A DNA stretch of 61,640 bases from a virus, in the IMG/VR virus record IMGVR_UViG_3300031524_000009, positions 1 to 61,640 of that record; one strand, given 5' to 3'. A model generated the notes under the pieces. The model did no database searches. It was not told where the DNA came from and worked only from the letters and a program-made list of their open reading frames with translations. Of this stretch, positions 1-61,640 are shown one piece after another; the stretch's first letter is position 1, and every line of letters starts with the position of its first letter. The position numbers were made by a program, and so were the translations under genes.

Positions 1-667
1 CAAAGCTCTTCCATCGATCGGGTGCGTGGGACGTGCACTGCTCAAGAACAGGGATGCAACTGCGCAAAATATCCTGGATCTCATCCAAGTAAAGCTGCCA
101 GGCGGGGATACCGCGGGCGCGGTCTGCATTCAGATACGCGTAGCGCATCGTGATCATCGACCGGTTGATGAACTGCTTATCGAAGACGTTTTGCGACAGC
201 ATGCGCGTCGTGAATTGGCGCAAAAGCTCGCTGGTCTCGATAGGCTCCTTAATACGATCCCGTGAGAAGTTTTTGGTCTGCGACCCCGAGGGGCTCACGT
301 ATAGAATGCGGATGGAAGGAACGAGCGCTGAGTAACACAGCGCGCGGTTACCTAACGCTGTCGACTTTTCAACTTGTCGTGCGCAGCATAGAAGAACGCG
401 GCGTGCGGGCGTATCGTAAAGGCGAGGAAGATGCCGTCTCCCTTTGAAAGAGAAAGGACCTGACCCCATTCCATCATCCTTTGGTAGGACGAACGCCCGC
501 GCCGTGAATTGTGACGGGCGCATCATGGGTAAGACGGGCGCAACCTTTTGAAGCGCGGTTACTTCAAGGGGCTCTTCCTCGGGTAAGACTTCGGGTGTCC
601 AGGGTTCTTCCCCATCCCACGTGTCGTCCAGATCATCGTCATCGTAGGCTAAAGCTGCGTTACCCAT
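1..667 (-). CDS. terL: Terminase large subunit, N-terminal ATPase part (3' end of gene lies outside the window)
   Basis: The frame stays open from an ATG at 667 down to base 1 (222 codons seen), so only the N-terminal part is present. A Walker A-like motif CARQVEKST lies at about residues 95-103 and a Walker B LYLDEIQDI at about 192-200, preceded by ARGIPAW; together these are the signature of large-phage terminase ATPases that drive DNA into the prohead. The usual Gly of RQxGKS is Glu here. The nuclease domain is outside the window. An in-frame TGA lies three codons upstream of the ATG, and a GAGG ribosome site sits just before it, so the start is well fixed. It is the last visible gene of the operon led by the RNA polymerase. 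The first 60 residues are acidic and proline-rich, probably flexible. Confidence 0.88.
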   Translation of the reverse strand, partial: MGNAALAYDDDDLDDTWDGEEPWTPEVLPEEEPLEVTALQKVAPVLPMMRPSQFTARAFVLPKDDGMGSGPFSFKGRRHLPRLYDTPARRVLLCCARQVEKSTALGNRALCYSALVPSIRILYVSPSGSQTKNFSRDRIKEPIETSELLRQFTTRMLSQNVFDKQFINRSMITMRYAYLNADRARGIPAWQLYLDEIQDILRSCIPVLEQCTSHAPDRWKSF

Positions 668-1058
668 GGAACCTCAAGAAGAAACAGCCGACCCCCAAGA
701 GGCCCTTCAGGAAGTTTGGCGCTGGTTGAGCTCCGGCGGCCCTCACTTTCCTGGTGGCTGGTCCCTCGATACCGACGACAAGAAACGCGAGCACCACGCC
801 AAGCTTCAGATTGCCTCATTGCCCAAGGACCTACACACGTCCATCCGCGCCATTATCCGACAGGTTGCTTTGGGGCTTGGCTGGCGCGCCGTGCATGTAC
901 GTTTCACAAGAGAGCACGTGGAGTTTGCTCTTAAACCCTACCGGGTGGAAGTGCGCCAGGTGCAAGAAGCTCAGCGTGAAGTGTTTCGTCAAGCCGCTCG
1001 AAGAAAACGTGAAGGAACGCGGACAAATCCAGAAGGTGGTCAAACCCCTGCGCCTTAA
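666..1058 (+). CDS. Small plus-strand protein of unknown function (130 aa)
   Basis: Not recognised. The 130-residue product is charged, with Lys/Arg/Glu-rich helices in its second half and a disordered Pro/Gly C-terminus. It starts at the same CCATGG that gives the terminase its ATG on the other strand, so the two genes diverge from one palindrome. Codon use looks like that of the neighbours. Support comes from context: between the terminase start and the end of the next minus-strand gene there are about 260 bases in which no minus frame is open, unusual in so compact a genome. Against it: no clear ribosome site, and its 3' end overlaps the convergent gene at 931-1398 by 128 bases. Confidence 0.5.
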   Translation: MEPQEETADPQEALQEVWRWLSSGGPHFPGGWSLDTDDKKREHHAKLQIASLPKDLHTSIRAIIRQVALGLGWRAVHVRFTREHVEFALKPYRVEVRQVQEAQREVFRQAARRKREGTRTNPEGGQTPAP

Positions 1059-1398
1059 ACCACCAGCTCGCTACTTCCTTTGTGTACTTGGCCATAATGC
1101 GCGGGGGCCCCGCTTGAAAGTAATCACAGGCGACCGCGCTCAATGTGCACGCAAATGTGTTCAACCACCATTGCTCCAGCGCATTAACATCCCACGTTTT
1201 TTGTTGCTGCTCCGTCGTAAAGAAATGCACCACGAGGTCACGCTCCACGAGGGCGTGCTCCTCTAAGAAGTAGCGGTAGCCCGTGGATACAAAGGACAGC
1301 ACTGCGGGCAAAAGCATGTCCCCCGTACCCGAAAACGCGGTAGCAGCATTGCCCTTATCTACCTGCGACACCTGCACCGTACGCTCAGCGCTTGTCAT
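931..1398 (-). CDS. Hypothetical protein (155 aa)
   Basis: Not recognised. The product is rich in aromatic residues and looks globular and helical, with the strongest protein-like character in the first 120 residues (clusters such as YRYFLEEHALVERDLVVHFF and EQWW). The start overlaps the end of the upstream gene by 14 bases, the usual spacing in this operon. The last 40 residues share bases with the convergent plus-strand gene at 666-1058, so one of the two overlapping ends could be spurious. Its place just before the terminase would suit a packaging or head-completion protein, but no motif supports that. Confidence 0.6.
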   Translation of the reverse strand: MTSAERTVQVSQVDKGNAATAFSGTGDMLLPAVLSFVSTGYRYFLEEHALVERDLVVHFFTTEQQQKTWDVNALEQWWLNTFACTLSAVACDYFQAGPPRIMAKYTKEVASWWFKAQGFDHLLDLSAFLHVFFERLDETLHAELLAPGALPPGRV

Positions 1399-2320
1399 TC
1401 ATCACCTCAACGGAAGTGATCGTGACACTATCTTCATATTGCCCCCCGGGCAACTGTCGGATGTTCTGCACTTCGGTCGTATCGTTACTGAGCGCAATTC
1501 GCTGCAAGCTTTCGTTGAGCTGCGTGTTCTCCCCGCCCGCTTCACGAATGATGGTGCTCAAGTCTTTTGCCACCGACGCAAGATCCCGCGCCTGCGTGGT
1601 GTACTCCGGACCCCCTCGCTGCAACGTGTCGGACAACGCGGTCATCGCCATTTGCTGAACGCTCTGCGCTAGCTTCATTCGTTCAATGCGATTTGGCATC
1701 AAGCCGTGGCGCATCTGAAGACGCATCGCTGCGATCTGAGGGGATACAGCGTTCACCGCTACGTAGCGCGGGTCGTTGTACAAAGCCCGCTGCATCGCTT
1801 TGTAGCGCACCAGGGTCTCCGCATCCGGGTTGCTTCCGGCCGCCATGTCTTCCACGCGAATCGATATGAGCGCGCGAAGCTCCGTGTGGTCTACGAGGCT
1901 CGTGTTGAAGAAGAAGTGCTCGTAGTACTCCACCGACTTAGGATTCACATGAACGCCAAACCGTCGCAAGCGAAGGCAGATGCTCATTAAGGGTTCTTCC
2001 GCCAAGATGAGGGACTCGATCAGCTCCTTCGAGCGGGGCGTGGTCAACATCTCCAGCGCTTCGAACGTGTAGGTATTTCGGAAGAAGAGATGGTGGACCC
2101 GATGCCTCTGTAAAAAGCGGTAGGAAGGGACATCGCTCGCCATCAGCGGACGAAAGGGCGTCGGCGGGCGCAAGCCCGCGCGCAGCTTCGTCAAGTAACT
2201 CGCTCCTGGGTAATCCAGTTGGTGTTCCCTCAAGGTCCGAACAATGTCGGCGTCCGACAGCTTGTCGGGTAGCAGCATGAGGTACTTGATGTAGTACTCC
2301 GCGGGGCTTCTTCGAATCAC
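1385..2320 (-). CDS. Hypothetical protein with N-terminal helix-turn-helix-like segment; possible terminase small subunit
   Basis: The 311-residue product starts with GTG at 2320. Residues about 20-48 (LSDADIVRTLREH, then a turn and a second helix) resemble the homeodomain-like helix-turn-helix found in many terminase small subunits. The middle part is rich in Tyr, Phe and Arg (for example KSVEYYEHFFFN at about 128-139) and the C-terminal third is predicted coiled helix with many Gln and Asn. The gene lies two genes upstream of the terminase large subunit, the common place for a small subunit. The functional idea rests on position and a weak motif only. The leader contains no strong ribosome site, so a start further in is possible. 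Confidence 0.7.
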   Translation of the reverse strand: MIRRSPAEYYIKYLMLLPDKLSDADIVRTLREHQLDYPGASYLTKLRAGLRPPTPFRPLMASDVPSYRFLQRHRVHHLFFRNTYTFEALEMLTTPRSKELIESLILAEEPLMSICLRLRRFGVHVNPKSVEYYEHFFFNTSLVDHTELRALISIRVEDMAAGSNPDAETLVRYKAMQRALYNDPRYVAVNAVSPQIAAMRLQMRHGLMPNRIERMKLAQSVQQMAMTALSDTLQRGGPEYTTQARDLASVAKDLSTIIREAGGENTQLNESLQRIALSNDTTEVQNIRQLPGGQYEDSVTITSVEVMNDKR

Positions 2321-2356
2321 CTGGGCAGTCTACACTGCGAAAGAGGTGAATTGGTG

Positions 2357-2399
2357 TTCGTGCTCCACGCCGCCGGTGGCGGGGCTCGGAGCACGAACG
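2357..2399. terminator. Long inverted repeat between two minus-strand genes
   Basis: An 11-base perfect inverted repeat (GTTCGTGCTCC and GGAGCACGAAC) encloses a smaller CGCC/GGCG stem. It lies in the 91-base gap between the 775-residue and 311-residue genes, so it would form in their shared mRNA. No clear run of T follows it on the minus strand, so a simple intrinsic terminator is doubtful; a partial terminator, an RNA-processing hairpin or a transcript-stabilising element fit equally well. The rest of the gap shows nothing else clear. Confidence 0.5.
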
Positions 2400-2411
2400 T
2401 TAGCTCCTGAT

Positions 2412-4739
2412 TTAGGAACCTTGGAAACCGAGGATCTTGAGACCCTCAATGACCTCTTCCGTCGACCGCACTGCGCGCTCGAGTGCCGACTGCGGCACGT
2501 TCGAGAGACCGCAGCGCACGGCGAAGAGCAACTCACACATCTTCGTCTGCACGTCTTCGATGTCCGGAAGGTAGCTAACAAAGGTCATGATGTTCTCGGG
2601 ATTGATGAACCCGAGGCTCAAGACCGTGTCAACCATCTGCGGATCGGGGAAGCTCGCCGCTTCTTTGAGAAGGAGCGGCTGTTTGAAACCGGCTATGGCA
2701 CCCACAATTCCAGCCGCCTTCTCGAGGGCCTGCTTCATCTGATCGCCCTTCGGAGCAACCAAGCACGCCACCTTGATCGGCTCCGGCCGGCTGAAGGCCA
2801 CCGCCGCGGCCAGCTTCTCCGCGGCGTAATTCATCTCCACCCCAAGCCCCGCGAGGAGAAAGATCGCGTCATCCAGGGACAAGAAGCTGCGCTGCTCCGT
2901 CGCGATCTTGGTCAGAGGCGTCCCCCGCAGAGTAAAGGACATTCCGTCGGAGACCACCTCAACGTGCGCCAGCTTGCTCTCGGGGTTGGCTGCCGTGGCT
3001 TCCTCACTGCTCAAGAGCGAAATGTGATCGGCGCCATCAAGGGGCAGCCACTTCCACTCCGCGGGGATCAACACCCGGCCGTTGTCCACGGGGGTCACGT
3101 CGACCAGGTTGGGCTGCACGGACAGCGTGACCTTGTCGCCCCCGAACGTCGTGCCGTTGTACACTCGGGGTTGATCGCCTTGCGTCACCGAGTCCTGCAA
3201 ATCGAAGGGCACCGTCATACGAACGCCCCCGTCGCGCTCGGTGTAAAACGTGCCGTGCTGCCCAATGGGCCCCGAAGGCAAGCTCACGTTGGCGCCCCCC
3301 GCAGGTACGCCATGAATGTCGCTCTGCACCGCGACCGTGCTGCCGTTGGTGAACAAGGCGATCGGAATCTCGGATCCATGCACATCGACCAGCTGAGGCA
3401 CCACGTACCCCAATTGCTCTTTGCCCCCGCTGTCCATGACCTTGTACATCCCGGGCTTGGTCACCACCGATGCCGTCGCGGGTGCGTCCTCCGCCGTCTT
3501 CTGCAGGTTCGTACCTAGTGTGCAGCAACCGGTCAGATCCGCCTGCATGGCCACCTTGGTCCCGAAGCTCCGCACCACGTCCCCGCGATTCATCAACGCT
3601 TCTTGCGGATCCCAGTACCGGCGGCTCGCCGTCTTTACCTTGTAGCCCTCCACGGCTTTTTGCACTTGGACCACGTCGGGCTTGAGCCACTGCTCCCACG
3701 CCGCGTGCTTCGTCTGCTCCTGCGCGGCAAGTACCAGTCGCAGCGCGTCGTAGAAACGAGAGGACGCTACCTTGATCCGAGAAAATGCGTTGGGGCCTAG
3801 GGCATTTACTTCGTTTGCGGCATGCTCCGCATCGAAACCGTCCAAGGTGGGGAGGATGGCAAGCAGCACCGAGGCTTCTTTTTTTGCATCCACTTTGACC
3901 GCAGGCACCAACGACCTCGCGGCAATCCCCGGATACTTCTTGGCCACCGCCGAATAGACCCTGGTCTTCTCCGCGGGTGAGCCGTGAGCGCCGACCATCG
4001 ACAGCGCAGCCTTCGCATGGGTCGCGTTCTCGATAGGGTACTTGCCTGTACCGCCGGGGCCTTCGCCCTTCGGGATTGCAAAGTTCTTCGGCTTGATGTG
4101 CTCGCGCGCTGATTGTGTGAGGACGTTCGCGTCCTTCTCCGCAGCGCTCAGAATGAACGCTTCGAAGGCACTGGACGCTTCGTCCGCGGCCGCGAGCTTC
4201 ATGCCCACCTTGCCAATGCCCATCCCGCCGGCCGCGTTCATCGCGATGCCGCCCCCACCAAACCCGTAGTTCTGACGGTAGGGTGGGTAGAGCTGACCAA
4301 TCATGCTCTGATCCCCCGGCGTTCGGCTGGTGACGTCAAATGCCTGGGGCCGAAAGAGCGCCTGACGCAGCCGGTTTTCCGTCAGCGGGATGGTCGCGCC
4401 GGTATCATTGATCAGCAAGTCGAAGGGGCTGAGCTTCTTTTCCCGGATGATGAAGGGGATGCGCACCGTACGGATGCCCGCCGAATCCAATTGATCCTGC
4501 GGCGTATCCATCGGGGCTTCTGTTTGGTTCTGGATCTCGACGTGCCCTAGCCCGTACCCCCGTTCCGCGTCCACGCTCGCCATGCGCACATGGGGTTGGT
4601 AATCGGTAATGTAGGGGACTTGCTTGTAGAGCTCTTGAAGAATCTGTTGCGGCCACTGATTCGGATCGTCTGGAAGATCGACCTCGCCCGCGCTTTTCTC
4701 GATGAACACTTCGGGGGCGTAGAAAAGAGGCTGCATCAT
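2412..4739 (-). CDS. Large structural-protein candidate (775 aa) with a phage DUF6582-like motif
   Basis: Residues about 215-275 carry FAIP followed by GKYPIENATHAKAAL, then HGSPAEKTRV and AVAKKYP. This is the pattern I know from a short domain (DUF6582-like) common at the ends of phage head and protease proteins; its exact role is unknown. A Gly-rich stretch (YGFGGGGIAMNAAGGMGIG) lies at about 158-177. The C-terminal 400 residues include a beta-rich part. Several short motifs of the form Lys-x-Ala with a preceding hydrophobic residue recur (KTAS, KTAE, KVAS, KEAA). The gene sits between the baseplate spike and terminase genes. It is probably a virion component; no enzyme motif is visible. 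Confidence 0.75.
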   Translation of the reverse strand: MMQPLFYAPEVFIEKSAGEVDLPDDPNQWPQQILQELYKQVPYITDYQPHVRMASVDAERGYGLGHVEIQNQTEAPMDTPQDQLDSAGIRTVRIPFIIREKKLSPFDLLINDTGATIPLTENRLRQALFRPQAFDVTSRTPGDQSMIGQLYPPYRQNYGFGGGGIAMNAAGGMGIGKVGMKLAAADEASSAFEAFILSAAEKDANVLTQSAREHIKPKNFAIPKGEGPGGTGKYPIENATHAKAALSMVGAHGSPAEKTRVYSAVAKKYPGIAARSLVPAVKVDAKKEASVLLAILPTLDGFDAEHAANEVNALGPNAFSRIKVASSRFYDALRLVLAAQEQTKHAAWEQWLKPDVVQVQKAVEGYKVKTASRRYWDPQEALMNRGDVVRSFGTKVAMQADLTGCCTLGTNLQKTAEDAPATASVVTKPGMYKVMDSGGKEQLGYVVPQLVDVHGSEIPIALFTNGSTVAVQSDIHGVPAGGANVSLPSGPIGQHGTFYTERDGGVRMTVPFDLQDSVTQGDQPRVYNGTTFGGDKVTLSVQPNLVDVTPVDNGRVLIPAEWKWLPLDGADHISLLSSEEATAANPESKLAHVEVVSDGMSFTLRGTPLTKIATEQRSFLSLDDAIFLLAGLGVEMNYAAEKLAAAVAFSRPEPIKVACLVAPKGDQMKQALEKAAGIVGAIAGFKQPLLLKEAASFPDPQMVDTVLSLGFINPENIMTFVSYLPDIEDVQTKMCELLFAVRCGLSNVPQSALERAVRSTEEVIEGLKILGFQGS

Positions 4740-4744
4740 GGTTT

Positions 4745-5377
4745 CTATACCTGAAAGAGTACATCGAACGATGCTTGAACTGAAGGCGCTGCGCTTAGCA
4801 GCACGATACCAAAAACGGGATCGCTAGGCTGAATGACGTTGGTACCGTCAATAAGACCCCCGGCAAATAAGCCGTTCACCTCCGTGCCCGTGGTCGCCAA
4901 GGAATCCCCGGCGAAGGTAAACGCGAATACGGGGCCGGCGTTTAAACTGGCGGCGAGTTGCGCCGTAGCACGTAGCGCAGGGATTTTGATCGCGAGAGCC
5001 AGCTGAATAGCCAATTGCAAGCCCCCCAGCTGAATCGACAGCGTGCCCGCCAACGCGATGGAAGCGCTGAGCTGCACACCAATTTGAATTGAGGGGATAG
5101 GAAATTCGAGGGCTAGGGACAACGCCACTTGAATGTTGGCGAGCGCCATGAGCACCGCTTGAATCCCAGCGAAGGGGTTACCCACCTGAATGCTCAGGCC
5201 CACCGACATGGACAGCGTCGCCATGAGGCGCGCGCTGATGTCGAGCTGAAAGGGGCCTAGGCCCGCCGCGATGAGCGCGTCGATTTGGATGCCAAGAGGT
5301 ACCAAAAACCCAACCGCCACCGCGAGGCCCACGTTGAAGCCGCCCAACGTACCGCTTTTGAGCGCACCCAGAGCCAT
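4745..5377 (-). CDS. Hydrophobic repeat protein next to the baseplate spike (210 aa)
   Basis: The product is almost free of charged residues over its first 150 positions and consists of imperfect repeats of alternating or helical Ala/Leu/Ile/Gln segments (IQIGVQLSASIALAG, LSIQLGGLQLAIQLAL). The last 60 residues are more ordinary. It directly follows the spike gene with a 3-base gap, the position where some myophages encode small proteins that decorate or cap the spike or bind the baseplate hub. It could be an amphipathic virion protein that meets the host membrane. There is no signal peptide. The family is not recognised. Confidence 0.7.
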   Translation of the reverse strand: MALGALKSGTLGGFNVGLAVAVGFLVPLGIQIDALIAAGLGPFQLDISARLMATLSMSVGLSIQVGNPFAGIQAVLMALANIQVALSLALEFPIPSIQIGVQLSASIALAGTLSIQLGGLQLAIQLALAIKIPALRATAQLAASLNAGPVFAFTFAGDSLATTGTEVNGLFAGGLIDGTNVIQPSDPVFGIVLLSAAPSVQASFDVLFQV

Positions 5378-5380
5378 CGC

Positions 5381-6661
5381 TTAGCCTTGCGGCCCCGGGA
5401 CCAACACCGTGCTGGATCCGTTGGTGATAAAGCCGGTGAACATCGCGCCCGCTGAGATGACACCTGGCGTCCCCGGTACGGGTGCGCTCAGGATAATAGG
5501 TACGGGCGTTGCGATAACAATGCTCACCGCTGAGCCGACGGTGGCCACGGGGGTGTCCCCTCCGTTAATGGTTACCGCGCCCTTATCCGACGTAATCTGA
5601 ACCCCAGTACTTCCCACCAACCGTAGATTTTCTGTCGCCTGCAATTGCAGTGACTTACCCGAGGTCAGCGTCATCCCCTGATCTGCCGTAATACGAAGTT
5701 GATTTTTGACGCGGATGTTGACGCTTGCTTCAGCGCGCAAGAACCCAGACCCTGACCGGTCAAAAAACATCTTCAACTTGGTCAGGTTCTCTACGCCGCT
5801 CACCGGCGAACCCGCTTCCACGTTGAAGCCGGCCGGTGCGATCACGAACTCAGCAACGATAGTGTCGGCCCCTACACCCATCGCCGTGTTGTTCGAGGTC
5901 TCGCCTGCATCCCCCGAAGGTTCTGGAACAGGCTGATGCACTTGCCCAACAGCAATGCGTAGATCCGCCTGGGCATCGTTGGCAAACAACCGGAACGTCT
6001 GACGAAACTCGGTCTGAGGATTATCGTCGGTGTAGCTTGTGGACAGTCCCCAGTTAATGGAACCCCCAGTATTGTGATGCTCGTAGTTTTGACTGATGTC
6101 CGTAATGATATTGCCGAGCGGTATGTAAATGCGCTGGGCGAGCTCCGTCGACCCCACCTGGAGAACGCCCCCGCGATGCATAATCACGAAGTTGCCGTCC
6201 CGCCCTTGCCATATCATGTCCCCGGGCTTACCCCGTGCACGACCTCCAGAGAAAACCGCACCCTGGTTAGTACCTGTGGTATCCGCTGCGTCTTCTGCCG
6301 CAGCGCTCGAGGAGGGATCCTCGGGGGTCTCCATAGGCATGATGAAAGCCAGCACAAAAGGCGGGGGCCCGTCACTGGGTAAACATACCACGCACTTTGC
6401 GTTCACTTCGGGAACAACCGACCAACCTTCTCCGCGATTAGGATGAAGGTAAGGGCCCGCAACCTGAATGTTCGGGTAGAACTTCTGGTCAAACTGAGAG
6501 CGTACATCGACGGTCCAGGTGGCCAAATTAAAGTCTAAGACGCGAGATTCGTGAATAAACGCGGGCGAAGCCCCGTGGGGCTGCGTCCACGAACTGCGCA
6601 TGCTGGTACGCTCGAGCGGCGTACGCGCATCCGTATGGGGATCGGTGATGTAGCGGCCCAT
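5381..6661 (-). CDS. Baseplate central spike / puncturing protein (gpV or gp5-like)
   Basis: The 426-residue product has the layout of contractile-tail spikes. An N-terminal OB-like part (about residues 35-115, with VDVRSQFDQKFYPNIQVAGP and VVPEVNAKCVVCLPSDG) is followed by a disordered Ser/Ala linker near 118-130. A C-terminal region of short beta repeats (VNIRVKNQLRITADQGMTLTSGKSLQLQA) matches the beta-helix of membrane-piercing needles. It would form a trimer at the tail tip. The start overlaps the stop of the RNA polymerase gene by one base (TGATG), so the two are translationally linked. The protein ends in a Gly/Pro-rich tip. It suggests a myovirus-like tail. Confidence 0.82.
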   Translation of the reverse strand: MGRYITDPHTDARTPLERTSMRSSWTQPHGASPAFIHESRVLDFNLATWTVDVRSQFDQKFYPNIQVAGPYLHPNRGEGWSVVPEVNAKCVVCLPSDGPPPFVLAFIMPMETPEDPSSSAAAEDAADTTGTNQGAVFSGGRARGKPGDMIWQGRDGNFVIMHRGGVLQVGSTELAQRIYIPLGNIITDISQNYEHHNTGGSINWGLSTSYTDDNPQTEFRQTFRLFANDAQADLRIAVGQVHQPVPEPSGDAGETSNNTAMGVGADTIVAEFVIAPAGFNVEAGSPVSGVENLTKLKMFFDRSGSGFLRAEASVNIRVKNQLRITADQGMTLTSGKSLQLQATENLRLVGSTGVQITSDKGAVTINGGDTPVATVGSAVSIVIATPVPIILSAPVPGTPGVISAGAMFTGFITNGSSTVLVPGPQG

Positions 6662-9600
6662 CAGTATGCGTGGGACGCGACGTCTTTAAGGTGCGGCTTG
6701 TCGAAGACGTTGACGTTGGTCATTCCAAACTCGGCTCCGTAAGCCATGCCTGCTACCGGGTTGTTCCCGTGCAGATCAGAGGAAGCCCCGAGGGCGGCAC
6801 TCGCGGGCAGTCCCTGCGCTGGATCCCGCAAGCGCTCATGGTTCAACTTGGCCATCCAATCCTCTTGTACCTCAAGGGGCATCACGCTGATACCTTTCAT
6901 AATCGGCGTGTGCTGAATCGGCTGAAGACCCTGCGCTATAAGCTGTCGGTTGGCTTCTTGCACTTTGGCACGCGACGCGTACTGTCCCTTGATCATGGTT
7001 TCATGATCCCCGGGGTTAATGACACGGGTCAGGTCGCTAAGGGCGCGCACCACAGTCTCCGTGTTCTGACGGCGAACGCCCTCGCGACCGTAAATGTCAT
7101 GCAGCTCCGTCACCAAGTGGTTTTGCACTTGAGCCATACTTCCCGTGACGGCGTACAAGTCATGGGGATTGACATAGGTGCGCGCCGGATCCGTCAAAGG
7201 GTCTCCCGCGCGCACCTTCATACCGACTTGCAACCCCGTCCACTTCGTGCCCCCGGGTAAGGTGGACTCGGTCTGCCCAGGGAGCGGTTTGAAGAGCGGG
7301 TTACCCTGATCATCGTTGGCGATGTGGTGCTTGACGCCACCAATCCACGCCACGTGACCCGTGGGATCTTCTTCAATTTTCTCAACCACACCATCCTTCG
7401 CAGCCAAACGCGCCGCGTTCGGGATTTCCTTGGGCAGAGACGTCAACTGCTGGACGCGAATAAAATCGTTGACCAAGTTTGCGCCACGCTCCGCTACACC
7501 GCCTCCATGAAAAGCTTTGAGCGTGAGCTGAGTAGCGCGTTCCCCAAGAGCTTGCGTAGCCAAAATCCCAACGTTCGTTCCCAAGGAATAATGCTGCCCA
7601 TCGGGCGCCAGGCCCGCGCACTTCTGACAAACGCCGGTTCCGTTGTCGCACTTCAATGTTGAGCGGACCAACAAAGTTGCGTTCTTATCCGCGGCTTTGA
7701 TTGTGGACGCTACCTGCGGCGTAATCACCGTGTCCTTCGCGTACGTCACACCCCCAATGGTGTGTTCCTGTGCCAGAGTACGGTCAAAGATATCCTGGGA
7801 GTGGATAGGCAAGTGCAGCCCGTTATCCGTACCGCAATCATGCTTCGTAACCTGTAGGCCCATCGTTACGTTGATGAGCTTCTTCGTAAAGTACCCCGGT
7901 TCGCGCACCTCTTGAACTTTGAGTACTGATCCTCGGCGCGCACCGGCCATCTGCGTCCAGTAGGAGCTCACGTCCAACCCCTCGGAGTAACTCTTCGTTA
8001 CCGGCGTCGAAATCACACGGTTCTGGCTGTCCACCATGAGCATCGGGGCCAGGCGAAGCTGCCGGTATTGAATAGGCCCCGGCTTCACACCCGCTTGCTG
8101 CATCAGGTACAGGTTATTGGGATTGGCCGTCATCTTCGTATCATGCTCTTTCAGCATCTGGTCCGTTGCATCGTGCCAGGTGTTGACCACATGCTGTTCT
8201 CGCTCGGCGTCACTAAGATCCGTGCGCGCATTGATCTGTTCCACCTTTTTAGTTGCAGCCGCCACGATAGGATCCCGCGTGGCCTTGTCCGGCGTAAAGT
8301 CGTTCAAGCTCAAGGAATGCGTACCCATAGGCAAGTACTGAACGTTGTCCTTGGGGTGTTCCCCATCTTTCTCGACAGCCGCCGCCGTTCCCTGCGTTGC
8401 CGGGTTAGGGATCTTGAGAACACCGAAGGCGGCGTCGTACCCGAGGCGCATCAGCTTGACCGCCGAATCCGCGAAAGCGGCCTTGTGTTCCTTGGCGATC
8501 TGCGTGTACACGCGATCCGTACCCTTTTTATTCAAGGACAGATTCATGTTGTGCAACATGTCGTGCTGCATCGATTCCGGAACGGCGGACGCCAACAAGA
8601 TACGCCCGGCCGTCGTGGGCTTCCCATCGACCGTTGCGGTTTCGGTCACCGTCAGCTTTCCCGCTTGTGCCGCTTTGAGTAAGGCGGCATGGGAGTCGAA
8701 TGTCTTTCCGCTATCCCCTGTAACACGCGAGAGTTTGAACAAGCCCAGGCTGGCTTCCAGACTCGGCTGGTAAATAACCTTGCCGCTGGCTTCGTTGTAT
8801 ACATTTCGGGAAGGCACCATGCCCTTGGCTTCTTCAACAGCGTCGCGCCCGATGGGTACGTAGAGTGCCATGGTGTCGCCGTCGAAATCGGCCGTGAAGC
8901 CCCCGGTAGTTAAGGGGTGAATCTGAATGGCTTTCCCCGGGACGCGCTGCGGCCAAAAAGCTTGCACGCCGTGCTTGTGCAGTACCGGATCGCGCTTGAG
9001 CAGCACGGGGCGCTCCGCCATCACCTTATCGAGCGCCTGGTACACCGCGGGATCTTTCTTCCCCGGTTCAGACAAAAGCGCATGCGCTTCCCGTGGTGTA
9101 CTAGCGGCTCCGATTTCTTGCAGCTTGTTCACTACAAACGGGCGGAACAAGTCGAGCGCCTTCTTTTCCGGTAGGCCCACCTGGTCAAGCCCCATGGATG
9201 CATCTGGCGTGATGGTGGCGCGCATGGTCATGTCTTGACGACGCGATAAGAGCGTATTCTGGAAGTAACCTTCTTTGGGTGCAGAGCCCGCGATTTGAAG
9301 GAGCACTCCCTTGCCTTGCTTGCCCCGGGTCGCCCAATCTTCCCCCACCCCCATGAGCGCTTTCACGCTGTCGTACAAATTGAAGCGATCCTCCTTCTTG
9401 TCATGGTCGCTCAAGTACTTGTAGTTGGGGGATTGCATTGCGGACGCGAGCTGCCCAGCGCGCGTGTACAAGCTGTTCAGATCCGCTTCGTGTACGTTAC
9501 CGTTCGGCAAAAAACTTGCGGGCCGCATGATGGGTGGGATCACGGGCAGGTTTTCGAGAACGTAGGCGTCCTTTGGATGAATCCCTGCCTTGTCCAAAGT

Positions 9601-12600
9601 GGACAGGTAGCGCACCTGCTTCGAAAGCTGATCAAGTTTTGGAGTAACATCTCGATGCGCGAGGTTCGCGGGTACCTTGAGCTTGTCGAGAGCGTCCTTA
9701 GCTTTCTTGAGCTCCTCTTTTACGTCGAGCTCACCCAGCATATGCGCGATGGCGGCACCCCCCGCTTTAGAGCCCTCTGTTCCCAAGGGAACAACCTTGC
9801 CGTCCTTAACCGCGGCCTCACCGTTAACGATGTCCGCGTACTGCCCCTCTTTAAGGCCAAGAACACGCTGGATCGCATGCTCGAATACGGGGTTGGGGAC
9901 GGGCTCCGGAAGAACAATGTGCGACCAGTTCTGCCCCCCATGTCCTCCCGTAATCGCGGGGTCGAAGACGCCGCCTTTACGCGCGACGGGCTCATCCCCT
10001 GCTTTACCCTTCTTCGAAATGACGCTGTAGCCCGGATTGGGTAACGCCCCCGCGCTTTGCGCGAGAATCTGTTGATTGGTGAGGGGAGTCAACTGAAGTG
10101 TATGCCCGCGCTTCGTGACGTTGATACCCGCAGCCGTCAGCATGTCCTCGAACTTTTGGAACGCGAAGGTCTTCTTCGGAGGGGGTGGTGTTTCCCCCGT
10201 TTGAATGGCACGCCACACTTCATTGTGAAGGCTGTCCCAACGCTCTTTTCGATCCGCACCCTCACTCTTCCAAGTCTGCATCTCCCGGATATTGTGCTTC
10301 GCACCGTGCGCGAGCATCCCGTACAATCCCAGGTTACCCATGGACTGCCCGCCCGTCTTACCCCCTTGCGCGGGAATGAGCGTGTCCGCATCATAATGCT
10401 CTGGTTCGGCACCCTCAAGAGGCATACCAGAGCGCACGCTCACCTTCTTATCAATTTGAAAGTTCAACTTCAGAAGGTGCTGAGGACCTACCAAAGCTTT
10501 ACCGAGGGATTGCCCACTCACGGGGTCAATTACTTCTTCGGTATCCGTAAGCCCGTGTTCTTTGAGCGCCTTCTTCACACGATCGAGTTGGTCTACACCG
10601 TGCTCGAAGTTGTTGACGATGTAGGTCTGCCCCGTCTTCTCTGCAATCTTACCGGCCGCCGTTTCCAAGACCTGACCCATGTTCATGCGCCCGGGAACGC
10701 CGCTAGGATTCAAGACGACTTCAATTGGACGCCCGTCCGCTGTGTGCGGCATCTCTTTGTCGGGAAGGATAGTGGTGATGACCCCCTTGTTCCCGTGACG
10801 CCCCGAGTTGCCCGACCAAACAGCTTTACCGTTTCGGCGAACGTAGACAACGTGCCCGGGAACACGGACGCAGTACACCGGCTTGGTGTAGTTCTCGACG
10901 AAGTATTCTTCTTGAGCACGCTGCTTCTTTACGTGGCCGTTATTAACCTGAGGCTCCAGCTTCGTTGTAACGATGCGCACCTCGTAGGAACGCGCACACC
11001 ACGAGGGCTTACCTTTGATCGTTTGCCACCCTTCCTCGGCGTGAATACGGACGTTACCGGCGTAGCCCACGTGCAGAGCCAAACGCTGAACATCATCGGC
11101 TAGACGTTTTGACGAGGTAAAGTACGCCACAGGACGCCCCGTCATCATTGAAGAACTATTCCCCCACATCAACCACTTAAAGAGAATGCAGAGGCTGTCC
11201 CGCGAAAAACTGAAGATGTGCTCCGGGATGTACTTGACGCGTGCACGCCCAAGAACACGAAAGTGCTCAAGCCATTGCTTGGAATGGATGGTAACGCGGG
11301 AGCAGGTCGCGCCGTTCGTACGACTGAAGGCGATGTTCGCCTCGGTTAGCGCACGGCACAGTTCTTCGAATTGCGGTCCCGTTGCTTTGTCAATGGCGAT
11401 GCCGTAGTCCCCCGGCTGATCAAACGTGTGCCCGTTAGACACGTAGGCCCCCAAGAGCATGCAGTACACCGAGACGGGCAACCGTACTTCGGGCAACATC
11501 CGAGAACCGTTACCGTACTGACCGGCACGAACGCACAGAGCGGGGAAGGCAATGTACTCCGGGTCATGCCCTTGCCAGAGCCCACTCTTGGCGTAGCGAA
11601 TGCGACGACCAAAAAGCGTAGCCGCCGGCGTCAACAAAAAGTCGGAGGCCCCCCGCTCCTTGACAAACATGTCGTGCTTATCGGTAACGAGTAAGTCGAC
11701 CTGCCGGCTTTTGATGCGGTACATACGCCCGCCGGTTGGGTAAGCAAAAACCGCATCGGGACTTTGATAAACAATGTGCCCGTCAACACGAGAGCAGACT
11801 TCGTCGGCACACGTTACATCCGCCACTGGAAGCCACCCGCGCGCGGTAAGCATCTCCGTTTCTTCGTCGTAACACATTTTATCGCCTACTTGCATAGGCT
11901 CTACGGTGCGCACATGTACGGTGACATTACCCTCTTCATCTCGATGAATGCCCACCACTTCACCGGGATGCTCACTCTTCCACGTCAAGCTGGAGTCCAG
12001 CGTTTGACTGCTTAGACTCTTACGAATCTTGCTCAGAGAGTACGACCCCTTGGAGTCAAACGGGCGGGATGCCACCACCAGCGGATCGCCCGTACGCACG
12101 GTTTGACCAACGCGTACGACCCCTGCGTCATCCAGGTGTTCTAGCTGCTGCGTCTCGAAGGATGTTGGGTGCAACGCCTTGTACTTCGCGAGGCCCGTAA
12201 TGGCATCAGGCCCCAACGTAATCGACGGCTTATGCATGTGCTCACTCGCCATTTTGGCGGCGGCGGTCTGGCTAATAGCGATGCCGTCTTCGAAGTTGTG
12301 TCCCTTAAAAGGAATGTAGGCGACCAGCAAGTTCTTTCCGAGTGCCAACTGACCATTGCGCGTGAAGTTGTTATCGGCCAGAAGCTGCCCCGGTGTAACC
12401 GCATCCCCCTCCTTTACAGCCGGCGTACTATGAAGAACTGCCTTTGGATCATTGAGGGGAAAGTTGTTGTAGATGGTGACGTGGTGGTCCTTACCCTCCT
12501 TATCCTGCACGGTGATCGCGTCGGCCGTGACCTTTGTCACCGTACCCGCCGTAGGCGCGATGTGGGCAGACTGCCGTCCCATGAATTCTTCAAAGGTACG

Positions 12601-14208
12601 CACACCCGTCGCCCGCCCTGTTCCCGATTGGACTAGGGGAGCGTCCCGATCGTGCAGGCTGATCGCCTGCTCGATATGATGGGTGGCGTAGCTCGCGCGG
12701 TTACCTGAATTGTTTCCTAGAAAAGGAATCAAGTTCGAAGTCATGCTGAAAAGCTGACTTGGGCTTCGCATCACGTAGTCCGCGGAAGAAGCGTCGGCCT
12801 CTACCAGCTCGTTGCCCTTCTGCGACACCATCACGCGCTTACCCACGGGGATGGGCGTGCTCTTATTCCACGTTACCTGGTCGGGCATCATCACCACGGA
12901 CTTGTGGTACGTCACAGGATCAATGTGGTCCATCTGCTGCGTGCGCAGGTTGTACACCGGGATGAGAGGCGTGTTCCCGCGTTTAATGACACCCATCGGA
13001 AGGTGCAAAGTTACCCCAGTTTTGGACCCTTCGGGGGTATGTATGGAATCCAAAAACCCGATTTGACTAGGGTTTATGAGCTTTGCCGACTCACTGATGG
13101 CGTTGTCGCTCTGGATTCCCCCGGGCCCCATGATGGTCGTTTGAAAGCTCGAAGTCAGCATCTCGACGGGGTTGACCTGATCGGCCGTACGCGCCAGCGC
13201 GTTCTCGGTGAATGTAGCTTTAACCGGCCTGCTGAACATGTTGCCGTGAATCACCTGGCGGATGCTGGTGGCGGTATTGATCTTACGTGCCGTGCGCGCT
13301 TGGAGCGCTTTCTTCGTCTTCCAGTCGGTCAGGCCCTTCTTGGCGAAGTCGGCCACCGTGTGCAAATCCTTGAAGACGAGGCTGTCTCGCTCATCCTCAG
13401 GAATCTCGCCGCGTTGCACGCCAATCATCTTGGTCGTAACGTCGTGCAATAGATTCCCGTTCACGTGGTCATAGGGCTTCCCAAGCGTTATCTGCGTCAC
13501 CTCGGGGCGTATCTTCGAACCCTCCATCGTATCGATGAAGTGCTGCCGCGCTTCTTCGGTGCTCGTCGGTGCACGCTTCTTGTCAGCTTTGTAGAAGCGC
13601 TCAAGCGCCGTACCCGCTGCGCGGGCGCCTCGGTTCGCCGCCAAGACCTCTTTCCCCCAGGATGCTTGAAGCGTGTCGTCGTCGACACCGAGCTCTTTCA
13701 TGAGGGGGTAGACGGGGATGTTCTTTGAGTCCCCGCGTATCATGGAAAAAACCTTGGTCTCTGGATCCAACGTGATGTCGAAGGGGCGCTTTCCCTGCAC
13801 GTTGAACTGAGACTTCAGCTCCCCGTCTTCTTTACGGCGCGTGTACACGCCTGGCTTAAGGCGCCACTGGTTATCCACCTGGTATTCCCGCCCATCAACG
13901 ATGTAGGCGTGCCGCTGGGTCATGTACGGCAAGTCCGCCAGCTGAATGCTCTTTCGATCGAGGACCTCTCCCGTTTGATTGTTCTTCAGAGCCAGCGCCC
14001 CAAAGACCGGTACCGTCCAGGAGCGCCCCTCGACTTTGGCCTTGTGTTGCTCCGTTAGATCATTGAAATCCCGTGCGTGCTCACGCACGTCGACGCCCTC
14101 GAGATGGATGCTCTGCTTTGACCCCGTGATGGGGAAGTGCGCTTGCAACCCCTCGATGACGTTCTGCTTCAAGTCGGCGAACGCTTCCTTGGGATTGAGG
14201 TAGGCCAT
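6661..14208 (-). CDS. Single-chain multisubunit-type RNA polymerase, beta and beta-prime fused, interrupted by an intein
   Basis: This 2515-residue protein transcribes DNA and joins the two catalytic subunits of bacterial RNA polymerase in one chain. The beta part ends with the GDKM/GRHGNKG active-site loop (split by an intein at residues 779-1134), VLNPSGVPGRMNMGQVLE and a HGAKHNIREMQT tail. The beta-prime part begins near GGVFDP and carries LPVIPPIMRP, the metal-binding DFDGD at 1774-1778, the bridge-helix GARRG region, a zinc site (C2125, C2187, C2194, C2197) and the trigger-loop LTLKAFHGGG. The N-terminal zinc ribbon of beta-prime is not seen. Without the intein it has about 2159 residues, clearly shorter than bacterial beta plus beta-prime. 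It leads an operon with spike and terminase genes, which suggests packaging in the virion. No sigma, alpha or omega partner is visible here. Confidence 0.95.
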   Translation of the reverse strand: MAYLNPKEAFADLKQNVIEGLQAHFPITGSKQSIHLEGVDVREHARDFNDLTEQHKAKVEGRSWTVPVFGALALKNNQTGEVLDRKSIQLADLPYMTQRHAYIVDGREYQVDNQWRLKPGVYTRRKEDGELKSQFNVQGKRPFDITLDPETKVFSMIRGDSKNIPVYPLMKELGVDDDTLQASWGKEVLAANRGARAAGTALERFYKADKKRAPTSTEEARQHFIDTMEGSKIRPEVTQITLGKPYDHVNGNLLHDVTTKMIGVQRGEIPEDERDSLVFKDLHTVADFAKKGLTDWKTKKALQARTARKINTATSIRQVIHGNMFSRPVKATFTENALARTADQVNPVEMLTSSFQTTIMGPGGIQSDNAISESAKLINPSQIGFLDSIHTPEGSKTGVTLHLPMGVIKRGNTPLIPVYNLRTQQMDHIDPVTYHKSVVMMPDQVTWNKSTPIPVGKRVMVSQKGNELVEADASSADYVMRSPSQLFSMTSNLIPFLGNNSGNRASYATHHIEQAISLHDRDAPLVQSGTGRATGVRTFEEFMGRQSAHIAPTAGTVTKVTADAITVQDKEGKDHHVTIYNNFPLNDPKAVLHSTPAVKEGDAVTPGQLLADNNFTRNGQLALGKNLLVAYIPFKGHNFEDGIAISQTAAAKMASEHMHKPSITLGPDAITGLAKYKALHPTSFETQQLEHLDDAGVVRVGQTVRTGDPLVVASRPFDSKGSYSLSKIRKSLSSQTLDSSLTWKSEHPGEVVGIHRDEEGNVTVHVRTVEPMQVGDKMCYDEETEMLTARGWLPVADVTCADEVCSRVDGHIVYQSPDAVFAYPTGGRMYRIKSRQVDLLVTDKHDMFVKERGASDFLLTPAATLFGRRIRYAKSGLWQGHDPEYIAFPALCVRAGQYGNGSRMLPEVRLPVSVYCMLLGAYVSNGHTFDQPGDYGIAIDKATGPQFEELCRALTEANIAFSRTNGATCSRVTIHSKQWLEHFRVLGRARVKYIPEHIFSFSRDSLCILFKWLMWGNSSSMMTGRPVAYFTSSKRLADDVQRLALHVGYAGNVRIHAEEGWQTIKGKPSWCARSYEVRIVTTKLEPQVNNGHVKKQRAQEEYFVENYTKPVYCVRVPGHVVYVRRNGKAVWSGNSGRHGNKGVITTILPDKEMPHTADGRPIEVVLNPSGVPGRMNMGQVLETAAGKIAEKTGQTYIVNNFEHGVDQLDRVKKALKEHGLTDTEEVIDPVSGQSLGKALVGPQHLLKLNFQIDKKVSVRSGMPLEGAEPEHYDADTLIPAQGGKTGGQSMGNLGLYGMLAHGAKHNIREMQTWKSEGADRKERWDSLHNEVWRAIQTGETPPPPKKTFAFQKFEDMLTAAGINVTKRGHTLQLTPLTNQQILAQSAGALPNPGYSVISKKGKAGDEPVARKGGVFDPAITGGHGGQNWSHIVLPEPVPNPVFEHAIQRVLGLKEGQYADIVNGEAAVKDGKVVPLGTEGSKAGGAAIAHMLGELDVKEELKKAKDALDKLKVPANLAHRDVTPKLDQLSKQVRYLSTLDKAGIHPKDAYVLENLPVIPPIMRPASFLPNGNVHEADLNSLYTRAGQLASAMQSPNYKYLSDHDKKEDRFNLYDSVKALMGVGEDWATRGKQGKGVLLQIAGSAPKEGYFQNTLLSRRQDMTMRATITPDASMGLDQVGLPEKKALDLFRPFVVNKLQEIGAASTPREAHALLSEPGKKDPAVYQALDKVMAERPVLLKRDPVLHKHGVQAFWPQRVPGKAIQIHPLTTGGFTADFDGDTMALYVPIGRDAVEEAKGMVPSRNVYNEASGKVIYQPSLEASLGLFKLSRVTGDSGKTFDSHAALLKAAQAGKLTVTETATVDGKPTTAGRILLASAVPESMQHDMLHNMNLSLNKKGTDRVYTQIAKEHKAAFADSAVKLMRLGYDAAFGVLKIPNPATQGTAAAVEKDGEHPKDNVQYLPMGTHSLSLNDFTPDKATRDPIVAAATKKVEQINARTDLSDAEREQHVVNTWHDATDQMLKEHDTKMTANPNNLYLMQQAGVKPGPIQYRQLRLAPMLMVDSQNRVISTPVTKSYSEGLDVSSYWTQMAGARRGSVLKVQEVREPGYFTKKLINVTMGLQVTKHDCGTDNGLHLPIHSQDIFDRTLAQEHTIGGVTYAKDTVITPQVASTIKAADKNATLLVRSTLKCDNGTGVCQKCAGLAPDGQHYSLGTNVGILATQALGERATQLTLKAFHGGGVAERGANLVNDFIRVQQLTSLPKEIPNAARLAAKDGVVEKIEEDPTGHVAWIGGVKHHIANDDQGNPLFKPLPGQTESTLPGGTKWTGLQVGMKVRAGDPLTDPARTYVNPHDLYAVTGSMAQVQNHLVTELHDIYGREGVRRQNTETVVRALSDLTRVINPGDHETMIKGQYASRAKVQEANRQLIAQGLQPIQHTPIMKGISVMPLEVQEDWMAKLNHERLRDPAQGLPASAALGASSDLHGNNPVAGMAYGAEFGMTNVNVFDKPHLKDVASHAY
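10807..11874 (-). other. Intein in the RNA polymerase, with a degenerate LAGLIDADG endonuclease domain
   Basis: A 356-residue insertion interrupts the conserved beta loop GDKM/(S)GRHGNKG. It begins with Cys779, has the block B motif LLVTDKH, and ends with VWSGN before Ser1135, all standard splicing features; the penultimate residue is Gly rather than His, as in some other phage inteins. The middle resembles a homing endonuclease, but the two LAGLIDADG-like helices read LLGAYVSNG and LFKWLMWGNS, with Asn where the catalytic acid should be. Splicing should therefore still work while DNA cleavage is probably lost. Confidence 0.9.
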
Positions 14209-14277
14209 GGCCGCCTAGCGTACCGCGAGGAGGTTCGCTCCTACAAGAAACGCAGTTTCGCAGGGATAACAATCACG
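14209..14277. promoter_or_regulatory. Divergent intergenic region between the RNA polymerase operon and the MoxR/VWA operon
   Basis: This 69-base gap must hold the start signals for both directions if the two units are transcribed separately. It contains a palindrome GAAAC-GCA-GTTTC at 14247-14259, which looks like an operator or promoter element, and directly after it GCAGGGATAACAA (from 14260), which resembles GCAGGCATAAGAG (26088-26100) in the other divergent gap. No clear sigma-70 -35/-10 pair is visible. The small AGGAG/CTCCT hairpin at about 14230 may only be chance. Confidence 0.35.
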
Positions 14278-14436
14278 ATGAGAAAGCAAACCCCCAAGAA
14301 AGAAACACCGCCGATACCCCCGGAAACGTCACAGCTCTCCCAGGACGTTGCGGAGCTCTACATGACCTTCGACGAAGGAGAACCCGACAGCGAAGAACCC
14401 CCAACTGTACCGAAGAAAGGAAGCAACGCTGCATGA
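14278..14436 (+). CDS. Small acidic/proline-rich protein (52 aa)
   Basis: This short product starts MRKQTPKKE, is basic at the N-terminus and then acidic and Pro-rich (DEGEPDSEEPP), and is likely disordered. I chose the ATG at 14278 because it is the first start after the divergent gap; an earlier in-frame ATG at 14137 would run through the start of the RNA polymerase gene on the other strand. Its stop overlaps the next start as ATGA. The function is unknown. As first gene of its operon it may be made in quantity. Confidence 0.6.
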   Translation: MRKQTPKKETPPIPPETSQLSQDVAELYMTFDEGEPDSEEPPTVPKKGSNAA

Positions 14437-14621
14437 AACAGGGAGAGGTCCCCCTCTTCCTATTAGCCGCGGTGGTCGGCGTTCTCCAGGGCATTGCCTG
14501 GTGGCTCGCAGACCACAGTGGTTTTTTACCCCAAGAGGAGGCTCGTCGTGCCGCTAACAAAAGAGTTCGAAGTCATTCCCGGCACCCGTCTATTAACATC
14601 ACTATTGGGCCTGTGGGGTAG
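14433..14621 (+). CDS. Small membrane protein (62 aa)
   Basis: The product has one clear hydrophobic segment at about residues 7-26 (VPLFLLAAVVGVLQGIAWWL), then a charged C-terminus, so it is probably a single-pass inner-membrane protein. The start overlaps the preceding stop by four bases and has an AAAGGAAG ribosome site. Its 3' part overlaps the next gene by 74 bases, and the strong ribosome site of that gene lies inside this one. The last 25 residues may therefore be constrained by two frames. The function is unknown. Confidence 0.6.
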   Translation: MKQGEVPLFLLAAVVGVLQGIAWWLADHSGFLPQEEARRAANKRVRSHSRHPSINITIGPVG

Positions 14622-15159
14622 AACCTTCCAAGACCCCATCATGCCGCAGCGCCGCTGGACCGTTGAGAACACGCTGTGCCCTGTACTCGAAGAGCGCACC
14701 ACGCTTCTTACGCGCTCTGTGCGCAGCAAAGACCCCCTGCGCCTGCGCGTGGTTGATCAATATGGAATCGTGTCTTTCATCGGGCAGTTCGACTTCGAAT
14801 TACTCTGCGGGGATGCAAAACCGGGGGACATCAATCCTTGGACACAAGAAGAACGCTACGAAATCGGAGATAGGCGCCGTGGGTGGGTAGGGCTGCATGC
14901 CTACCCAGACGACGTTGAAGACGATCTCTTTCTGCGTGAGCTTGAACTACGCCAACAAAATGACTATCGCGTATCTGACTTGTTGCTTCATGGTTTTGAT
15001 CTCCCACGTTACTTGCACACGGGGGAGCGCGTCGATGAACAATTCCTCGATACCTATTTGGGGGATTTCGACCCCTTAGGGTGCCCCCGCGACTTGAGCC
15101 TCGAAGCGCTCAGTAAACGCTGGCTGCACATTCAACGGGAGGTAATGACATGGCAATGA
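14548..15159 (+). CDS. Hypothetical protein (203 aa), GTG start
   Basis: Not recognised. I placed the start at GTG 14548 because a strong GAGGAGG site lies just before it; the earlier in-frame ATG at 14494 has no such site. The product looks globular, with a hydrophobic N-terminal half (LLTSLLGLWG) and an acidic C-terminal half with many Asp, Leu and Tyr (DDVEDDLFLRELELRQQNDY). It overlaps the next start by 10 bases. Position upstream of the MoxR/VWA pair may mean it works with them, but this is only neighbourhood evidence. Confidence 0.75.
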   Translation: MPLTKEFEVIPGTRLLTSLLGLWGRTFQDPIMPQRRWTVENTLCPVLEERTTLLTRSVRSKDPLRLRVVDQYGIVSFIGQFDFELLCGDAKPGDINPWTQEERYEIGDRRRGWVGLHAYPDDVEDDLFLRELELRQQNDYRVSDLLLHGFDLPRYLHTGERVDEQFLDTYLGDFDPLGCPRDLSLEALSKRWLHIQREVMTWQ

Positions 15160-15779
15160 GCAGCCTGGCTAGGGAAACACTGGCGAACCGCGTCGTCATG
15201 CAAAGTGACCACGTGTGCAACAGCTGCAGCAAACTCGTAGCGGCTGAGACGCCAATTTGTCTACTGCACATTGTCATTGCGAACGTTACGCAAGATGACT
15301 GTGGGCGGGTCTTCGAAGTACCTCTGCCCCTTCTGGCCGCAGATGGCGAGTATCAGTACCATCCCTACTATCTGCATGAAGATTGCTGGGATGAAACACG
15401 CTCAACCCTTCGCTACATTTACAAGGACCAGCCTCCCGTGCTCGTAAGCGGTGCATTTGTTGTGGCCGCTTGCACAGGGTGCGGCTCCGACATTCTTCAG
15501 GGGGAAAAAACGGGGATCGTCTATGACGGTAGCTTCGTTCTTTCCGATCGCGCCCCCAACCGCGAATGGGCCCTGGATTTTATTACGATACCGCCTTTTG
15601 AGTACATCTGTTCCGTATGCTGCAACGACATCAACCTGAACCTCTTGGAAGGGCTGTGGGGTACCGGGGAGCACATTCTACAGAACAACGAATGCGTGGA
15701 AGGAATCACCACGCGCTGCTGGCGCAACGGGCCTTGTAACCGGGCGGCCGGGTACTGCATTGCACGAAGGAATACATGA
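15150..15779 (+). CDS. Cysteine-rich, probably zinc-binding protein (209 aa)
   Basis: The protein has several CxxC-type pairs: CNSC near residue 23, CTGC near 107, CSVCC near 153, plus further single Cys and His residues, which suggests two treble-clef or ribbon zinc sites. Between them lies a beta-rich part. It starts with MAMSSLARE; GGGAGG lies seven bases upstream. The stop overlaps the next gene as ATGA. No catalytic motif is visible. It may bind nucleic acid or serve as a structural adaptor. It is unrelated, as far as I can see, to the other zinc proteins in the window. Confidence 0.75.
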   Translation: MAMSSLARETLANRVVMQSDHVCNSCSKLVAAETPICLLHIVIANVTQDDCGRVFEVPLPLLAADGEYQYHPYYLHEDCWDETRSTLRYIYKDQPPVLVSGAFVVAACTGCGSDILQGEKTGIVYDGSFVLSDRAPNREWALDFITIPPFEYICSVCCNDINLNLLEGLWGTGEHILQNNECVEGITTRCWRNGPCNRAAGYCIARRNT

Positions 15780-16027
15780 ACACACTCACGGTAACGGTCA
15801 GTGGTAAAGCGCATAGCGACAAACGAACGCTGGCGCAGCTTCTCTACCGGTTTCTTAAGGAATACGGCGTTAACGTCGGCCTGTATGAAGGCACTGAAGA
15901 CATCAAGGAGCAGGATTCACTGCTCAAGCAACGGGAGCTGAACGTTCTATTCGGTCTAATCGCTGCGGTAGAACCCATGCGCATTGATATTCGCGTTGTG
16001 CAAAGTGAGCCCACCGAGAGTGCCTAG
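15776..16027 (+). CDS. Small protein resembling a degenerate P-loop kinase N-terminus (83 aa)
   Basis: The product starts LTVTVSGKAHSDKRTLAQLLYRFLKEYGVNV. This has the beta-strand, loop and helix order of the short phage proteins that carry a P-loop (GxxxSGKST followed by a helix and the strand LKExGxxV), but the loop has lost the GKS/T core and reads GKAHSDKRT. The fold is therefore probably kept while nucleotide binding is lost or changed. It overlaps the previous stop as ATGA, and the next gene begins 9 bases after it. Confidence 0.72.
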   Translation: MNTLTVTVSGKAHSDKRTLAQLLYRFLKEYGVNVGLYEGTEDIKEQDSLLKQRELNVLFGLIAAVEPMRIDIRVVQSEPTESA

Positions 16028-16036
16028 GAGATCCGT

Positions 16037-16339
16037 GTGCGGTTGACCCACGTTCTCGTGGACCCGCATGCCTTTCGTCGTGCTCGAGAGCGCTGGCAGG
16101 CCGCTAGCGCTCTCGACGACGAAGCGCTACGCGCCCTTTTTAGGGCTAGTTTACAAGAAGCAGAGAACCGCAAAACAGCTGTGCGTATTCCCGGGGGACT
16201 CTACGTGCCCTTCACCTTGGCGGATGAAGACGGGTTTCTTGTTGTACGGGGTAGTTTCTTGAAAACGGCCATGCCGGCTCGTTTTTGTCCTGACGTTGTC
16301 GCATTCATCGAAGAAAGAAAACAACATGGATCGCTTTGA
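16037..16339 (+). CDS. Hypothetical protein (100 aa), GTG start
   Basis: Not recognised. A TAGGAG site lies before the GTG start at 16037. The N-terminal half is helical and charged (RRARERWQAASALDDEALRALF), the C-terminal half has beta character (VRIPGGLYVPFTLADEDGF). Its end overlaps the start of the MoxR-like gene by 14 bases, so the two are probably co-translated. It could be a small partner of the MoxR/VWA pair. Confidence 0.7.
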   Translation: MRLTHVLVDPHAFRRARERWQAASALDDEALRALFRASLQEAENRKTAVRIPGGLYVPFTLADEDGFLVVRGSFLKTAMPARFCPDVVAFIEERKQHGSL

Positions 16340-17567
16340 GAGTTTGCTGGTGGCTAGCATGTCCACGCCGCTCGCCAAAGGGCCGATGGCGCCCTTCCAA
16401 GAAGGCAATTGGGGCATCAATTTATGCTCCATTGGAGGGTCGGGCGTTGGCAAAAGCGAGCGCATCTACGCCATCGGAAAGATGCTGGGCTTGCACGTCT
16501 ACCCGATCTTCGCCTCCACGAAGATCCCGGAGCACATCGGGGGCTACCCGGTTATGACGCCCGTTGGCTTCTCTCTCGAATGCGCGCTGCCCCAGATTCG
16601 CGCTGCCATCAACGACGAACGTGCCATTCTTTTTCTCGACGAGATTTCATCCGCGCCGCGCGCAGTACAGGCAGCGCTTCTCTCCTTGATGAATGAGCGC
16701 ACCATCGGTGAGTACAAGCTGCCCCCGGGTGTACGCATTGTTCTCGCAATGAACCCCCCAGATATTGCAGCTAACGGCCGAGAGCTTGAAATCCCCTTCG
16801 CTAACCGCGTACTGCACTACGCGTACACAAATCCTACGCTGAAGCAATGGGACGAATACATGAACGATGAGTACGAGCCCGACATCCCCAATTTGACCAA
16901 CAGTGAAGCCCGCGTTCGCGCCAACTGGGGGCTTCACTTCGGCGCTGTATTACGCGTAACCCACGATTTTCTGGCGTCGTCGGGCGGCACCTACAAGCTG
17001 AAAAAGGGAGAGGGGGAGGATGATGGAAAGGAGCACTACCGCCTCTATGACCAACCAGAGGCAGACGACCCCCGCGCCGCGGGCCCCTGGCCTTCTCACC
17101 GTACGTGGTCGTGGGCTGTCAACGGCGTCACCACCGCCCGCTGCCTTGGATTAGGAGAGCGCACCCAGCTCGACGTCGTTGCGGGCCTGGTCGGCGCAGG
17201 GCTCGCTGCCGACTGGGCCGTCTTCATGAAGAAGCTGAATTTGCCCAATCCCGAAGACGTACTCCTGAAGGGCTGGCAGATTCCTAAGCAGCTCGATGTT
17301 GTACGCACGGTGCTGTCCTCGTGCGCCATTTACGTAGCTAACGAAGCGGACCCCGTAAGGGGAGCGCAGCTGGCAACTAGCTGCTGGCTCTTGCTGTTCA
17401 ACGCGGCGAGCTTTGGTTACGCCGATGTCTGTACACGCCCCGCGAAGACGTTACTTCGTGCCCATTACGACGGGAACCATCCAGACCCTCATCTTCAAGA
17501 AGCTGTAGCGCAGACCACTGGCCTGCTCTACGACAAGGGGCACCTAAAGTACATCGGGGTTACCTGA
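16326..17567 (+). CDS. MoxR-type AAA+ ATPase
   Basis: AAA+ ATPases of the MoxR group act as chaperones or remodelling machines together with VWA proteins. Counted from Met at 16326, Walker A is GGSGVGKS (37-44), followed by EHIGGYP (69-75). Walker B is ILFLDE (101-106), and a sensor 1 Asn is at 143 within VLAMNPPD. A C-terminal helical lid of about 200 residues follows. The length of 413 residues is normal or slightly long. An earlier in-frame ATG at 16296 adds ten residues (MSHSSKKENN) and is less likely, since it lies deeper in the previous gene. The stop overlaps the next start as TGATG, which ties it to the VWA protein. The phage role is unknown. Confidence 0.92.
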   Translation: MDRFESLLVASMSTPLAKGPMAPFQEGNWGINLCSIGGSGVGKSERIYAIGKMLGLHVYPIFASTKIPEHIGGYPVMTPVGFSLECALPQIRAAINDERAILFLDEISSAPRAVQAALLSLMNERTIGEYKLPPGVRIVLAMNPPDIAANGRELEIPFANRVLHYAYTNPTLKQWDEYMNDEYEPDIPNLTNSEARVRANWGLHFGAVLRVTHDFLASSGGTYKLKKGEGEDDGKEHYRLYDQPEADDPRAAGPWPSHRTWSWAVNGVTTARCLGLGERTQLDVVAGLVGAGLAADWAVFMKKLNLPNPEDVLLKGWQIPKQLDVVRTVLSSCAIYVANEADPVRGAQLATSCWLLLFNAASFGYADVCTRPAKTLLRAHYDGNHPDPHLQEAVAQTTGLLYDKGHLKYIGVT

Positions 17568-18835
17568 TGGACCGTTCTATCGTCTCTGAGGCACTCTCAC
17601 GCCTTTCCCTCGGACGTGCCTACGTCAACTCTCGCGCCGACTACTATGACGGGATCCTGCTCGACATGGTGGTGGAAGTGGTTGACGTCCCGGGGACCAC
17701 CATGGGCATTACGCAGGGCTTGGTGCTCTACGTTAACGGCCCCTGGCTGCTGTCCGATCCTGAAGTTCAGGCAGAAGATGTTATCGGCAGCTGCCTCGTA
17801 CATGAGAGTGAACACATTCTACGCGGCTTTGAACGTGTCATCGCCCTCCCCGATGAAAACCTAGCGGGCATCGCCGCCGATGAAGCCATCAACTTCAACC
17901 TTCAAGAAGAAAAGTGGCCATTGCCCTCCTGGGTTATTTACCCCTCGACCTACAACCATCCCCCCAACTTGACCCTCGAGCAGTACTACAGCCTGCTCGA
18001 GGAAGAGCTGCGGAGAAAAAACAAAACGCTGCAACAGCTCATGGACGGCAAGCAGCCGAAGCAAGCCGCCACATCCTGGCAACCCAAGATCGGCGCGGGC
18101 GGTTGTGGCTCCGGGGGAGGGCACGCTGTAAACAAAGAACTCGAGGCGGCGCTCGACGCCGCCTACGGGAAGAATGAAGCCGAGGTCCTCTGCGCCAAAC
18201 AACAAACCCTCGATGCGATTGAAGCGGCTCTCGACGGCCCTGGGCGCTTCAAGACAATGATCAAAGCGCGCTACAACGCGCCCGAAGTGGATTGGCGTAA
18301 GCTCTGCCGCCGCCTCATTCAACGCAGCGCAGAGCACATCGCCGGAAACTCTGTTTACTCCATGCGAAACCCCAGCGTCGGAGGGCAGCTTGCAGGTGTG
18401 CTTTGCGCGGGATTGGTGGACCATCGTCCCAACGTTGTCTTGGTCGAAGACACCTCGGGATCCATGGGCCACAAGCAACTCCTCAGCGCGCGCAGCGAGG
18501 TGTATCACTTGATGCGCAGCGTGGGCATCGAAGAAGCAGTGCACCTTCAAGTCGATGTCTACGTTCAATCTGATCGGCGTATTCGCCTACGCGACTTACC
18601 AAAGATCGATTACAAGGGCCGGGGAGGAACGGACTTCACCAAAGTTTTCGATTACGTAAGAAGGAAGTACCGCGACGCTAACCTGCTCGTTTACTACACC
18701 GACGGCGATGGCACAGCGCCCGCAAAATCTCCTCGCGGATTAGACGTCATCTGGTGCATCGTGCGAAGCCCCTACGCGCGACGCCCGGCACCCTGGGGAC
18801 ACCTAGTGGTGTGCGACAAGAGCCAAAAGCTCTAA
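17567..18835 (+). CDS. VWA-domain protein with N-terminal HExxH metallopeptidase-like domain (DUF2201-like)
   Basis: The N-terminal domain holds HESEH at 79-83 in the setting SCLVHESEHILRG, the zinc-binding motif of metallopeptidases of the DUF2201 type; whether it cleaves anything is not known. A Lys-rich and Gly-rich linker follows (145-190). The C-terminal VWA domain has the MIDAS motif DTSGS at 295-299, Thr355 in GGTDF and Asp379 in YYTDGDG, so all metal-coordinating positions are kept. Such proteins pair with MoxR ATPases, as here with a one-base overlap. The pair would form a nucleotide- and metal-dependent remodelling unit. The gene ends 5 bases before a strong terminator. Confidence 0.9.
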   Translation: MDRSIVSEALSRLSLGRAYVNSRADYYDGILLDMVVEVVDVPGTTMGITQGLVLYVNGPWLLSDPEVQAEDVIGSCLVHESEHILRGFERVIALPDENLAGIAADEAINFNLQEEKWPLPSWVIYPSTYNHPPNLTLEQYYSLLEEELRRKNKTLQQLMDGKQPKQAATSWQPKIGAGGCGSGGGHAVNKELEAALDAAYGKNEAEVLCAKQQTLDAIEAALDGPGRFKTMIKARYNAPEVDWRKLCRRLIQRSAEHIAGNSVYSMRNPSVGGQLAGVLCAGLVDHRPNVVLVEDTSGSMGHKQLLSARSEVYHLMRSVGIEEAVHLQVDVYVQSDRRIRLRDLPKIDYKGRGGTDFTKVFDYVRRKYRDANLLVYYTDGDGTAPAKSPRGLDVIWCIVRSPYARRPAPWGHLVVCDKSQKL

Positions 18836-18840
18836 GAACC

Positions 18841-18864
18841 GGGCGCTCTCTTCGGAGGGCGCCC
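18841..18864. terminator. Intrinsic terminator with UUCG tetraloop between convergent operons
   Basis: A 10-base-pair stem (GGGCGCTCTC against GAGGGCGCCC, one G-T pair) closed by a TTCG loop is followed by CGTGTTTCTTTT on the plus strand. It lies between the convergent VWA and DUF6527-like genes, so it can stop plus-strand transcription and, less strongly, act on the minus strand too. Confidence 0.85.
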
Positions 18865-18874
18865 CGTGTTTCTT

Positions 18875-19207
18875 TTAGCTGTTCTTTTGCTCTGGATGTA
18901 AGAGCTTGTCTGCAGCAAACCTGGTGGCATCCCAGTCCGGTAACGGCACGGTCTTTCCCGCCAGCGCATGCGTAGAATCTGAACAATACGCGATCTCGCC
19001 ATTCGTCACGTGGGAGTGACACCGTGGGTAACCAACGGCCGGCTCTGCATGCACCAAGACAGGTGGAGAAAAGGTCGGCGCCGTAGAGGATCCATTGAAG
19101 GACCAGCCACTCGTAACGCAGTGAACCGACTGACACCCCGGGCAGAAAAACGACCAAGAGTAGTGCCGCCCATCGGGCAAGCGGGCTTCATGCAGCTTCG
19201 TACCCAT
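18875..19207 (-). CDS. DUF6527-like small zinc-binding phage protein (110 aa)
   Basis: The pattern SFFCPGCQSVHCV, W-SFNGSSTAPTFSPPVLV, RCHSHVTNGEIAYCSDSTHALAG and TVPLPDW matches the short, widespread phage family now called DUF6527. Paired Cys and His residues (FCPGC, VHC, RCHSH, CSDSTH) suggest one bound metal. The biochemical role is unknown. It is the last gene of the portal operon, two bases after the portal stop, and ends just before the convergent terminator. Confidence 0.72.
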   Translation of the reverse strand: MGTKLHEARLPDGRHYSWSFFCPGCQSVHCVTSGWSFNGSSTAPTFSPPVLVHAEPAVGYPRCHSHVTNGEIAYCSDSTHALAGKTVPLPDWDATRFAADKLLHPEQKNS

Positions 19208-19209
19208 AG

Positions 19210-22200
19210 CTAGATCAACGCCTGCATCCGCCGTGGGGGCAATGCTTCGGGCAACGGACGCATGTCCACGCCCCCCGTTTCCGAGCCCCCCTGAGCGTCG
19301 CCCAGCATGACGGCGTCGCCTGCGGGGGCGGCGCTCTGTTGTTCTTTACTGATGAGTTCAGTCACCAAATCGGCCAGGTCTTGACTCTGCGCCGCCAGAG
19401 CGTTGAGCGCCATCTCTTGCATGTCTGGATCAAGCTGCGCGATCTGTTTGGCGTAGCCAGTGGCCAGCTGAACCAAGTCGACGGGCATCTTCTCGTTCCC
19501 GGCGGACGACCCCAAGTCCTGATCGATACTAAGGGAGCTCTGCGCGCCGGCTGGCACGCTCGAAGAGTACCCGCGCGCAGGCGCAGGCCCAGGCAACATG
19601 GGGACGGGGGGTGGCTGTGCTGCTTGTTGCGCTTGCTGCGCGTTCAGGGCGCCATCGGGCCCCCCGGGCTCTCCCGGTGCCAAAGGTTGCTGCTGCGCTT
19701 GCTGCATCGTTTGCTGCGCCTTGGCTTGCATCTTCATCATGATGACCTGGCTCTCGCCTTGAATCTCGGCCATCGCGAGCTGTTGCTTCTTCACCGCCGC
19801 CAAGCGCCTGGCGCTCTCGCGGATCATGATGTCGTTCTCATCTTCAATATCGAGGTCGGCGTCCGCCAGTAGCGTGGTGTCGCTGATCTTGTTCGCTTGG
19901 TTCAGCTGGAACAAGTAGCTCTTACGTTGCATGTCGTCGGCCATCTTGAACGGCTTGAGCCGTACATTGACCTTGGGCCACCCCATGAAATGGGAGACGA
20001 GCTGCATGATCCAATTGACCATCTGCCGCTGTCGGCCGATGAAGCTCAAGAACGTGTTCTCGAGCATGCGCATGGACACGTTGCTGCCAGCCCAGGACAA
20101 GCCGCCTTGCAAAAACTCCCGGGGCACACCCATGCCCATCATGATCTGCTCGCCTAGCATTTGCATTTCTTGACTCATCAAGAGCGCTTTGCCATCCCCA
20201 CCAATGGTCTGATTACCCAGGGGTAGGGGCATGATCGGGATGTAGTTCGTGTTAACTGAGGCCATGCCCCACAAGCAGAACGTGCCGTGCGTTTCCGTGT
20301 CGTCTTCGAGGGTAACGACGGGACCACAGGTCATCTGGAAACCGATCACCTCCTTGGCTTCTACCTCCCGGAGCTCCTCGATGCGATGCCACACGTAGCC
20401 GTCCTTAAAGAGCCCGATGTTGCAGTGAACTACGTGTGGGAGCGGCTCACCGCGTAGCCAAGCGTCAAAACGCAGGGCCATGCCGCCGTGAAGCGATATC
20501 TTGTACGAACCGCTGGACACGCCCGTCTTCCCGTTGATGCAGTAGGCTTCCGGTTCTTGACGTGTAAGACCCGGGATGAACCCATAGGCGAGAAGAAGAT
20601 TGCGAACGTCGGCAGCGAGCTGTCGGCTGGCTGTAATCGCGTCACGCTTCTCCGTTTTGTGGCCCTCGTGGTAACAACCGTCGCCGTCGAAGTAGCCGTG
20701 AAGAAGTGAAGCGACGCGCCGCTCCCCGGCGTGCTTCAACTCGTCTGCCACGCGCTTCCTGACGGATGTACCCTCGCACAGGCTATGGAAAAACTGGGCG
20801 GCTACTGTGCTTGAGTAGACACGCTGGATGCCCTGTTCACTCTTTTCCGCGGTAAACCCTTCGGTTCCAAAGTTCTTCAGGAAGAACGCATCGAGGCGCG
20901 CCACGAATTCCGCCCCGTCCCTGTGCAGCGAGAAAAGAACCTGCTTCGGCGTGACGTTCCCCTCGGCCAGGTACAACCCAGAGACCCAGCACAGCTCTTC
21001 GTCAAAGGCGATGTAACGGGTAACACGACGGGGTACGCGCTGCTCACGGATCGCATTCTGCGCGGTCTTGTACTGGTTGACCGACCAACCCTTTTCCGAG
21101 AGCAATGCTTGTCGATCTGTAGCTTCTGCGCCCGACGCCAAGTGCTCGTACGCTTCGGGAACACCCGCGTCTCGATAGTCTACGTAGACCCAGTCGTTGG
21201 TCACTGCATTGTCCACGAACTCTGCGAGATCAAGTGTACTCGCTTCCGACGCGGGATACTTCGGTACGGGGTACCCGATGTAGTCCCCCACGCGCAGGTC
21301 CTTCACGCGGATGGGCTTAGTCTCACCTCCAAGTTTGTGCCCGTTGCCATTGTTGAACTTCCGTCGTGCAATGAACGGGTGGCCTTCTGACACGCAGGGC
21401 ACAGCACCGTGCAAACCGCGTACAACAACTTGGTACGCGCGCTCGCCGTCACGTAGGGGGCGGCGCCATACTTTCTCAACAGTAGACAAGAACCCTGTGT
21501 GGTCACGGAGACGATCACCCTTCTTCACGCTCCCCGCTTGTACAACCCCAGCCTCAGCTTCCACCCAAGACTCTGGCGTCACACAGTCCTGCCTCCAACG
21601 CGCGAGCTCCATCGCAACTTGGTCACGCCAATCGAGAAGATTGATTGTCGTGAATGGATCGGTAGTTCCGCTAGCCGCTTGGGGAAACAAAATGCGTAGG
21701 GGAACAATATGCTCAAGCAGAAGCGCTTCCTGCGCCTTCTTCATGATCTGCAAGTAGAACGCATCTTTGAGAACGGGCAGGATAAGCGGGATACCCCAGC
21801 CGCGATCTTGGAACGCCAGCGTTGGCCGCTTCATTACGAAAAGGTTGGCCTTGCTGAAAACGACCCCCTTCTCTTGGCGAATTGCCTGAAGAAAGATTTG
21901 GGGCATGCCCTCGACGATGTCCTTTTTTCCCAGGGTAACGTCGGCGCGAATGGGCGCGGGCAGCGTATAGAAGTACGTGCACTCGCCCGTGATGTCGTTG
22001 TAGCTGACTTCGATGTCTTCCACGCTCCAGCGCACTGGACGAATAGAGCTGGCGTCGCGGTAATACCAATCCTTCGGAGTTGCTGCACCCGTCTGCCCGC
22101 ACTTGGGGCACGACAAACGAAACTCGTGGCTCGTGTACAGCCAATACTCACGGATCTTGCGCGCCTGTTCACTGAAGCCGCAGGATGTACACGTCAGGTA

Positions 22201-22608
22201 TTTCTGAAAGGGGAAGGAAAGACTGACCGCCGACGTGCCGTAGCACTGGTAGTCCAAGCCGCACTCAATCTGAAACGATCGCATGCGGATGGTTTCATTA
22301 AAGTACTCGCTCCACCGTCGTACAACTTCGGGATCTTCGTGGTCCACGACTACGTCTGTCACCGGATATTCCGCCAACTTAACAATGATGGCGTTGATGA
22401 GCGGGTTGGTCAGGAAGTAGTACCGGCAGAACTTGAAAAGCTGCTTAACCGTGGTCGGCAAGTACGTGTGCGCGACATCAAAGAAAGGGCTCGGGTAATT
22501 GACCCCTTGCACGTTGCCGCCCTGAATACGGCCGCGGGTCATGCCCCCTTGAAAGCGCCCAGGGCTCGTGGGGGAGCCCATCGCAAAGTTACCGAAGGAG
22601 AAGCTCAT
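19210..22608 (-). CDS. Portal protein interrupted by an intein
   Basis: The portal forms the ring through which DNA enters and leaves the head. Family signatures are FFLTNPLINAI-like sequence near residue 65, LQIMKKAQEALLLEHIVPLRILFPQ near 290-315, and after the intein NYIPIMPLPLG, IGGDGKALL and GVPREFLQGG. The intein covers residues 342-786; the spliced protein has about 687 residues. A zinc ribbon (C140, C143, C167, C170) is inserted in the N-terminal part. The C-terminal 180 residues are Gln/Ala/Pro-rich and probably disordered, ending with a short helical domain. The start overlaps the upstream stop as ATGA. Confidence 0.92.
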   Translation of the reverse strand: MSFSFGNFAMGSPTSPGRFQGGMTRGRIQGGNVQGVNYPSPFFDVAHTYLPTTVKQLFKFCRYYFLTNPLINAIIVKLAEYPVTDVVVDHEDPEVVRRWSEYFNETIRMRSFQIECGLDYQCYGTSAVSLSFPFQKYLTCTSCGFSEQARKIREYWLYTSHEFRLSCPKCGQTGAATPKDWYYRDASSIRPVRWSVEDIEVSYNDITGECTYFYTLPAPIRADVTLGKKDIVEGMPQIFLQAIRQEKGVVFSKANLFVMKRPTLAFQDRGWGIPLILPVLKDAFYLQIMKKAQEALLLEHIVPLRILFPQAASGTTDPFTTINLLDWRDQVAMELARWRQDCVTPESWVEAEAGVVQAGSVKKGDRLRDHTGFLSTVEKVWRRPLRDGERAYQVVVRGLHGAVPCVSEGHPFIARRKFNNGNGHKLGGETKPIRVKDLRVGDYIGYPVPKYPASEASTLDLAEFVDNAVTNDWVYVDYRDAGVPEAYEHLASGAEATDRQALLSEKGWSVNQYKTAQNAIREQRVPRRVTRYIAFDEELCWVSGLYLAEGNVTPKQVLFSLHRDGAEFVARLDAFFLKNFGTEGFTAEKSEQGIQRVYSSTVAAQFFHSLCEGTSVRKRVADELKHAGERRVASLLHGYFDGDGCYHEGHKTEKRDAITASRQLAADVRNLLLAYGFIPGLTRQEPEAYCINGKTGVSSGSYKISLHGGMALRFDAWLRGEPLPHVVHCNIGLFKDGYVWHRIEELREVEAKEVIGFQMTCGPVVTLEDDTETHGTFCLWGMASVNTNYIPIMPLPLGNQTIGGDGKALLMSQEMQMLGEQIMMGMGVPREFLQGGLSWAGSNVSMRMLENTFLSFIGRQRQMVNWIMQLVSHFMGWPKVNVRLKPFKMADDMQRKSYLFQLNQANKISDTTLLADADLDIEDENDIMIRESARRLAAVKKQQLAMAEIQGESQVIMMKMQAKAQQTMQQAQQQPLAPGEPGGPDGALNAQQAQQAAQPPPVPMLPGPAPARGYSSSVPAGAQSSLSIDQDLGSSAGNEKMPVDLVQLATGYAKQIAQLDPDMQEMALNALAAQSQDLADLVTELISKEQQSAAPAGDAVMLGDAQGGSETGGVDMRPLPEALPPRRMQALI
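20251..21585 (-). other. Intein in the portal protein with an intact-looking LAGLIDADG homing endonuclease
   Basis: A 445-residue insertion starts with Cys342 after MELARWRQD and ends with GMASVN before Thr787, where the portal sequence TNYIPIMPLP resumes. A block B-like motif lies near VSEGHPFI. Two LAGLIDADG helices are present, SGLYLAEGN and LHGYFDGDG, both with the acidic residue kept, so the endonuclease can be active and the element mobile. The penultimate residue is Val instead of His, and the +1 residue is Thr. Splicing would restore a portal of normal length. Confidence 0.9.
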
Positions 22609-23765
22609 GACATCAGGTTATCCGGCGGTTTGCCTTGCGCTGCGTTGGTCATCACTCGTTCAACTTGGGGGCTATCGAGACCCGGCTGCGCGCCGGGGGT
22701 CGCGGCGCCACCGCCGAGCGTCATGGATGGCGGTTGGTTCTTCTTCACACCCACCAATTGTCCGATGCCTTTCCCGATGGTGCCGCCCACAGCGCTTCCC
22801 ACGTGCCCAATTGCACGACCCCCCGTGGAACCCACGAAAGGCGTCAACGCGGACGCTACCCCGCTTCCAAGGGCACCCCCGACTTGCTCCCCTTTCGTGC
22901 TCGGTGCGTCGGGATCATTCGGATCACTGGGCTGCGCTGCGGCAAGGGCAGCGCCGGCGGCCGGGGTGCCGATCAACGCGGCCTTGCCTAACGTACTCTG
23001 CCCCCTCCACGCATTGCCGAGACCGTGCTGCAGCACATCTTTACCGCCCTCGCGCAGCCCCTTCTCCTGGAAGTTCTGAGCGATCCCCGCCAAGCTGGTC
23101 TGCCCCTTTTGCGCGCCTTCGAGCGCCTGACGGTACCGCCCGTTCACTTGATCCATCGCGGGGATGTTGCCCCGTTGCAACGCCTTCTCCGCCGCATTCA
23201 AGTGATCTTTCAAACCCCCGACGTTCAACTGCGTCAGGGCTTGCGCGTACTGCGGCGTTCCCCGCGCGGCGCCCCCAGGGACCAACCCGGTCACGGAGTG
23301 AAGCTGGCGCTGCCCAGACCGAGCCGCCAAACCAAGCGGGTTGTATTTGCCCGCGGTGAGCTGCGCCACCGTCCCCGCCCCGCGGCCCCCCGAAGCCAAC
23401 CCCGCGGCACCCCCCACGGCGGTGCCAATCAAGGCGCCCCGGCTTCCGCCGGCGAGTGCGCCCGAAAGAGCGCCCAGCGTACCTCCCCCTTCTTCGACTG
23501 GTTTGCTGTACCCCTGGTAGGCGCCGTGTGCCGCGCCGAGCGCGCCGCCCGCAGCCGCCCCGAGGCCCATGCCCGCGCCCACGTTACCCGCGGAACGTAC
23601 CATCTGGCCCCCCACCGCGCGTCCAGCACTTTGCAAAGCGGCGCCCGCCCCCGACTGCGTCAGCTTCTGAGAGGCCGCGGTCAGGGCGCCGCGTGCCAAC
23701 CCTCCTAAGAACGCTTCCTTCTGCAACGCCTCGTGCATGTAATGCAAAAGAAGCGGATCAAGCAT
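22605..23765 (-). CDS. Glycine/alanine-rich glycine-zipper protein upstream of the portal (386 aa)
   Basis: The product is dominated by Gly, Ala and Gln with several glycine-zipper segments (GAGMGLGAAAGGALGAAHGAY, GGSRGALIGTAVGGAAGLASGG split over residues 65-135, and GGALGSGVASALTPFVGSTGG near 310). These can insert into membranes or pack as helices. The N-terminus (HYMHEALQKEAFLGGLARGA) is amphipathic. It may be an internal virion protein that is ejected with DNA, or a head protein near the portal vertex; neither is proven. I chose ATG at 23765, overlapping the previous stop; ATG at 23774 is possible. Confidence 0.75.
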   Translation of the reverse strand: MLDPLLLHYMHEALQKEAFLGGLARGALTAASQKLTQSGAGAALQSAGRAVGGQMVRSAGNVGAGMGLGAAAGGALGAAHGAYQGYSKPVEEGGGTLGALSGALAGGSRGALIGTAVGGAAGLASGGRGAGTVAQLTAGKYNPLGLAARSGQRQLHSVTGLVPGGAARGTPQYAQALTQLNVGGLKDHLNAAEKALQRGNIPAMDQVNGRYRQALEGAQKGQTSLAGIAQNFQEKGLREGGKDVLQHGLGNAWRGQSTLGKAALIGTPAAGAALAAAQPSDPNDPDAPSTKGEQVGGALGSGVASALTPFVGSTGGRAIGHVGSAVGGTIGKGIGQLVGVKKNQPPSMTLGGGAATPGAQPGLDSPQVERVMTNAAQGKPPDNLMS

Positions 23766-24585
23766 GGTAAACAAGGGGCAGCTGGTCGCTCAGATGCTGC
23801 CGGCTCTCCTCTAAAAGATGATGGGCTTCGAGCATGCGCTGTAGCTGAACCGCTTCGGGTGTTAACCCTTCCGGCGCTCGATCGTCTTTACGCACCGCAT
23901 CCCATTGAGCTCGAATCTTGGGTACGTCGAGATCGTAACGCGACGTATCGACGTCCACGATATCGGTCAGGGGTTCGATCGGGCACACCATGCCGTCGTG
24001 CAGGTGCACCACCGCGAGGTACGTACGCACGTCAAGGCTGTACGGTACGTCGGTACGCAGCTTGGCCGCGATGTCGACCGCAATCATGGCTTGGGGGACG
24101 GTCAAAGCGTTCAGGACCCGAAAGTCCGCATGCACCCCGGACAAGGCCATGGCGCAGGGTACAAACACGAGCCACGAATCCCAGAACGTGTCGACTAGAT
24201 GAAGCGTCTTGAGTGCTTGAATCTTGTCGCGCGTCAGATCGCTGATGCTGCGCGTGTGGAAATCAAGCAGGATCTTGGCTTCTAAGAGGTCGGGTTCCCA
24301 ACCCATCCATGCCGGGCCATAGCGACGAAGAAGGGCCACGTCGAGCACATAGGGGTGCGCGTCCGGATGTTGGAACAGGTTGATGGTGGTCGGTGAAGGA
24401 GCCGCCGAAGAAACCACTTTGGTGCTTGGCGTTTCGAGCACCTCAGCGACTTGCGTGGCGTTGTCTTCGGGTTCTTCTTGAAGAAGCTGCGCCAGCGTCT
24501 TGGCTTCGTCTTCACTCGTTCCTTTAACCGCAAGCCGCTCGAGCTTCTGAATATCCGGATCGTCGGGGCGGAGCAAGGTCGGCAT
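23758..24585 (-). CDS. Hypothetical protein of the head/portal operon (275 aa)
   Basis: Not recognised. Residues 1-75 are acidic and likely flexible (EEPEDNATQVAEVLETPSTK). From about 80 onward the protein looks globular and mixed alpha/beta with several aromatic clusters (WMGWEPDLLEAKILLDFH, FWDSWLVFVPCAMAL). The C-terminal 50 residues are helical and charged. It lies between a repeat-motif protein and the glycine-zipper protein in the operon ending in the portal gene, so a head or connector role is likely from position only. There is no signal peptide or catalytic motif. Confidence 0.72.
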   Translation of the reverse strand: MPTLLRPDDPDIQKLERLAVKGTSEDEAKTLAQLLQEEPEDNATQVAEVLETPSTKVVSSAAPSPTTINLFQHPDAHPYVLDVALLRRYGPAWMGWEPDLLEAKILLDFHTRSISDLTRDKIQALKTLHLVDTFWDSWLVFVPCAMALSGVHADFRVLNALTVPQAMIAVDIAAKLRTDVPYSLDVRTYLAVVHLHDGMVCPIEPLTDIVDVDTSRYDLDVPKIRAQWDAVRKDDRAPEGLTPEAVQLQRMLEAHHLLEESRQHLSDQLPLVYHA

Positions 24586-24599
24586 GTATCGGCCTTACC

Positions 24600-26036
24600 C
24601 TACGCCATTCGCGTTTCGGTTGCACCATTAGCGATGCGCATCAAAACCAAGCGTTGGTCCAGGGGGAGCGATTCGAAGATACCCACCGGATCCTTCTGGA
24701 ACGCCGTAACAAGCTCTTCGCTGAACCGCTTTCGCAACGTAGCGGGTTTGTTAGCCGCAAGGGCTTTCAAGTCCGTCAAGCGCATGTATTCGTTACCCAC
24801 GATGAGGGCATCGCTCGAATCATCTTGTTCCGCGGTCTTATAGAACGTGGACAGGAAGGGGTCGACAACGTCTTGGTCCCAAAATTCATCAAGACCCGCC
24901 AGCTTATCGATATCCGAAAGCGTCCGCGCAAACACCGGGGGAGTTAAAAGCGCCCGGCTGTGAAACAGCTCCTGGTAAAGACCGATGGCATGCTGGCTCG
25001 CGGTCTTCTCCGCCTCCGTAAATCCATCCACGTGGGGCTGAAGCAGCTGAACGCGCCCTTCGATGCACGCTTCAATGTGTTCCGCCGGTGCGTACGCGGT
25101 TTGCCCGTACTGCATAGCGGTCTTGCTTAGACCGATGGAAAGCGGCTCGGCGCGCTTCACCAGATTGACCGCGAACGTGTGGCGATCCTCTGGAGCCATA
25201 AGGCGGACATACGCATCGAAGTACGCGCTCGCCGCTTTTACCTGCGCATGTGTATCGAGAGGGTAACGCTGCGCATAGGGCAGCGCGTAATACCGTGCGG
25301 TCTTCTCGCTCACCAGCTTCGGCGGTTCTTTATCCGTCACGTCCACATGCGGGCGCAGCACCGCCGTAACTTGTGGCTCCTTGGCTGGATTCTTCGCAGT
25401 AATCCCGAACGTCTGCTCGAGTACGGTGTCGTCGTCCCCTTCGGTTTTCTTATCCGTGTCCACCAGGTGCGCGATGCCTTCTTCCGCTGTCTTCGCGACG
25501 GACAGCGCCGGCTTTTTACGCACCACGCTATCCATGGGCGCCTGCGTGGGCATGTCCATCGTGCCGATAACATCCGCCGTCTTTTGAAGATCCCAGCTCG
25601 ATCCATCGCTTCCGTACAGCGTACCCTCACTGTCCTTCCACACCCGTTGGCGCCCCACCGTAGGCAAAAGCCCCGTGCTCAGCTTCTTCAATGCTTCAGG
25701 CGGATCGATGTCGTACCAGCCGCACGCCGTGATCAAACTGTGCGCCGCTACCTTCACTGCTTCGACGGGGAGTTTGTCGAAAGTGGCCAAGAAGTACCCC
25801 ACGTTCAACGCGGTATTCCCTGTATCGACACACGCATACTTGCGAAGAGTTACATCCCCCTGGCGCAACACCAAGGCGAATACATCGTCGGGAAGAGCTT
25901 GAAGTTCCTCTTGGGAAACCGTCATCGCGGTTTTCACAAAAGAGGGTACATCTTCATAACGAGGATAGAGCGCGCGCATCACGCGGCCTTCGGCATCGTC
26001 GAAGGGGTCCAGGATCATACCACTGAGTTTTTGCAT
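24600..26036 (-). CDS. Head-operon protein with repeated Lys-Thr-Ala motifs (478 aa)
   Basis: First gene of the minus-strand portal operon, with a GAGGGAG site upstream of ATG 26036. The 478-residue product is not recognised. It contains seven exact Lys-Thr-Ala motifs spread over the whole length (in FVKTAMT, LQKTADV, VAKTAEE, SEKTARY, LSKTAMQ, AEKTASQ, FYKTAEQ), usually after a hydrophobic or acidic residue and before a helical segment. The N-terminal 110 residues look folded; 150-240 are acidic and disordered. It may be a scaffold or prohead core protein with processing sites, but the major capsid protein and protease are not visible here to test this. Confidence 0.72.
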   Translation of the reverse strand: MQKLSGMILDPFDDAEGRVMRALYPRYEDVPSFVKTAMTVSQEELQALPDDVFALVLRQGDVTLRKYACVDTGNTALNVGYFLATFDKLPVEAVKVAAHSLITACGWYDIDPPEALKKLSTGLLPTVGRQRVWKDSEGTLYGSDGSSWDLQKTADVIGTMDMPTQAPMDSVVRKKPALSVAKTAEEGIAHLVDTDKKTEGDDDTVLEQTFGITAKNPAKEPQVTAVLRPHVDVTDKEPPKLVSEKTARYYALPYAQRYPLDTHAQVKAASAYFDAYVRLMAPEDRHTFAVNLVKRAEPLSIGLSKTAMQYGQTAYAPAEHIEACIEGRVQLLQPHVDGFTEAEKTASQHAIGLYQELFHSRALLTPPVFARTLSDIDKLAGLDEFWDQDVVDPFLSTFYKTAEQDDSSDALIVGNEYMRLTDLKALAANKPATLRKRFSEELVTAFQKDPVGIFESLPLDQRLVLMRIANGATETRMA

Positions 26037-26137
26037 AGCGCTCCCTCAAACTAGCACGCCGTAATAGCCGAAAGAGTAGCGGGTAGCGCAGGCATAAGAG
26101 AACTGGAGGCAAGCCCCGCTAGCCCCCGAGGAGGTTT
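26037..26137. promoter_or_regulatory. Divergent intergenic region between head operon and replication block
   Basis: The largest divergent gap in the window (101 bases) separates the minus-strand head operon from the long plus-strand replication block, so promoters for both are expected. GCAGGCATAAGAG at 26088-26100 resembles GCAGGGATAACAA in the gap at 14209-14277. TAGCG occurs twice close together just before it (26077-26087). A GAGGAGG ribosome site at the right end serves the next gene. No standard -35/-10 pair is seen, as would be expected if a phage polymerase reads its own promoters. Confidence 0.35.
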
Positions 26138-26998
26138 ATGGAAAGCGCGCTCTGCCCAAGCTGCAGACGACACACGGTTCAAACGGCGTGCAATGCCAAC
26201 GGGTCTGAAGAGAGCGTGTGCGCGTCTTGCGGCTGGGTTGGCCCCCTATGCTTTGGCGTCAAGCACGATCCAAACAACGTTAAATGCGCGGGGGGCAATG
26301 ACACAAGCTATTGGTCAGGCGCAACGCATCAAAGGGAGGCGTGTTCTTTTTATGGTCGCTGTCAGGAAGCAATGTCTATGAATGTACCCGTACGTCAACA
26401 GATTGAACCCAACACGAGCCCGACCATTCTAGGGATGATCCCTTCCCGACCGGTGGCGCCAACGCCGACGCCGCACCCGGTCATGCCACCGGCGATGATG
26501 CCCGGTACGTCGCAAACCTACCCGACGCCCATTCAACAGATGAGCTCGCTACAGCAAGCGCTCGCGAATCAAACACGGCTGCCGGCACCCCTACCGCAAG
26601 TACAGCAAACTTACCAAGCGCAGCCCCAATACCCGGTGCAGTCTATGTACCAACGCCCTGTACAACAAGGGACCCAAACGCAAGCGTACCCGGTACAGCA
26701 ACAACAAGCCTACGCAGTTCACGGAAGTTACTTCGCGAGCCAGCCCCAGCACATGCCGGTACAACTCGTCGCTCCGGAGAACGCTAGCGTCCCCGCATAC
26801 GCACCACAAAACCACATTCTACCCGGCGTTCAATCAGGTTCGTTTCTCACCGTACCCGAACCACCGCCGGTGAAACCCCAAGATATTTGGCGCATGGCTG
26901 CCGCTGCGCTAGGCCGGGGTGCAATTAAGGGAGGGCTTATGACCGCGCTGAATATCGTAGATTACTATCCCTGGACGGCGTACTTCCACCGCCCATGA
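26138..26998 (+). CDS. Zinc-finger protein with long Pro/Gln-rich disordered tail (286 aa)
   Basis: The first 90 residues carry CPSC, CASC, a Cys-Phe pair and further Cys/His residues (CAGGND, CSFYGRC), consistent with one or two zinc ribbons. Residues about 95-235 are almost only Pro, Gln, Met, Tyr and Val (PVQSMYQRPVQQGTQTQAYP) and must be disordered. The last 40 residues form a short hydrophobic helix region. It opens the replication block with a strong GAGGAGG site and overlaps the helicase start by four bases. Two more replication-block proteins (33783-35141, 41798-42733) have similar low-complexity parts. Confidence 0.75.
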   Translation: MESALCPSCRRHTVQTACNANGSEESVCASCGWVGPLCFGVKHDPNNVKCAGGNDTSYWSGATHQREACSFYGRCQEAMSMNVPVRQQIEPNTSPTILGMIPSRPVAPTPTPHPVMPPAMMPGTSQTYPTPIQQMSSLQQALANQTRLPAPLPQVQQTYQAQPQYPVQSMYQRPVQQGTQTQAYPVQQQQAYAVHGSYFASQPQHMPVQLVAPENASVPAYAPQNHILPGVQSGSFLTVPEPPPVKPQDIWRMAAAALGRGAIKGGLMTALNIVDYYPWTAYFHRP

Positions 26999-28773
26999 AA
27001 GTCATTCGCCGGGATCCCGACAAGGCGTACCTCGACCGCTACCTTTGGATCCCGAAGTATCTCATTGACGTGAACAGCGTGAAGAGCGCGCTCACGTATG
27101 AGAGTTCGAGCGCGTATGGTGCCGAAGGCCATACGCGCATCGATTATCTCTGGAAGGAAGCGCCCGCTCACCTTTTAATACCTCGCGCTTTCTGGGACCC
27201 CGTGCGGTTACCCTGCCCTGTCATTGACTGTCGTCCGCGTCAGTACCCCACCATCAATTTTACTAGCCGTATAAAGCTCGACCACAAAATCGAGAAAACG
27301 GTGGGCGGCCACAAGATTCTGGTACCCACAGGTAACAACATTCAAAGGCTAAGCCTTGAGGCGCTCGAGAGTTCACAAGGTGGTGTACTGCAATTAACAT
27401 GTGGCCGCGGAAAAACGATTATTGCCCTTGAGTTCATCGCCCGGCGCTGTGTACCTGCACTAATCCTGGTGGACAACACGCAGCTGCTCTACCAGTGGCA
27501 AAAAGAGATCAACGCGTGTCTTGTTGTTCCGGGCGGTGTAGGTGTCTACGCCCTGGGGAAAAAGGAATGGCAACACGGCATTGTCCTTGCGACGTACCAT
27601 TCCATCGCTAACTGGGCGGACACCATTCCGGAAGAAGCACGCCGATGGTTCGGGCTTATCTTTTTTGAGGAAGGCCACCATTGCCCAGCACCCCTGTTCT
27701 CCAAAACCGCCGACATGTTCTACGGCATGCGCATTTCGTTGACGGCAACCCCCGAGCGCACGGATGGACGCCACGTTCTTTCTGAAGGACACGTAGGCCC
27801 CATCGTTTACAAGAATCTAACGCCGCTGCTTCTACCCACCTTCAGTTTCATCTGGAGTGGCGTAGGTGTCGACATGAAGGACCCCACCGTCGCGCCCAAA
27901 GTAGTTGACGTCAACGGCGAGGTACATCTCTCAAAGCTCAGCAGTTACTTCGGGCAATGCCCACCCCGCGTCAATTTACTCCTGCGCTTGGTGCACGAAG
28001 CGCGACAAAACAAACGGGTGGTCTTGGTGCTCTCGAACAGCGTTGATGAGGTCGTCAACTTGACGTCGTGCTGGGAGCGCCCGGGGCACCCGCTTTACAC
28101 GGACATCCCCTTGCCTACCCCCGCCGATGTGGGGGAACAGTTGAGCCCCCTCCTAGTGCCGCCCAAGGACCTGAAGAAGATGCAGCGGCGCAAAGCGTGC
28201 ATTGAAGCGCGCCTCACGAAGGGGATCACGGCCCTCGAACAGCAGACCCTTCGTGCGGAGCTCGTGGGCCTGCAACAAATTGAGCGTCAAGTTGCTGTAG
28301 CCCGCAAGCTCCAAAATGAGCTCGAGCGACGGCAACGCGCATACATCCACGATTTGCTTGCGGTCACAACCCAGGCAGGGCTGCTGACGTACGAGGTCGA
28401 CCCGGGTGTACGCAACCGCTTCGTGGCTGAGCGCGACGTCATCTTCTCCATCACCAAGTACGGCAAAGAAGGGTACGACTGCCAGCGCCTTGACACCATC
28501 ATCCTTTCCTCGCTGTTTTCACAACAGCCAGGTCTACAACAATTGCTAGGCCGCCCGACGCGGCCAGAACCTGACAAAAAGACGCCGCTGCTCTTGGGCA
28601 TCGTGGACGACGTTGGCCAGTGCATCGGCATGGCGAAAAAGCTGATAAGCCACTTACGGTCCTGGCCTGCCGAGGAAGGCGGACCGTACGAACCGATCCT
28701 CGTAGGATTCCCGTCATCATGGAAATCAAGAATGAAGCCCCCAGCAACAACGATGGAACTGTTTGGGCGGTAG
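26995..28773 (+). CDS. Superfamily 2 DNA helicase (XPB/UvsW-like)
   Basis: ATP-dependent DNA translocase or helicase. Visible motifs are I (LTCGRGKTIIA, GKT at 139-141), II (LIFFEEGHH, E225-E226 and H228-H229, a variant of DEAH), III (SLTATPER, 249-256), and VI (QLLGRPTRP). A charged coiled-coil insertion of about 100 residues lies between the RecA-like domains (KKMQRRKACIEARLTKG and following). Phage enzymes of this type remodel forks and recombination intermediates or help start replication. The length of 592 residues is typical. The start overlaps the previous stop as ATGA, and the end overlaps the next gene by 55 bases. Confidence 0.9.
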   Translation: MKVIRRDPDKAYLDRYLWIPKYLIDVNSVKSALTYESSSAYGAEGHTRIDYLWKEAPAHLLIPRAFWDPVRLPCPVIDCRPRQYPTINFTSRIKLDHKIEKTVGGHKILVPTGNNIQRLSLEALESSQGGVLQLTCGRGKTIIALEFIARRCVPALILVDNTQLLYQWQKEINACLVVPGGVGVYALGKKEWQHGIVLATYHSIANWADTIPEEARRWFGLIFFEEGHHCPAPLFSKTADMFYGMRISLTATPERTDGRHVLSEGHVGPIVYKNLTPLLLPTFSFIWSGVGVDMKDPTVAPKVVDVNGEVHLSKLSSYFGQCPPRVNLLLRLVHEARQNKRVVLVLSNSVDEVVNLTSCWERPGHPLYTDIPLPTPADVGEQLSPLLVPPKDLKKMQRRKACIEARLTKGITALEQQTLRAELVGLQQIERQVAVARKLQNELERRQRAYIHDLLAVTTQAGLLTYEVDPGVRNRFVAERDVIFSITKYGKEGYDCQRLDTIILSSLFSQQPGLQQLLGRPTRPEPDKKTPLLLGIVDDVGQCIGMAKKLISHLRSWPAEEGGPYEPILVGFPSSWKSRMKPPATTMELFGR

Positions 28774-29168
28774 TGGATTCGGGCACCCGTCGGCTGGTTT
28801 GCCGCATTGGCGATGGGTGCCGGTACCACAAGGCCCAGGCCGGCGACGTTGCAACCGTCTACGATGCCTTCGAGCTGCACTGCGCACCGATTCGTGTTCC
28901 AACCCCGCAGGGCATCCTCCACGCGGCCTACGACCCGGTATTGCTGCCTCTCGACCTGTCCAACGCGCCGGTTACGCTCACGGTACACATCGAGAACATC
29001 CGACGGTTCTCCGAGATGGAAGAAGAAGAGGCGCGCGCCTACAGCAGCATGCGTGAGAACCTGCTAACCGGGCTGCTTCGCGCTCGAGCGCAAAGCGCCA
29101 ACTTGACCCTGGCAAAGTCCTTGCCGAACGAAGGCACAAGAGACGCGAAGAAAATCCTTCTTGGTTGA
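28719..29168 (+). CDS. Hypothetical protein (149 aa)
   Basis: Not recognised. I chose ATG 28719 (MEIKNEAPSNND), which has AGGA upstream and gives a sensible N-terminus; the open frame reaches further back inside the helicase gene, but that part looks like a shadow. The N-terminal 90 residues are beta-rich (TVWAVVDSGTRRLVCRIGDG), the rest helical and acidic (SEMEEEEARAYSSM), then basic. It sits between helicase and glycosylase genes, so a nucleic-acid role is possible. Confidence 0.72.
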   Translation: MEIKNEAPSNNDGTVWAVVDSGTRRLVCRIGDGCRYHKAQAGDVATVYDAFELHCAPIRVPTPQGILHAAYDPVLLPLDLSNAPVTLTVHIENIRRFSEMEEEEARAYSSMRENLLTGLLRARAQSANLTLAKSLPNEGTRDAKKILLG

Positions 29169-29171
29169 TTC

Positions 29172-30038
29172 ATGACCCCTGACTACCGAAAGAGCCTCAC
29201 CGTTCTTCGACAAGAATGGGAGACCTGTACGGCCTGCAATCTTGGGCAGGTCCGGCAAGAAACCGGGGGCGCCTTCGTATTCGGCGAAGGCGCTCAGGGT
29301 GCCATCATGTTCATCGGCGAAGGCCCTGGACGTGAGGAAAACGAAGAGGGGCGCCCCTTCATAGGCAAGAGTGGTCGCTTCCTGCGCACCGTTCTTGAAG
29401 CCATCGGCATCAAGCACTTCTACATCACAAACGCCGTGTGCTGCCGCTCCTTCATCTATCAACTGGATGGTGAAGGACGCCAGAAGTTCGTAACGCGCAA
29501 AGGCGTTTCTTTACCCGTCGAACAAGATGAAGCCCCCAATACTGTTCAGCGGGCCGCGTGTCTACCGCGCCTTCAACAAGAAATCTACGCGGTGGATCCA
29601 ATTCTCATCGTAACCCTGGGAGCCACAGCGGCCGAAGCCGTTCTCGGACGATCACTCAAAGTACTTCAAGAATCCGGGGAGCTGAAACCCGACATGGTGG
29701 GTGCCCCGGGCACCGTTTTGAAGCTTCCCGGCGCAGGTCATCGCGCGCAGCTCACGCCGAAGGGCGTGTGGCGTCACAAGGTGCGCGGGGAATACATCAT
29801 GCCCACGCAGCAAAGCGTCGTGGAATACCCCGTCGTGCCCTTGCTTCACCCTGCCTACGTTCTTCGTTGCTTCTCTGACAAGAGCACGGGCAGTCCCAAA
29901 GAGAAGTTTGCATCCGGGCTCAGCGCCGTCAAACGGTACTACGCAAGCTACATGCAAACGGTTTACGGCGAGGTCGTAGCCCCTGAAACAGTCAGTGCGT
30001 CGCAGCTTGATGGCGCTGCGGGTGAGGAGGAATGGTGA
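29172..30038 (+). CDS. Uracil-DNA glycosylase, iron-sulfur family (family 4/5-like)
   Basis: Removes uracil from DNA. The family signature IGEGPGREENEEGRPFIGKSGRFL spans about residues 48-71; HPAY at 226-229 supplies the catalytic-pocket His. Four cysteines that can hold a 4Fe-4S cluster are visible: C19 and C22 (CTAC), C90 or C91, and C130. With 288 residues it is longer than usual because of two insertions, near 95-125 and 175-215. The acidic last residues overlap the next start. Its presence argues against a genome built with uracil in place of thymine. Confidence 0.88.
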   Translation: MTPDYRKSLTVLRQEWETCTACNLGQVRQETGGAFVFGEGAQGAIMFIGEGPGREENEEGRPFIGKSGRFLRTVLEAIGIKHFYITNAVCCRSFIYQLDGEGRQKFVTRKGVSLPVEQDEAPNTVQRAACLPRLQQEIYAVDPILIVTLGATAAEAVLGRSLKVLQESGELKPDMVGAPGTVLKLPGAGHRAQLTPKGVWRHKVRGEYIMPTQQSVVEYPVVPLLHPAYVLRCFSDKSTGSPKEKFASGLSAVKRYYASYMQTVYGEVVAPETVSASQLDGAAGEEEW

Positions 30039-30463
30039 GACACAACGACGTCGATTCAAGCAAGGTCCCGGAAGTGGCGGCGTTTGAAAACGCCAAGAGC
30101 AATCTGCAAGCATTCAAGCAAGCCAATCAAGCATTCTTTCTAGTGCTTGATGGCTTGCTGGAAGCGTACAACACAACGCGGGAAGATGCAGAGAAAGCCG
30201 TGCGGGGTCTCGGTGTCTCCTGCAGCGACTTCGAGTTCTACCAAAAAACCACCACCGTGAACGCCGACGCTCTTTATGCGGCCGTGGGACACGATGCCTT
30301 TCTCTCCGCAGGGGGAACGATCACCAACAAGGTCGTCTACAAAATCGATCCGAAGAAGCTTCAGCTGGCCGCTGAGAAAAGGCTAATCCCCAAGGATGTC
30401 GTTGACGAGGTTATCAAGGTAACCCCGAACTATCACGTACCCCCGCCGATGGTACTTCCATGA
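30032..30463 (+). CDS. Hypothetical protein (143 aa)
   Basis: Not recognised. The N-terminal two thirds are helical with a hydrophobic core (FKQANQAFFLVLDGLLEAYN), the C-terminal part is mixed and ends PPPMVLP. The start overlaps the glycosylase stop; the ribosome site GGAGG is very close to ATG 30032, so GTG 30035 is an alternative. The stop overlaps the next start as ATGA. Confidence 0.72.
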   Translation: MVRHNDVDSSKVPEVAAFENAKSNLQAFKQANQAFFLVLDGLLEAYNTTREDAEKAVRGLGVSCSDFEFYQKTTTVNADALYAAVGHDAFLSAGGTITNKVVYKIDPKKLQLAAEKRLIPKDVVDEVIKVTPNYHVPPPMVLP

Positions 30464-30783
30464 TCACGCCCGCTTGGCACGCCCTCTACGAGAAGTACGG
30501 GATTTCTCCGCAACAAAGCGGCGGCGCTTTGGAAGAAGACCCCTTCCGCTTGATGGCACAGCAAGCTCATTTCGCTGAACAGAAGGGGGAACTCACAAGC
30601 ACTGTTGCGGTGCTCTTGTCCACCGCTTCCGAGGACTACAGCAAGCAACGGTACACCGTCACCTTGACGTGTCCTTGCCCCTCCGCCGAGGGTGCGCTGT
30701 CGTTTACCACTGAGGCGTGTTTCATTACGGGACGACGCCTTCTCAACGAGGGCGCCGCCGCGGCGGGCCTTCCTATCCTTTAA
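30460..30783 (+). CDS. Hypothetical protein (107 aa)
   Basis: Not recognised. The N-terminal half is helical (WHALYEKYGISPQQ), the C-terminal half beta-rich with two close cysteines (TCPCPSAEG) and a third Cys later. It overlaps the previous gene by four bases and is followed 9 bases later by another small gene. It is part of a run of three small unknown genes between the glycosylase and the replicative helicase. Confidence 0.7.
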   Translation: MITPAWHALYEKYGISPQQSGGALEEDPFRLMAQQAHFAEQKGELTSTVAVLLSTASEDYSKQRYTVTLTCPCPSAEGALSFTTEACFITGRRLLNEGAAAAGLPIL

Positions 30784-30792
30784 GGAATCGCT

Positions 30793-31119
30793 GTGCCCGT
30801 TGATGGAACCAGCTCTCTTACACGCGTGCAGCTAGCGCGTCTCACCATCGACTACACCAAAAACACACCCGAGATTCAAGTGCTCAGCGCTTTAATGAAT
30901 CCTACCACGCGGGTGTCCGCTTTCATTCGTCATACCGGCAACGTATGGAGCCCAGCGACCCAAGACGCATTTCGTCAGTTTGTCGCTTGTCTGGAAGGGG
31001 ACGTTGCACGCACCGTTTTCTCAGATGGGGTAGACGGGCCTGGAGCTGTCTCTCTACCGAAAACCCAGGCAATGGGTCTCGCGGAGCACCTGACCGGTAG
31101 CGACGTCCCCGATATGTAG
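30793..31119 (+). CDS. Hypothetical protein (108 aa), GTG start
   Basis: Not recognised. AAGGAA precedes the GTG start at 30793. The sequence is mixed alpha/beta with a central hydrophobic stretch (IQVLSALMNPTTRVSAFIRH). A 63-base gap follows before the replicative helicase gene; that gap holds no gene or clear hairpin and may contain a promoter or leader. Confidence 0.7.
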   Translation: MPVDGTSSLTRVQLARLTIDYTKNTPEIQVLSALMNPTTRVSAFIRHTGNVWSPATQDAFRQFVACLEGDVARTVFSDGVDGPGAVSLPKTQAMGLAEHLTGSDVPDM

Positions 31120-31182
31120 TGGGATCGCTGTCTCCTAACTACCACACCTAGTAGTACCAATGTCCCTCATTGCGCAGACCGC

Positions 31183-32640
31183 ATGGGGGACGTACCGTCG
31201 TCACCCCCCGTAACAATCCTGGGGGCAGGAAAGGAGCGCCGTACCCTGTACAGTTGGCAGCATCAGCTCGTATCGCGCATCATTAGTAACGGCGACCTGA
31301 ACTCGGTCGTGCAATGGGGGATTACGCACGACGACTTCACAATGTCCGAAACCAAGGGCTTCTTTACTCAGCTCCTCGGTTACTACTCCGCGCCGGAGAC
31401 CATGGGCAGCGTTTGGGGTCCCCAAGCGCTGATGCAGAAGTTTCCTCACTTTGCCCTCTGCGACGATAAATCAATGACCACCGACGCTCTTTGCGCTGAG
31501 GTGCGCAAGGACCGGATCAAGGTTCAAACGAGGCAGCTCGTTGCGCAAGTCGGCGAGTTGGTGGAAGTGGACCCGGCACGCGCCGTCGGCTTTCTTCAAG
31601 AAGCTGCGGCAAGCCTTCGCAACGATTGCACGCCGCGTAAGATCGATGTGCATGCCTCCGACGCCATGCCCCGCGTCTGGAACAATTATTTAGCCGCGGC
31701 ACGTGGGGAACGGGTTTCCGTATGCCCCTGGCCTTGGGAACCTCTTCAAAAGGCGACGCTCGGTATTCGAAGCACCGACTACATCATCGTCTACGGACGC
31801 CCGAAGTCGATGAAGAGCTGGATCATTTGTTACCTCGCCGCCTTCATCATCGATCTCGACCCTGCCTATCGCATTCTCATTTACTCTAAGGAAATGGACG
31901 CCGATGAGATCTTCGAACGCATCGGCTGCACCATGGCTGGAGTTGATTACGAGCGCTTCACCGCAGGGCGTCTAACGCCTGAAGAACGCGATAGCTTCTA
32001 CTGTGTGGCCGACTCGTTGCGCCTTCTAAAACAGCGCATGACCTTCGTATGCCTTTCGGCACAAGACGTTCGTCCTGGACAGGACACCGTCGCGTGGCTC
32101 GAATCGAAGATCGATCGCTACAAACCGCACATTGTATTCGTCGACGGCATGTACCTCATGAGTGACCTGCACGGTTCGAAGAAACCTAACGAGCGGGTTG
32201 CCAACATCAGCCGCGCCCTACGGCAGGTGGTGCTTCATATGAAAATACCCGTCATCGCCAGCGTTCAAGCCAACCGGGACGCCGCGAAGAATGAAGACGC
32301 CAACACGGAAGAGGTCGCGTTCTCCGACTCCCTTGGCCAAGACGCCACCATGCTCATTCGCGTTATCAATGAGTGGAAGAAGGGAGCCAACACGCTGGCC
32401 CTCGTTATGGGGGGCGCATGTCGACGCTATAAGCTCTCCGGTTTTCGTATCCACGGAATGCCCGCCCACAACTTTTCTTACTACGGCGAACTATCCGACA
32501 AGGAAGCGCAAGCGGTCCTGAAAACCGAAGCGCAGTCAAAGCAAGCTTCTGCTGTTAAGCCTCCACGCCCTCTAATAAATAAACAAGAATCCGCTGAGAT
32601 TTCTAAGGGGGCAGCTGAGGTCGCGGGGATGGTTCATTGA
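31183..32640 (+). CDS. DnaB-like replicative DNA helicase with atypical Walker A
   Basis: Unwinds DNA at the fork as a ring, with the primase encoded next. The RecA-like domain has a Walker A-type loop GRPKSMKS (205-212; Lys211 and Ser212 kept, but Met where Gly normally precedes Lys), the catalytic Glu237 in IYSKEMDADEIFERI, Walker B IVFVDGMYL (Asp321), and a VQANRD motif near 274-279 codons further along, typical of the DnaB/KaiC fold. The N-terminal 170 residues form the primase-binding type helical domain. No good ribosome site precedes ATG 31183, so the true start may be slightly different. The end overlaps the primase start as TTGA. Confidence 0.87.
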   Translation: MGDVPSSPPVTILGAGKERRTLYSWQHQLVSRIISNGDLNSVVQWGITHDDFTMSETKGFFTQLLGYYSAPETMGSVWGPQALMQKFPHFALCDDKSMTTDALCAEVRKDRIKVQTRQLVAQVGELVEVDPARAVGFLQEAAASLRNDCTPRKIDVHASDAMPRVWNNYLAAARGERVSVCPWPWEPLQKATLGIRSTDYIIVYGRPKSMKSWIICYLAAFIIDLDPAYRILIYSKEMDADEIFERIGCTMAGVDYERFTAGRLTPEERDSFYCVADSLRLLKQRMTFVCLSAQDVRPGQDTVAWLESKIDRYKPHIVFVDGMYLMSDLHGSKKPNERVANISRALRQVVLHMKIPVIASVQANRDAAKNEDANTEEVAFSDSLGQDATMLIRVINEWKKGANTLALVMGGACRRYKLSGFRIHGMPAHNFSYYGELSDKEAQAVLKTEAQSKQASAVKPPRPLINKQESAEISKGAAEVAGMVH

Positions 32641-33764
32641 CCTACGACGTTCACTCCGAGATTCTGGATATCGCTTACAAGTTCCTCGAGAACGTACGGC
32701 CCTCCGGTTCGGAGAACGTGATGGCCCTGTGCCCGTTTCATGATGATGCCACCGCGTCCTTCGCGATGAACATCCTGAACGGCGTTTACTTCTGCCACTC
32801 CTGTCACGCCAAGGGAAACCTGCTCACCTTTTTGCGCGGGGTAGGCGTTTCCCATCAGCTCATCGACCTTCAGTACAAAGACCTCATCGAGGCCGCGCGG
32901 CGTACAACCCCCCCGGGGCCTGACCCCCTCGACCCGGGGGTCTACAGCCTGGCGCCTCTGCCTGAAGGCGCCCTTGGCTTTTTTGATGGATACACCATCC
33001 CTTCACTTCTAATGGCCGGGTTCAAGGAAGAAACGCTGCGCTACTTCGACGTCGGCTTTGACCATTGGCACGACCGCATCACGTACCCCATTCGCGATAC
33101 CCTCGGGCGCCTCGTGGGTATCAACGGACGTACGCTCCACAAGGATGTGCGCCCCCGCTACAAAATCTACAACAAGGAATACCTCTTGTGGGGTCTACCC
33201 GAGCGCGGCCCCTGGGATCGACGCAAGGTCCTTTACAACTTGCATAACGTGCTTCCTTCTCTCCTTGTGCACAGACCCGAGCATAGCTTTTTGGTTGTTG
33301 TAGAAGGATACAAAGCGTGCATGTGGGTCTGGCAAGCCGGCATCAAGAATGTGATCGGCTTGATGGGCTCTTACTTCTCCTGGGAGCACCGCTGGCTGAT
33401 TGAAAAGTTTGGCGGGAAAGTGTACTTCTTCCTCGATAACAACGCCGCGGGAATCCGTGGCACGTACAACGCCGGGCAAGTTCTTCAGCAAACAAAGCGC
33501 TACGCCGTGGACCCCTACCAGATCCGCTTTCACCAAGACCCCGGGGAGGAACTAATGCGCGCGTACCGCCGCTACGACGGCCCCTCCCTGGGAAGCACTC
33601 TCAACGCCCACGTCATTGAATACCCACCCCGTTTGCTCGATGACGAAGATGCCCAACCCGATAACTTAACGGCGGAAGAAGTCTGGGAACAGCTCTTCGA
33701 CGCCGTACCGTACAGCACTTGGCTTAACAAAAAAGAGGGCACAGTCCCTGTAAGTAACGCCTAA
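32637..33764 (+). CDS. DnaG-type DNA primase
   Basis: Makes RNA primers for replication. The N-terminal zinc site is C32, H35, C53, C56 (CPFHDD and CHSC). The TOPRIM core has VVVEGYKACMW (Glu223) and FFLDNNAAG (Asp267); the second Asp of the usual DxD is Asn269, a variation also seen in some phage primases. A motif LVGINGRTL near 160-168 fits the RNA polymerase basic part. At 375 residues it is a compact enzyme without a helicase-binding C-domain. The gene starts with TTG in an overlap with the DnaB-like gene, so the two are translationally coupled. Confidence 0.9.
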   Translation: MTYDVHSEILDIAYKFLENVRPSGSENVMALCPFHDDATASFAMNILNGVYFCHSCHAKGNLLTFLRGVGVSHQLIDLQYKDLIEAARRTTPPGPDPLDPGVYSLAPLPEGALGFFDGYTIPSLLMAGFKEETLRYFDVGFDHWHDRITYPIRDTLGRLVGINGRTLHKDVRPRYKIYNKEYLLWGLPERGPWDRRKVLYNLHNVLPSLLVHRPEHSFLVVVEGYKACMWVWQAGIKNVIGLMGSYFSWEHRWLIEKFGGKVYFFLDNNAAGIRGTYNAGQVLQQTKRYAVDPYQIRFHQDPGEELMRAYRRYDGPSLGSTLNAHVIEYPPRLLDDEDAQPDNLTAEEVWEQLFDAVPYSTWLNKKEGTVPVSNA

Positions 33765-33782
33765 AGGGCCAGAGGAGAACGT

Positions 33783-35141
33783 ATGGCAGCATTTGGAAAA
33801 GACCCGCGGGATTTGACGCATGTCACGCCCTTCGGGGGTGGCACGGCGAATCAACGGGAGCACTACCGTAAGCAGTGTGAGGCGGAGTCACGGGAATCGC
33901 GGAAGGCTGGCGGGGGAGGCCCCTACTGGAAGGATACGTTCCGCCTCCCGGATCATCCACGCATGGGTCGCTTCATCCCGGGAAAGTACGTCGTCCCCTA
34001 CGTGCTCGAGGACAACACGATTGTAGAGGAGACGCTCGAGTACTTCCCCTTTTACGTACACCGTCACCCCACGAGTAAAAAGACGGCGGTGTGCTGCGCA
34101 GGGCCTCTGCGCATGGACAAGAATCGTCGTGAGCCTTGCCTTGGATGTGACATGTACTGGGGCTCTGGAAAAGAAGATCGTGGTAAGTACATGTCGAACA
34201 CCCCGCAGTTCGGCTTTACTTGGTACGACTACGGTCTGTGGTGCAAACTTCCGAGCGACGCCAGAAACCCCTCAACGGGACAGCCGTACTACGACTGGGT
34301 TCCCGTAGCGCCCAATGACCAACGGGTCGGCCAGTACGAGTACAAAATCGGAAATCTAATCCCCTGGCCGATGTTCGCCATGCACAAGGAACAACTCTTT
34401 GGCTACATGGACCAAACCATCTGCACAGATTGTGTAACGTGCGGTAGCCAAGCCTCCATCATCTGCACGGCCAAGATGTGCGGTAACCCCTCGTGTGGCG
34501 CACTGGTTGTCGACCTGCGCACGACAACCTTGAATGCAGAGCAGACCAAAAAGCTGAACGCACCCTACGGCTGCGCCCTCTGCGGGCAAGTGCTCTTCGT
34601 TCGTGAGGTCTTGTCGTGCCGTGCGTGCGCTCAGTACAACCTGACGCCCCAGCGCGCGACGCTCTTCGATGAAGACCTCGAGCTCACGGCGATCCCTACG
34701 GGTAAGAACAACCAGACCGCGTTGTTGCCCACCAACCGATCGAACCCGCGACCAATTCAAGTGGACGCAGCGACGGCGGCCAACATCAAACCGTTGCGCC
34801 TCGATGCGAAGTTCGCGCCGACGCCCCTCGAAGAACAGCGCAAGCTTTGGGGCATTCCTAAGGGCCCTGCCTCCCAGACGCAGGTACCGGTCGCGTACCC
34901 AACCTTCAATCCCCCCATGCAGACCGCGATGCCTGCCGCACCGGCGCCGTACCCCGTCTTCACCCCGCCAACCTTTGCGCAGCAACCCCTGATGCCAACG
35001 CCCCCCGCATCGATGGCAGCGCCCGCTATGCCAAACGGGGGAATGCCCATCTGGCCCGCTTCACAGGCACAGCCCGCCTTCTCGCCCCCCTCTATGAACC
35101 TGCCCGGCTGGCCCCCCTTCTCCGGGCAGCAGGGTCAGTAA
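33783..35141 (+). CDS. Zinc-finger protein with Pro/Met-rich tail; candidate single-strand DNA-binding protein
   Basis: A GAGGAGA site precedes ATG 33783. Residues 1-100 have a basic, beta-rich part (WKDTFRLPDHPRMGRFIPGKYVVPYVLED). From about 100 to 290 many CxxC-type pairs occur (CCAG, CLGC, CTDCVTC, CTAKMCG, CALC, CRAC), indicating two or three zinc sites. From 360 on the chain is Pro/Met/Ala/Gln-rich and disordered. Its place between primase and DNA polymerase and the disordered C-terminus suit a phage single-strand binding protein such as T4 gp32, which also holds zinc, but no direct similarity is claimed. Confidence 0.75.
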   Translation: MAAFGKDPRDLTHVTPFGGGTANQREHYRKQCEAESRESRKAGGGGPYWKDTFRLPDHPRMGRFIPGKYVVPYVLEDNTIVEETLEYFPFYVHRHPTSKKTAVCCAGPLRMDKNRREPCLGCDMYWGSGKEDRGKYMSNTPQFGFTWYDYGLWCKLPSDARNPSTGQPYYDWVPVAPNDQRVGQYEYKIGNLIPWPMFAMHKEQLFGYMDQTICTDCVTCGSQASIICTAKMCGNPSCGALVVDLRTTTLNAEQTKKLNAPYGCALCGQVLFVREVLSCRACAQYNLTPQRATLFDEDLELTAIPTGKNNQTALLPTNRSNPRPIQVDAATAANIKPLRLDAKFAPTPLEEQRKLWGIPKGPASQTQVPVAYPTFNPPMQTAMPAAPAPYPVFTPPTFAQQPLMPTPPASMAAPAMPNGGMPIWPASQAQPAFSPPSMNLPGWPPFSGQQGQ

Positions 35142-35154
35142 CCCGCGCGTTTTG

Positions 35155-35181
35155 GCGCCCGCGTTTCGGGGACGCGGGCGC
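35155..35181. repeat. Perfect GC-rich hairpin between zinc protein and DNA polymerase genes
   Basis: A 10-base perfect inverted repeat (GCGCCCGCGT and ACGCGGGCGC) surrounds a TTCGGGG loop; weaker pairing of flanking CGTTTTG with CAAACG can extend it. There is no T run after it on either strand, so it looks more like an mRNA stability, processing or attenuation hairpin than a plain terminator. It fills most of the 68-base gap. Confidence 0.6.
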
Positions 35182-35209
35182 AAACGTTCTACTTTGAAAG
35201 CGCCTTTGC

Positions 35210-37234
35210 ATGTGGAACACCGATTTACCGACCGCCCAATACATCGGGCATCCTTACGCTACGCTCCCCACACGACCCATTACACACCCCGATGAAATTC
35301 AACGGGTTATTCGCGAGGTGTACAACACGCGTGAGGTCGCCATCGATACAGAGACCACCGGGCTCATTCGCTGGAAAGACGTACCACTTTATTGGTCGCT
35401 GGCTTGGGGTAAGCAACGCGCCACCCTGCACGCAGACCTGTTGCCACTCTTTACCCCTTGCTTTCAAAACCCAAACATCACCTGGATCTTGGCGAACGCC
35501 AAGTACGACATGCACATCCTGGCCAACTTCGGGCACACGCTCGTTGGCAAGTGGTACTGCGTCCAGGTCATGCATTCCCTGCTTTACGATCAATTGTCGC
35601 ACAAGCTCAAGTTCATCGCGAAGCATCTTCTCAATTGGACCTGGGCCGACTTCCAGGATCAGTTCGGTAGGATCAATGCGAAGCAATCCCCCGCGCAGCT
35701 GATTGAAAAAGCGGAACGGGAAAACTTCGGGCTGCTCGTAGAGTACGCGGCCAACGACGCGTGGGGAACGCTCAAAGTCTTCGAATCTCTACGCGCAAAA
35801 CTTCAAAGCGAGCGCACGTACTCGCTATTCATCCGCAAGCCGCCGTACATCGAAACCTTGTGGGATTACTTCACCAAGGTGGCATCTCCCTTCACACGGT
35901 CGCTTTGGAAAATGGAGCGCCGGGGTATCAAAGTCAACCGCGCGCAGTTTGCAGCGGCCCGCCCCGAAGCGGAGAAGAAGATTGCGGAGATCGAGCGCGA
36001 GATCACCATGCGCGCCGGCTTCGCTCTTAACCCCAATTCATCCATCCAAGTAGGCAAGTATATGGATAGCACAGGGCTAACGCCTCTGAAGTGGACGAGT
36101 GGGGGAAAGTCCGGCATACGCCGACCGTCGTGGGATGCGGACAGCCTCGAGCATTATCGACACGATGACCCTGTCGTCGGGCTGATAATTCAAAAACGCG
36201 AGTACGAAAAGCTGCACGGCACGTACATCGTGGGCTTGGATGCGCTAGTGGACACCTACGACCGTATTCATTCGAGCTTCAATCAAACACCGCGTACAGG
36301 GCGTATAAGTTCAAGTGACCCTAACCTTCAGAACATACCTCGCCCTGAGAATGATCAGTGGAACCTACGTAAGGCGTTCATTACGGACCCCGGTTACACC
36401 GTCATCGGCTTTGATTACTCGCAACTGGAAATGCGTCTGCTCGCCGCCGCTGCCCAAGAACAAACCATGGTCGGCGTCTTCTTGCGCGGATGGGATATCC
36501 ACGCCGGTAACGCCTCCCTGATGTTCGGCAAGTCCTACGACGACATCAATGAAGCCAAGGGGTTACTCAAGAAGATCGCCAAGTTGTCGCCGACCGATGC
36601 TGCACAAGAAGCGGAGACCGTACTTCCCGGTGTTCTGACGCGGGCCACCCTTTATGGCAGCACGCTCGAAGAGTACCTGCATGCATGCGCCGAAGACCGC
36701 ACTGGGGCAAAATCGATCGGCTTCGGGCTCAATTATGGTATGGGCCCAAACAAATTAGCGAACGACCTCGGCATCACCGTTCAAGCTGCCAAGGACAAGA
36801 TAGCGAAGTACAAGGGCACCTATCCCGCCGTGGAACGCTTCATGACCGAAACGGTGGAAGAAGGACGCGCCTCAGGCTTCGCCTTCACCATTCTCGGTCG
36901 TAGACGCAACATCCCCATGATCATGTCGTCCAATAAAGTGGAGCGAGCACAAGGGGAGCGCCTTGCGGTGAACACTGTCATACAGGGCAGCGCGGCCGAC
37001 ATCACCATGATGGCACAATTAAGCATTGATACCCTGGCCCTTGATCGGGAATACGACTGTCACACCGTTCTGCAAGTGCATGACGAACTCGTCTTTGAGT
37101 GCCGTACCGAATACGTGCCTTTTGCCATGTCCAACATCCAGGAGATAATGGAACATCCCTTCAGTGAAGAACTTCTTTGCCCCCTCGTTGCAGAGGGTGG
37201 CTCGGGGGATAGCTGGGGCGAGGCCAAGGGCTAA
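35210..37234 (+). CDS. Family A DNA polymerase with 3'-5' exonuclease domain
   Basis: Replicates the phage genome. The exonuclease domain has DTETTG (Asp46, Glu48) and a YAAND-type Exo III motif near 184-188. Polymerase motif A is GFDYSQLEMR (Asp402), motif B is RTGAKSIGFGLNYGMG (Lys501, Phe505), and motif C is VHDE (Asp625). There is no N-terminal 5'-3' exonuclease. Phe at the position before GLNYG corresponds to Phe762 of E. coli Pol I, which disfavours dideoxynucleotides. With 674 residues it is close to T7-type enzymes. The ribosome site is weak (GAAAG). Its stop overlaps the HU-like gene as TAATG. Confidence 0.95.
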   Translation: MWNTDLPTAQYIGHPYATLPTRPITHPDEIQRVIREVYNTREVAIDTETTGLIRWKDVPLYWSLAWGKQRATLHADLLPLFTPCFQNPNITWILANAKYDMHILANFGHTLVGKWYCVQVMHSLLYDQLSHKLKFIAKHLLNWTWADFQDQFGRINAKQSPAQLIEKAERENFGLLVEYAANDAWGTLKVFESLRAKLQSERTYSLFIRKPPYIETLWDYFTKVASPFTRSLWKMERRGIKVNRAQFAAARPEAEKKIAEIEREITMRAGFALNPNSSIQVGKYMDSTGLTPLKWTSGGKSGIRRPSWDADSLEHYRHDDPVVGLIIQKREYEKLHGTYIVGLDALVDTYDRIHSSFNQTPRTGRISSSDPNLQNIPRPENDQWNLRKAFITDPGYTVIGFDYSQLEMRLLAAAAQEQTMVGVFLRGWDIHAGNASLMFGKSYDDINEAKGLLKKIAKLSPTDAAQEAETVLPGVLTRATLYGSTLEEYLHACAEDRTGAKSIGFGLNYGMGPNKLANDLGITVQAAKDKIAKYKGTYPAVERFMTETVEEGRASGFAFTILGRRRNIPMIMSSNKVERAQGERLAVNTVIQGSAADITMMAQLSIDTLALDREYDCHTVLQVHDELVFECRTEYVPFAMSNIQEIMEHPFSEELLCPLVAEGGSGDSWGEAKG

Positions 37235-37575
37235 TGAGTCAGACCTACAAGCTGGCCCTCGACGCATTGGTTGCGCAGCGCCTCGGTCTGTCCCGAAAGC
37301 GTGTCTCAAGCATCACCGACGCCTTGTACGATGCGCTGCTCGATCAACTGGTGCATCAAGGCACCGTCGTCGTACCGGGCTTAGGCACGCTGCGCGTCTA
37401 CACCTCGCGCGTTCAGCGTACGGTTTCTCTGACTTACCTCGCGGGTAAGGAGGGGCGCCGTAAGCAAACGCAAACCCAACGGTTCGTCGACCTTCAAATT
37501 CGCGTATGCTTCTCCAAGTCCGCGCGGCTTCGCGCGGTGCTCAAGGAGACCGGTTATGGAGAAGCTCGGCGTTGA
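37234..37575 (+). CDS. HU/IHF-like DNA-binding protein
   Basis: The 113-residue product shows the HU pattern: two N-terminal helices (LVAQRLGLSRKRVSSITDALYDALLDQL), then VVVPGLGTLRVY, which corresponds to the first beta strands. A basic beta-arm region with Arg and Lys (KEGRRKQTQTQRFVDLQIRVCFSKSARLR) and a short C-terminal helix follow. Such proteins bend DNA and help replication or packaging. It lies directly between polymerase and recombinase genes and overlaps the next small gene by 20 bases. Confidence 0.85.
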   Translation: MSQTYKLALDALVAQRLGLSRKRVSSITDALYDALLDQLVHQGTVVVPGLGTLRVYTSRVQRTVSLTYLAGKEGRRKQTQTQRFVDLQIRVCFSKSARLRAVLKETGYGEARR

Positions 37576-37732
37576 TGAACGGGTAGATCAGGAGCAGCGG
37601 GAGAAGGTAGCGAACGCGGGTTGCCCTAAGTGTGGCGGCCCGCTCGAGAAGCACGGTTCGGTCCTTCAGTGCCCGAAGCACGGCACGGAACCCTTTGAGA
37701 AAGAATCATGCCAGCAAAGAAAAAGACCGTAG
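37556..37732 (+). CDS. Tiny zinc-ribbon protein (58 aa)
   Basis: A strong AAGGAG site lies seven bases before ATG 37556. The product has one ribbon, CPKCGGPLEKHG...LQCPKHG, with CxxC and CxxH to bind one zinc, after a charged N-terminal helix. Its 3' end overlaps the start of the RecA-like gene by 25 bases in another frame. The overlap on both sides and the good ribosome site support a real gene. It may bind nucleic acid or one of the neighbouring replication proteins. Confidence 0.8.
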   Translation: MEKLGVDERVDQEQREKVANAGCPKCGGPLEKHGSVLQCPKHGTEPFEKESCQQRKRP

Positions 37733-39063
37733 TAGACCCCGCCCCCAACGATAAGAAAGCCAAGGGTAAAGCGCAGCCCAAGATCGCTACCGTTTCCGTA
37801 GCGATGACCTCCGAGGTCAGCGCCGGGGTTGCTCCCCAAGGAGCACTGGCCTCCATGAGCGCGCTCAGCCCTACCGAGACCTTCACCCGCGTTACGGACA
37901 AGTCCTACGCGGAGAAGATGCGCGAGATCAACGCGCTCCGCCAAAAGAACCCCGAAACTTTCGTCAGTGCAGAGGACCTGGAAAGCCCTTACTTGCTCCG
38001 ACGACCCACGGGCATCATCGAGCTCGACATCGCCCTCGGGGGCGGGTTTCCCGCCGGTGGGGGCGCCATGCTTTCGGGGCCCTACGGGTCGGGCAAGAGC
38101 TGGTTGCTCTGGCGTATGTTCGCCATGCAACAACGCATCTATGGCGATGATTTCATTGGGGCCATCGCCCATACCGAGGGCGCCATGGACTTTGAATGGA
38201 TTCGAAAGGTCGGCTGCTACATCGCCGTGCCCGACAATGTGCTCAACAACTGGAACGAGATCCGCCACCAGCGAGGTTACCCCCAGCTCTCTTCCACAGA
38301 GATCGACTTTTGGAAGCGGCAGGTTGGGCACATTGAAACCATCCAGGGGGATACCGGCGAGAAGATTCTCGAAGGAGTTCTGGGCCTCACGTCACGCAGC
38401 GTTTGTAACATCGTCGCCATCGACAGCATTTCCTCGCTGCAACCTCAGGCCGATGCAGAAAAAGACCTCGATGAGTTCGCCAAACGCGGCGCCCACGCGT
38501 TTTTAATGAAGCAGTTCTGGTTGAACTACGTACCCACGACGCGCCGGGGTACCAACAACACCACCTTAATGATGGTGCAGCAGGTCGTAGCCAATCAGAG
38601 CAAGGGCAGCGCCCCAAGTCCTATGCAGAAGTACATCCAGGACTGGGAGGTCAAAGGGGGCGAAGCCAGCAAGCACTTCAAACTCATCGACGTCGTGCTC
38701 TGGAGCGGCGCGAAGATTAACGATAACAACAAGGTCGCGATAGGAAAGGAGGTCCACTACAAAACCCTCAAGGGCAAAGCGGGAACCCACGAGAACATCA
38801 CGGGAGAGTTTCGGTACTACTACGACCTCTTTGGTACCGACATGTATGGCGACTTGATTCGCTCCGCGGCGCACCGTGGTGTCATCACCAATTTCGGTGG
38901 CTACTTCATGGTCACCAATTGGCAGACACGGCAACCCCTGGAGGGCACCAAGTACCCTACGGAAAATGACCTGCGTATGCACTTGATGGGTAACGTCAAC
39001 TTTGAGTTCTTTGTTAGACGCGAAGTCTTCGCGTCAGCGGGTGTGCAATGCTTGTATCGCTGA
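37708..39063 (+). CDS. RecA/UvsX-like recombinase
   Basis: ATP-dependent strand-exchange protein. Walker A is GPYGSGKS (124-131, Lys130) and Walker B is NIVAIDSISSL. The order GIIELDIALGGGFPAGG, ATP loop, HTEGAMDFEWIRKVG (compare the DAEHALDP region of RecA) and VQQVVANQ (compare the NQ of motif 4) matches RecA family proteins. The first 60 residues are basic and disordered. It has 451 residues, longer than RecA, due to this tail and insertions near 195-215. It overlaps the Hjc-like gene by 16 bases. Confidence 0.88.
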   Translation: MPAKKKTVVDPAPNDKKAKGKAQPKIATVSVAMTSEVSAGVAPQGALASMSALSPTETFTRVTDKSYAEKMREINALRQKNPETFVSAEDLESPYLLRRPTGIIELDIALGGGFPAGGGAMLSGPYGSGKSWLLWRMFAMQQRIYGDDFIGAIAHTEGAMDFEWIRKVGCYIAVPDNVLNNWNEIRHQRGYPQLSSTEIDFWKRQVGHIETIQGDTGEKILEGVLGLTSRSVCNIVAIDSISSLQPQADAEKDLDEFAKRGAHAFLMKQFWLNYVPTTRRGTNNTTLMMVQQVVANQSKGSAPSPMQKYIQDWEVKGGEASKHFKLIDVVLWSGAKINDNNKVAIGKEVHYKTLKGKAGTHENITGEFRYYYDLFGTDMYGDLIRSAAHRGVITNFGGYFMVTNWQTRQPLEGTKYPTENDLRMHLMGNVNFEFFVRREVFASAGVQCLYR

Positions 39064-39575
39064 AGATCCTTCCCATTACGCTGACGCCCGAACGAATGAA
39101 CTGGCAGTTCTCCGTGGGTAATGCGGTGGGCGTGTGGACGGGTAACTACGATGGGTTGTTCGAGGCGATGACCTCGGAGCGCCCCATCAACGTGCCCCTC
39201 CTTGCTCCCAGCGTGCTTCCCCCCCTGCCCAGCGCGAAGCGCGTCAAGCGCGCGACCATGAAGCAAGAAGAAGCGGTAGCCGCGGACATGGGCGGGCACC
39301 GTCAACGGGGGTCGGGGGCGCTCTCCTGGCGCAAAGGGGATGGCCGCGTCAAGGGCAAGTACCGCATCGAGAATAAAACCGCCTTCACCAAGGGGATAAG
39401 GGTGGAGAGAGCCGACCTCGACAAGATTCGTTCTGAGTGTGCGCTCGGTGAGGTTCCCCTTTTCCAGATTAACTTTACCAACCGGTCGACGCTGCACGTT
39501 GACGACCAGTGGATCCTGGTCCCCTATGAACACTGGAAGCAGGTAAGCGGTGCCCCGTCTCGTAACGATCAATGA
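39048..39575 (+). CDS. Hjc-like PD-(D/E)XK Holliday junction resolvase
   Basis: The core EEAVAADMGGHRQRGSGA (Glu75 onward), KGDGRVKG (Asp98) and RIENKTAF (Glu108, Lys110) has the E-x-SG-GD-ExK order of archaeal Hjc and related phage nucleases that cut four-way junctions. The N-terminal 60 residues are a separate part that may bind DNA or partners. The C-terminus holds a beta-rich part with QINFTN. The gene overlaps both neighbours. It lies with a RecA-like protein and a Cas4-like nuclease, and a RusA-like resolvase follows, so two different junction resolvase folds are in one operon. Confidence 0.8.
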   Translation: MLVSLKILPITLTPERMNWQFSVGNAVGVWTGNYDGLFEAMTSERPINVPLLAPSVLPPLPSAKRVKRATMKQEEAVAADMGGHRQRGSGALSWRKGDGRVKGKYRIENKTAFTKGIRVERADLDKIRSECALGEVPLFQINFTNRSTLHVDDQWILVPYEHWKQVSGAPSRNDQ

Positions 39576-40407
39576 CCTCTACGACCCCCTCAACGACTGG
39601 AAGCCCCTGCTCGCCCATGTGGCCGCACTAAAGGGTATCTTCGAACACTACAAGTCGCAGCGCAAACGCCGGCGTACGGTGAATGCATTCATCCCCGGAG
39701 ACGAAGACCGTGCTCCGGGGCTTCACGCGTCTGAATTGTGCCATTGCAGTCGGCACGCGGCCTACTCGTTGATAAATGCGCAGAAGACCGTCAATGAAGA
39801 AGATGCGGACGTCAACATGCAGATGCGCTTCGACATGGGGCACATGGTGCACGCACTGCTGCAAGACGACTTCCAGCGTATGTGCTTCAACACGGGCGGC
39901 AAGCTCGTGTTCGAGCACGAGCTACGCATCGACGCCACAACCAGTGCCCTGGCCGCCCAGTATCTTTACCAGTCCAGCGCCGACGGCCTCTTCACGTTCT
40001 ACGACCAGGAAGAAAATATTTACTTGCGCATCCTGCTCGAGATCAAAACCAAGAGCGCCCCGGAGTACGACAAGATCAAGCAGCCGGATAAAGACCACGT
40101 ACAGCAGGTGTCTCTGTATCAGCGATTACTCGATGTTCCGCTGACGTGGATCCTTTATTACAACAAGTCGAACAGCAACTACACACCCCCAAAGACCCCC
40201 TGGCTCATCCCCTTCGACGTCAACGCTTGGAACTTTATGGACAGCCGGGCCAAGCACATTCACTTACTTGCGTCCCAGAACCAACTTCCCGATCGAGAAG
40301 AAGGGCGCCACTGCACATGGTGCCCCTTCGAACGGCCCTGCGAACCGGCCTATACCCGGCACGCGCAAAGCCGCAAACGTTCTCTCGTACCTAGGAGGCT
40401 GACATGA
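39550..40407 (+). CDS. Cas4/RecB-like iron-sulfur nuclease
   Basis: PD-(D/E)XK exonuclease of the type that processes DNA ends for recombination. An early Cys (C64 or C66 in ELCHCSRHAAY), GHMVH at 97-101, Asp145 in SSADGLF, Glu164 and Lys166 in LEIKTKS, a Gln in HVQQVSLYQ (185-186), and a C-terminal cluster C255, C258, C264 (CTWCPFERPC) match Cas4-like enzymes with one Fe-S cluster. The length of 285 residues is somewhat larger than Cas4. There is no CRISPR locus nearby, so it belongs to phage recombination. It overlaps both neighbours by a few bases. Confidence 0.87.
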   Translation: MPRLVTINDLYDPLNDWKPLLAHVAALKGIFEHYKSQRKRRRTVNAFIPGDEDRAPGLHASELCHCSRHAAYSLINAQKTVNEEDADVNMQMRFDMGHMVHALLQDDFQRMCFNTGGKLVFEHELRIDATTSALAAQYLYQSSADGLFTFYDQEENIYLRILLEIKTKSAPEYDKIKQPDKDHVQQVSLYQRLLDVPLTWILYYNKSNSNYTPPKTPWLIPFDVNAWNFMDSRAKHIHLLASQNQLPDREEGRHCTWCPFERPCEPAYTRHAQSRKRSLVPRRLT

Positions 40408-40988
40408 CGCTGCACGTAGGCGGCAACATCGGCTTGGGGCAACAGCAAGAAGCCGCTGCACACGCGACATGGGATAGCTACGACGACGTGTTCATGGAAT
40501 TGTCCATGAAGGGGTTCGACCCCCCGGGCCGTCCCCCTTTTCCTCGCCCACTCATTCATCCCGATCAATACACCCGCCTCGAAGGCGACGCCTATTCCAT
40601 CCTGATGGGCCAGGTGGATTGCTGGTTCGAGTACACGAGCTGCGCCAAGGCGGAGATCGAAGGGCGGCTCATCACCATACGCAATGAAATGGACATCATC
40701 GGGGTCGACCTACGCGCCACCATACGCAATGAAGTGGCCCTCGGTAAGCGTCCGAAACCTGCCGAAACCGTTCTGAGAGACTTGGTCAAGGAACAGCCGC
40801 GCTTTCGGGAACTTCTGAAGCTTGAACAGGACCTCGAAGTTGCCAACAAGCAAATCACCGCCATCTTGGAGGCGCTCGAGCGCTACGCCAAGGGACTGAG
40901 CCGCCAGGTAACCCTTCGGGGGCAGAACGTCGAAATGACCAACATGGACCAAGGACGCCGGGGACTCCGACGCTTGACACCCCCATGA
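40404..40988 (+). CDS. Hypothetical helical protein of the recombination operon (194 aa)
   Basis: Not recognised. An AGGAGG site precedes ATG 40404, which overlaps the previous stop. The C-terminal two thirds are charged helices suited to a coiled coil (IRNEMDIIGVDLRATIRNE, LEQDLEVANKQITAILEALERY). The N-terminal part is Pro-rich (PPGRPPFPRPLIHP). A role together with the nucleases on either side is likely but unproven. Confidence 0.75.
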   Translation: MTLHVGGNIGLGQQQEAAAHATWDSYDDVFMELSMKGFDPPGRPPFPRPLIHPDQYTRLEGDAYSILMGQVDCWFEYTSCAKAEIEGRLITIRNEMDIIGVDLRATIRNEVALGKRPKPAETVLRDLVKEQPRFRELLKLEQDLEVANKQITAILEALERYAKGLSRQVTLRGQNVEMTNMDQGRRGLRRLTPP

Positions 40989-41443
40989 TGTACGTCTGCC
41001 TTCCCCTCTTTCCCCCGTCGACCAACCACGCGTACTTTACCCGCGGGCGCTTCCGTAAACTGACCAAAGAGGGGGAGCGTTTCAAGAACGAAGTGCAGGG
41101 GTTTCTAGGAAAAAACCACCCTGACTTCTTGGCGTTCTTTCGCCCCAATGTGGAGTACGAGGTGCTTCTTCTACTTCACTTCCGCGAAGAAGAGCTTTAC
41201 AACGAGCGCTGGCTGAAATCCACGAAGGTAGCTCGGCATAAGAGCAATGATGCGTCCAATAGAGTGAAGTTACTCGAAGATATCATCGCCAAAACAGCCG
41301 GGTGTAACGACGCTCAAAACTTTGCTATCTCAAGTGCGAAAACCGTAACCCTTCCGAATCAGGACCCCTTCACAGAAGTCTGGGCCTGGAACGAAGACGA
41401 AGATGGACCCATCGCTCGATTCCTCCACGCAAGAGCTCTATGA
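40985..41443 (+). CDS. RusA-like Holliday junction resolvase
   Basis: The pattern PPSTNHAYF at the N-terminus, a basic segment (RGRFRKLTKEGERFKNEV), and HKSNDASNRVKLLEDIIAK followed by GCNDAQ agrees with RusA enzymes. There the acidic residues Asp89, Asp99 and Asp109 would form the metal site; the middle Asp of the usual DxDN is Ser here. The length of 152 residues is a little above normal (about 120). It overlaps both neighbours. If active it resolves recombination junctions before packaging. Confidence 0.8.
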   Translation: MMYVCLPLFPPSTNHAYFTRGRFRKLTKEGERFKNEVQGFLGKNHPDFLAFFRPNVEYEVLLLLHFREEELYNERWLKSTKVARHKSNDASNRVKLLEDIIAKTAGCNDAQNFAISSAKTVTLPNQDPFTEVWAWNEDEDGPIARFLHARAL

Positions 41444-41798
41444 ACTCTTCGCTCACATGAACCGCACGGAGCTCTACCAGCTCTGCCGTCATGCGGAACT
41501 ACCGGTTCAACCGAACTGGTACCGCGCAGCGTACATCGAGGCGCTTTTGGGTAAAGAGTTTGTCGTAGAGCCCAACGCCCTCGATGAATTGCGCGTCAAC
41601 CTCATCACGTTCATCACCGAGTTTTGGAGCAACTTACAGGCACAGCTGAAGTGCCCGGCGAAGAACATTCGCAACCCAGACCCTGCCAAGGTCGACGCAA
41701 AGCCCTGCTATCGCTGTGTTGATATGCAGGTGTCGGCTTGTTGGTCCGAGCTCTCCCCCGATCATCAACAGCGCCTAACGCAGCTCAGGAGAAAGTAG
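41403..41798 (+). CDS. SAP-domain protein with a small zinc-finger-like part (131 aa)
   Basis: Residues about 15-50 (LFAHMNRTELYQLCRHAELP, then YRAAYIEALLG) have the helix-extended loop-helix layout of SAP domains, which bind DNA. The C-terminal half holds CPAK, CYRC and a further Cys (SACW), enough for one metal site. It overlaps the RusA-like gene by 41 bases. Its stop and the next start share a base (TAGTG). Confidence 0.72.
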   Translation: MDPSLDSSTQELYELFAHMNRTELYQLCRHAELPVQPNWYRAAYIEALLGKEFVVEPNALDELRVNLITFITEFWSNLQAQLKCPAKNIRNPDPAKVDAKPCYRCVDMQVSACWSELSPDHQQRLTQLRRK

Positions 41799-42733
41799 TG
41801 GGAATCGCCCTTGTAAGCATCGATACCGCCCCCCGCGATGTCGCTGCCCTCAAAACACAGTATCAATTGGCCGGCTTGTACAGGCTCATGCACTTGATGG
41901 GTTTGTGCAGCACGGAAGAACAAAAGATCGCATTTCATGACCTCAGCGTGGACGCCCGCGCTCAAACCGTTGCGGACGCGCTGATCGAGCATGACAAGAG
42001 AAAAGGAACTGCCATGAACAACAACCCCCAGATGCCGCCCCAAATGCCGAACAACCCGCAGCAACTGCCCTTCCAGCAACAGCCGGTGCAAGGCGGCTTT
42101 CCACAGCAACAACAGCAACCGGGGGGCTTCAACCCGCAGATGCCCGGGCCGCAAGTCCCTGTCGTGATCCCCGCGCACATGCTCCCCCCGCACATGGGTG
42201 CGCCCGGTCAAATGCCTTCGCAACCGCAGTCGATGCCGGGACAAATCCCTACCCAGATGCCAAACACGATGAACGCGCCGCCGTCCTTCGGGATGCCGAC
42301 GATGCCGATGAACTCCCCGACGTCTTTCGGGATGCCGACGATGCCGGGACCTGGTATGTCGACGAACCCGCAACTCGTGCCGCAGCAACCCATGCAGCAA
42401 CCGATCCCCTTTCCTCAACAGCCCGCCATGCAACAGCCGCAAGGAACCAACGCTCGGGAGACGAACGTCACGCTTCTCCAAATTGCCGAGACCATCCAGC
42501 GGCTGACCTTGGTGCAGGAACAGCTGTCCGCCAGCGTGACCGAGCTCAACAAGCGTGTAACTGGCGGCGTCAAGCTCACGAACGTCCAGTTGATGATGCT
42601 GATGATGCTCACCGAGCGCGCGCTGAACATGGATCACACGCAACTGCTGGAATACTACAAGGCGCACCTCCGCCAGGGCTACGACGAGCAGCTCTCGGCA
42701 GATCTCTTGGCGTCGCTCATGGGAAAAGCCTAG
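41798..42733 (+). CDS. Pro/Gln/Met-rich protein (311 aa), zero-frame product of a likely -1 frameshift gene
   Basis: I chose GTG 41798, which has CAGGAG upstream and overlaps the previous stop. An N-terminal helical domain (about residues 1-70; YQLAGLYRLMHLMGLCS) is followed by some 140 residues of Pro, Gln, Met, Gly and Asn, including the nearly repeated PSFGMPTMPMN/TSFGMPTMPGP, then a C-terminal helical domain (about 220-311; LTLVQEQLSASVTELNKRV). Similar Pro/Met-rich tails occur in two other proteins of this block. Three codons before the stop lies a GGGAAAA slippery site with a downstream stem, see the next entries. The function is unknown. Confidence 0.78.
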   Translation: MGIALVSIDTAPRDVAALKTQYQLAGLYRLMHLMGLCSTEEQKIAFHDLSVDARAQTVADALIEHDKRKGTAMNNNPQMPPQMPNNPQQLPFQQQPVQGGFPQQQQQPGGFNPQMPGPQVPVVIPAHMLPPHMGAPGQMPSQPQSMPGQIPTQMPNTMNAPPSFGMPTMPMNSPTSFGMPTMPGPGMSTNPQLVPQQPMQQPIPFPQQPAMQQPQGTNARETNVTLLQIAETIQRLTLVQEQLSASVTELNKRVTGGVKLTNVQLMMLMMLTERALNMDHTQLLEYYKAHLRQGYDEQLSADLLASLMGKA

Positions 42734-42756
42734 CGGCCAGCGCGAACCTCTGGCCG
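42721..42756 (+). promoter_or_regulatory. Predicted -1 ribosomal frameshift signal
   Basis: The heptamer GGGAAAA (42721-42727) is in the correct phase (ATG GGA AAA, that is G GGA AAA). After a 6-base spacer (GCCTAG, containing the zero-frame stop) comes an inverted repeat CGGCCAG (42734-42740) and CTGGCCG (42750-42756) with a 9-base loop. This is the classic layout of a slippery site plus stimulatory stem. The -1 frame is then open for 60 codons. Confidence 0.65.
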
Positions 42757-42909
42757 GGCTGTGTTCTTCCTCGGCCTGAGGATCTTATCGACGTTGACCC
42801 GACGGCGCCCGAAGCGTCTTTGCGGGACATCGTAGCGCTGGCGGGCCTCGAAGTTTTCGGGGCGCCGGACTCCCCCCTGCGCCGTTTGCAAGGGGCGGAG
42901 CTCGACTGA
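42727..42909 (+). CDS. -1 frame extension of the Pro/Gln/Met-rich protein (60 codons)
   Basis: After the slip, the frame reads SLAASANLWPGC, then VLPRPEDLIDVDPTAPEA, SLRDIVALAGLEVFGAPDSP and LRRLQGAELD before TGA at 42907-42909. The extension is protein-like, acidic, with a helix SLRDIVALAGLEVFG. It has no ATG, GTG or TTG start before its middle, which argues against a separate gene. The joined product would have about 370 residues. It ends just before the convergent terminator, so it fills a gap that otherwise would hold nothing. Confidence 0.6.
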   Translation, partial: SLAASANLWPGCVLPRPEDLIDVDPTAPEASLRDIVALAGLEVFGAPDSPLRRLQGAELD

Positions 42910-42913
42910 TACA

Positions 42914-42930
42914 GGGGCGCTTAGCGCCCC
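42914..42930. terminator. Bidirectional terminator between convergent operons
   Basis: A perfect hairpin GGGGCGC-TTA-GCGCCCC is followed on the plus strand by CTCTTTTTCTT. It ends the replication block; in the other direction the TTA loop is the stop codon of the last minus-strand gene, and the minus transcript continues CCTGTATCAG, with no T run, so it acts mainly on the plus strand. Confidence 0.85.
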
Positions 42931-43133
42931 CTCTTTTTCTTAGCCATCGGTTGGTAAACAAGCGCCGTGGGCGCCTTCTTGTTCTCGGGCACCGCTCGCG
43001 GGGCCGGACGTGGAAGCTCCGCGCCCTCCTCTACAACCGGCTCCACCAACCCTGTGCCGAAACCCCCGAGGCCCCGGGTGATCGTAAGCGTTCCGAAAGG
43101 AACGCCCGTCAACGCAAGAAAGCCGCTGCGCAT
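42921..43133 (-). CDS. Small basic-tailed protein (70 aa)
   Basis: I chose the ATG at 43133, which overlaps the preceding stop as TAATG; an earlier in-frame ATG would lie inside the neighbour. The product starts MRSGFLALTGVPFGTLTITRG, a Gly- and Thr-rich beta-like part, then an acidic stretch, a Pro-rich stretch, and the basic end MAKKKRGR. It is the last gene of the long minus-strand structural block. A small virion protein is plausible. Not recognised. Confidence 0.7.
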   Translation of the reverse strand: MRSGFLALTGVPFGTLTITRGLGGFGTGLVEPVVEEGAELPRPAPRAVPENKKAPTALVYQPMAKKKRGR

Positions 43134-43666
43134 TACACGCGCGCGCTCCGACGCGCCGGCGTCCCCAAACTGCTGACCACCGCCCCCCCGGTCGTGTCCG
43201 TAAGCTGCCACCGCGCCAAAACGGTGAAGCCGTCATCGTCAAACAGGGTGAGCTGCCCTGGGTTGCCCGGAGATTCTTCCATTCGGTTGGTCAGCGCCTT
43301 TCGAAGCAACGCAACATCCGTAGCGACCGAGGTCACTAAAAGAACGTCCTCGGCCTCCCCTTGAACATCGGCGCCATTGTTCACGTTGAACTGTGCCACG
43401 TAAGACGCCCCGGCTACAGCCCCCAACGTCGGCAAGCTGAGAAGCGTGTAGTAGTGCCCGCGCTCAACCCCCGTCATGGTCTTGTACTTCGTTACCCATC
43501 CGCTGGCTTTGAAGGCCATGAGGGACCAGTCCAAGTATTGTGTTGGATCTTCCCCGAGGCGCAGAGCTACCGTGGGGGATAACCCCGCGATACCCCCCAC
43601 GCCCTCGCGCTCCACCACGAGGCTGAGAGGAACGACATCCTGCGCATCAGCGATCAAGTAGCTCAT
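43133..43666 (-). CDS. Hypothetical structural-block protein (177 aa)
   Basis: Not recognised. The N-terminal part has hydrophobic beta strands (YLIADAQDVVPLSLVVE) and the protein looks like a compact beta domain with some loops (YYTLLSLPTLGAVAGASYVAQFNVNN). Such small beta proteins often join tail or fibre parts in phages. It starts next to the 112-residue gene (1-base gap) and ends in the TAATG overlap with the 70-residue gene. Confidence 0.75.
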   Translation of the reverse strand: MSYLIADAQDVVPLSLVVEREGVGGIAGLSPTVALRLGEDPTQYLDWSLMAFKASGWVTKYKTMTGVERGHYYTLLSLPTLGAVAGASYVAQFNVNNGADVQGEAEDVLLVTSVATDVALLRKALTNRMEESPGNPGQLTLFDDDGFTVLARWQLTDTTGGAVVSSLGTPARRSARV

Positions 43667-43667
43667 A

Positions 43668-44006
43668 TCACGGAATATTCACGATGACCGGCGTTGCATA
43701 GCCGATTGGAACCGTAATAACCGTCGGGTACTTTGCTGTCAAAGCGACGACGAGGTTAGCTACATCGGCTTGCAAGCTTTGTAGAAGGGCCGCCTGCGTC
43801 AAACCCGTGAGCGTAACCGGTGTGATAGCAGCGGTCGCGGGCGCTGCCGGCAGAGCCTGTGCTTGGACCATACCCCGATACCAGAACATGGTGGATGCGG
43901 CTGTTGTTGGTTGATCCTGCACGAAGTACTGACAAGTATACGTACCGGCATTCACATTGACGGGGGTCCACGAAGCAATGACGGCGGTTAACGTTTGCGA
44001 AGTCAT
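43668..44006 (-). CDS. Hypothetical structural-block protein (112 aa)
   Basis: Not recognised. An AAGGAGA site precedes ATG 44006. The first half is beta-rich with many Thr (TVNVNAGTYTCQYFVQDQ-like sequence), resembling a small Ig-like or jelly-roll strand set; the second half has one helix (LTQAALLQSLQADVANLVVAL) and a beta end (VITVPIGYATPVIVNIP). It is probably a virion component, from context. Confidence 0.72.
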   Translation of the reverse strand: MTSQTLTAVIASWTPVNVNAGTYTCQYFVQDQPTTAASTMFWYRGMVQAQALPAAPATAAITPVTLTGLTQAALLQSLQADVANLVVALTAKYPTVITVPIGYATPVIVNIP

Positions 44007-44015
44007 GCGGTCTCC

Positions 44016-45611
44016 TTACGCAGTCAACTCTGTAACGTACGCGTTTCCCGCAGCCGATGCCCAGATACCATCGACCTCTCCCGTATATCCAAAGGGGATT
44101 GAAAAAGAAGTTTGGGGTGCAAGCTGCACCGAATAGCTGGTGCTCGACGCAGTCGTCCCCAGCTTTGCATAGAGGATGGCTGTGCTGTCGTTGTAGATGA
44201 GTAAACCTAACCGATTGGCGTTGGCAACTTTGAGCACCACGTTCGATGCACTGCCAGCTACTTGTGTGACGGCCGGGGTCGATGCGGTCGTTGGCTTTGT
44301 TGAAACCGTCCCCTGCACACGCGTTACATCGACTTGAAGACCGTTAGCGGTACTGGACTTCAATCTGTCCCACGTTGTGCCGTTGTACCCCATGTTGAAC
44401 GCATTAACGTAGATGACACCCAATGCCACCGTGGCCAAAGCATCCGCTGCATTTCCAGCTGAACGCGTGCGGTCCCACGTTGTGCCATTGTACCCCGAAA
44501 TAAACGCCTGGGCGGGTACTGCAGTTGCTGCGTTGGCGGTTGCATCCGCGAGCGTGTTCGGGCCAACGACTTGTGCTTTAAGATTCGTAGCCGTTGTTTG
44601 TGTAACAACTAGGCGCCCCGACGTGTCCGTTAATGCGGAGCGCAATAACCCACCCCCGTCAACGCCGCCGATACAAATGGGGTTATTGTAAAAGGTTTGC
44701 CCGTATGCAGTCAGACCCCCCGCAATTGCAATTGCTTGATCCGGTAGTAGAGCAACAGCACCTGTAGTCCCAGGTGCAACGGAAGCATTCCACGTAATGG
44801 TAACTGTACCCGACGTATACGCCGTCATTTGAAGCTGTATTTGGGTATAGCCACCGACGTTAACGCTGCCGACGATGTTGCTTGCAAAGTTAAACCCTTG
44901 ATTGAGGGAATAGTTTTGAAAAGAATAGGCAAATAAAATGGGCAAGGGCCCAACCCACTGTCCATCCCCAGCTTGCCCAAAAACCTCTACCGTACCGTTC
45001 CACGTACCGGTTGTGCTGCACGTCAACGTAGTGCATCCGTTGAGTGGAACGGTGAGCGTAGCGTTCAGGGCCCCTAGCGTCCCGGAACCACTTTTATCTG
45101 TGGTAGTTAAGGGGGCGACAACCAGCTGCCCTGACGTATTGGTGGCAAGCGCGCGCAGATTAGTTCCATCGGAGCCCGCGACCTGCACGGCCGTTAACGG
45201 TGCTGCAGCGCCTACCGCACCCACCGCAACGTCGGCCTTCGCACTTACCGACGCGTTCACCCCCGTGAACGTGGGAGAGCCCGTACCTCCTATCGTCCAC
45301 GCTACTTTCACCGCGCCACTTTGCGTGGGAATGGTCAACACTTGAATCCCGATGGCGCTGAACACATTGGAAGAATGCGCGGCCCCAACGGTTGCGGTCA
45401 GCGTTACCGGGTCCACCTCGGTGACGGTGTACTGGAGCGTCGGTAGCGTTCCCGTGGGCGACGCGGTGATGTTGACGATGAGCTCGAGCGAACCCGCTCC
45501 GTAACCTGAAAGAACAACGGACCCGCTGGCGCTCACAGACGCATTGGTGTGCACCGCTTGCGTATTGGGATCCGCGAAGGTCGGAGCTGCAGCGCCAGGA
45601 AACGAAAACAT
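44016..45611 (-). CDS. Tail/fibre-type structural protein with sequence repeats (531 aa)
   Basis: AGGAG precedes ATG 45611. The product is Thr/Ala/Val/Gly-rich and built of short beta units. A motif GYNGTTWDR occurs twice (near residues 373 and 408), at the DNA level as near-identical 25-base segments around 44368 and 44475. DTSGRLVV and NTSGQLVV are another pair. Such repeats are typical of phage fibre or decoration proteins. The C-terminal 80 residues (RLGLLIYNDSTAILYAKLG) resemble a domain seen at the end of phage adhesion proteins. No enzyme motif is visible. Confidence 0.78.
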   Translation of the reverse strand: MFSFPGAAAPTFADPNTQAVHTNASVSASGSVVLSGYGAGSLELIVNITASPTGTLPTLQYTVTEVDPVTLTATVGAAHSSNVFSAIGIQVLTIPTQSGAVKVAWTIGGTGSPTFTGVNASVSAKADVAVGAVGAAAPLTAVQVAGSDGTNLRALATNTSGQLVVAPLTTTDKSGSGTLGALNATLTVPLNGCTTLTCSTTGTWNGTVEVFGQAGDGQWVGPLPILFAYSFQNYSLNQGFNFASNIVGSVNVGGYTQIQLQMTAYTSGTVTITWNASVAPGTTGAVALLPDQAIAIAGGLTAYGQTFYNNPICIGGVDGGGLLRSALTDTSGRLVVTQTTATNLKAQVVGPNTLADATANAATAVPAQAFISGYNGTTWDRTRSAGNAADALATVALGVIYVNAFNMGYNGTTWDRLKSSTANGLQVDVTRVQGTVSTKPTTASTPAVTQVAGSASNVVLKVANANRLGLLIYNDSTAILYAKLGTTASSTSYSVQLAPQTSFSIPFGYTGEVDGIWASAAGNAYVTELTA

Positions 45612-45618
45612 AAGGCTC

Positions 45619-46110
45619 CTACACGTTGCGCGTTGAGTTGGCGCTCGTCATCTTATTGCCAGTATAACTGTACGCCACAGTCAGCTGAGCAACGACAGTC
45701 GTACCATTCGACGCATAGATAGTGCGTACTTCCTGGGTCATTTTATTCCCCGTGTACGTGTACGCTATGTTCTTAAGAAGTGTGCCACCGCTTACCCGCG
45801 TCCACGTCTCGTTCGTCAGCTTGTTTCCTACGAACGTATTTGCGTACGTTGTTGAAACGGTAACGGGATCATTCGCTAGGTACAGGTCATAATTCGAAAA
45901 CGTGAAGGACCCAATAACCGACAGGTTGCCTTGTACAACCGTCGTGGCCGCTGCCGATCCTAAGTAAAGAGACTGGGTAGCACCCAGCAAACTACCCACT
46001 GTCAGATTGCCCGTAGGGTTCAGCGTTTCGATCTCGTCAACCAGCAGCGCATCACCCACAGCGAAGCGCGCCAGGTTGCCGGTGGTACCGAGCTTTAGGG
46101 CAATAGGCAT
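45619..46110 (-). CDS. Short structural protein sharing its N-terminus with the 503-residue fibre protein (163 aa)
   Basis: The N-terminal 85 residues (ALKLGTTGNLARFAVGDALLVDE and GNLTVGSLLGATQSLYLGSAA) parallel those of the gene at 46802-48313, so the two share a virion-attachment module. The C-terminal half has three related repeats, VGNKLTNETWTR, YTGNKMTQEVRT and YTGNKMTSANSTR. The short protein at 49080-49328 has a similar end (YTNGNLTAVART). It may be a short fibre or a co-fibre. Confidence 0.75.
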   Translation of the reverse strand: MPIALKLGTTGNLARFAVGDALLVDEIETLNPTGNLTVGSLLGATQSLYLGSAAATTVVQGNLSVIGSFTFSNYDLYLANDPVTVSTTYANTFVGNKLTNETWTRVSGGTLLKNIAYTYTGNKMTQEVRTIYASNGTTVVAQLTVAYSYTGNKMTSANSTRNV

Positions 46111-46111
46111 G

Positions 46112-46789
46112 TCAGGTAATAAGAAAGCGCTTGCTGTGCATCTCAGGGTTTACAACCGCTTGCGCGAACCCTTGTTCATGATTGAGCGTTACAACCGCGT
46201 GTGTGCTGGGGATCAATTTCTCCAATACATCAAGAGCTTCGTTCGACGCGCTATTTACAGCGTTCACCGCAGCGCGGTACTCGGGCGATACGGTAAGCGC
46301 TTGGTCGCAGGCGCGCTTCAGTGCTTCCGCATATTGCTGCCGCAGAGGCGCTACAACCGCTTCGAGCGCCTTCTCCCGTTTCAACTCCAGGTACGCCAAC
46401 TTCCAGCGCAGCTCTTCGGGAATGGGCAGCGTGATGCTGCCATCTTCGGCTTGATGCCGAATGCTAACGGGGGGCGCCAGCGCTTGCGCCATCACCAAAG
46501 GCGTTTCCTTTAGCGTCGGGCGCGGCACTTCCTCTCGAAGGGCTCTCCACCGGGCGTTGCGGGAAGATTCCATACGATCCAGCGCTTGGCGTTCTTCGTT
46601 TTGCAGCGCGTACTCCCCTCGTTCCGACGCGCGCAATTTGTTGTAAAGCGCCACCATCTGTTCATTCGACAACGTCTCCTCAACCGGCGCAGACGGCGCC
46701 GGCGGGGGAACAGCGGCGCACGCCTCTACAGTGCACACCGGCACGGGTGCGGGAGGGGCCTTCACACGCGAGAGCTTTCGAGTAGCCAT
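46112..46789 (-). CDS. Helical protein with Pro/Ala-rich N-terminus (225 aa)
   Basis: Not recognised. Residues 1-40 are basic then Pro/Ala/Val-rich with two Cys; the rest is charged helix suited to a coiled coil (LSNEQMVALYNKLRASERGEY and KLAYLELKREKALEAVVAPLRQQYAEALKRA split over 45-200). It may be an accessory fibre protein or a chaperone for the adjacent fibre proteins, which often are helical. It lies between two genes with a shared N-terminal module. Confidence 0.73.
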   Translation of the reverse strand: MATRKLSRVKAPPAPVPVCTVEACAAVPPPAPSAPVEETLSNEQMVALYNKLRASERGEYALQNEERQALDRMESSRNARWRALREEVPRPTLKETPLVMAQALAPPVSIRHQAEDGSITLPIPEELRWKLAYLELKREKALEAVVAPLRQQYAEALKRACDQALTVSPEYRAAVNAVNSASNEALDVLEKLIPSTHAVVTLNHEQGFAQAVVNPEMHSKRFLIT

Positions 46790-46801
46790 ACTCCGTCTTT
46801 A

Positions 46802-48313
46802 TCAGAGAACCACGCCCACGGCGGGATCCCAGTAGAACGTTGTCGCCGTCGCCGCCCACCCTACGCGCTGAACCAAGTCTCCCGTGGTGCTCGACGCGGC
46901 TTGGGTAGGCGGACCCCCCGTGCCCACCGGCGCGAAGAGAGCACCGCCCGGCGTCCACGTCTGCCCTGCCACCGTCACCTTGGCGCCCAACATGGCCACG
47001 CGGCACGTCAGGGTGCCGTTCCCCACGACGACGTCGAGCGCGCACCCCAGATTGTCCACGTTGGCCGCCCCGGCCGCCGTCGACTTCACCAGCTGAGACG
47101 AGGAATTCAATGCGACGACGTCGCCCACCGCCGTGGTGTAGCCGCTTGAAACAACAAAGGATTGAATGTTGCCCTGGGTGTCAGCTTTGGTGGCCAACGC
47201 GTTGAGGCCCCCCAAAAGACTGGTCACGCCGCTGAACACCTGGTTGGTACCGGTTTCCACCAATGCGCGGGCGCTGGACTGGGACAGGGTTAGCGTCAAA
47301 CCACTGTCGGTCAAACTGATCTCGGCCGCGGAGCTCAACACGACGTTGCCCGACGTCGTCGTCGAAAGGGTGGCGCTGGCCGCGGTAGCGCCCAAGGCCA
47401 CCGGGGCCCCGGAAGCGCCGGCTCCAGTGATACCCCCTGCGCCGGTGACCTTGAAAACCGAGACCCCCGCTTTTTGCGCGTCGAGCGCATTGCCCGAGCC
47501 CGCGTTGTTGATGACCAACACATTGCCCGTCGAATTCACGCCGACCGTGATGTCAAAGGCGTCGCCGCCGGTGGACGCAGACGTGGGCGCCTTCGAAAGG
47601 GTAAGAACGGGCGTGGTGTCGGAGTTTGTATTGTTCGAGAACGCGATGGACCCGTGCCCCGACGTCACTGCAATGGACTGCCCGTTGCCGTACACGTTCT
47701 GAAGTGTTGGGGTACCCGCAGAACTGATGGACGCGCTCATGTCCGCCAGGGCATCCATCAGATCCGTACTGGTGGTTTGCGCTTGACTAATCCGCGTACG
47801 GTCCACACCGATTGCGTAGGCACCGGCGTTGGTACCGGAAGCTTGCAAGTTGTACGCGGCCAGCCCTGGGTTGCCACTCGATGCGCCCCCCACCGACTTC
47901 AGCCACAGCGCCAACTCGTATTGTGAAACGCTGGAGCCAATACTCACCAATCCCGCGCCGGGGGCTACGGTGGCGTTCTGCGCGATGGTATCGGCGGTAC
48001 CTCCGCCCAAGTTGATGGTGTGCCCGGCGTTATTTCCAAGGTTGACCGTGCCATCAACCGTGAAGTTCCCCGTAACCGTCTCATTGACGGACACCGTGCT
48101 CGAGCCATCTACGAGAAAGGCGCCAAGAATTTCAACGGTGCCGGCGGCGGAACCCAGTTGAAGCTTATCGGACGCGCCGATGTTGCCACCGATGGTCAGG
48201 TTTCCGCTCGCACCTCGGCGCGTAATGGACGTTAAATCTGCCGCGTCAGCCAGCGCAAATTGAGCGAGGTTACCGGTGACAGGATTAAGCTTGATCGGGA
48301 TGAAACTACTCAT
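46802..48313 (-). CDS. Fibre-type structural protein (503 aa)
   Basis: The product starts SSFIPIKLNPVTGNLAQFALADAADL and continues with short beta repeats (GNLTIGGNIGASDKLQLGSAAGTVEI, TVTGNFTVDGTVNLGNNAGHTINLG in parts), then a long Ser/Thr/Gly-rich middle and a C-terminal domain (DVVALNSSSQLVKST and LTCRVAMLGAKVTVAGQTWTPGGALF). The layout matches phage side fibres or decoration proteins that carry exchangeable tips. The start overlaps the previous stop as ATGA. Confidence 0.77.
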   Translation of the reverse strand: MSSFIPIKLNPVTGNLAQFALADAADLTSITRRGASGNLTIGGNIGASDKLQLGSAAGTVEILGAFLVDGSSTVSVNETVTGNFTVDGTVNLGNNAGHTINLGGGTADTIAQNATVAPGAGLVSIGSSVSQYELALWLKSVGGASSGNPGLAAYNLQASGTNAGAYAIGVDRTRISQAQTTSTDLMDALADMSASISSAGTPTLQNVYGNGQSIAVTSGHGSIAFSNNTNSDTTPVLTLSKAPTSASTGGDAFDITVGVNSTGNVLVINNAGSGNALDAQKAGVSVFKVTGAGGITGAGASGAPVALGATAASATLSTTTSGNVVLSSAAEISLTDSGLTLTLSQSSARALVETGTNQVFSGVTSLLGGLNALATKADTQGNIQSFVVSSGYTTAVGDVVALNSSSQLVKSTAAGAANVDNLGCALDVVVGNGTLTCRVAMLGAKVTVAGQTWTPGGALFAPVGTGGPPTQAASSTTGDLVQRVGWAATATTFYWDPAVGVVL

Positions 48314-48651
48314 TGCGCAGATCCTTGCTGAGCGAACGACACGTCCATATCAACGTTCACTGGCGGGGCATCCGCAGTGACATCAAGAAAAAGTAAACCC
48401 TCGGGATGCCGTTGCCCATTGCGCCGACTGCTTTGGGGGGCGTGCATGTTCTGAAGCATCTGTTGTGCAACAGGATTCTCCGTTTGCACAACACCCCCAA
48501 CAGGTACGTGGAAGACCGGTGCTGATCCTAGGGCGCAGATGGTCATGGTTCCATCCGCATTCTTCTGGGCGTAGCGCACGCGAAAGCTGAAGGTGCCTTC
48601 GCGAACAAAAGGCTGAGCCAGCTCCGTTACGCGATACTTTTTAGGGGCCAT
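48310..48651 (-). CDS. Hypothetical structural-block protein (113 aa)
   Basis: Not recognised. A basic N-terminus (MAPKKYRVTELAQPFVREG) is followed by a beta-rich part (FSFRVRYAQKNADGTMTICALG) and a polar tail. It overlaps the next gene by four bases and follows the previous by none. Probably a small virion or adaptor protein. Confidence 0.7.
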   Translation of the reverse strand: MAPKKYRVTELAQPFVREGTFSFRVRYAQKNADGTMTICALGSAPVFHVPVGGVVQTENPVAQQMLQNMHAPQSSRRNGQRHPEGLLFLDVTADAPPVNVDMDVSFAQQGSAQ

Positions 48652-49080
48652 CTACATCTCCACGAGGGGCTGGGGTTGAAACAACACCGAGCTCGGCGTT
48701 AGTACCATACCAATTGCTTGAACTATCGAACCCGAAGGCAGACTTAGTAGCGGCGCGGTTACAGCACGCCCGGCACGACCTAGGTACAGTGTTGTGCCCG
48801 GCGTCAACCCCGAAAACCCGTCCACACGGCCGAAGTATGCCAGGGTTACGATCAACGCCGAGGGCAGCGCCACCACCCAAGCGCTCGCAGGAGCTGTGGC
48901 TAAGCTGACGTTATCCGCTACCTCTACGATTCCCGCGGGGGTCACGTACACAAGCAGTCCCGCGGCTACGTCGGCCGTTGCTTGAAACTCCCCGGCCTTT
49001 GAAAGCACCGCGTTCGTGGAGGGCACGCCCCCCACGAAGTCGAAGGTCCCCGTGAATGGGTTGAAGGCGATGGCCGCCAT
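48652..49080 (-). CDS. Small beta-rich structural protein (142 aa)
   Basis: The sequence (MAAIAFNPFTGTFDFVG at the start, then AGLLVYVTPAGIVEVADN, LAYFGRVDGFSGLTPGTTLYLGRAG) looks like the small beta-barrel tip or decoration proteins found in tailed phages, in which LTPGTTLYLG-type motifs form a conserved turn. It shares one base with the preceding stop. No catalytic residues are seen. Confidence 0.73.
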   Translation of the reverse strand: MAAIAFNPFTGTFDFVGGVPSTNAVLSKAGEFQATADVAAGLLVYVTPAGIVEVADNVSLATAPASAWVVALPSALIVTLAYFGRVDGFSGLTPGTTLYLGRAGRAVTAPLLSLPSGSIVQAIGMVLTPSSVLFQPQPLVEM

Positions 49081-49328
49081 CAGGTTCTCGCGACCGCTGT
49101 CAAATTCCCATTGGTGTACGTCAGCGTCAATGTCGCAAGGACAGTACCCCCTAGGGAATAAGCCACCGACGTGATGTTGCCACTGGTATCGTAGCCAAGA
49201 GCCATCGCGTCGTAGTTCACGGGCACGAGCGGACTCGACGTCAGCCAGGGGGTACTGGAGTTCCCCTGAACCGCCGTAACCGAGTCCGTCAGCGCGCTGA
49301 GCGTACGACTGATGGTGATCTTGGCCAC
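49080..49328 (-). CDS. Short structural protein (82 aa)
   Basis: The C-terminal half (GYDTSGNITSVAYSLGG and LTLTYTNGNLTAVART) resembles the repeat units at the end of the 163-residue protein at 45619-46110. The N-terminus has a small helix with Ser and Thr. It may trimerise with neighbouring fibre proteins. It overlaps the next gene by one base. Confidence 0.68.
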   Translation of the reverse strand: MAKITISRTLSALTDSVTAVQGNSSTPWLTSSPLVPVNYDAMALGYDTSGNITSVAYSLGGTVLATLTLTYTNGNLTAVART

Positions 49329-49342
49329 GCGTGCCCTCTTCT

Positions 49343-50275
49343 CTAGCTACTCGGCCAGATGGTCTTCAGCCCTGCCATCGCTCCCGCCGAAGCTGCCTGC
49401 TGCGCCTGGGCCAGGGTGATGCTCGGGTGGGGAACCGGCGGGGGTACGGGCGTCGGCGCGGGGGGCACCACCACGCTGCCCCCAAGGCCATCGAAGTCCG
49501 AGATGAGCTGGTTCAGGTTGAATCCGCACGGCGCCTTGGCCATCGCCTTGTTGATGATATCGGGCGTCAGCAGGAACCACACCTCGCCGCCACTGTTAAG
49601 AATGGCGTACTGCGCAATGGCGTTCCACGTGAACGTACCTTGAAGCCCCCAGGTATCGATGAGTGCCCCGCTGGGCCCGTAGCCGATACCGCAGAAGGAA
49701 TGCCCGTTTTGAGGATCGGTGGCACCGGCCACATCCCACACGAAGCCGTTGCCGCTCGGAAAGGGGTTGATGTACGCGTCGGGGAGCGCCACCCCAAAGT
49801 CGCAATTCTCGAACAGGTACATGCCGAGCATCAGCTCGAGCTTGTTGGTGGCGTTGGCCGAAATGTAGCCGAGGAGTTTCGTTCCATTGGCAAACCCCTT
49901 CGCCTGCCAGTACGCCAAAGCCGTCTGAATCTCGCAACCGTTGTCCGTCGCGGGGTTTCCAGGGACGTAGCCCCCGATGTGCGCGTAATCGGTAACGATC
50001 TGAGCGTCGGAGGCGACAAACAGATTGCCCGCATTGCCCGTGGCCACGCCTTCGATGTGGTAACCCGATGCGATGACGCAACAACCGAGCGTATTGTTGC
50101 AGTACACGTCGCTGAGGGCCGGTCCCGCCGCGGGGGCATAAGACACTGAAGCCGGCGGCGTCGGCTCCGTAGTCATGTAACGGCTCAGCCGGTAATGCGG
50201 CTGAACGATCGTCGGCGTGCGCCGACCAAAGGTAACAAAGCGCCCAATATGATGGTTAAAGACACGCTTCAGCAT
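49343..50275 (-). CDS. Papain-like cysteine peptidase candidate (310 aa)
   Basis: The segment NNTLGCCVIASGYH (Cys65 or Cys66), a later GHSFCGIGYG (His192) and IDTWGLQG (Asp207) have the Cys-His-Asp/Asn order and local setting of papain-fold peptidases. The distance of about 127 residues between Cys and His is normal. After about residue 250 a Pro-rich linker and a short C-terminal helix (ITLAQAQQAASAGAMAGL) may anchor it to the virion. It could cut peptide cross-links or process virion proteins. AGGAG precedes ATG 50275. The peptidase call rests on motifs only. Confidence 0.65.
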   Translation of the reverse strand: MLKRVFNHHIGRFVTFGRRTPTIVQPHYRLSRYMTTEPTPPASVSYAPAAGPALSDVYCNNTLGCCVIASGYHIEGVATGNAGNLFVASDAQIVTDYAHIGGYVPGNPATDNGCEIQTALAYWQAKGFANGTKLLGYISANATNKLELMLGMYLFENCDFGVALPDAYINPFPSGNGFVWDVAGATDPQNGHSFCGIGYGPSGALIDTWGLQGTFTWNAIAQYAILNSGGEVWFLLTPDIINKAMAKAPCGFNLNQLISDFDGLGGSVVVPPAPTPVPPPVPHPSITLAQAQQAASAGAMAGLKTIWPSS

Positions 50276-50289
50276 TCTAGGCTCCTATT

Positions 50290-51129
50290 CTAACGCACGG
50301 GGTTAACAGCGTGGATTTGGATCAGCTCGTCGTAGAAAGCGTTCCACATAGACGTCTTCTCGACGTCTTCTTTCGGAGGCGAGCCTAGCAAAGCTTGCAT
50401 CATCCCAAGGGACATCGTCGCCATGCTTTGCAACCGATCCTTCGGAATGTGCGCTACGTACGCGGCCTTGGCCTGCGCTACACTATCAAAGCCAAGAAAC
50501 ACCTTGTACTCATCAAAGGTTCCATCGGGCTTTGTCTGCGTCGCCCAATACGCGTCCGGCGCGTTCTTGTTAGGACCCAGAAAAACATCGAGCTCATCCC
50601 CGTCGCCTCCTTCGGTCTTCGGGAAGAAACCGTAGTCGTACTGGTAGGTGCGCTTCCAAGGCGTGCCCTTCGCGTCTTTGCCCACCATGACAAAGCCCTT
50701 GGGTCGGTCCACGCGCACCTTGAAGCCCTGAAAGTCGACCGTGAATTTAACGGTGTTCGGGCTTGAAGGTTTTCCTTGGTAGCTGCTCTCCTCGTTCGCC
50801 GCGCTCTTCTGAAACGAGGGCACGAACACCAGCGTATCGCGGTTGTCCACCGGAACGAAGCCCTCCTTTGTGTAGAATTGGCGCAGCGCCTCGATGCTCG
50901 CGGGCATATCTCCAAAGGGACGCGGCTTGATGTACAAGGGTCCCTCAGCGGCCAGCTTGGCCTCTTGGATCAATGCCCGCGCAAATCCCTGCCCGCGATA
51001 CGCCGGCTCCACGTAAAGCTGCTCGAGCGCTCTTCCAGAGAAAGGCTGGGGTGCTTCGCGCAAAACCGCCGAAGCGAGCACCATGCCCTCGGGGGACGCT
51101 ATGCGAAGAAACGAGTTGTCCGAAGGCAC
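50290..51129 (-). CDS. Fusion of GNAT acetyltransferase-like and phage inorganic-pyrophosphatase-like domains (279 aa)
   Basis: Residues about 1-105 have GNAT features: LEQLYVEPAYRGQGFARALIQEA (the acetyl-CoA-binding RGQGxA loop at about 44-49). Residues about 125-235 (FKVRVDRPKG, YDYGFFPKTEGGDGDELDVFLGPN, TFDEYKVFLGFDS, AKAAYVAHIP) match the domain known as phage InPase, seen in polyvalent and head proteins. A linker with KSAANEES joins them. The C-terminal end holds VEKTSMW. The start is GTG 51129, just after an in-frame stop; the ribosome site is poor. Its substrate is unknown. Confidence 0.78.
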   Translation of the reverse strand: MPSDNSFLRIASPEGMVLASAVLREAPQPFSGRALEQLYVEPAYRGQGFARALIQEAKLAAEGPLYIKPRPFGDMPASIEALRQFYTKEGFVPVDNRDTLVFVPSFQKSAANEESSYQGKPSSPNTVKFTVDFQGFKVRVDRPKGFVMVGKDAKGTPWKRTYQYDYGFFPKTEGGDGDELDVFLGPNKNAPDAYWATQTKPDGTFDEYKVFLGFDSVAQAKAAYVAHIPKDRLQSMATMSLGMMQALLGSPPKEDVEKTSMWNAFYDELIQIHAVNPVR

Positions 51130-51135
51130 CGCACG

Positions 51136-51155
51136 AGCCTACCAGAAGGTAGGCT
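51136..51155. repeat. Perfect 8-bp hairpin upstream of the GNAT-pyrophosphatase gene
   Basis: AGCCTACC and GGTAGGCT are separated by a 4-base loop, in the short gap between the holin candidate and the GNAT gene. It lies just before the GTG start and could limit translation or mark an mRNA end; there is no T run for termination on the minus strand. Confidence 0.5.
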
Positions 51156-51162
51156 GCATCCG

Positions 51163-51534
51163 TTAGACACGGGAGAGAAGCACCTGCGTCAGCATCTTGC
51201 GCGAGGCGCGATAGATCAGCGCCGCAAACGTTGCGGCGAAGAAAGCCAGAAAGAGCCGCCCTGCATACGTCGTCATAGGCCCAAACGTGAACGGCTCCGG
51301 GATCAGGGCCAACACCGCCGCCCACCCGTAAGGAAGTACGTGCAGCACAAGCTCATTGTAAAAACGAGCAAGGGTGCTGCAGTACATAACCGTGAACGTC
51401 TTCGTTGCCCCGCACAACGTTTTCTTCGGCGTAAACGAAGGTACGAGAGAACGAACGACCACCTTCGTGGCGTCCACCGCCGACGAGATGACCACGGCCA
51501 AAAGCATGAGACCAAAAGGGTGAACGTCGGTCAT
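51163..51534 (-). CDS. Membrane protein, possible holin (123 aa)
   Basis: Two strong hydrophobic segments (about residues 7-22, FGLMLLAVVISSAVDA, and about 92-108, LFLAFFAATFAALIYRA) and a weaker middle one near 68-80 suggest two or three membrane passes, with a basic C-terminus (RASRKMLTQVLLSRV). Small size and this layout suit a holin that times lysis, although no endolysin gene was recognised nearby except the peptidase candidate. The start overlaps the preceding stop as ATGA. Confidence 0.62.
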   Translation of the reverse strand: MTDVHPFGLMLLAVVISSAVDATKVVVRSLVPSFTPKKTLCGATKTFTVMYCSTLARFYNELVLHVLPYGWAAVLALIPEPFTFGPMTTYAGRLFLAFFAATFAALIYRASRKMLTQVLLSRV

Positions 51535-52988
51535 GACGTTATCTTAGACAAGAACAGGGAAGGCAAGGGGAAGAAACGTAAAAGCGCGGGAATGAGCGGG
51601 CTCGTGTCCCTTAGCATGTAAGACGACCCCGGAAGAATGAGGTACGCGCCATCGGGACCCATTTGAAAATCGAATGTATAGGAAGCGTCGGCGACAAAGC
51701 CGTCATAACCCGGCATTGCGCTAGGCATCCCAAGGCTCGTGTAAAGCCCCCCGCCGCCGCGCTTGAAGTCCAGCAGTTCAGGGTCCCGGCTCCAATACAA
51801 AACATTACCGGAGATCCCAATGAGCTCAGTGCCCGTCCACAAGATATTTGAGAGCTGCTGCCCAAAGCCAGGAATCCACGTGCTGACGTCGCCGTAACTC
51901 TGAGAGACAAGCACCTGTCCTTCACCCGAAGCCATCACACCTGCCGGATTACCAGGAACGGGACCAAGCCCCGTGCACGGTGCACCCGGATCGCCGAGCG
52001 TAAGTACCTGCGTCCATGTGTTCACGTCCCAGGGAGCACGCCACACACCGCCAGCACCCCCATAATAAACGAAGCCATTGGCGGCGTACACGCAATAAAC
52101 AGGGCCAGTAACTGTGCCCTGACTACCCCACGCGTACCCGTACGAGCTCGAGTTGTAAAAGGTCACTTCACCGCCAAGAGCGCGCCCGGCAACAATAACA
52201 ATCCCCGACGGGCCTAGATACGGTGGGCACACATGTCGGGTAAACCCTCCGGAGACGGTGACGTTCGTCGATGTACCCGCGCTCGTGTTGTAAATAATTG
52301 AGATAGGTCCTGGTGCGCCAAGTTCCGAGGCATCCCCCAGGGTTACGAGATCACTTCCCTCCGTACCCGCCGACCACGCCGCGCGTAGCACCGAAAAGGT
52401 AGCCGCATCCTCAAGAACGTTGAGGGACTGGGGGCTATTCGCTTCACTGTAGAAGAGCGTTCCGTATCCATTCGCGTCCGTGGACCCTAACGCTATTCCG
52501 CCGCTTGCTACTCGCTTGGCGTAGCTCATGCGTGTCAGCGTTGAGGTACCTCCGGGCATATACCCGTTATGCTTAAATTCCCTGGGTAACGCGTACGCTA
52601 AGGTAGCGGCGGCATCGAGGTCATTGGGTACGGTGTTAACCCGCAGCCATTGAAAAGAACCGATGGTGTTCGTACGCTTGTACTGGAGCTCCACGGGCGT
52701 GTTGAAGTTGTCGTAGGTGGTCAAGAGCGTACTGCCGCTACCGAACCAAGCAATCTTTCCCCCCAACGTCTCAGCCGTCGTCGTGATGCGAAGAAGATCC
52801 CCTTCTACGGGATTGAACGCAGGGTCGAGCGCCACGTACACAGGACCGTTGGGCATGCTGTTGAAGACGACGTGAAGGTGGCCCCCCTGCGTACTAGGGT
52901 TCCACGTTACAATACTCTTCACAGAAGTCGCTTCAATGATGTAAGGCTCGTGGGAGAATCGCCGCGATGTAACTAGCTCTTGTCTCAT
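51531..52988 (-). CDS. Tail spike or fibre protein, possibly beta-propeller (485 aa)
   Basis: The C-terminal 350 residues contain repeated units of about 40-50 residues with small-polar turns and Trp/Tyr (GTVTGPVYCVYAANGFVYYGGAGGVWRA, GVMASGEGQVLVSQSYGD, LWTGTELIGISGNVLYWSRD), the look of a propeller such as those in sialidase-type or BNR-repeat proteins, but no clear Asp-box was found. The N-terminal 130 residues are a beta domain that may attach to the tail. It follows the 672-residue protein closely and probably works with it. Confidence 0.72.
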   Translation of the reverse strand: MRQELVTSRRFSHEPYIIEATSVKSIVTWNPSTQGGHLHVVFNSMPNGPVYVALDPAFNPVEGDLLRITTTAETLGGKIAWFGSGSTLLTTYDNFNTPVELQYKRTNTIGSFQWLRVNTVPNDLDAAATLAYALPREFKHNGYMPGGTSTLTRMSYAKRVASGGIALGSTDANGYGTLFYSEANSPQSLNVLEDAATFSVLRAAWSAGTEGSDLVTLGDASELGAPGPISIIYNTSAGTSTNVTVSGGFTRHVCPPYLGPSGIVIVAGRALGGEVTFYNSSSYGYAWGSQGTVTGPVYCVYAANGFVYYGGAGGVWRAPWDVNTWTQVLTLGDPGAPCTGLGPVPGNPAGVMASGEGQVLVSQSYGDVSTWIPGFGQQLSNILWTGTELIGISGNVLYWSRDPELLDFKRGGGGLYTSLGMPSAMPGYDGFVADASYTFDFQMGPDGAYLILPGSSYMLRDTSPLIPALLRFFPLPSLFLSKITS

Positions 52989-52990
52989 GG

Positions 52991-55009
52991 TTACCCTTCG
53001 AAGTCTGTACGCGTGATCCGCACGATGCCATCTGGTGCCACACGGCAGACGAACATGTAGACGAGTCCGAGGAGATCCGCGATAACGTTGTCGCCGCGAC
53101 TAAATACCCAATTGCTTGGTGTATTCAGCGTAAAAGCAGAGCCATTGCTCTTGATGTAGAAAGTAAAGGAGTCGCCTGGAGTCAGTGCCCAGTTCGCTGT
53201 TGCACCCACTGTGGTAATCGTTAGCTCCGTGATGCCTACAACGGTTGTTGCGTCAAAGAGCACGCTGGAAGGACCGTTCCAGAGATCGATGTTCCACGTC
53301 ATCGTGGTGCTCATCGTCGCGGCGATTGTTCGTTCCCGTAGTGCGCTGGTGATGATGCCGCTGTTCGCGATGTTGCCGTTGGAGCAAACGGTGAACTGCG
53401 GGGACAGGTTTCCCGTGTAGTAAAAGCTACCAACAGCAAAGACGGGGGTATTGTTCAGCGCAGACCCGTAGAAACCAGAAGCCAGTTCCTGCATACCGCT
53501 GTCCGGAGTACCCGCTCGATTACGCGCCGGTGAGATATGCATAAAGGGCGCGTAGGCCATGCCGGATTGAGGCATCGGCCCAAGCTGCGGCTGATTCGTC
53601 GTGGCGCCCCCGACAACGTCCACCACTTGAAGCCACGTCACATAACAAGAAGTATTGGGGGCGAACGTCGGAACCGGGGAATTCATATCCCCGCCAAGAG
53701 GCATCAATTCGGCGGTGACTGCATTAGGAAGGCTGTACACCAGGTACGGCATGCGCGTCAGCACAGCGCCATCCAAGCGCTCAACCAAAAGAATATCAAT
53801 GCCGAAAGCTATCCCTGTCTTTCCGCTCTCGGAGAAGTAGTAGGGTGCATTGACAGCGACGTAGCTAGACCCTGTACTGCCGGGGTTAAGGGTTGCCGGC
53901 GTCCGCACGGCTAAATACGTAAAGTATGGGTCACTACCTACTTCATTCGCGGCCAAATCAACCGGATTGACCACCAACGTTGCGGCAACATCACGAATCG
54001 AAGGACCGCGCTCTGTGCCCCCACCCGACGTACGGCGTGTCGTAATGTGCACATGGCCCGTACTCCCCGAAATCGTGTAGTCGAAGTTCGTATAGCCCGC
54101 GCTTCCCAGATACCACCCTGCCAACGGCGCGGTCGTGAACTGCGCGCGCAGCGGATCATCAAAGGCGCTCGGCGATGCTTCCCAGGCGTGGTTTTCCGCA
54201 ATGATGGAAACCGAAGGACCATCACGATAGATGGTCGACCCGCTCCCGGGCGTGTCGTTGTCCTCCGCACCACCGCCGGTGCGCGCCGTGGACTTCCGAT
54301 ACTTCTCGTTGAGACCATGGCTAAAGTGCTTCCACAGATTCGAGTCGTACGCGCGTCCCAGCAAGTGCTCCGCAACCCAATCGCCCGCGCGGGCTTCCAA
54401 CAAGTTGGCGTAACTGGTGCGTCGTCCAACAAAAAGTGTGTACGTCCCCGGAGGGATTAGAACAGGAAAGCGCAGGGTGGGGTTGGTGTAGAATCCATCG
54501 GCCGCGGTGCCCAAAACATTGACACCCGCACCATTGTGAATGAGGGAGCAAAGCGGTATCTGCCCCGAGACCCACAAAACGCTTCCGTCGCTGTTTTCGA
54601 GATAAACCAAACGATTGATGGCGTCCTGGGTGTTCAGGGTACCGCTAGGGCCTACGAATACATCACCTCCGAGCGAGATGTTTGCGGTCGCCGTACCAAC
54701 AACAATTGTATCCCGCTCAACGCGTGGAAGGCTTCCACGAAGAATGTTGTCGATCGCGTCCGTATTCTGGGTTAGCGCTCGCAGCCCGCGGTTTGTAAAC
54801 GTGCTGGTAGCGTCTTCCCCAAACGCCACGAAGTAGGTACCCGCGTTGGGCCCTCCAACCTTGGCACTGTCGGCGTTTGCACTCCCGTCACCGCCCCCTG
54901 TTCCCCCGTTGGTTACGTTGGCGCGCGCGTAGCTTTGGGTACCGATACTTCCCGGATACGCGCCGCCTTGCAGATTATAAAGGGGGTCGTTGAAGCGAAT
55001 AAATGGCAT
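52991..55009 (-). CDS. Tail fibre-type structural protein (672 aa)
   Basis: AGGAG precedes ATG 55009. The N-terminal 120 residues (MPFIRFNDPLYNLQGGAYPG, then a Gly-rich part) look like an attachment part. A beta domain with TIVVGTATANISLGGDVFVG and VLIPPGTYTLFVGRRTSYANLL follows; the rest is long beta-rich sequence with a motif-poor receptor-binding character. Trp/His-rich parts near 225-240 (EHLLGRAYDSNLWKHFSHGLNEKYRK) are the most conserved-looking. Catalytic residues are not visible. Confidence 0.75.
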   Translation of the reverse strand: MPFIRFNDPLYNLQGGAYPGSIGTQSYARANVTNGGTGGGDGSANADSAKVGGPNAGTYFVAFGEDATSTFTNRGLRALTQNTDAIDNILRGSLPRVERDTIVVGTATANISLGGDVFVGPSGTLNTQDAINRLVYLENSDGSVLWVSGQIPLCSLIHNGAGVNVLGTAADGFYTNPTLRFPVLIPPGTYTLFVGRRTSYANLLEARAGDWVAEHLLGRAYDSNLWKHFSHGLNEKYRKSTARTGGGAEDNDTPGSGSTIYRDGPSVSIIAENHAWEASPSAFDDPLRAQFTTAPLAGWYLGSAGYTNFDYTISGSTGHVHITTRRTSGGGTERGPSIRDVAATLVVNPVDLAANEVGSDPYFTYLAVRTPATLNPGSTGSSYVAVNAPYYFSESGKTGIAFGIDILLVERLDGAVLTRMPYLVYSLPNAVTAELMPLGGDMNSPVPTFAPNTSCYVTWLQVVDVVGGATTNQPQLGPMPQSGMAYAPFMHISPARNRAGTPDSGMQELASGFYGSALNNTPVFAVGSFYYTGNLSPQFTVCSNGNIANSGIITSALRERTIAATMSTTMTWNIDLWNGPSSVLFDATTVVGITELTITTVGATANWALTPGDSFTFYIKSNGSAFTLNTPSNWVFSRGDNVIADLLGLVYMFVCRVAPDGIVRITRTDFEG

Positions 55010-55018
55010 AGCAAACTC

Positions 55019-55669
55019 CTAAAAGTTGAACGTCCACGAGACCTCGAGCGAGATCGCCGTCGTCTTGCTCAGCGTATCAAACGTATCGTACGCAATGAGC
55101 GTATTGAGGTAGAAACCTGAATCGGCAGCAGACGTGAACAACCCAACCTCACTCAAGGGAACCGACGCAAACGGTAAGTAGCTGACTTCCGTTTGAAGAA
55201 AGAGCCGAGCAAACGTGGTGCTCACACCGCTGGCATGTTGCGCGGGGGCTTGGATAGCGCCCAGCCATTTATCGCCACTCACCCCGGGGTAGCTGGTGGA
55301 GCCCCCGGACACCCGCACCGGGCGCTCGAGCGCCGTAACCGCACGGTTTAAGTCGGTTTGATTATTGGCCCCAATGCCTGTAGCGCTGCTGGCTGCGTAC
55401 GGATCGCCAGGGCCTCCGATGGGCGAGCTGTTGGCCGTCGTTAGTTGAAGCTGGCGAACCCCACCAATACCGAACCCCATGTAGCGCACGCGGTCATCGC
55501 GCTGGGCTACATCGGGAGCATAGGACTGATACGCGATGAGCTGCGACAGCCACCCGCGGCCCAGATCCACGAAGATATTGTGCCCATCGCGTCGCGCGAC
55601 AATCTTTCCGCGTTCCCGCGCGATGAGATGCAAGTTCTGTTTGACTTCAATGTCTTCCGTGAATCTCAC
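55019..55669 (-). CDS. Baseplate/tail protein, paralogue of the next gene (216 aa)
   Basis: I chose GTG 55669, which overlaps the previous stop as GTGA and has GAGG upstream; the frame can be read back to a TTG at 55690 but that is less likely. It is a clear paralogue of the gene at 55666-56313: GRGWLSQLIAYQ, DDRVRYMGFGIGG, ALERPVRVSG, DKWLG, PLSEVGLFTSAA and the C-terminal WTFNF correspond in order. It may be a T4 gp-type wedge or fibre-attachment protein that forms heterodimers with its twin. Confidence 0.78.
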   Translation of the reverse strand: MRFTEDIEVKQNLHLIARERGKIVARRDGHNIFVDLGRGWLSQLIAYQSYAPDVAQRDDRVRYMGFGIGGVRQLQLTTANSSPIGGPGDPYAASSATGIGANNQTDLNRAVTALERPVRVSGGSTSYPGVSGDKWLGAIQAPAQHASGVSTTFARLFLQTEVSYLPFASVPLSEVGLFTSAADSGFYLNTLIAYDTFDTLSKTTAISLEVSWTFNF

Positions 55670-56313
55670 GATGCAAACCTCACGGTCCAAGAAAACGTGA
55701 TCACGCTGTCACTTTGGAAAAAGAGAGCGTTGAAATTAACGTAAGCAAGCGCCGCGTTGTACGGTAAGTTAGGGGACGCCGCGGAGTTGAAGAGCCCTGC
55801 CTCAGAAATGGGAAGGATCGTAAAGGGGCTGTACGCTAAGATGCCCGCCGATCCATCCAATGTCGTGCGAAACGTCACCGAGTTGATATCGCGGTAGTAC
55901 GCCACAAGAGGGTTTGAGAGCCAAACATCGGAAGAGAGCGCACTAGGATACGGCTGCGTACTTCCCGTGAAGCGCACAGGGCGTTCAAGCGTGGTGATCA
56001 AGGGTCCCGTAGGATTGATCTTGTTGTACGCGTTGCCTGCCGTACCGACAGGATCTTCGCCTGGTGGGTACGCTGTGGCCAACACCGTTTCGTACGCTAT
56101 CCCAGAGGCTTCGTTACCGCCGATGCCCACCCCAAAGTATTTGATGCGATGGTCTTCTTGCGGAAAGTCACCGATAGCGTCATCGATGACTTGAAAAGCG
56201 ACCAATTGGGATAAGTACGCTTTACCGACCGACGTCCAAACATTGTGAACACTGCGCGTTTCAACGAGGATGCCTGCGCGGCGGTGTTCTATAAGAACAT
56301 TGTCGGCGTTCAT
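55666..56313 (-). CDS. Baseplate/tail protein, paralogue of the previous gene (215 aa)
   Basis: This sister of the 216-residue protein has GKAYLSQLVAFQ, DHRIKYFGVGIGG, TLERPVRFTG, SDVWLSNP, PISEAGLFNSAAS and WTVRF at matching positions. The tandem pair arose by duplication and has diverged beyond half of its positions, so both copies are probably used. The gene directly follows the 1427-residue baseplate or tail gene with an ATGA overlap. The function is inferred from place only. Confidence 0.78.
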   Translation of the reverse strand: MNADNVLIEHRRAGILVETRSVHNVWTSVGKAYLSQLVAFQVIDDAIGDFPQEDHRIKYFGVGIGGNEASGIAYETVLATAYPPGEDPVGTAGNAYNKINPTGPLITTLERPVRFTGSTQPYPSALSSDVWLSNPLVAYYRDINSVTFRTTLDGSAGILAYSPFTILPISEAGLFNSAASPNLPYNAALAYVNFNALFFQSDSVITFSWTVRFAS

Positions 56314-59300
56314 GTAACATCCCCCGTACTACAATATGTTCCCGCCGCCAAGGGTACATCAAATGCCCACGCGCCGCGCTCAATGAACACCGCGGCCACA
56401 ATCTGCGTCCAGCCCGGCACTTGTTCGAGCGCACTCACCGGTGCAATCGACAAGGCAACAGCATCCCCACCATTCAACGCAGCCGTCAGCGCTACCGTGA
56501 GCTCGATGTTCTGAGGTAGGGTTACAACGAAGCCGTTGACGGGGTGCGTATACCCCAGCGTAAACGGTAGGATTGCCACAGCAACCCCATTAACGAGAAG
56601 GGTAGCGACCCATGCAGCTTGCGTTAACGCAGCGCCCCCCTGGGTAGGCCCGTTCAACTGAATACTGGCACGTTGAATCGTGCCGCCGTAGGGTGCGATG
56701 AACAGCGGAACCGTTGCGGGGTACGCAGGAGGTGGAAGAACGGTCGCGAATTCTTGGGATGTTAGATTTTGGTCATACGCGAACACGCTGTCATACGTGG
56801 GAAGGGTACCCCCGGGGAAGACAGCTGACTGAGTTGCCTCAAGTTCGTCTGCAGGGCACACCCACTCCTTATCAAAACCCCAGGGTACTGGTGCCGAAGG
56901 ACCAGGATAAACGGGCAGCGCCACGGTCGGGTCATCCCCACGATCGTAGTAGTTGCGCCAGCTCTCGTTGTTGTAGCGCGCACCCGAAGGCCACGGCTCA
57001 TCGAAGTAAATGCTCGCGCCCTCTCGATCTCCTGGTGTGTCGTACAGGTAAAGCGTCAACACCATGGTGACGTCATCCTCCACGTCAATCTGATCGCCGT
57101 TGGTGCCATCCGACGCCCCCGCATCCATGGACACTACGTAGAGCGGGATCGTGTACTTCGGTTTGATGCTCTGAATAAACTGTTGCGCGAACACCACTGA
57201 CGCAAGGTTGAACGCCTGGCTATTAACCTGGATTAAGAAGGTGTGGTACTTCTGAACTTCGTAGAAGACCCCCTGCATCAAGATCCCCTGAAACCACGAG
57301 GGATCCTTGACGTAATCCACGACCTCGGCGCCCGTTACAAGAGGCGCGAATTGCGTAACCGTATCCCCAACCGCGTACAGCGCATTCGTCACCGAGTTGG
57401 TTTCGAGGCCAAGAACACGGGGGTACACGTAGGAACGAACAAGAGCTGCATTCGCCGTATCTTGAATTAGGATACGGCTTTGCTGCGTAAAGAAGTCCGT
57501 GCGGATCTCAAGAATGGTGCCCGCTTCTTCCGCAAAGGGTAGCCCTAAGAATATCTGCATGGCGATGCGCAGATTCTGCATCGTCGGGCCGTTGTATCGC
57601 GCGTACCAGATGCCCCGCACCGCCGATAGGTAATCCACGGTAGCGGGTACCATGTCCCGGGTTAGACCGATCGCAGAGCCGAAGTTGGCCTCGATGAGAT
57701 CGCTGTTATCGAAAAAGGTGTACTCCGCCCACAAGCGCACCGGGGGACGCTCACTTTCAAAAACATCCCCGACATCGGGCGCAACACCCGACACGAAACG
57801 CAGGGCCGACTGTCCTCGAAACGCTTCGAGGAAGTAATCCACGTTCCGTAGCAACACCTCGTCTGTATCCACGATCGCGATGACATCGCTGAGCGTGGGG
57901 ATATCGACGATGCGACTGTCCACCGGAATGAAATGACGGCGCAGTACACGAGCGAGACGTACGAACGCGCCGGGCTGAAGCGACAGCTGAGCCGCCAAGA
58001 GTCCCGTATCCACCGCCAGGCGATTGACCTGCGTTGCATTCGCTCCGAGGGCCACGGTGGACACCAACGTGATGACGTTCTGCCCGTTGACCGGAACGAT
58101 GAGCTCGAAGTCCACGGGGTCGCCCGCGTCCACCAGTCCCGCCCAGAAATTCAAAAAGGTGGAATCCACCCACCCCGGAACCACCCAACTCGCGCCGCCC
58201 AACACTGTTGGTGGAAGGGGGTCCTTAACCACGAGGCGTTGAAACGCGAAGTCATCGCTAGGGTCATCCACGGCGCGCACCACGCGGTACCCTTGCCGGT
58301 TAACCACCAACAAGTCGTCTTCCAGTAGGGCGCTGTCACTTAGAGAGCACGAAACCCGAAAGGCGTAAGCACTCAACGCCTCGCCGCCCGTACCCCCTAA
58401 CAAGGTGTTGACGCACGGGTACGTAAAGCCTGGCGACGTCGATGTACCAAGGAGAACAAAAGGAATCGCGGCGGTTACGTGCACATACGCCGCGGGCGCC
58501 GAGGTCAGCGAAGCGAAGGTCAGCGGCCCCCCATTGCTCACAAGCAGTGTGCTGCCCAGATCAATGCTGAGCGCCGCCCCGGCGGGGCTGCCCACGGTAG
58601 GGGAACCAACGCGCAGGCCCTGCGCGCTCGTCAGCGTCAGCACGGCTGCGGGCAACTGCGCGGCCAAGTCCGCCAGAAAGCTGGGAAGATCGCTTGGCGT
58701 TCCGACGGTGGCCGTAGCGGATACCCCGTCCACGGAAACGGTCAGAGTGAGCCCCGCGACGGCGTCGGGGTACGTCAACACGCCGATGGGCGCTGAAGTA
58801 ACTGAGGGGCGCGTCCACCACACCGTGGCCGTGACGCTAGGCCCCAACACTTCGCGAAGGCGTGCCTGCAGCTCTTGCGCGAAGGCTGTGGGGGGCACCG
58901 TGCCCAGTCCGACCAAGGGGACGGCCACGGGTGCCGCCAAGAAAGGAGAGCCCACCACCACGCGCGTGCCCGCGACCCCGCTCACCCCTGAGGAGGGCAG
59001 TGCATTGGAGGTAATCCCACCCCAGATGAAACGCACGGCGGTAAGCTCCGGCGACGGTTCGGGCAACAACAAGTCGTAGTGAATCCAACGACGAATAAAG
59101 GTGCGCTGAATATCCCGAAGGCTCTTGCTGTACTCGACCTGCCACAGCGTATAGAGCTCAGTGGACGCAACGCGCGCCAACGCCTCCCAAAAGACGCTGA
59201 TGCGATCCCGATCCTCAACCTGCTTCCAGACCGACAGCAAATTATCGAACAGGAAGGACGCATCAATAGGACATCCCTTTGGAAGCGCGCTCTCGAGCAC

Positions 59301-60593
59301 GTTCACCAGCACGCGGCTTCGATTGGTTCCCTGGGGGCTCGAACTTGTGCTGCCGTTATTCACGCGAAGGTCAAACGTAAAGAACGCCAAGACGTCGGGG
59401 TAGAACGTCGGCTTGACCGTTGTTGCTCCATTGATCCCGTTCTGTCGAAGTACTTTGAACTGCGTACCCGAAATGTTCTCGGGCAAATCTTGGTACTCTA
59501 CTTGGACAGAAAACGGATTTACTCTATTGATATTAACGATCGTGAACGACCCGTCGTTGTCCGTTAATACATCCCCGACTTGCAGCGGTTCGAGTGCATC
59601 AATCGCTACCAAATCTTCGCTGTAGAAGGTATCGGTAAACCCGGTGGGGGGTACCTCTTCGAACGTTTGGCCGTCACCGCCCGTGGCCAAAAACATGCTG
59701 CCGTTCGGTGCGTCGACCAAGCGCCATTCGTACGTCAGCGCGAGTCCATGCGGGTCAAAACTCGCACTACCATCCAACTGCACAATACTGCAGAACAGCG
59801 TCGTCTGATCACTGCCCGCGTTCGCGGTGGGGGGTACCGACAACAAAAGCGCTTGAGAGGAAAGCTGGTAGTTGAATAGCTCGACCCAAGAAACAGCCTC
59901 GGGCGCCCCTAGTACCGAAACAAAGGCGGCACTAGGAATGTCGCTGATGGTCGGCAGCGCTACTAGAATGGCCTGAAGCTGCTGTCCCGCAGAAGCGCTC
60001 GCGCTGGGTGTAATGAACAGGTACAAAAGCTGAGCGCTGGCGTCGACAACAACGCGAATAACGTACTCAACCCCGACTTGCGTCCACGTGGCGCTTCCCG
60101 GAATCTGCGTAACGGGCTGGTCGGGGATGATGTTTCCATCGCTGTCGATAGTGACTTCCCCGGTATAAGCCCAACCCTCTTCCGAGATGAAAAAGCCGGC
60201 AGCGTACCCATTGGCATCCCAAACCCCTAGGTAAACATGAGGCCCACAAGGAACGTCCTGGGATAAGCCACTAAAGTCCGGGGGGAGCGCCTCAAAGCTA
60301 ACGTCGTACTGAACCGTGAAGGAAGCTGTGACCGCAACATCAATCGCTAGGATAGCGGTGGTTGCTGGGTACGCTCCCCCAGATGCAACATTGAAGGAAC
60401 TGGGAAAGAATCCTTCAGCACTTCCGACAAGAGCCACTTGAACAAAGGTAGCGACGCGCTCCAAGTCATCGGGTCGTGCAACACCCGATAAATCGAAGAT
60501 ATCCCACTGGCGGCTCGTGGGAATATTCTCAAGGGGAACAGCGTCTTCTCCGGCTCCCCAATTGCTACCCCACGGGGTATTACCGAAACTCAT
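56310..60593 (-). CDS. Very large baseplate or tail protein with a PKD-like domain (1427 aa)
   Basis: Residues about 55-255 form a beta domain that looks like a concanavalin-type fold (HVYLGVWDANGYAAGFFISEEG). A PKD/Ig-like domain begins near 265 (ANAGSDQTT, VQLDGSASFDPHGLALTYEWRL) and seems interrupted by a 75-residue insert. From about 440 on the sequence has alpha/beta parts with many aromatic residues (SKSLRDIQRTFIRRWIHYDL, VRLWAEYTFFDNSDLIEANFG, YLSAVRGIWYARYNGPTMQNLRIAMQIFLGLPF), as in baseplate wedge proteins. It is preceded by the adhesin gene (TAG, one base, ATG) and followed by the twin genes. Exact subunit is unknown. Confidence 0.78.
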   Translation of the reverse strand: MSFGNTPWGSNWGAGEDAVPLENIPTSRQWDIFDLSGVARPDDLERVATFVQVALVGSAEGFFPSSFNVASGGAYPATTAILAIDVAVTASFTVQYDVSFEALPPDFSGLSQDVPCGPHVYLGVWDANGYAAGFFISEEGWAYTGEVTIDSDGNIIPDQPVTQIPGSATWTQVGVEYVIRVVVDASAQLLYLFITPSASASAGQQLQAILVALPTISDIPSAAFVSVLGAPEAVSWVELFNYQLSSQALLLSVPPTANAGSDQTTLFCSIVQLDGSASFDPHGLALTYEWRLVDAPNGSMFLATGGDGQTFEEVPPTGFTDTFYSEDLVAIDALEPLQVGDVLTDNDGSFTIVNINRVNPFSVQVEYQDLPENISGTQFKVLRQNGINGATTVKPTFYPDVLAFFTFDLRVNNGSTSSSPQGTNRSRVLVNVLESALPKGCPIDASFLFDNLLSVWKQVEDRDRISVFWEALARVASTELYTLWQVEYSKSLRDIQRTFIRRWIHYDLLLPEPSPELTAVRFIWGGITSNALPSSGVSGVAGTRVVVGSPFLAAPVAVPLVGLGTVPPTAFAQELQARLREVLGPSVTATVWWTRPSVTSAPIGVLTYPDAVAGLTLTVSVDGVSATATVGTPSDLPSFLADLAAQLPAAVLTLTSAQGLRVGSPTVGSPAGAALSIDLGSTLLVSNGGPLTFASLTSAPAAYVHVTAAIPFVLLGTSTSPGFTYPCVNTLLGGTGGEALSAYAFRVSCSLSDSALLEDDLLVVNRQGYRVVRAVDDPSDDFAFQRLVVKDPLPPTVLGGASWVVPGWVDSTFLNFWAGLVDAGDPVDFELIVPVNGQNVITLVSTVALGANATQVNRLAVDTGLLAAQLSLQPGAFVRLARVLRRHFIPVDSRIVDIPTLSDVIAIVDTDEVLLRNVDYFLEAFRGQSALRFVSGVAPDVGDVFESERPPVRLWAEYTFFDNSDLIEANFGSAIGLTRDMVPATVDYLSAVRGIWYARYNGPTMQNLRIAMQIFLGLPFAEEAGTILEIRTDFFTQQSRILIQDTANAALVRSYVYPRVLGLETNSVTNALYAVGDTVTQFAPLVTGAEVVDYVKDPSWFQGILMQGVFYEVQKYHTFLIQVNSQAFNLASVVFAQQFIQSIKPKYTIPLYVVSMDAGASDGTNGDQIDVEDDVTMVLTLYLYDTPGDREGASIYFDEPWPSGARYNNESWRNYYDRGDDPTVALPVYPGPSAPVPWGFDKEWVCPADELEATQSAVFPGGTLPTYDSVFAYDQNLTSQEFATVLPPPAYPATVPLFIAPYGGTIQRASIQLNGPTQGGAALTQAAWVATLLVNGVAVAILPFTLGYTHPVNGFVVTLPQNIELTVALTAALNGGDAVALSIAPVSALEQVPGWTQIVAAVFIERGAWAFDVPLAAGTYCSTGDVT

Positions 60594-60594
60594 G

Positions 60595-61640
60595 CTAGAA
60601 CCGACCCATCATGGCTTGGTACTGCGTTTGAACCTGCACGGCGGTCAGCGCGACGTTGTAAATGCGAGGGAGCGCGACCATGCCTGGGTAGGAATTTGGG
60701 TTGAGCGTCGAACTCGACGTTACAAGCTCATCGCCAAACCACCAGTTGTTGGTCGTCGTCCACTGAATTGCCCCCGTTACCGCCGTCGATTGCACGAGGT
60801 TCCCGTCGTAGTACAGGCGCGCGTACGCGCCGTCGTAGGTGCCCACAATATTGTGCCAGGCACCCAAAGTGATAGTCTGATAAGAACTAACGAGAGTAAC
60901 GGTCGCGGAAGTGTACAACCCAAACCCAGGCGTACCGCTGTAGTCCCATAGGCCACACGAGCAACTCGTAATTCCACCGGATGTTCCGTAGCTTCGGCCA
61001 AGTAAACCCGATGTTCCAGGATTCGAGTTCTTCCAGAACCACACACTCAGCGTAAACGGGTAGACGATTTCCTCGGTTGCGTTGTTGCCGCCCGTCATAG
61101 CCCCCCCATGCGGGGGGTTTAGGCCGCTGCTCGTATCGACCGCGTATTGCAAGGGTCCCGCCTGCTGAAACGAGACCGACGTACCCGTAAGAACAGCGAA
61201 GGAGAATGGATTAGCACTCGACCCCGTATCAGCGAATGGGCTCGAAGATTCGGTGAGGTACCACTCATGCAGGGGTACCGGCGTGCGAACGTCTCGCGAC
61301 GTCAAGCCGCCTGACGTCACGATAAGCCCGCTCGGCTCGACGGTGCCCGGCGCGGCGTTTTTCGTAAGGTACGAATTCAACAGTGTTAGATGTGAGCCGT
61401 CCGTCACCGTCGCGGTGTACGTGCCGACCCCTGGAATCGTTACTTGCTGCCCGGTCGTGAAAGGTGCCGTCGGCACGGCGACGACCACAGAGGCATTGAC
61501 CGCCGGCTGAGTGAACCCTGCGGTTGTTGTCGCCGTGAAAGCGCCGGAGCTCCCCGCTGCACCCGTCGCACCGGTGGCACCAGTTGCACCAGTAGCCCCC
61601 GTGGCTCCAGTTGCACCGGTGGCACCAGTTGACCAGTAGC
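60595..61640 (-). CDS. Collagen-like adhesin with LamG/concanavalin-type C-terminal domain (5' end outside window)
   Basis: The gene runs off the right edge, so only its C-terminal 340 residues are seen. First come Thr-Gly-Ala triplets (collagen-like repeat), then a domain with QQVTIPGVGTYTATVTDGSHLTLLNS, then a LamG-like lectin domain in FTLSVWFWKNSN, ITLGAWHNIVGTYDGAYARLYYDG and NWWFGDEL with the LPRIYNVALTAVQVQ end typical of that fold. Such adhesins bind host glycans. Near base 61631 the reading frame of the repeat is broken by one missing base, see findings. The stop lies two bases before the next start. Confidence 0.8.
   Translation of the reverse strand, partial: YWSTGATGATGATGATGATGATGATGAAGSSGAFTATTTAGFTQPAVNASVVVAVPTAPFTTGQQVTIPGVGTYTATVTDGSHLTLLNSYLTKNAAPGTVEPSGLIVTSGGLTSRDVRTPVPLHEWYLTESSSPFADTGSSANPFSFAVLTGTSVSFQQAGPLQYAVDTSSGLNPPHGGAMTGGNNATEEIVYPFTLSVWFWKNSNPGTSGLLGRSYGTSGGITSCSCGLWDYSGTPGFGLYTSATVTLVSSYQTITLGAWHNIVGTYDGAYARLYYDGNLVQSTAVTGAIQWTTTNNWWFGDELVTSSSTLNPNSYPGMVALPRIYNVALTAVQVQTQYQAMMGRF
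61554..61640 (-). repeat. Collagen-like Thr-Gly-Ala coding repeat
   Basis: Seven consecutive TGA (Thr-Gly-Ala) triplets with varied codons are followed by AGSSG. At DNA level this is a degenerate 9-base repeat (ACTGGTGCC-like on the minus strand). The array continues to the edge of the window and contains a one-base break near 61631. Confidence 0.85.

Follow-up and report, generated by a model that had tools for sequence, protein, structure and literature searches.

The window analysed here, a 61,640-nucleotide stretch (positions 1 to 61,640 of IMG/VR record IMGVR_UViG_3300031524_000009), carries on its minus strand a single ATG-initiated open reading frame of 2,515 codons without an internal stop. 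Pfam and PHROG profiles place RNA polymerase (RNAP) beta domains in its first half and beta-prime domains in its second (RNA_pol_Rpb2_6, 1.6e-56; Rpb1_2, 1.1e-20; Rpb1_5, 7.6e-19; Rpb2_3, 5.1e-8). An intein fills the active-site loop between GDKM and SGRHGNKG, and intein-free relatives run straight through this site. We aligned the spliced chain with Escherichia coli RpoB plus RpoC and found 27.3% identity over 2,037 aligned positions. The catalytic aspartates (D460/462/464), both active-site lysines (K1065 and K1073), the trigger-loop histidine (H936) and beta-prime zinc site 2 (C814, C888, C895 and C898) are kept, which places the protein among the multisubunit-type (two-barrel) DNA-dependent RNAPs. 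Zinc site 1 (C70, C72, C85 and C88) and several long E. coli stretches are deleted. DFDGD, FHGGG and the intein ends were re-read at the coordinates given below.

Features of the window around the fused RNA polymerase gene (positions are those of the window)
Coordinates	Strand	Feature	Remarks
6661..14208	-	Fused beta/beta-prime RNAP gene	2515 aa before intein splicing, 2159 aa after
10807..11874	-	Intein in the beta active-site loop GDKM/GRHGNKG	Residues 779-1134 (356 aa)
10102..14208	-	Beta-like part (with intein)	Flap present as a short hairpin without flap-tip helix
6664..10101	-	Beta-prime-like part	Joined to beta at about spliced residue 1013/1014 with no added domain; clamp-helix segment kept in length
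8875..8889	-	Catalytic DFDGD	
7618..7836	-	Beta-prime zinc site 2	Four Cys kept
7498..7512	-	Trigger-loop FHGGG	
14217..14246	-	Element TTG-N21-TACGCT (= TTGNNN-N18-TACGCT)	8 nt before the RNAP ATG; pattern found in 12 of 47 non-redundant RNAP upstream regions (shuffle mean 0.2, max 2)
14263..14272	+	Early-strand promoter-like motif GGGATAACAA	Divergent from RNAP
5381..6661	-	Spike gene, next in operon	DUF2345 match below cut-off; family profile hits (1e-7) a D69 gene that lies two genes before its PAAR gene
4745..5377	-	Conserved unknown gene of the operon	
2412..4739	-	Conserved unknown gene of the operon	775 aa
1385..2320	-	Conserved unknown gene of the operon	
2..667	-	Terminase large subunit (TerL), N-terminal part	Cut by the window end
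19210..22608	-	Portal gene, upstream of RNAP	Carries its own LAGLIDADG intein (about residues 342-785)

The original observation of a fused polymerase at the head of a spike–terminase operon is therefore confirmed. Its statements that one of the two bacterial zinc sites is present and that the protein is several hundred residues shorter than bacterial enzymes (2,159 against 2,749 residues in E. coli) are right, although part of the difference is due to inserts of the E. coli enzyme. That the chain stays close to bacterial enzymes holds in similarity: the best Protein Data Bank (PDB) hits are bacterial beta (5.6e-129) and beta-prime (8e-171), and the next group for beta is the archaeal 36ro_B (1.4e-41) and eukaryotic RPB2 (4e-37). 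However, in a 33-row tree (SH-aLRT supports) the phage enzymes form one branch of their own (100) and lie in none of the bacterial groups sampled. This tree included 17 bacteria but no archaea, eukaryotes or mReC sequences, and one of its branches, L046 (L numbers denote our sequences of polymerase loci and phage genome pieces), is very long; recent capture of the gene from one bacterial group is not supported.

The flap arm (G-x-V to GDK) is 25–26 residues in 60 of 62 phage sequences (2 were not parsed), whereas in 79 bacterial sequences (the best matches of one genome scan plus E. coli) it is 36–38 in 65, longer in 13 and not parsed in 1. Four HMMER alignments to solved bacterial enzymes show the gap at the tip, and an AlphaFold2 model of the first 1,200 residues of the relative L007 (pLDDT 76, pTM 0.62) has a plain hairpin at this position; that model matches bacterial RpoB best.

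The window is a fragment. It matches positions 58653–120293 of a 167,481-bp IMG/VR record (IMGVR_UViG_3300031788_000002; here G002, G numbers denoting genome records) at 99.997%. The ends of this record overlap by 230 bp at 99.6% and cut a hydrolase-like gene, so it is in effect a closed genome, although IMG/VR classes it as linear, and statements about absence can be made for this virus within the reach of each profile. Portal, RNAP, spike, TerL, capsid and sigma genes lie on one strand and DNA polymerase on the other. A second RNAP set, named beforehand as an observation that would count against a virion enzyme, was looked for: PF00623 finds one polymerase gene in each of 33 records (two-piece hits lie in one frame) and phrog_2987 finds one in each of 17, plus one weak extra hit (0.022) in G016. 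A search for T7-type enzymes (PF00940) was blank in 33 of 33 records, but its control was also silent, so this type is not excluded, and YonO and crAss types were outside the search. Alpha (PF01193) is over cut-off in 0 of 33 records, with one weak hit below it (control, 13 of 14), and omega (PF01192) in 0 of 17, with two weak hits below it (control, 14 of 14).

We identified 73 related loci in viral contigs, a set chosen by peptides of this protein, limited in number and thus biased towards close kin. Of these, 60 hold a complete single chain (5 of them identical to that of the window), 2 are split (L045 and L046) and 11 are cut short or broken. The original expectation that most phage multisubunit RNAPs are split and that fused ones are very diverged therefore does not fit this lineage, in which single-chain fusion is the rule. 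Cultured relatives, Salmonella phage Arash and Vibrio phages D69, D148 and D181, match at about 31% identity; in Arash and D69 the chain is cut after the catalytic region, so that beta plus the beta-prime N-part are one chain and the beta-prime C-part is another. In the tree the fused enzymes form one branch (100) and the split ones another (96). Seven relatives (L015, L022, L027, L041, L053, L067 and L072) carry inserts of intein size at other active-site points of the polymerase (after DFDGD, near GDK, after KGIVT and near residue 390); in the virus of the window two core genes, those for RNAP and portal, hold inteins.

The original prediction also stated that no sigma or alpha partner is seen and that promoter recognition must therefore differ. 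This is true of the window only, and the inference is wrong as stated: a divergent sigma70-family gene lies on the polymerase strand outside the window, so we reject the reading that sigma has been lost in favour of a new mode of recognition. Arash has two annotated sigma genes, gp10 and gp196. A single-sequence search with gp10 hits 18 of 21 records, Arash itself among them, and a family profile hits 12 of a partly overlapping 21. Together, 25 of 27 records of at least 115 kb have the gene (G024 only as a piece at its edge), in 25 of 25 cases on the strand of the polymerase, compared with 0 of 7 shorter records, the window among them. Two large records (171 and 134 kb) show no gp10-type sigma; those missing it at full size are G005 and G022. 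The profile was built partly from records that it then searched (W01, W02 and G002), but these had been found with gp10 alone. Scans with single sigma sequences found few relatives. In G002 the gene starts 68.7 kb after the polymerase start, counted downstream round the closed genome. It lies downstream of the hydrolase-like gene gp8: one small gene away in Arash, directly in D69, and about 4.7 kb away with several genes between in the virus of the window.

The sigma family covers regions 2, 3 and a region-4-like helix-turn-helix (HTH). Against PDB its profile finds 63 sequences, of which the 60 shown are all sigma factors (best 1.9e-17, with the best match spanning regions 2 to 4). We reject the reading that sigma lacks region 4 together with the flap tip, because the alignment shows the region-4-like HTH. 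The copy in the virus of the window (G002:7291-8151) is below every Pfam sigma cut-off alone and so is easily missed, but was found with Arash Gp10 at 3.4e-11. Its AlphaFold2 model (pLDDT 76, pTM 0.43) matches mostly sigma factors in Foldseek, with low TM (0.2–0.36); the first two rows are integrative complex models with ribosomal-protein/polymerase titles. A different sigma region-2 gene is over cut-off in 7 of 33 records, Arash, D69 and G022 among them; in Arash this is gp196.

Published mass spectrometry of Arash particles (PMC10585845) lists 116 proteins, of which the polymerase homologue Gp206 is the most detected (3,516 spectra); the beta-prime C-part Gp216 (1,210 spectra) is among the top five, the capsid has 1,333 spectra and sigma Gp10 has 467, whereas gp196 is not in the table. 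We normalised 114 of the 116 rows by gene length (two have no annotated length). In unique peptides per 100 amino acids, sigma ranks 1st (10.3), capsid 2nd (9.8), Gp206 5th (8.4), the helicase Gp217 8th and Gp216 14th (6.6), whereas ribonucleotide reductase, UDG, ligase and primase rank 95th, 110th, 112th and 114th. Spectra per 100 amino acids are 231, 200 and 200 for Gp206, Gp216 and Gp10, close to 1:1:1, although spectral counts are a rough measure and by this value the three rank only 12, 14 and 15; several small proteins with few peptides score higher. The helicase gene (Arash gp217, L075:31136-32554) lies beside the beta-prime C-part and has about the same length-normalised signal as the polymerase; none of the families of the window virus that we profiled hit it.

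The authors of that study offer both early transcription and carry-over as readings, and with a reductase and a primase in the table carry-over is likely for some proteins. It is thus possible, although we consider it unlikely, that the polymerase works mid or late in infection as a non-virion enzyme, that its presence in particles is carry-over or that of a structural bystander, and that host RNAP transcribes the early genes. The location of the gene among structural genes is consistent with this reading; the contrast between polymerase and sigma, near the top in unique peptides per unit length, and replication enzymes, at the bottom, argues against it. Because particle data exist only for Arash, packaging might also be a property of the split Arash/D69 branch only, with the fused enzyme remaining in the cell. 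We regard this as very unlikely: although the two branches are separate in the tree, the portal–RNAP order, sigma downstream of the hydrolase homologue, RNAP and sigma on one strand, and the early motif are found in both.

Promoter-like motifs bear on the same question. Arash and D69 share tG[G/T]TATAAGnAAnnTG (expectation maximisation, EM; log-likelihood 127 and 136 against 53–64 for shuffles). Arash has 29 G[GT]TATAAG against 3.0 expected from shuffles, 27 of them on the strand opposite RNAP (100001–110125 not scanned), and D69 has 28 against 16.8, a mild excess, with 24 opposite. One of the only two such motifs found on the RNAP strand of Arash (L085:11588) stands right before gp9–gp10 (sigma), as if sigma could also be made early; no such site is among the hits listed for the window's virus. 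In the clade of the window a blind 16-wide EM search gave no clear motif in G002 or G026. A pattern obtained by reading RNAP upstream regions, GGNATAA[CG]AA, occurs 7 times against 1.5 in the virus of the window (6 opposite RNAP; one is a site from which the pattern came), 9 against 1.0 in G012 (9 opposite), 10 against 1.3 in G016 (8) and 8 against 1.7 in G026 (7), but 0 against 1.2 in G029, where a shorter form gives 14 against 7.3 (12 opposite). Of 47 non-redundant RNAP upstream regions, 19 have a broader form pointing away from RNAP, 0 have one pointing towards it and 28 have neither (shuffle means, 0.6 and 0.1); as the patterns were chosen after these regions were first read, this count is not independent for the regions read. 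The Arash motif GGTATAAG resembles a host extended -10, as expected if host RNAP served the early genes. However, the motif has an extension (often A-N3-TG) and is shared by phages named for Vibrio and Salmonella and by phages of unknown hosts; in the virus of the window GGGATAACAA is a poor sigma70 box, and host-type sigma70 promoters are not in excess in window 13500–33400 (3 found, 6.1 expected).

Our preferred explanation, held with moderate confidence, is that the gene encodes the only recognisable RNAP core of a ~167-kb tailed phage, an enzyme without a phage-encoded alpha, which is made with the structural genes and packaged together with the gp10-family sigma as a virion holoenzyme. 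On infection this holoenzyme would enter with the DNA and start transcription at early-strand promoters of the type GGNATAA[G/C]AA, often followed by N3-TG; polymerase and sigma would be made again late and packaged. The fused chain, its conservation, the single recognisable RNAP per genome, the sigma gene and the strand-biased motif rest on direct evidence, as does, from published data in Arash, the presence of polymerase and sigma in particle preparations. By contrast, binding of sigma to this core, injection of the pair, initiation at GGNATAAGAA sites, and similar behaviour of the window's own virus, a metagenome record, are inferred; packaging is read across from a split homologue. The original interpretation is thus partly supported: a virion RNAP is supported by homology, and a late protein fits the portal–RNAP–TerL context and the missing early motif on its strand, but is inferred from these alone.

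Phage sigma factors are usually thought to serve the host core, and reviews describe those of RNAP-less jumbo phages as redirecting host RNAP (PMC7598289, PMC13282480). The gp10-family sigma might do likewise while the phage core uses another initiation factor. In bacteria, region 4 of sigma grips the flap tip, which is lost here, and the beta-prime clamp helices anchor sigma; of their E. coli sigma-contact residues R275, E295 and A302, none is kept as such (L, D and S). Nevertheless, the clamp-helix segment is kept in length, sigma and core give near-equal signal in Arash particles, and sigma goes with this polymerase in 25 of 27 large records, which makes this alternative improbable.

Phage virion RNAPs, mReC polymerases and the Arash proteome have been described previously. 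In the sections consulted, the Arash study reports polymerase and sigma in particles but not the fusion, the lineage, a sigma–core pairing or the promoters. Homologues of sigma, portal and TerL, RNAP and sigma on one strand, and a related motif on the other are found in Arash and D69. The mReC group of RNAP-encoding Caudovirales (Weinheimer and Aylward 2020, PMC7481178) likewise has beta and beta-prime that are close enough to cellular enzymes to align; in mReC they form their own branch, and the enzymes studied here lie apart from the 17 bacteria sampled. The mReC capsids, however, are PF07068 and their Pfam-matched TerL is PF03237. Here the capsid has no Pfam hit at 0.1 (phrog_2522, major head protein) and TerL is PF05876 (Arash TerL hits PF05876 and PF03237, both just over cut-off), so we do not assign the phage to mReC, although the 97 contigs of that study may or may not include members of this lineage. 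In its main text ‘sigma’ does not occur and ‘fused’ stands once, for crAssphage. The phiKZ and AR9 enzymes are also alpha-less and phage-encoded, with one set packaged, but these phages have two polymerases, each split into at least four or five chains, and no sigma-sequence homologue; phiKZ Gp68 is a structural look-alike of sigma and AR9 gp226 is an unrelated stand-in (PMC7598289, PMC13282480). Here we found one polymerase, in one chain, and a factor with sigma70 sequence similarity. The crAss-like, YonO and P23-45 RNAPs are single chains, and those of P23-45 and crAss-like phages are virion enzymes, but they are highly diverged from cellular beta/beta-prime, whereas this one aligns end to end. 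The naturally fused rpoBC of Helicobacter and Wolbachia are cellular enzymes with alpha and omega.

Reviews state that jumbo phages with their own multisubunit polymerase lack sigma and alpha homologues, and that phages with sigma factors use the host core; this lineage would break that division, with its own core and its own sigma, both packaged. Literature searches, which reached few subscription journals, listed no paper that joins a fused polymerase with a packaged sigma, and searches for packaged sigma in phage, and for Arash with virion RNAP and Vibrio phage, listed nothing. A broader reading, about as likely as not but slightly on the doubtful side, is that a whole lineage, known from dozens of metagenome contigs and from cultured Salmonella and Vibrio phages, packages a self-sufficient bacterial-style holoenzyme: one polymerase without phage alpha (one chain in most members seen) with its own sigma70-family factor. 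With the flap tip lost yet a region-4-like domain kept, sigma would have to dock in a new way, and where a second, unpackaged sigma exists the phage would switch promoter class by changing sigma rather than by making a second polymerase; the virus of the window has one recognisable sigma. A one-chain polymerase that still resembles bacterial RNAP offers a natural test of what alpha, zinc site 1 and the flap tip are for, and with a promoter-like motif and a sigma gene named, injected transcription can be tested directly in cultured members (Arash and D69).

On the late side the evidence is weaker. The TACGCT-like box lies 7–27 nt before the RNAP start codon in the 12 upstream regions that have it, which would give a very short or leaderless mRNA, but the element is not enriched genome-wide in the virus of the window (2 against 1.3) and we claim no late promoter consensus for it. 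In D69 (L146–L155), late-strand TAAAATAT occurs 19 times against 9.4, with 17 on the RNAP strand, and is not in excess in the other genomes, apart from two hits in one Arash piece. This second motif, TAAAATATA, sits mostly on the structural strand (17 of 19 hits), with one copy before the portal–RNAP operon, and may be a late promoter read by another sigma. Several short, unannotated Staphylococcus, Listeria and Salmonella ‘phage’ records with rpoB/rpoC-like matches may be host contamination. Two PHROG families labelled ‘unknown function’, 25354 and 24349, match this polymerase best and are most likely beta-prime and beta.
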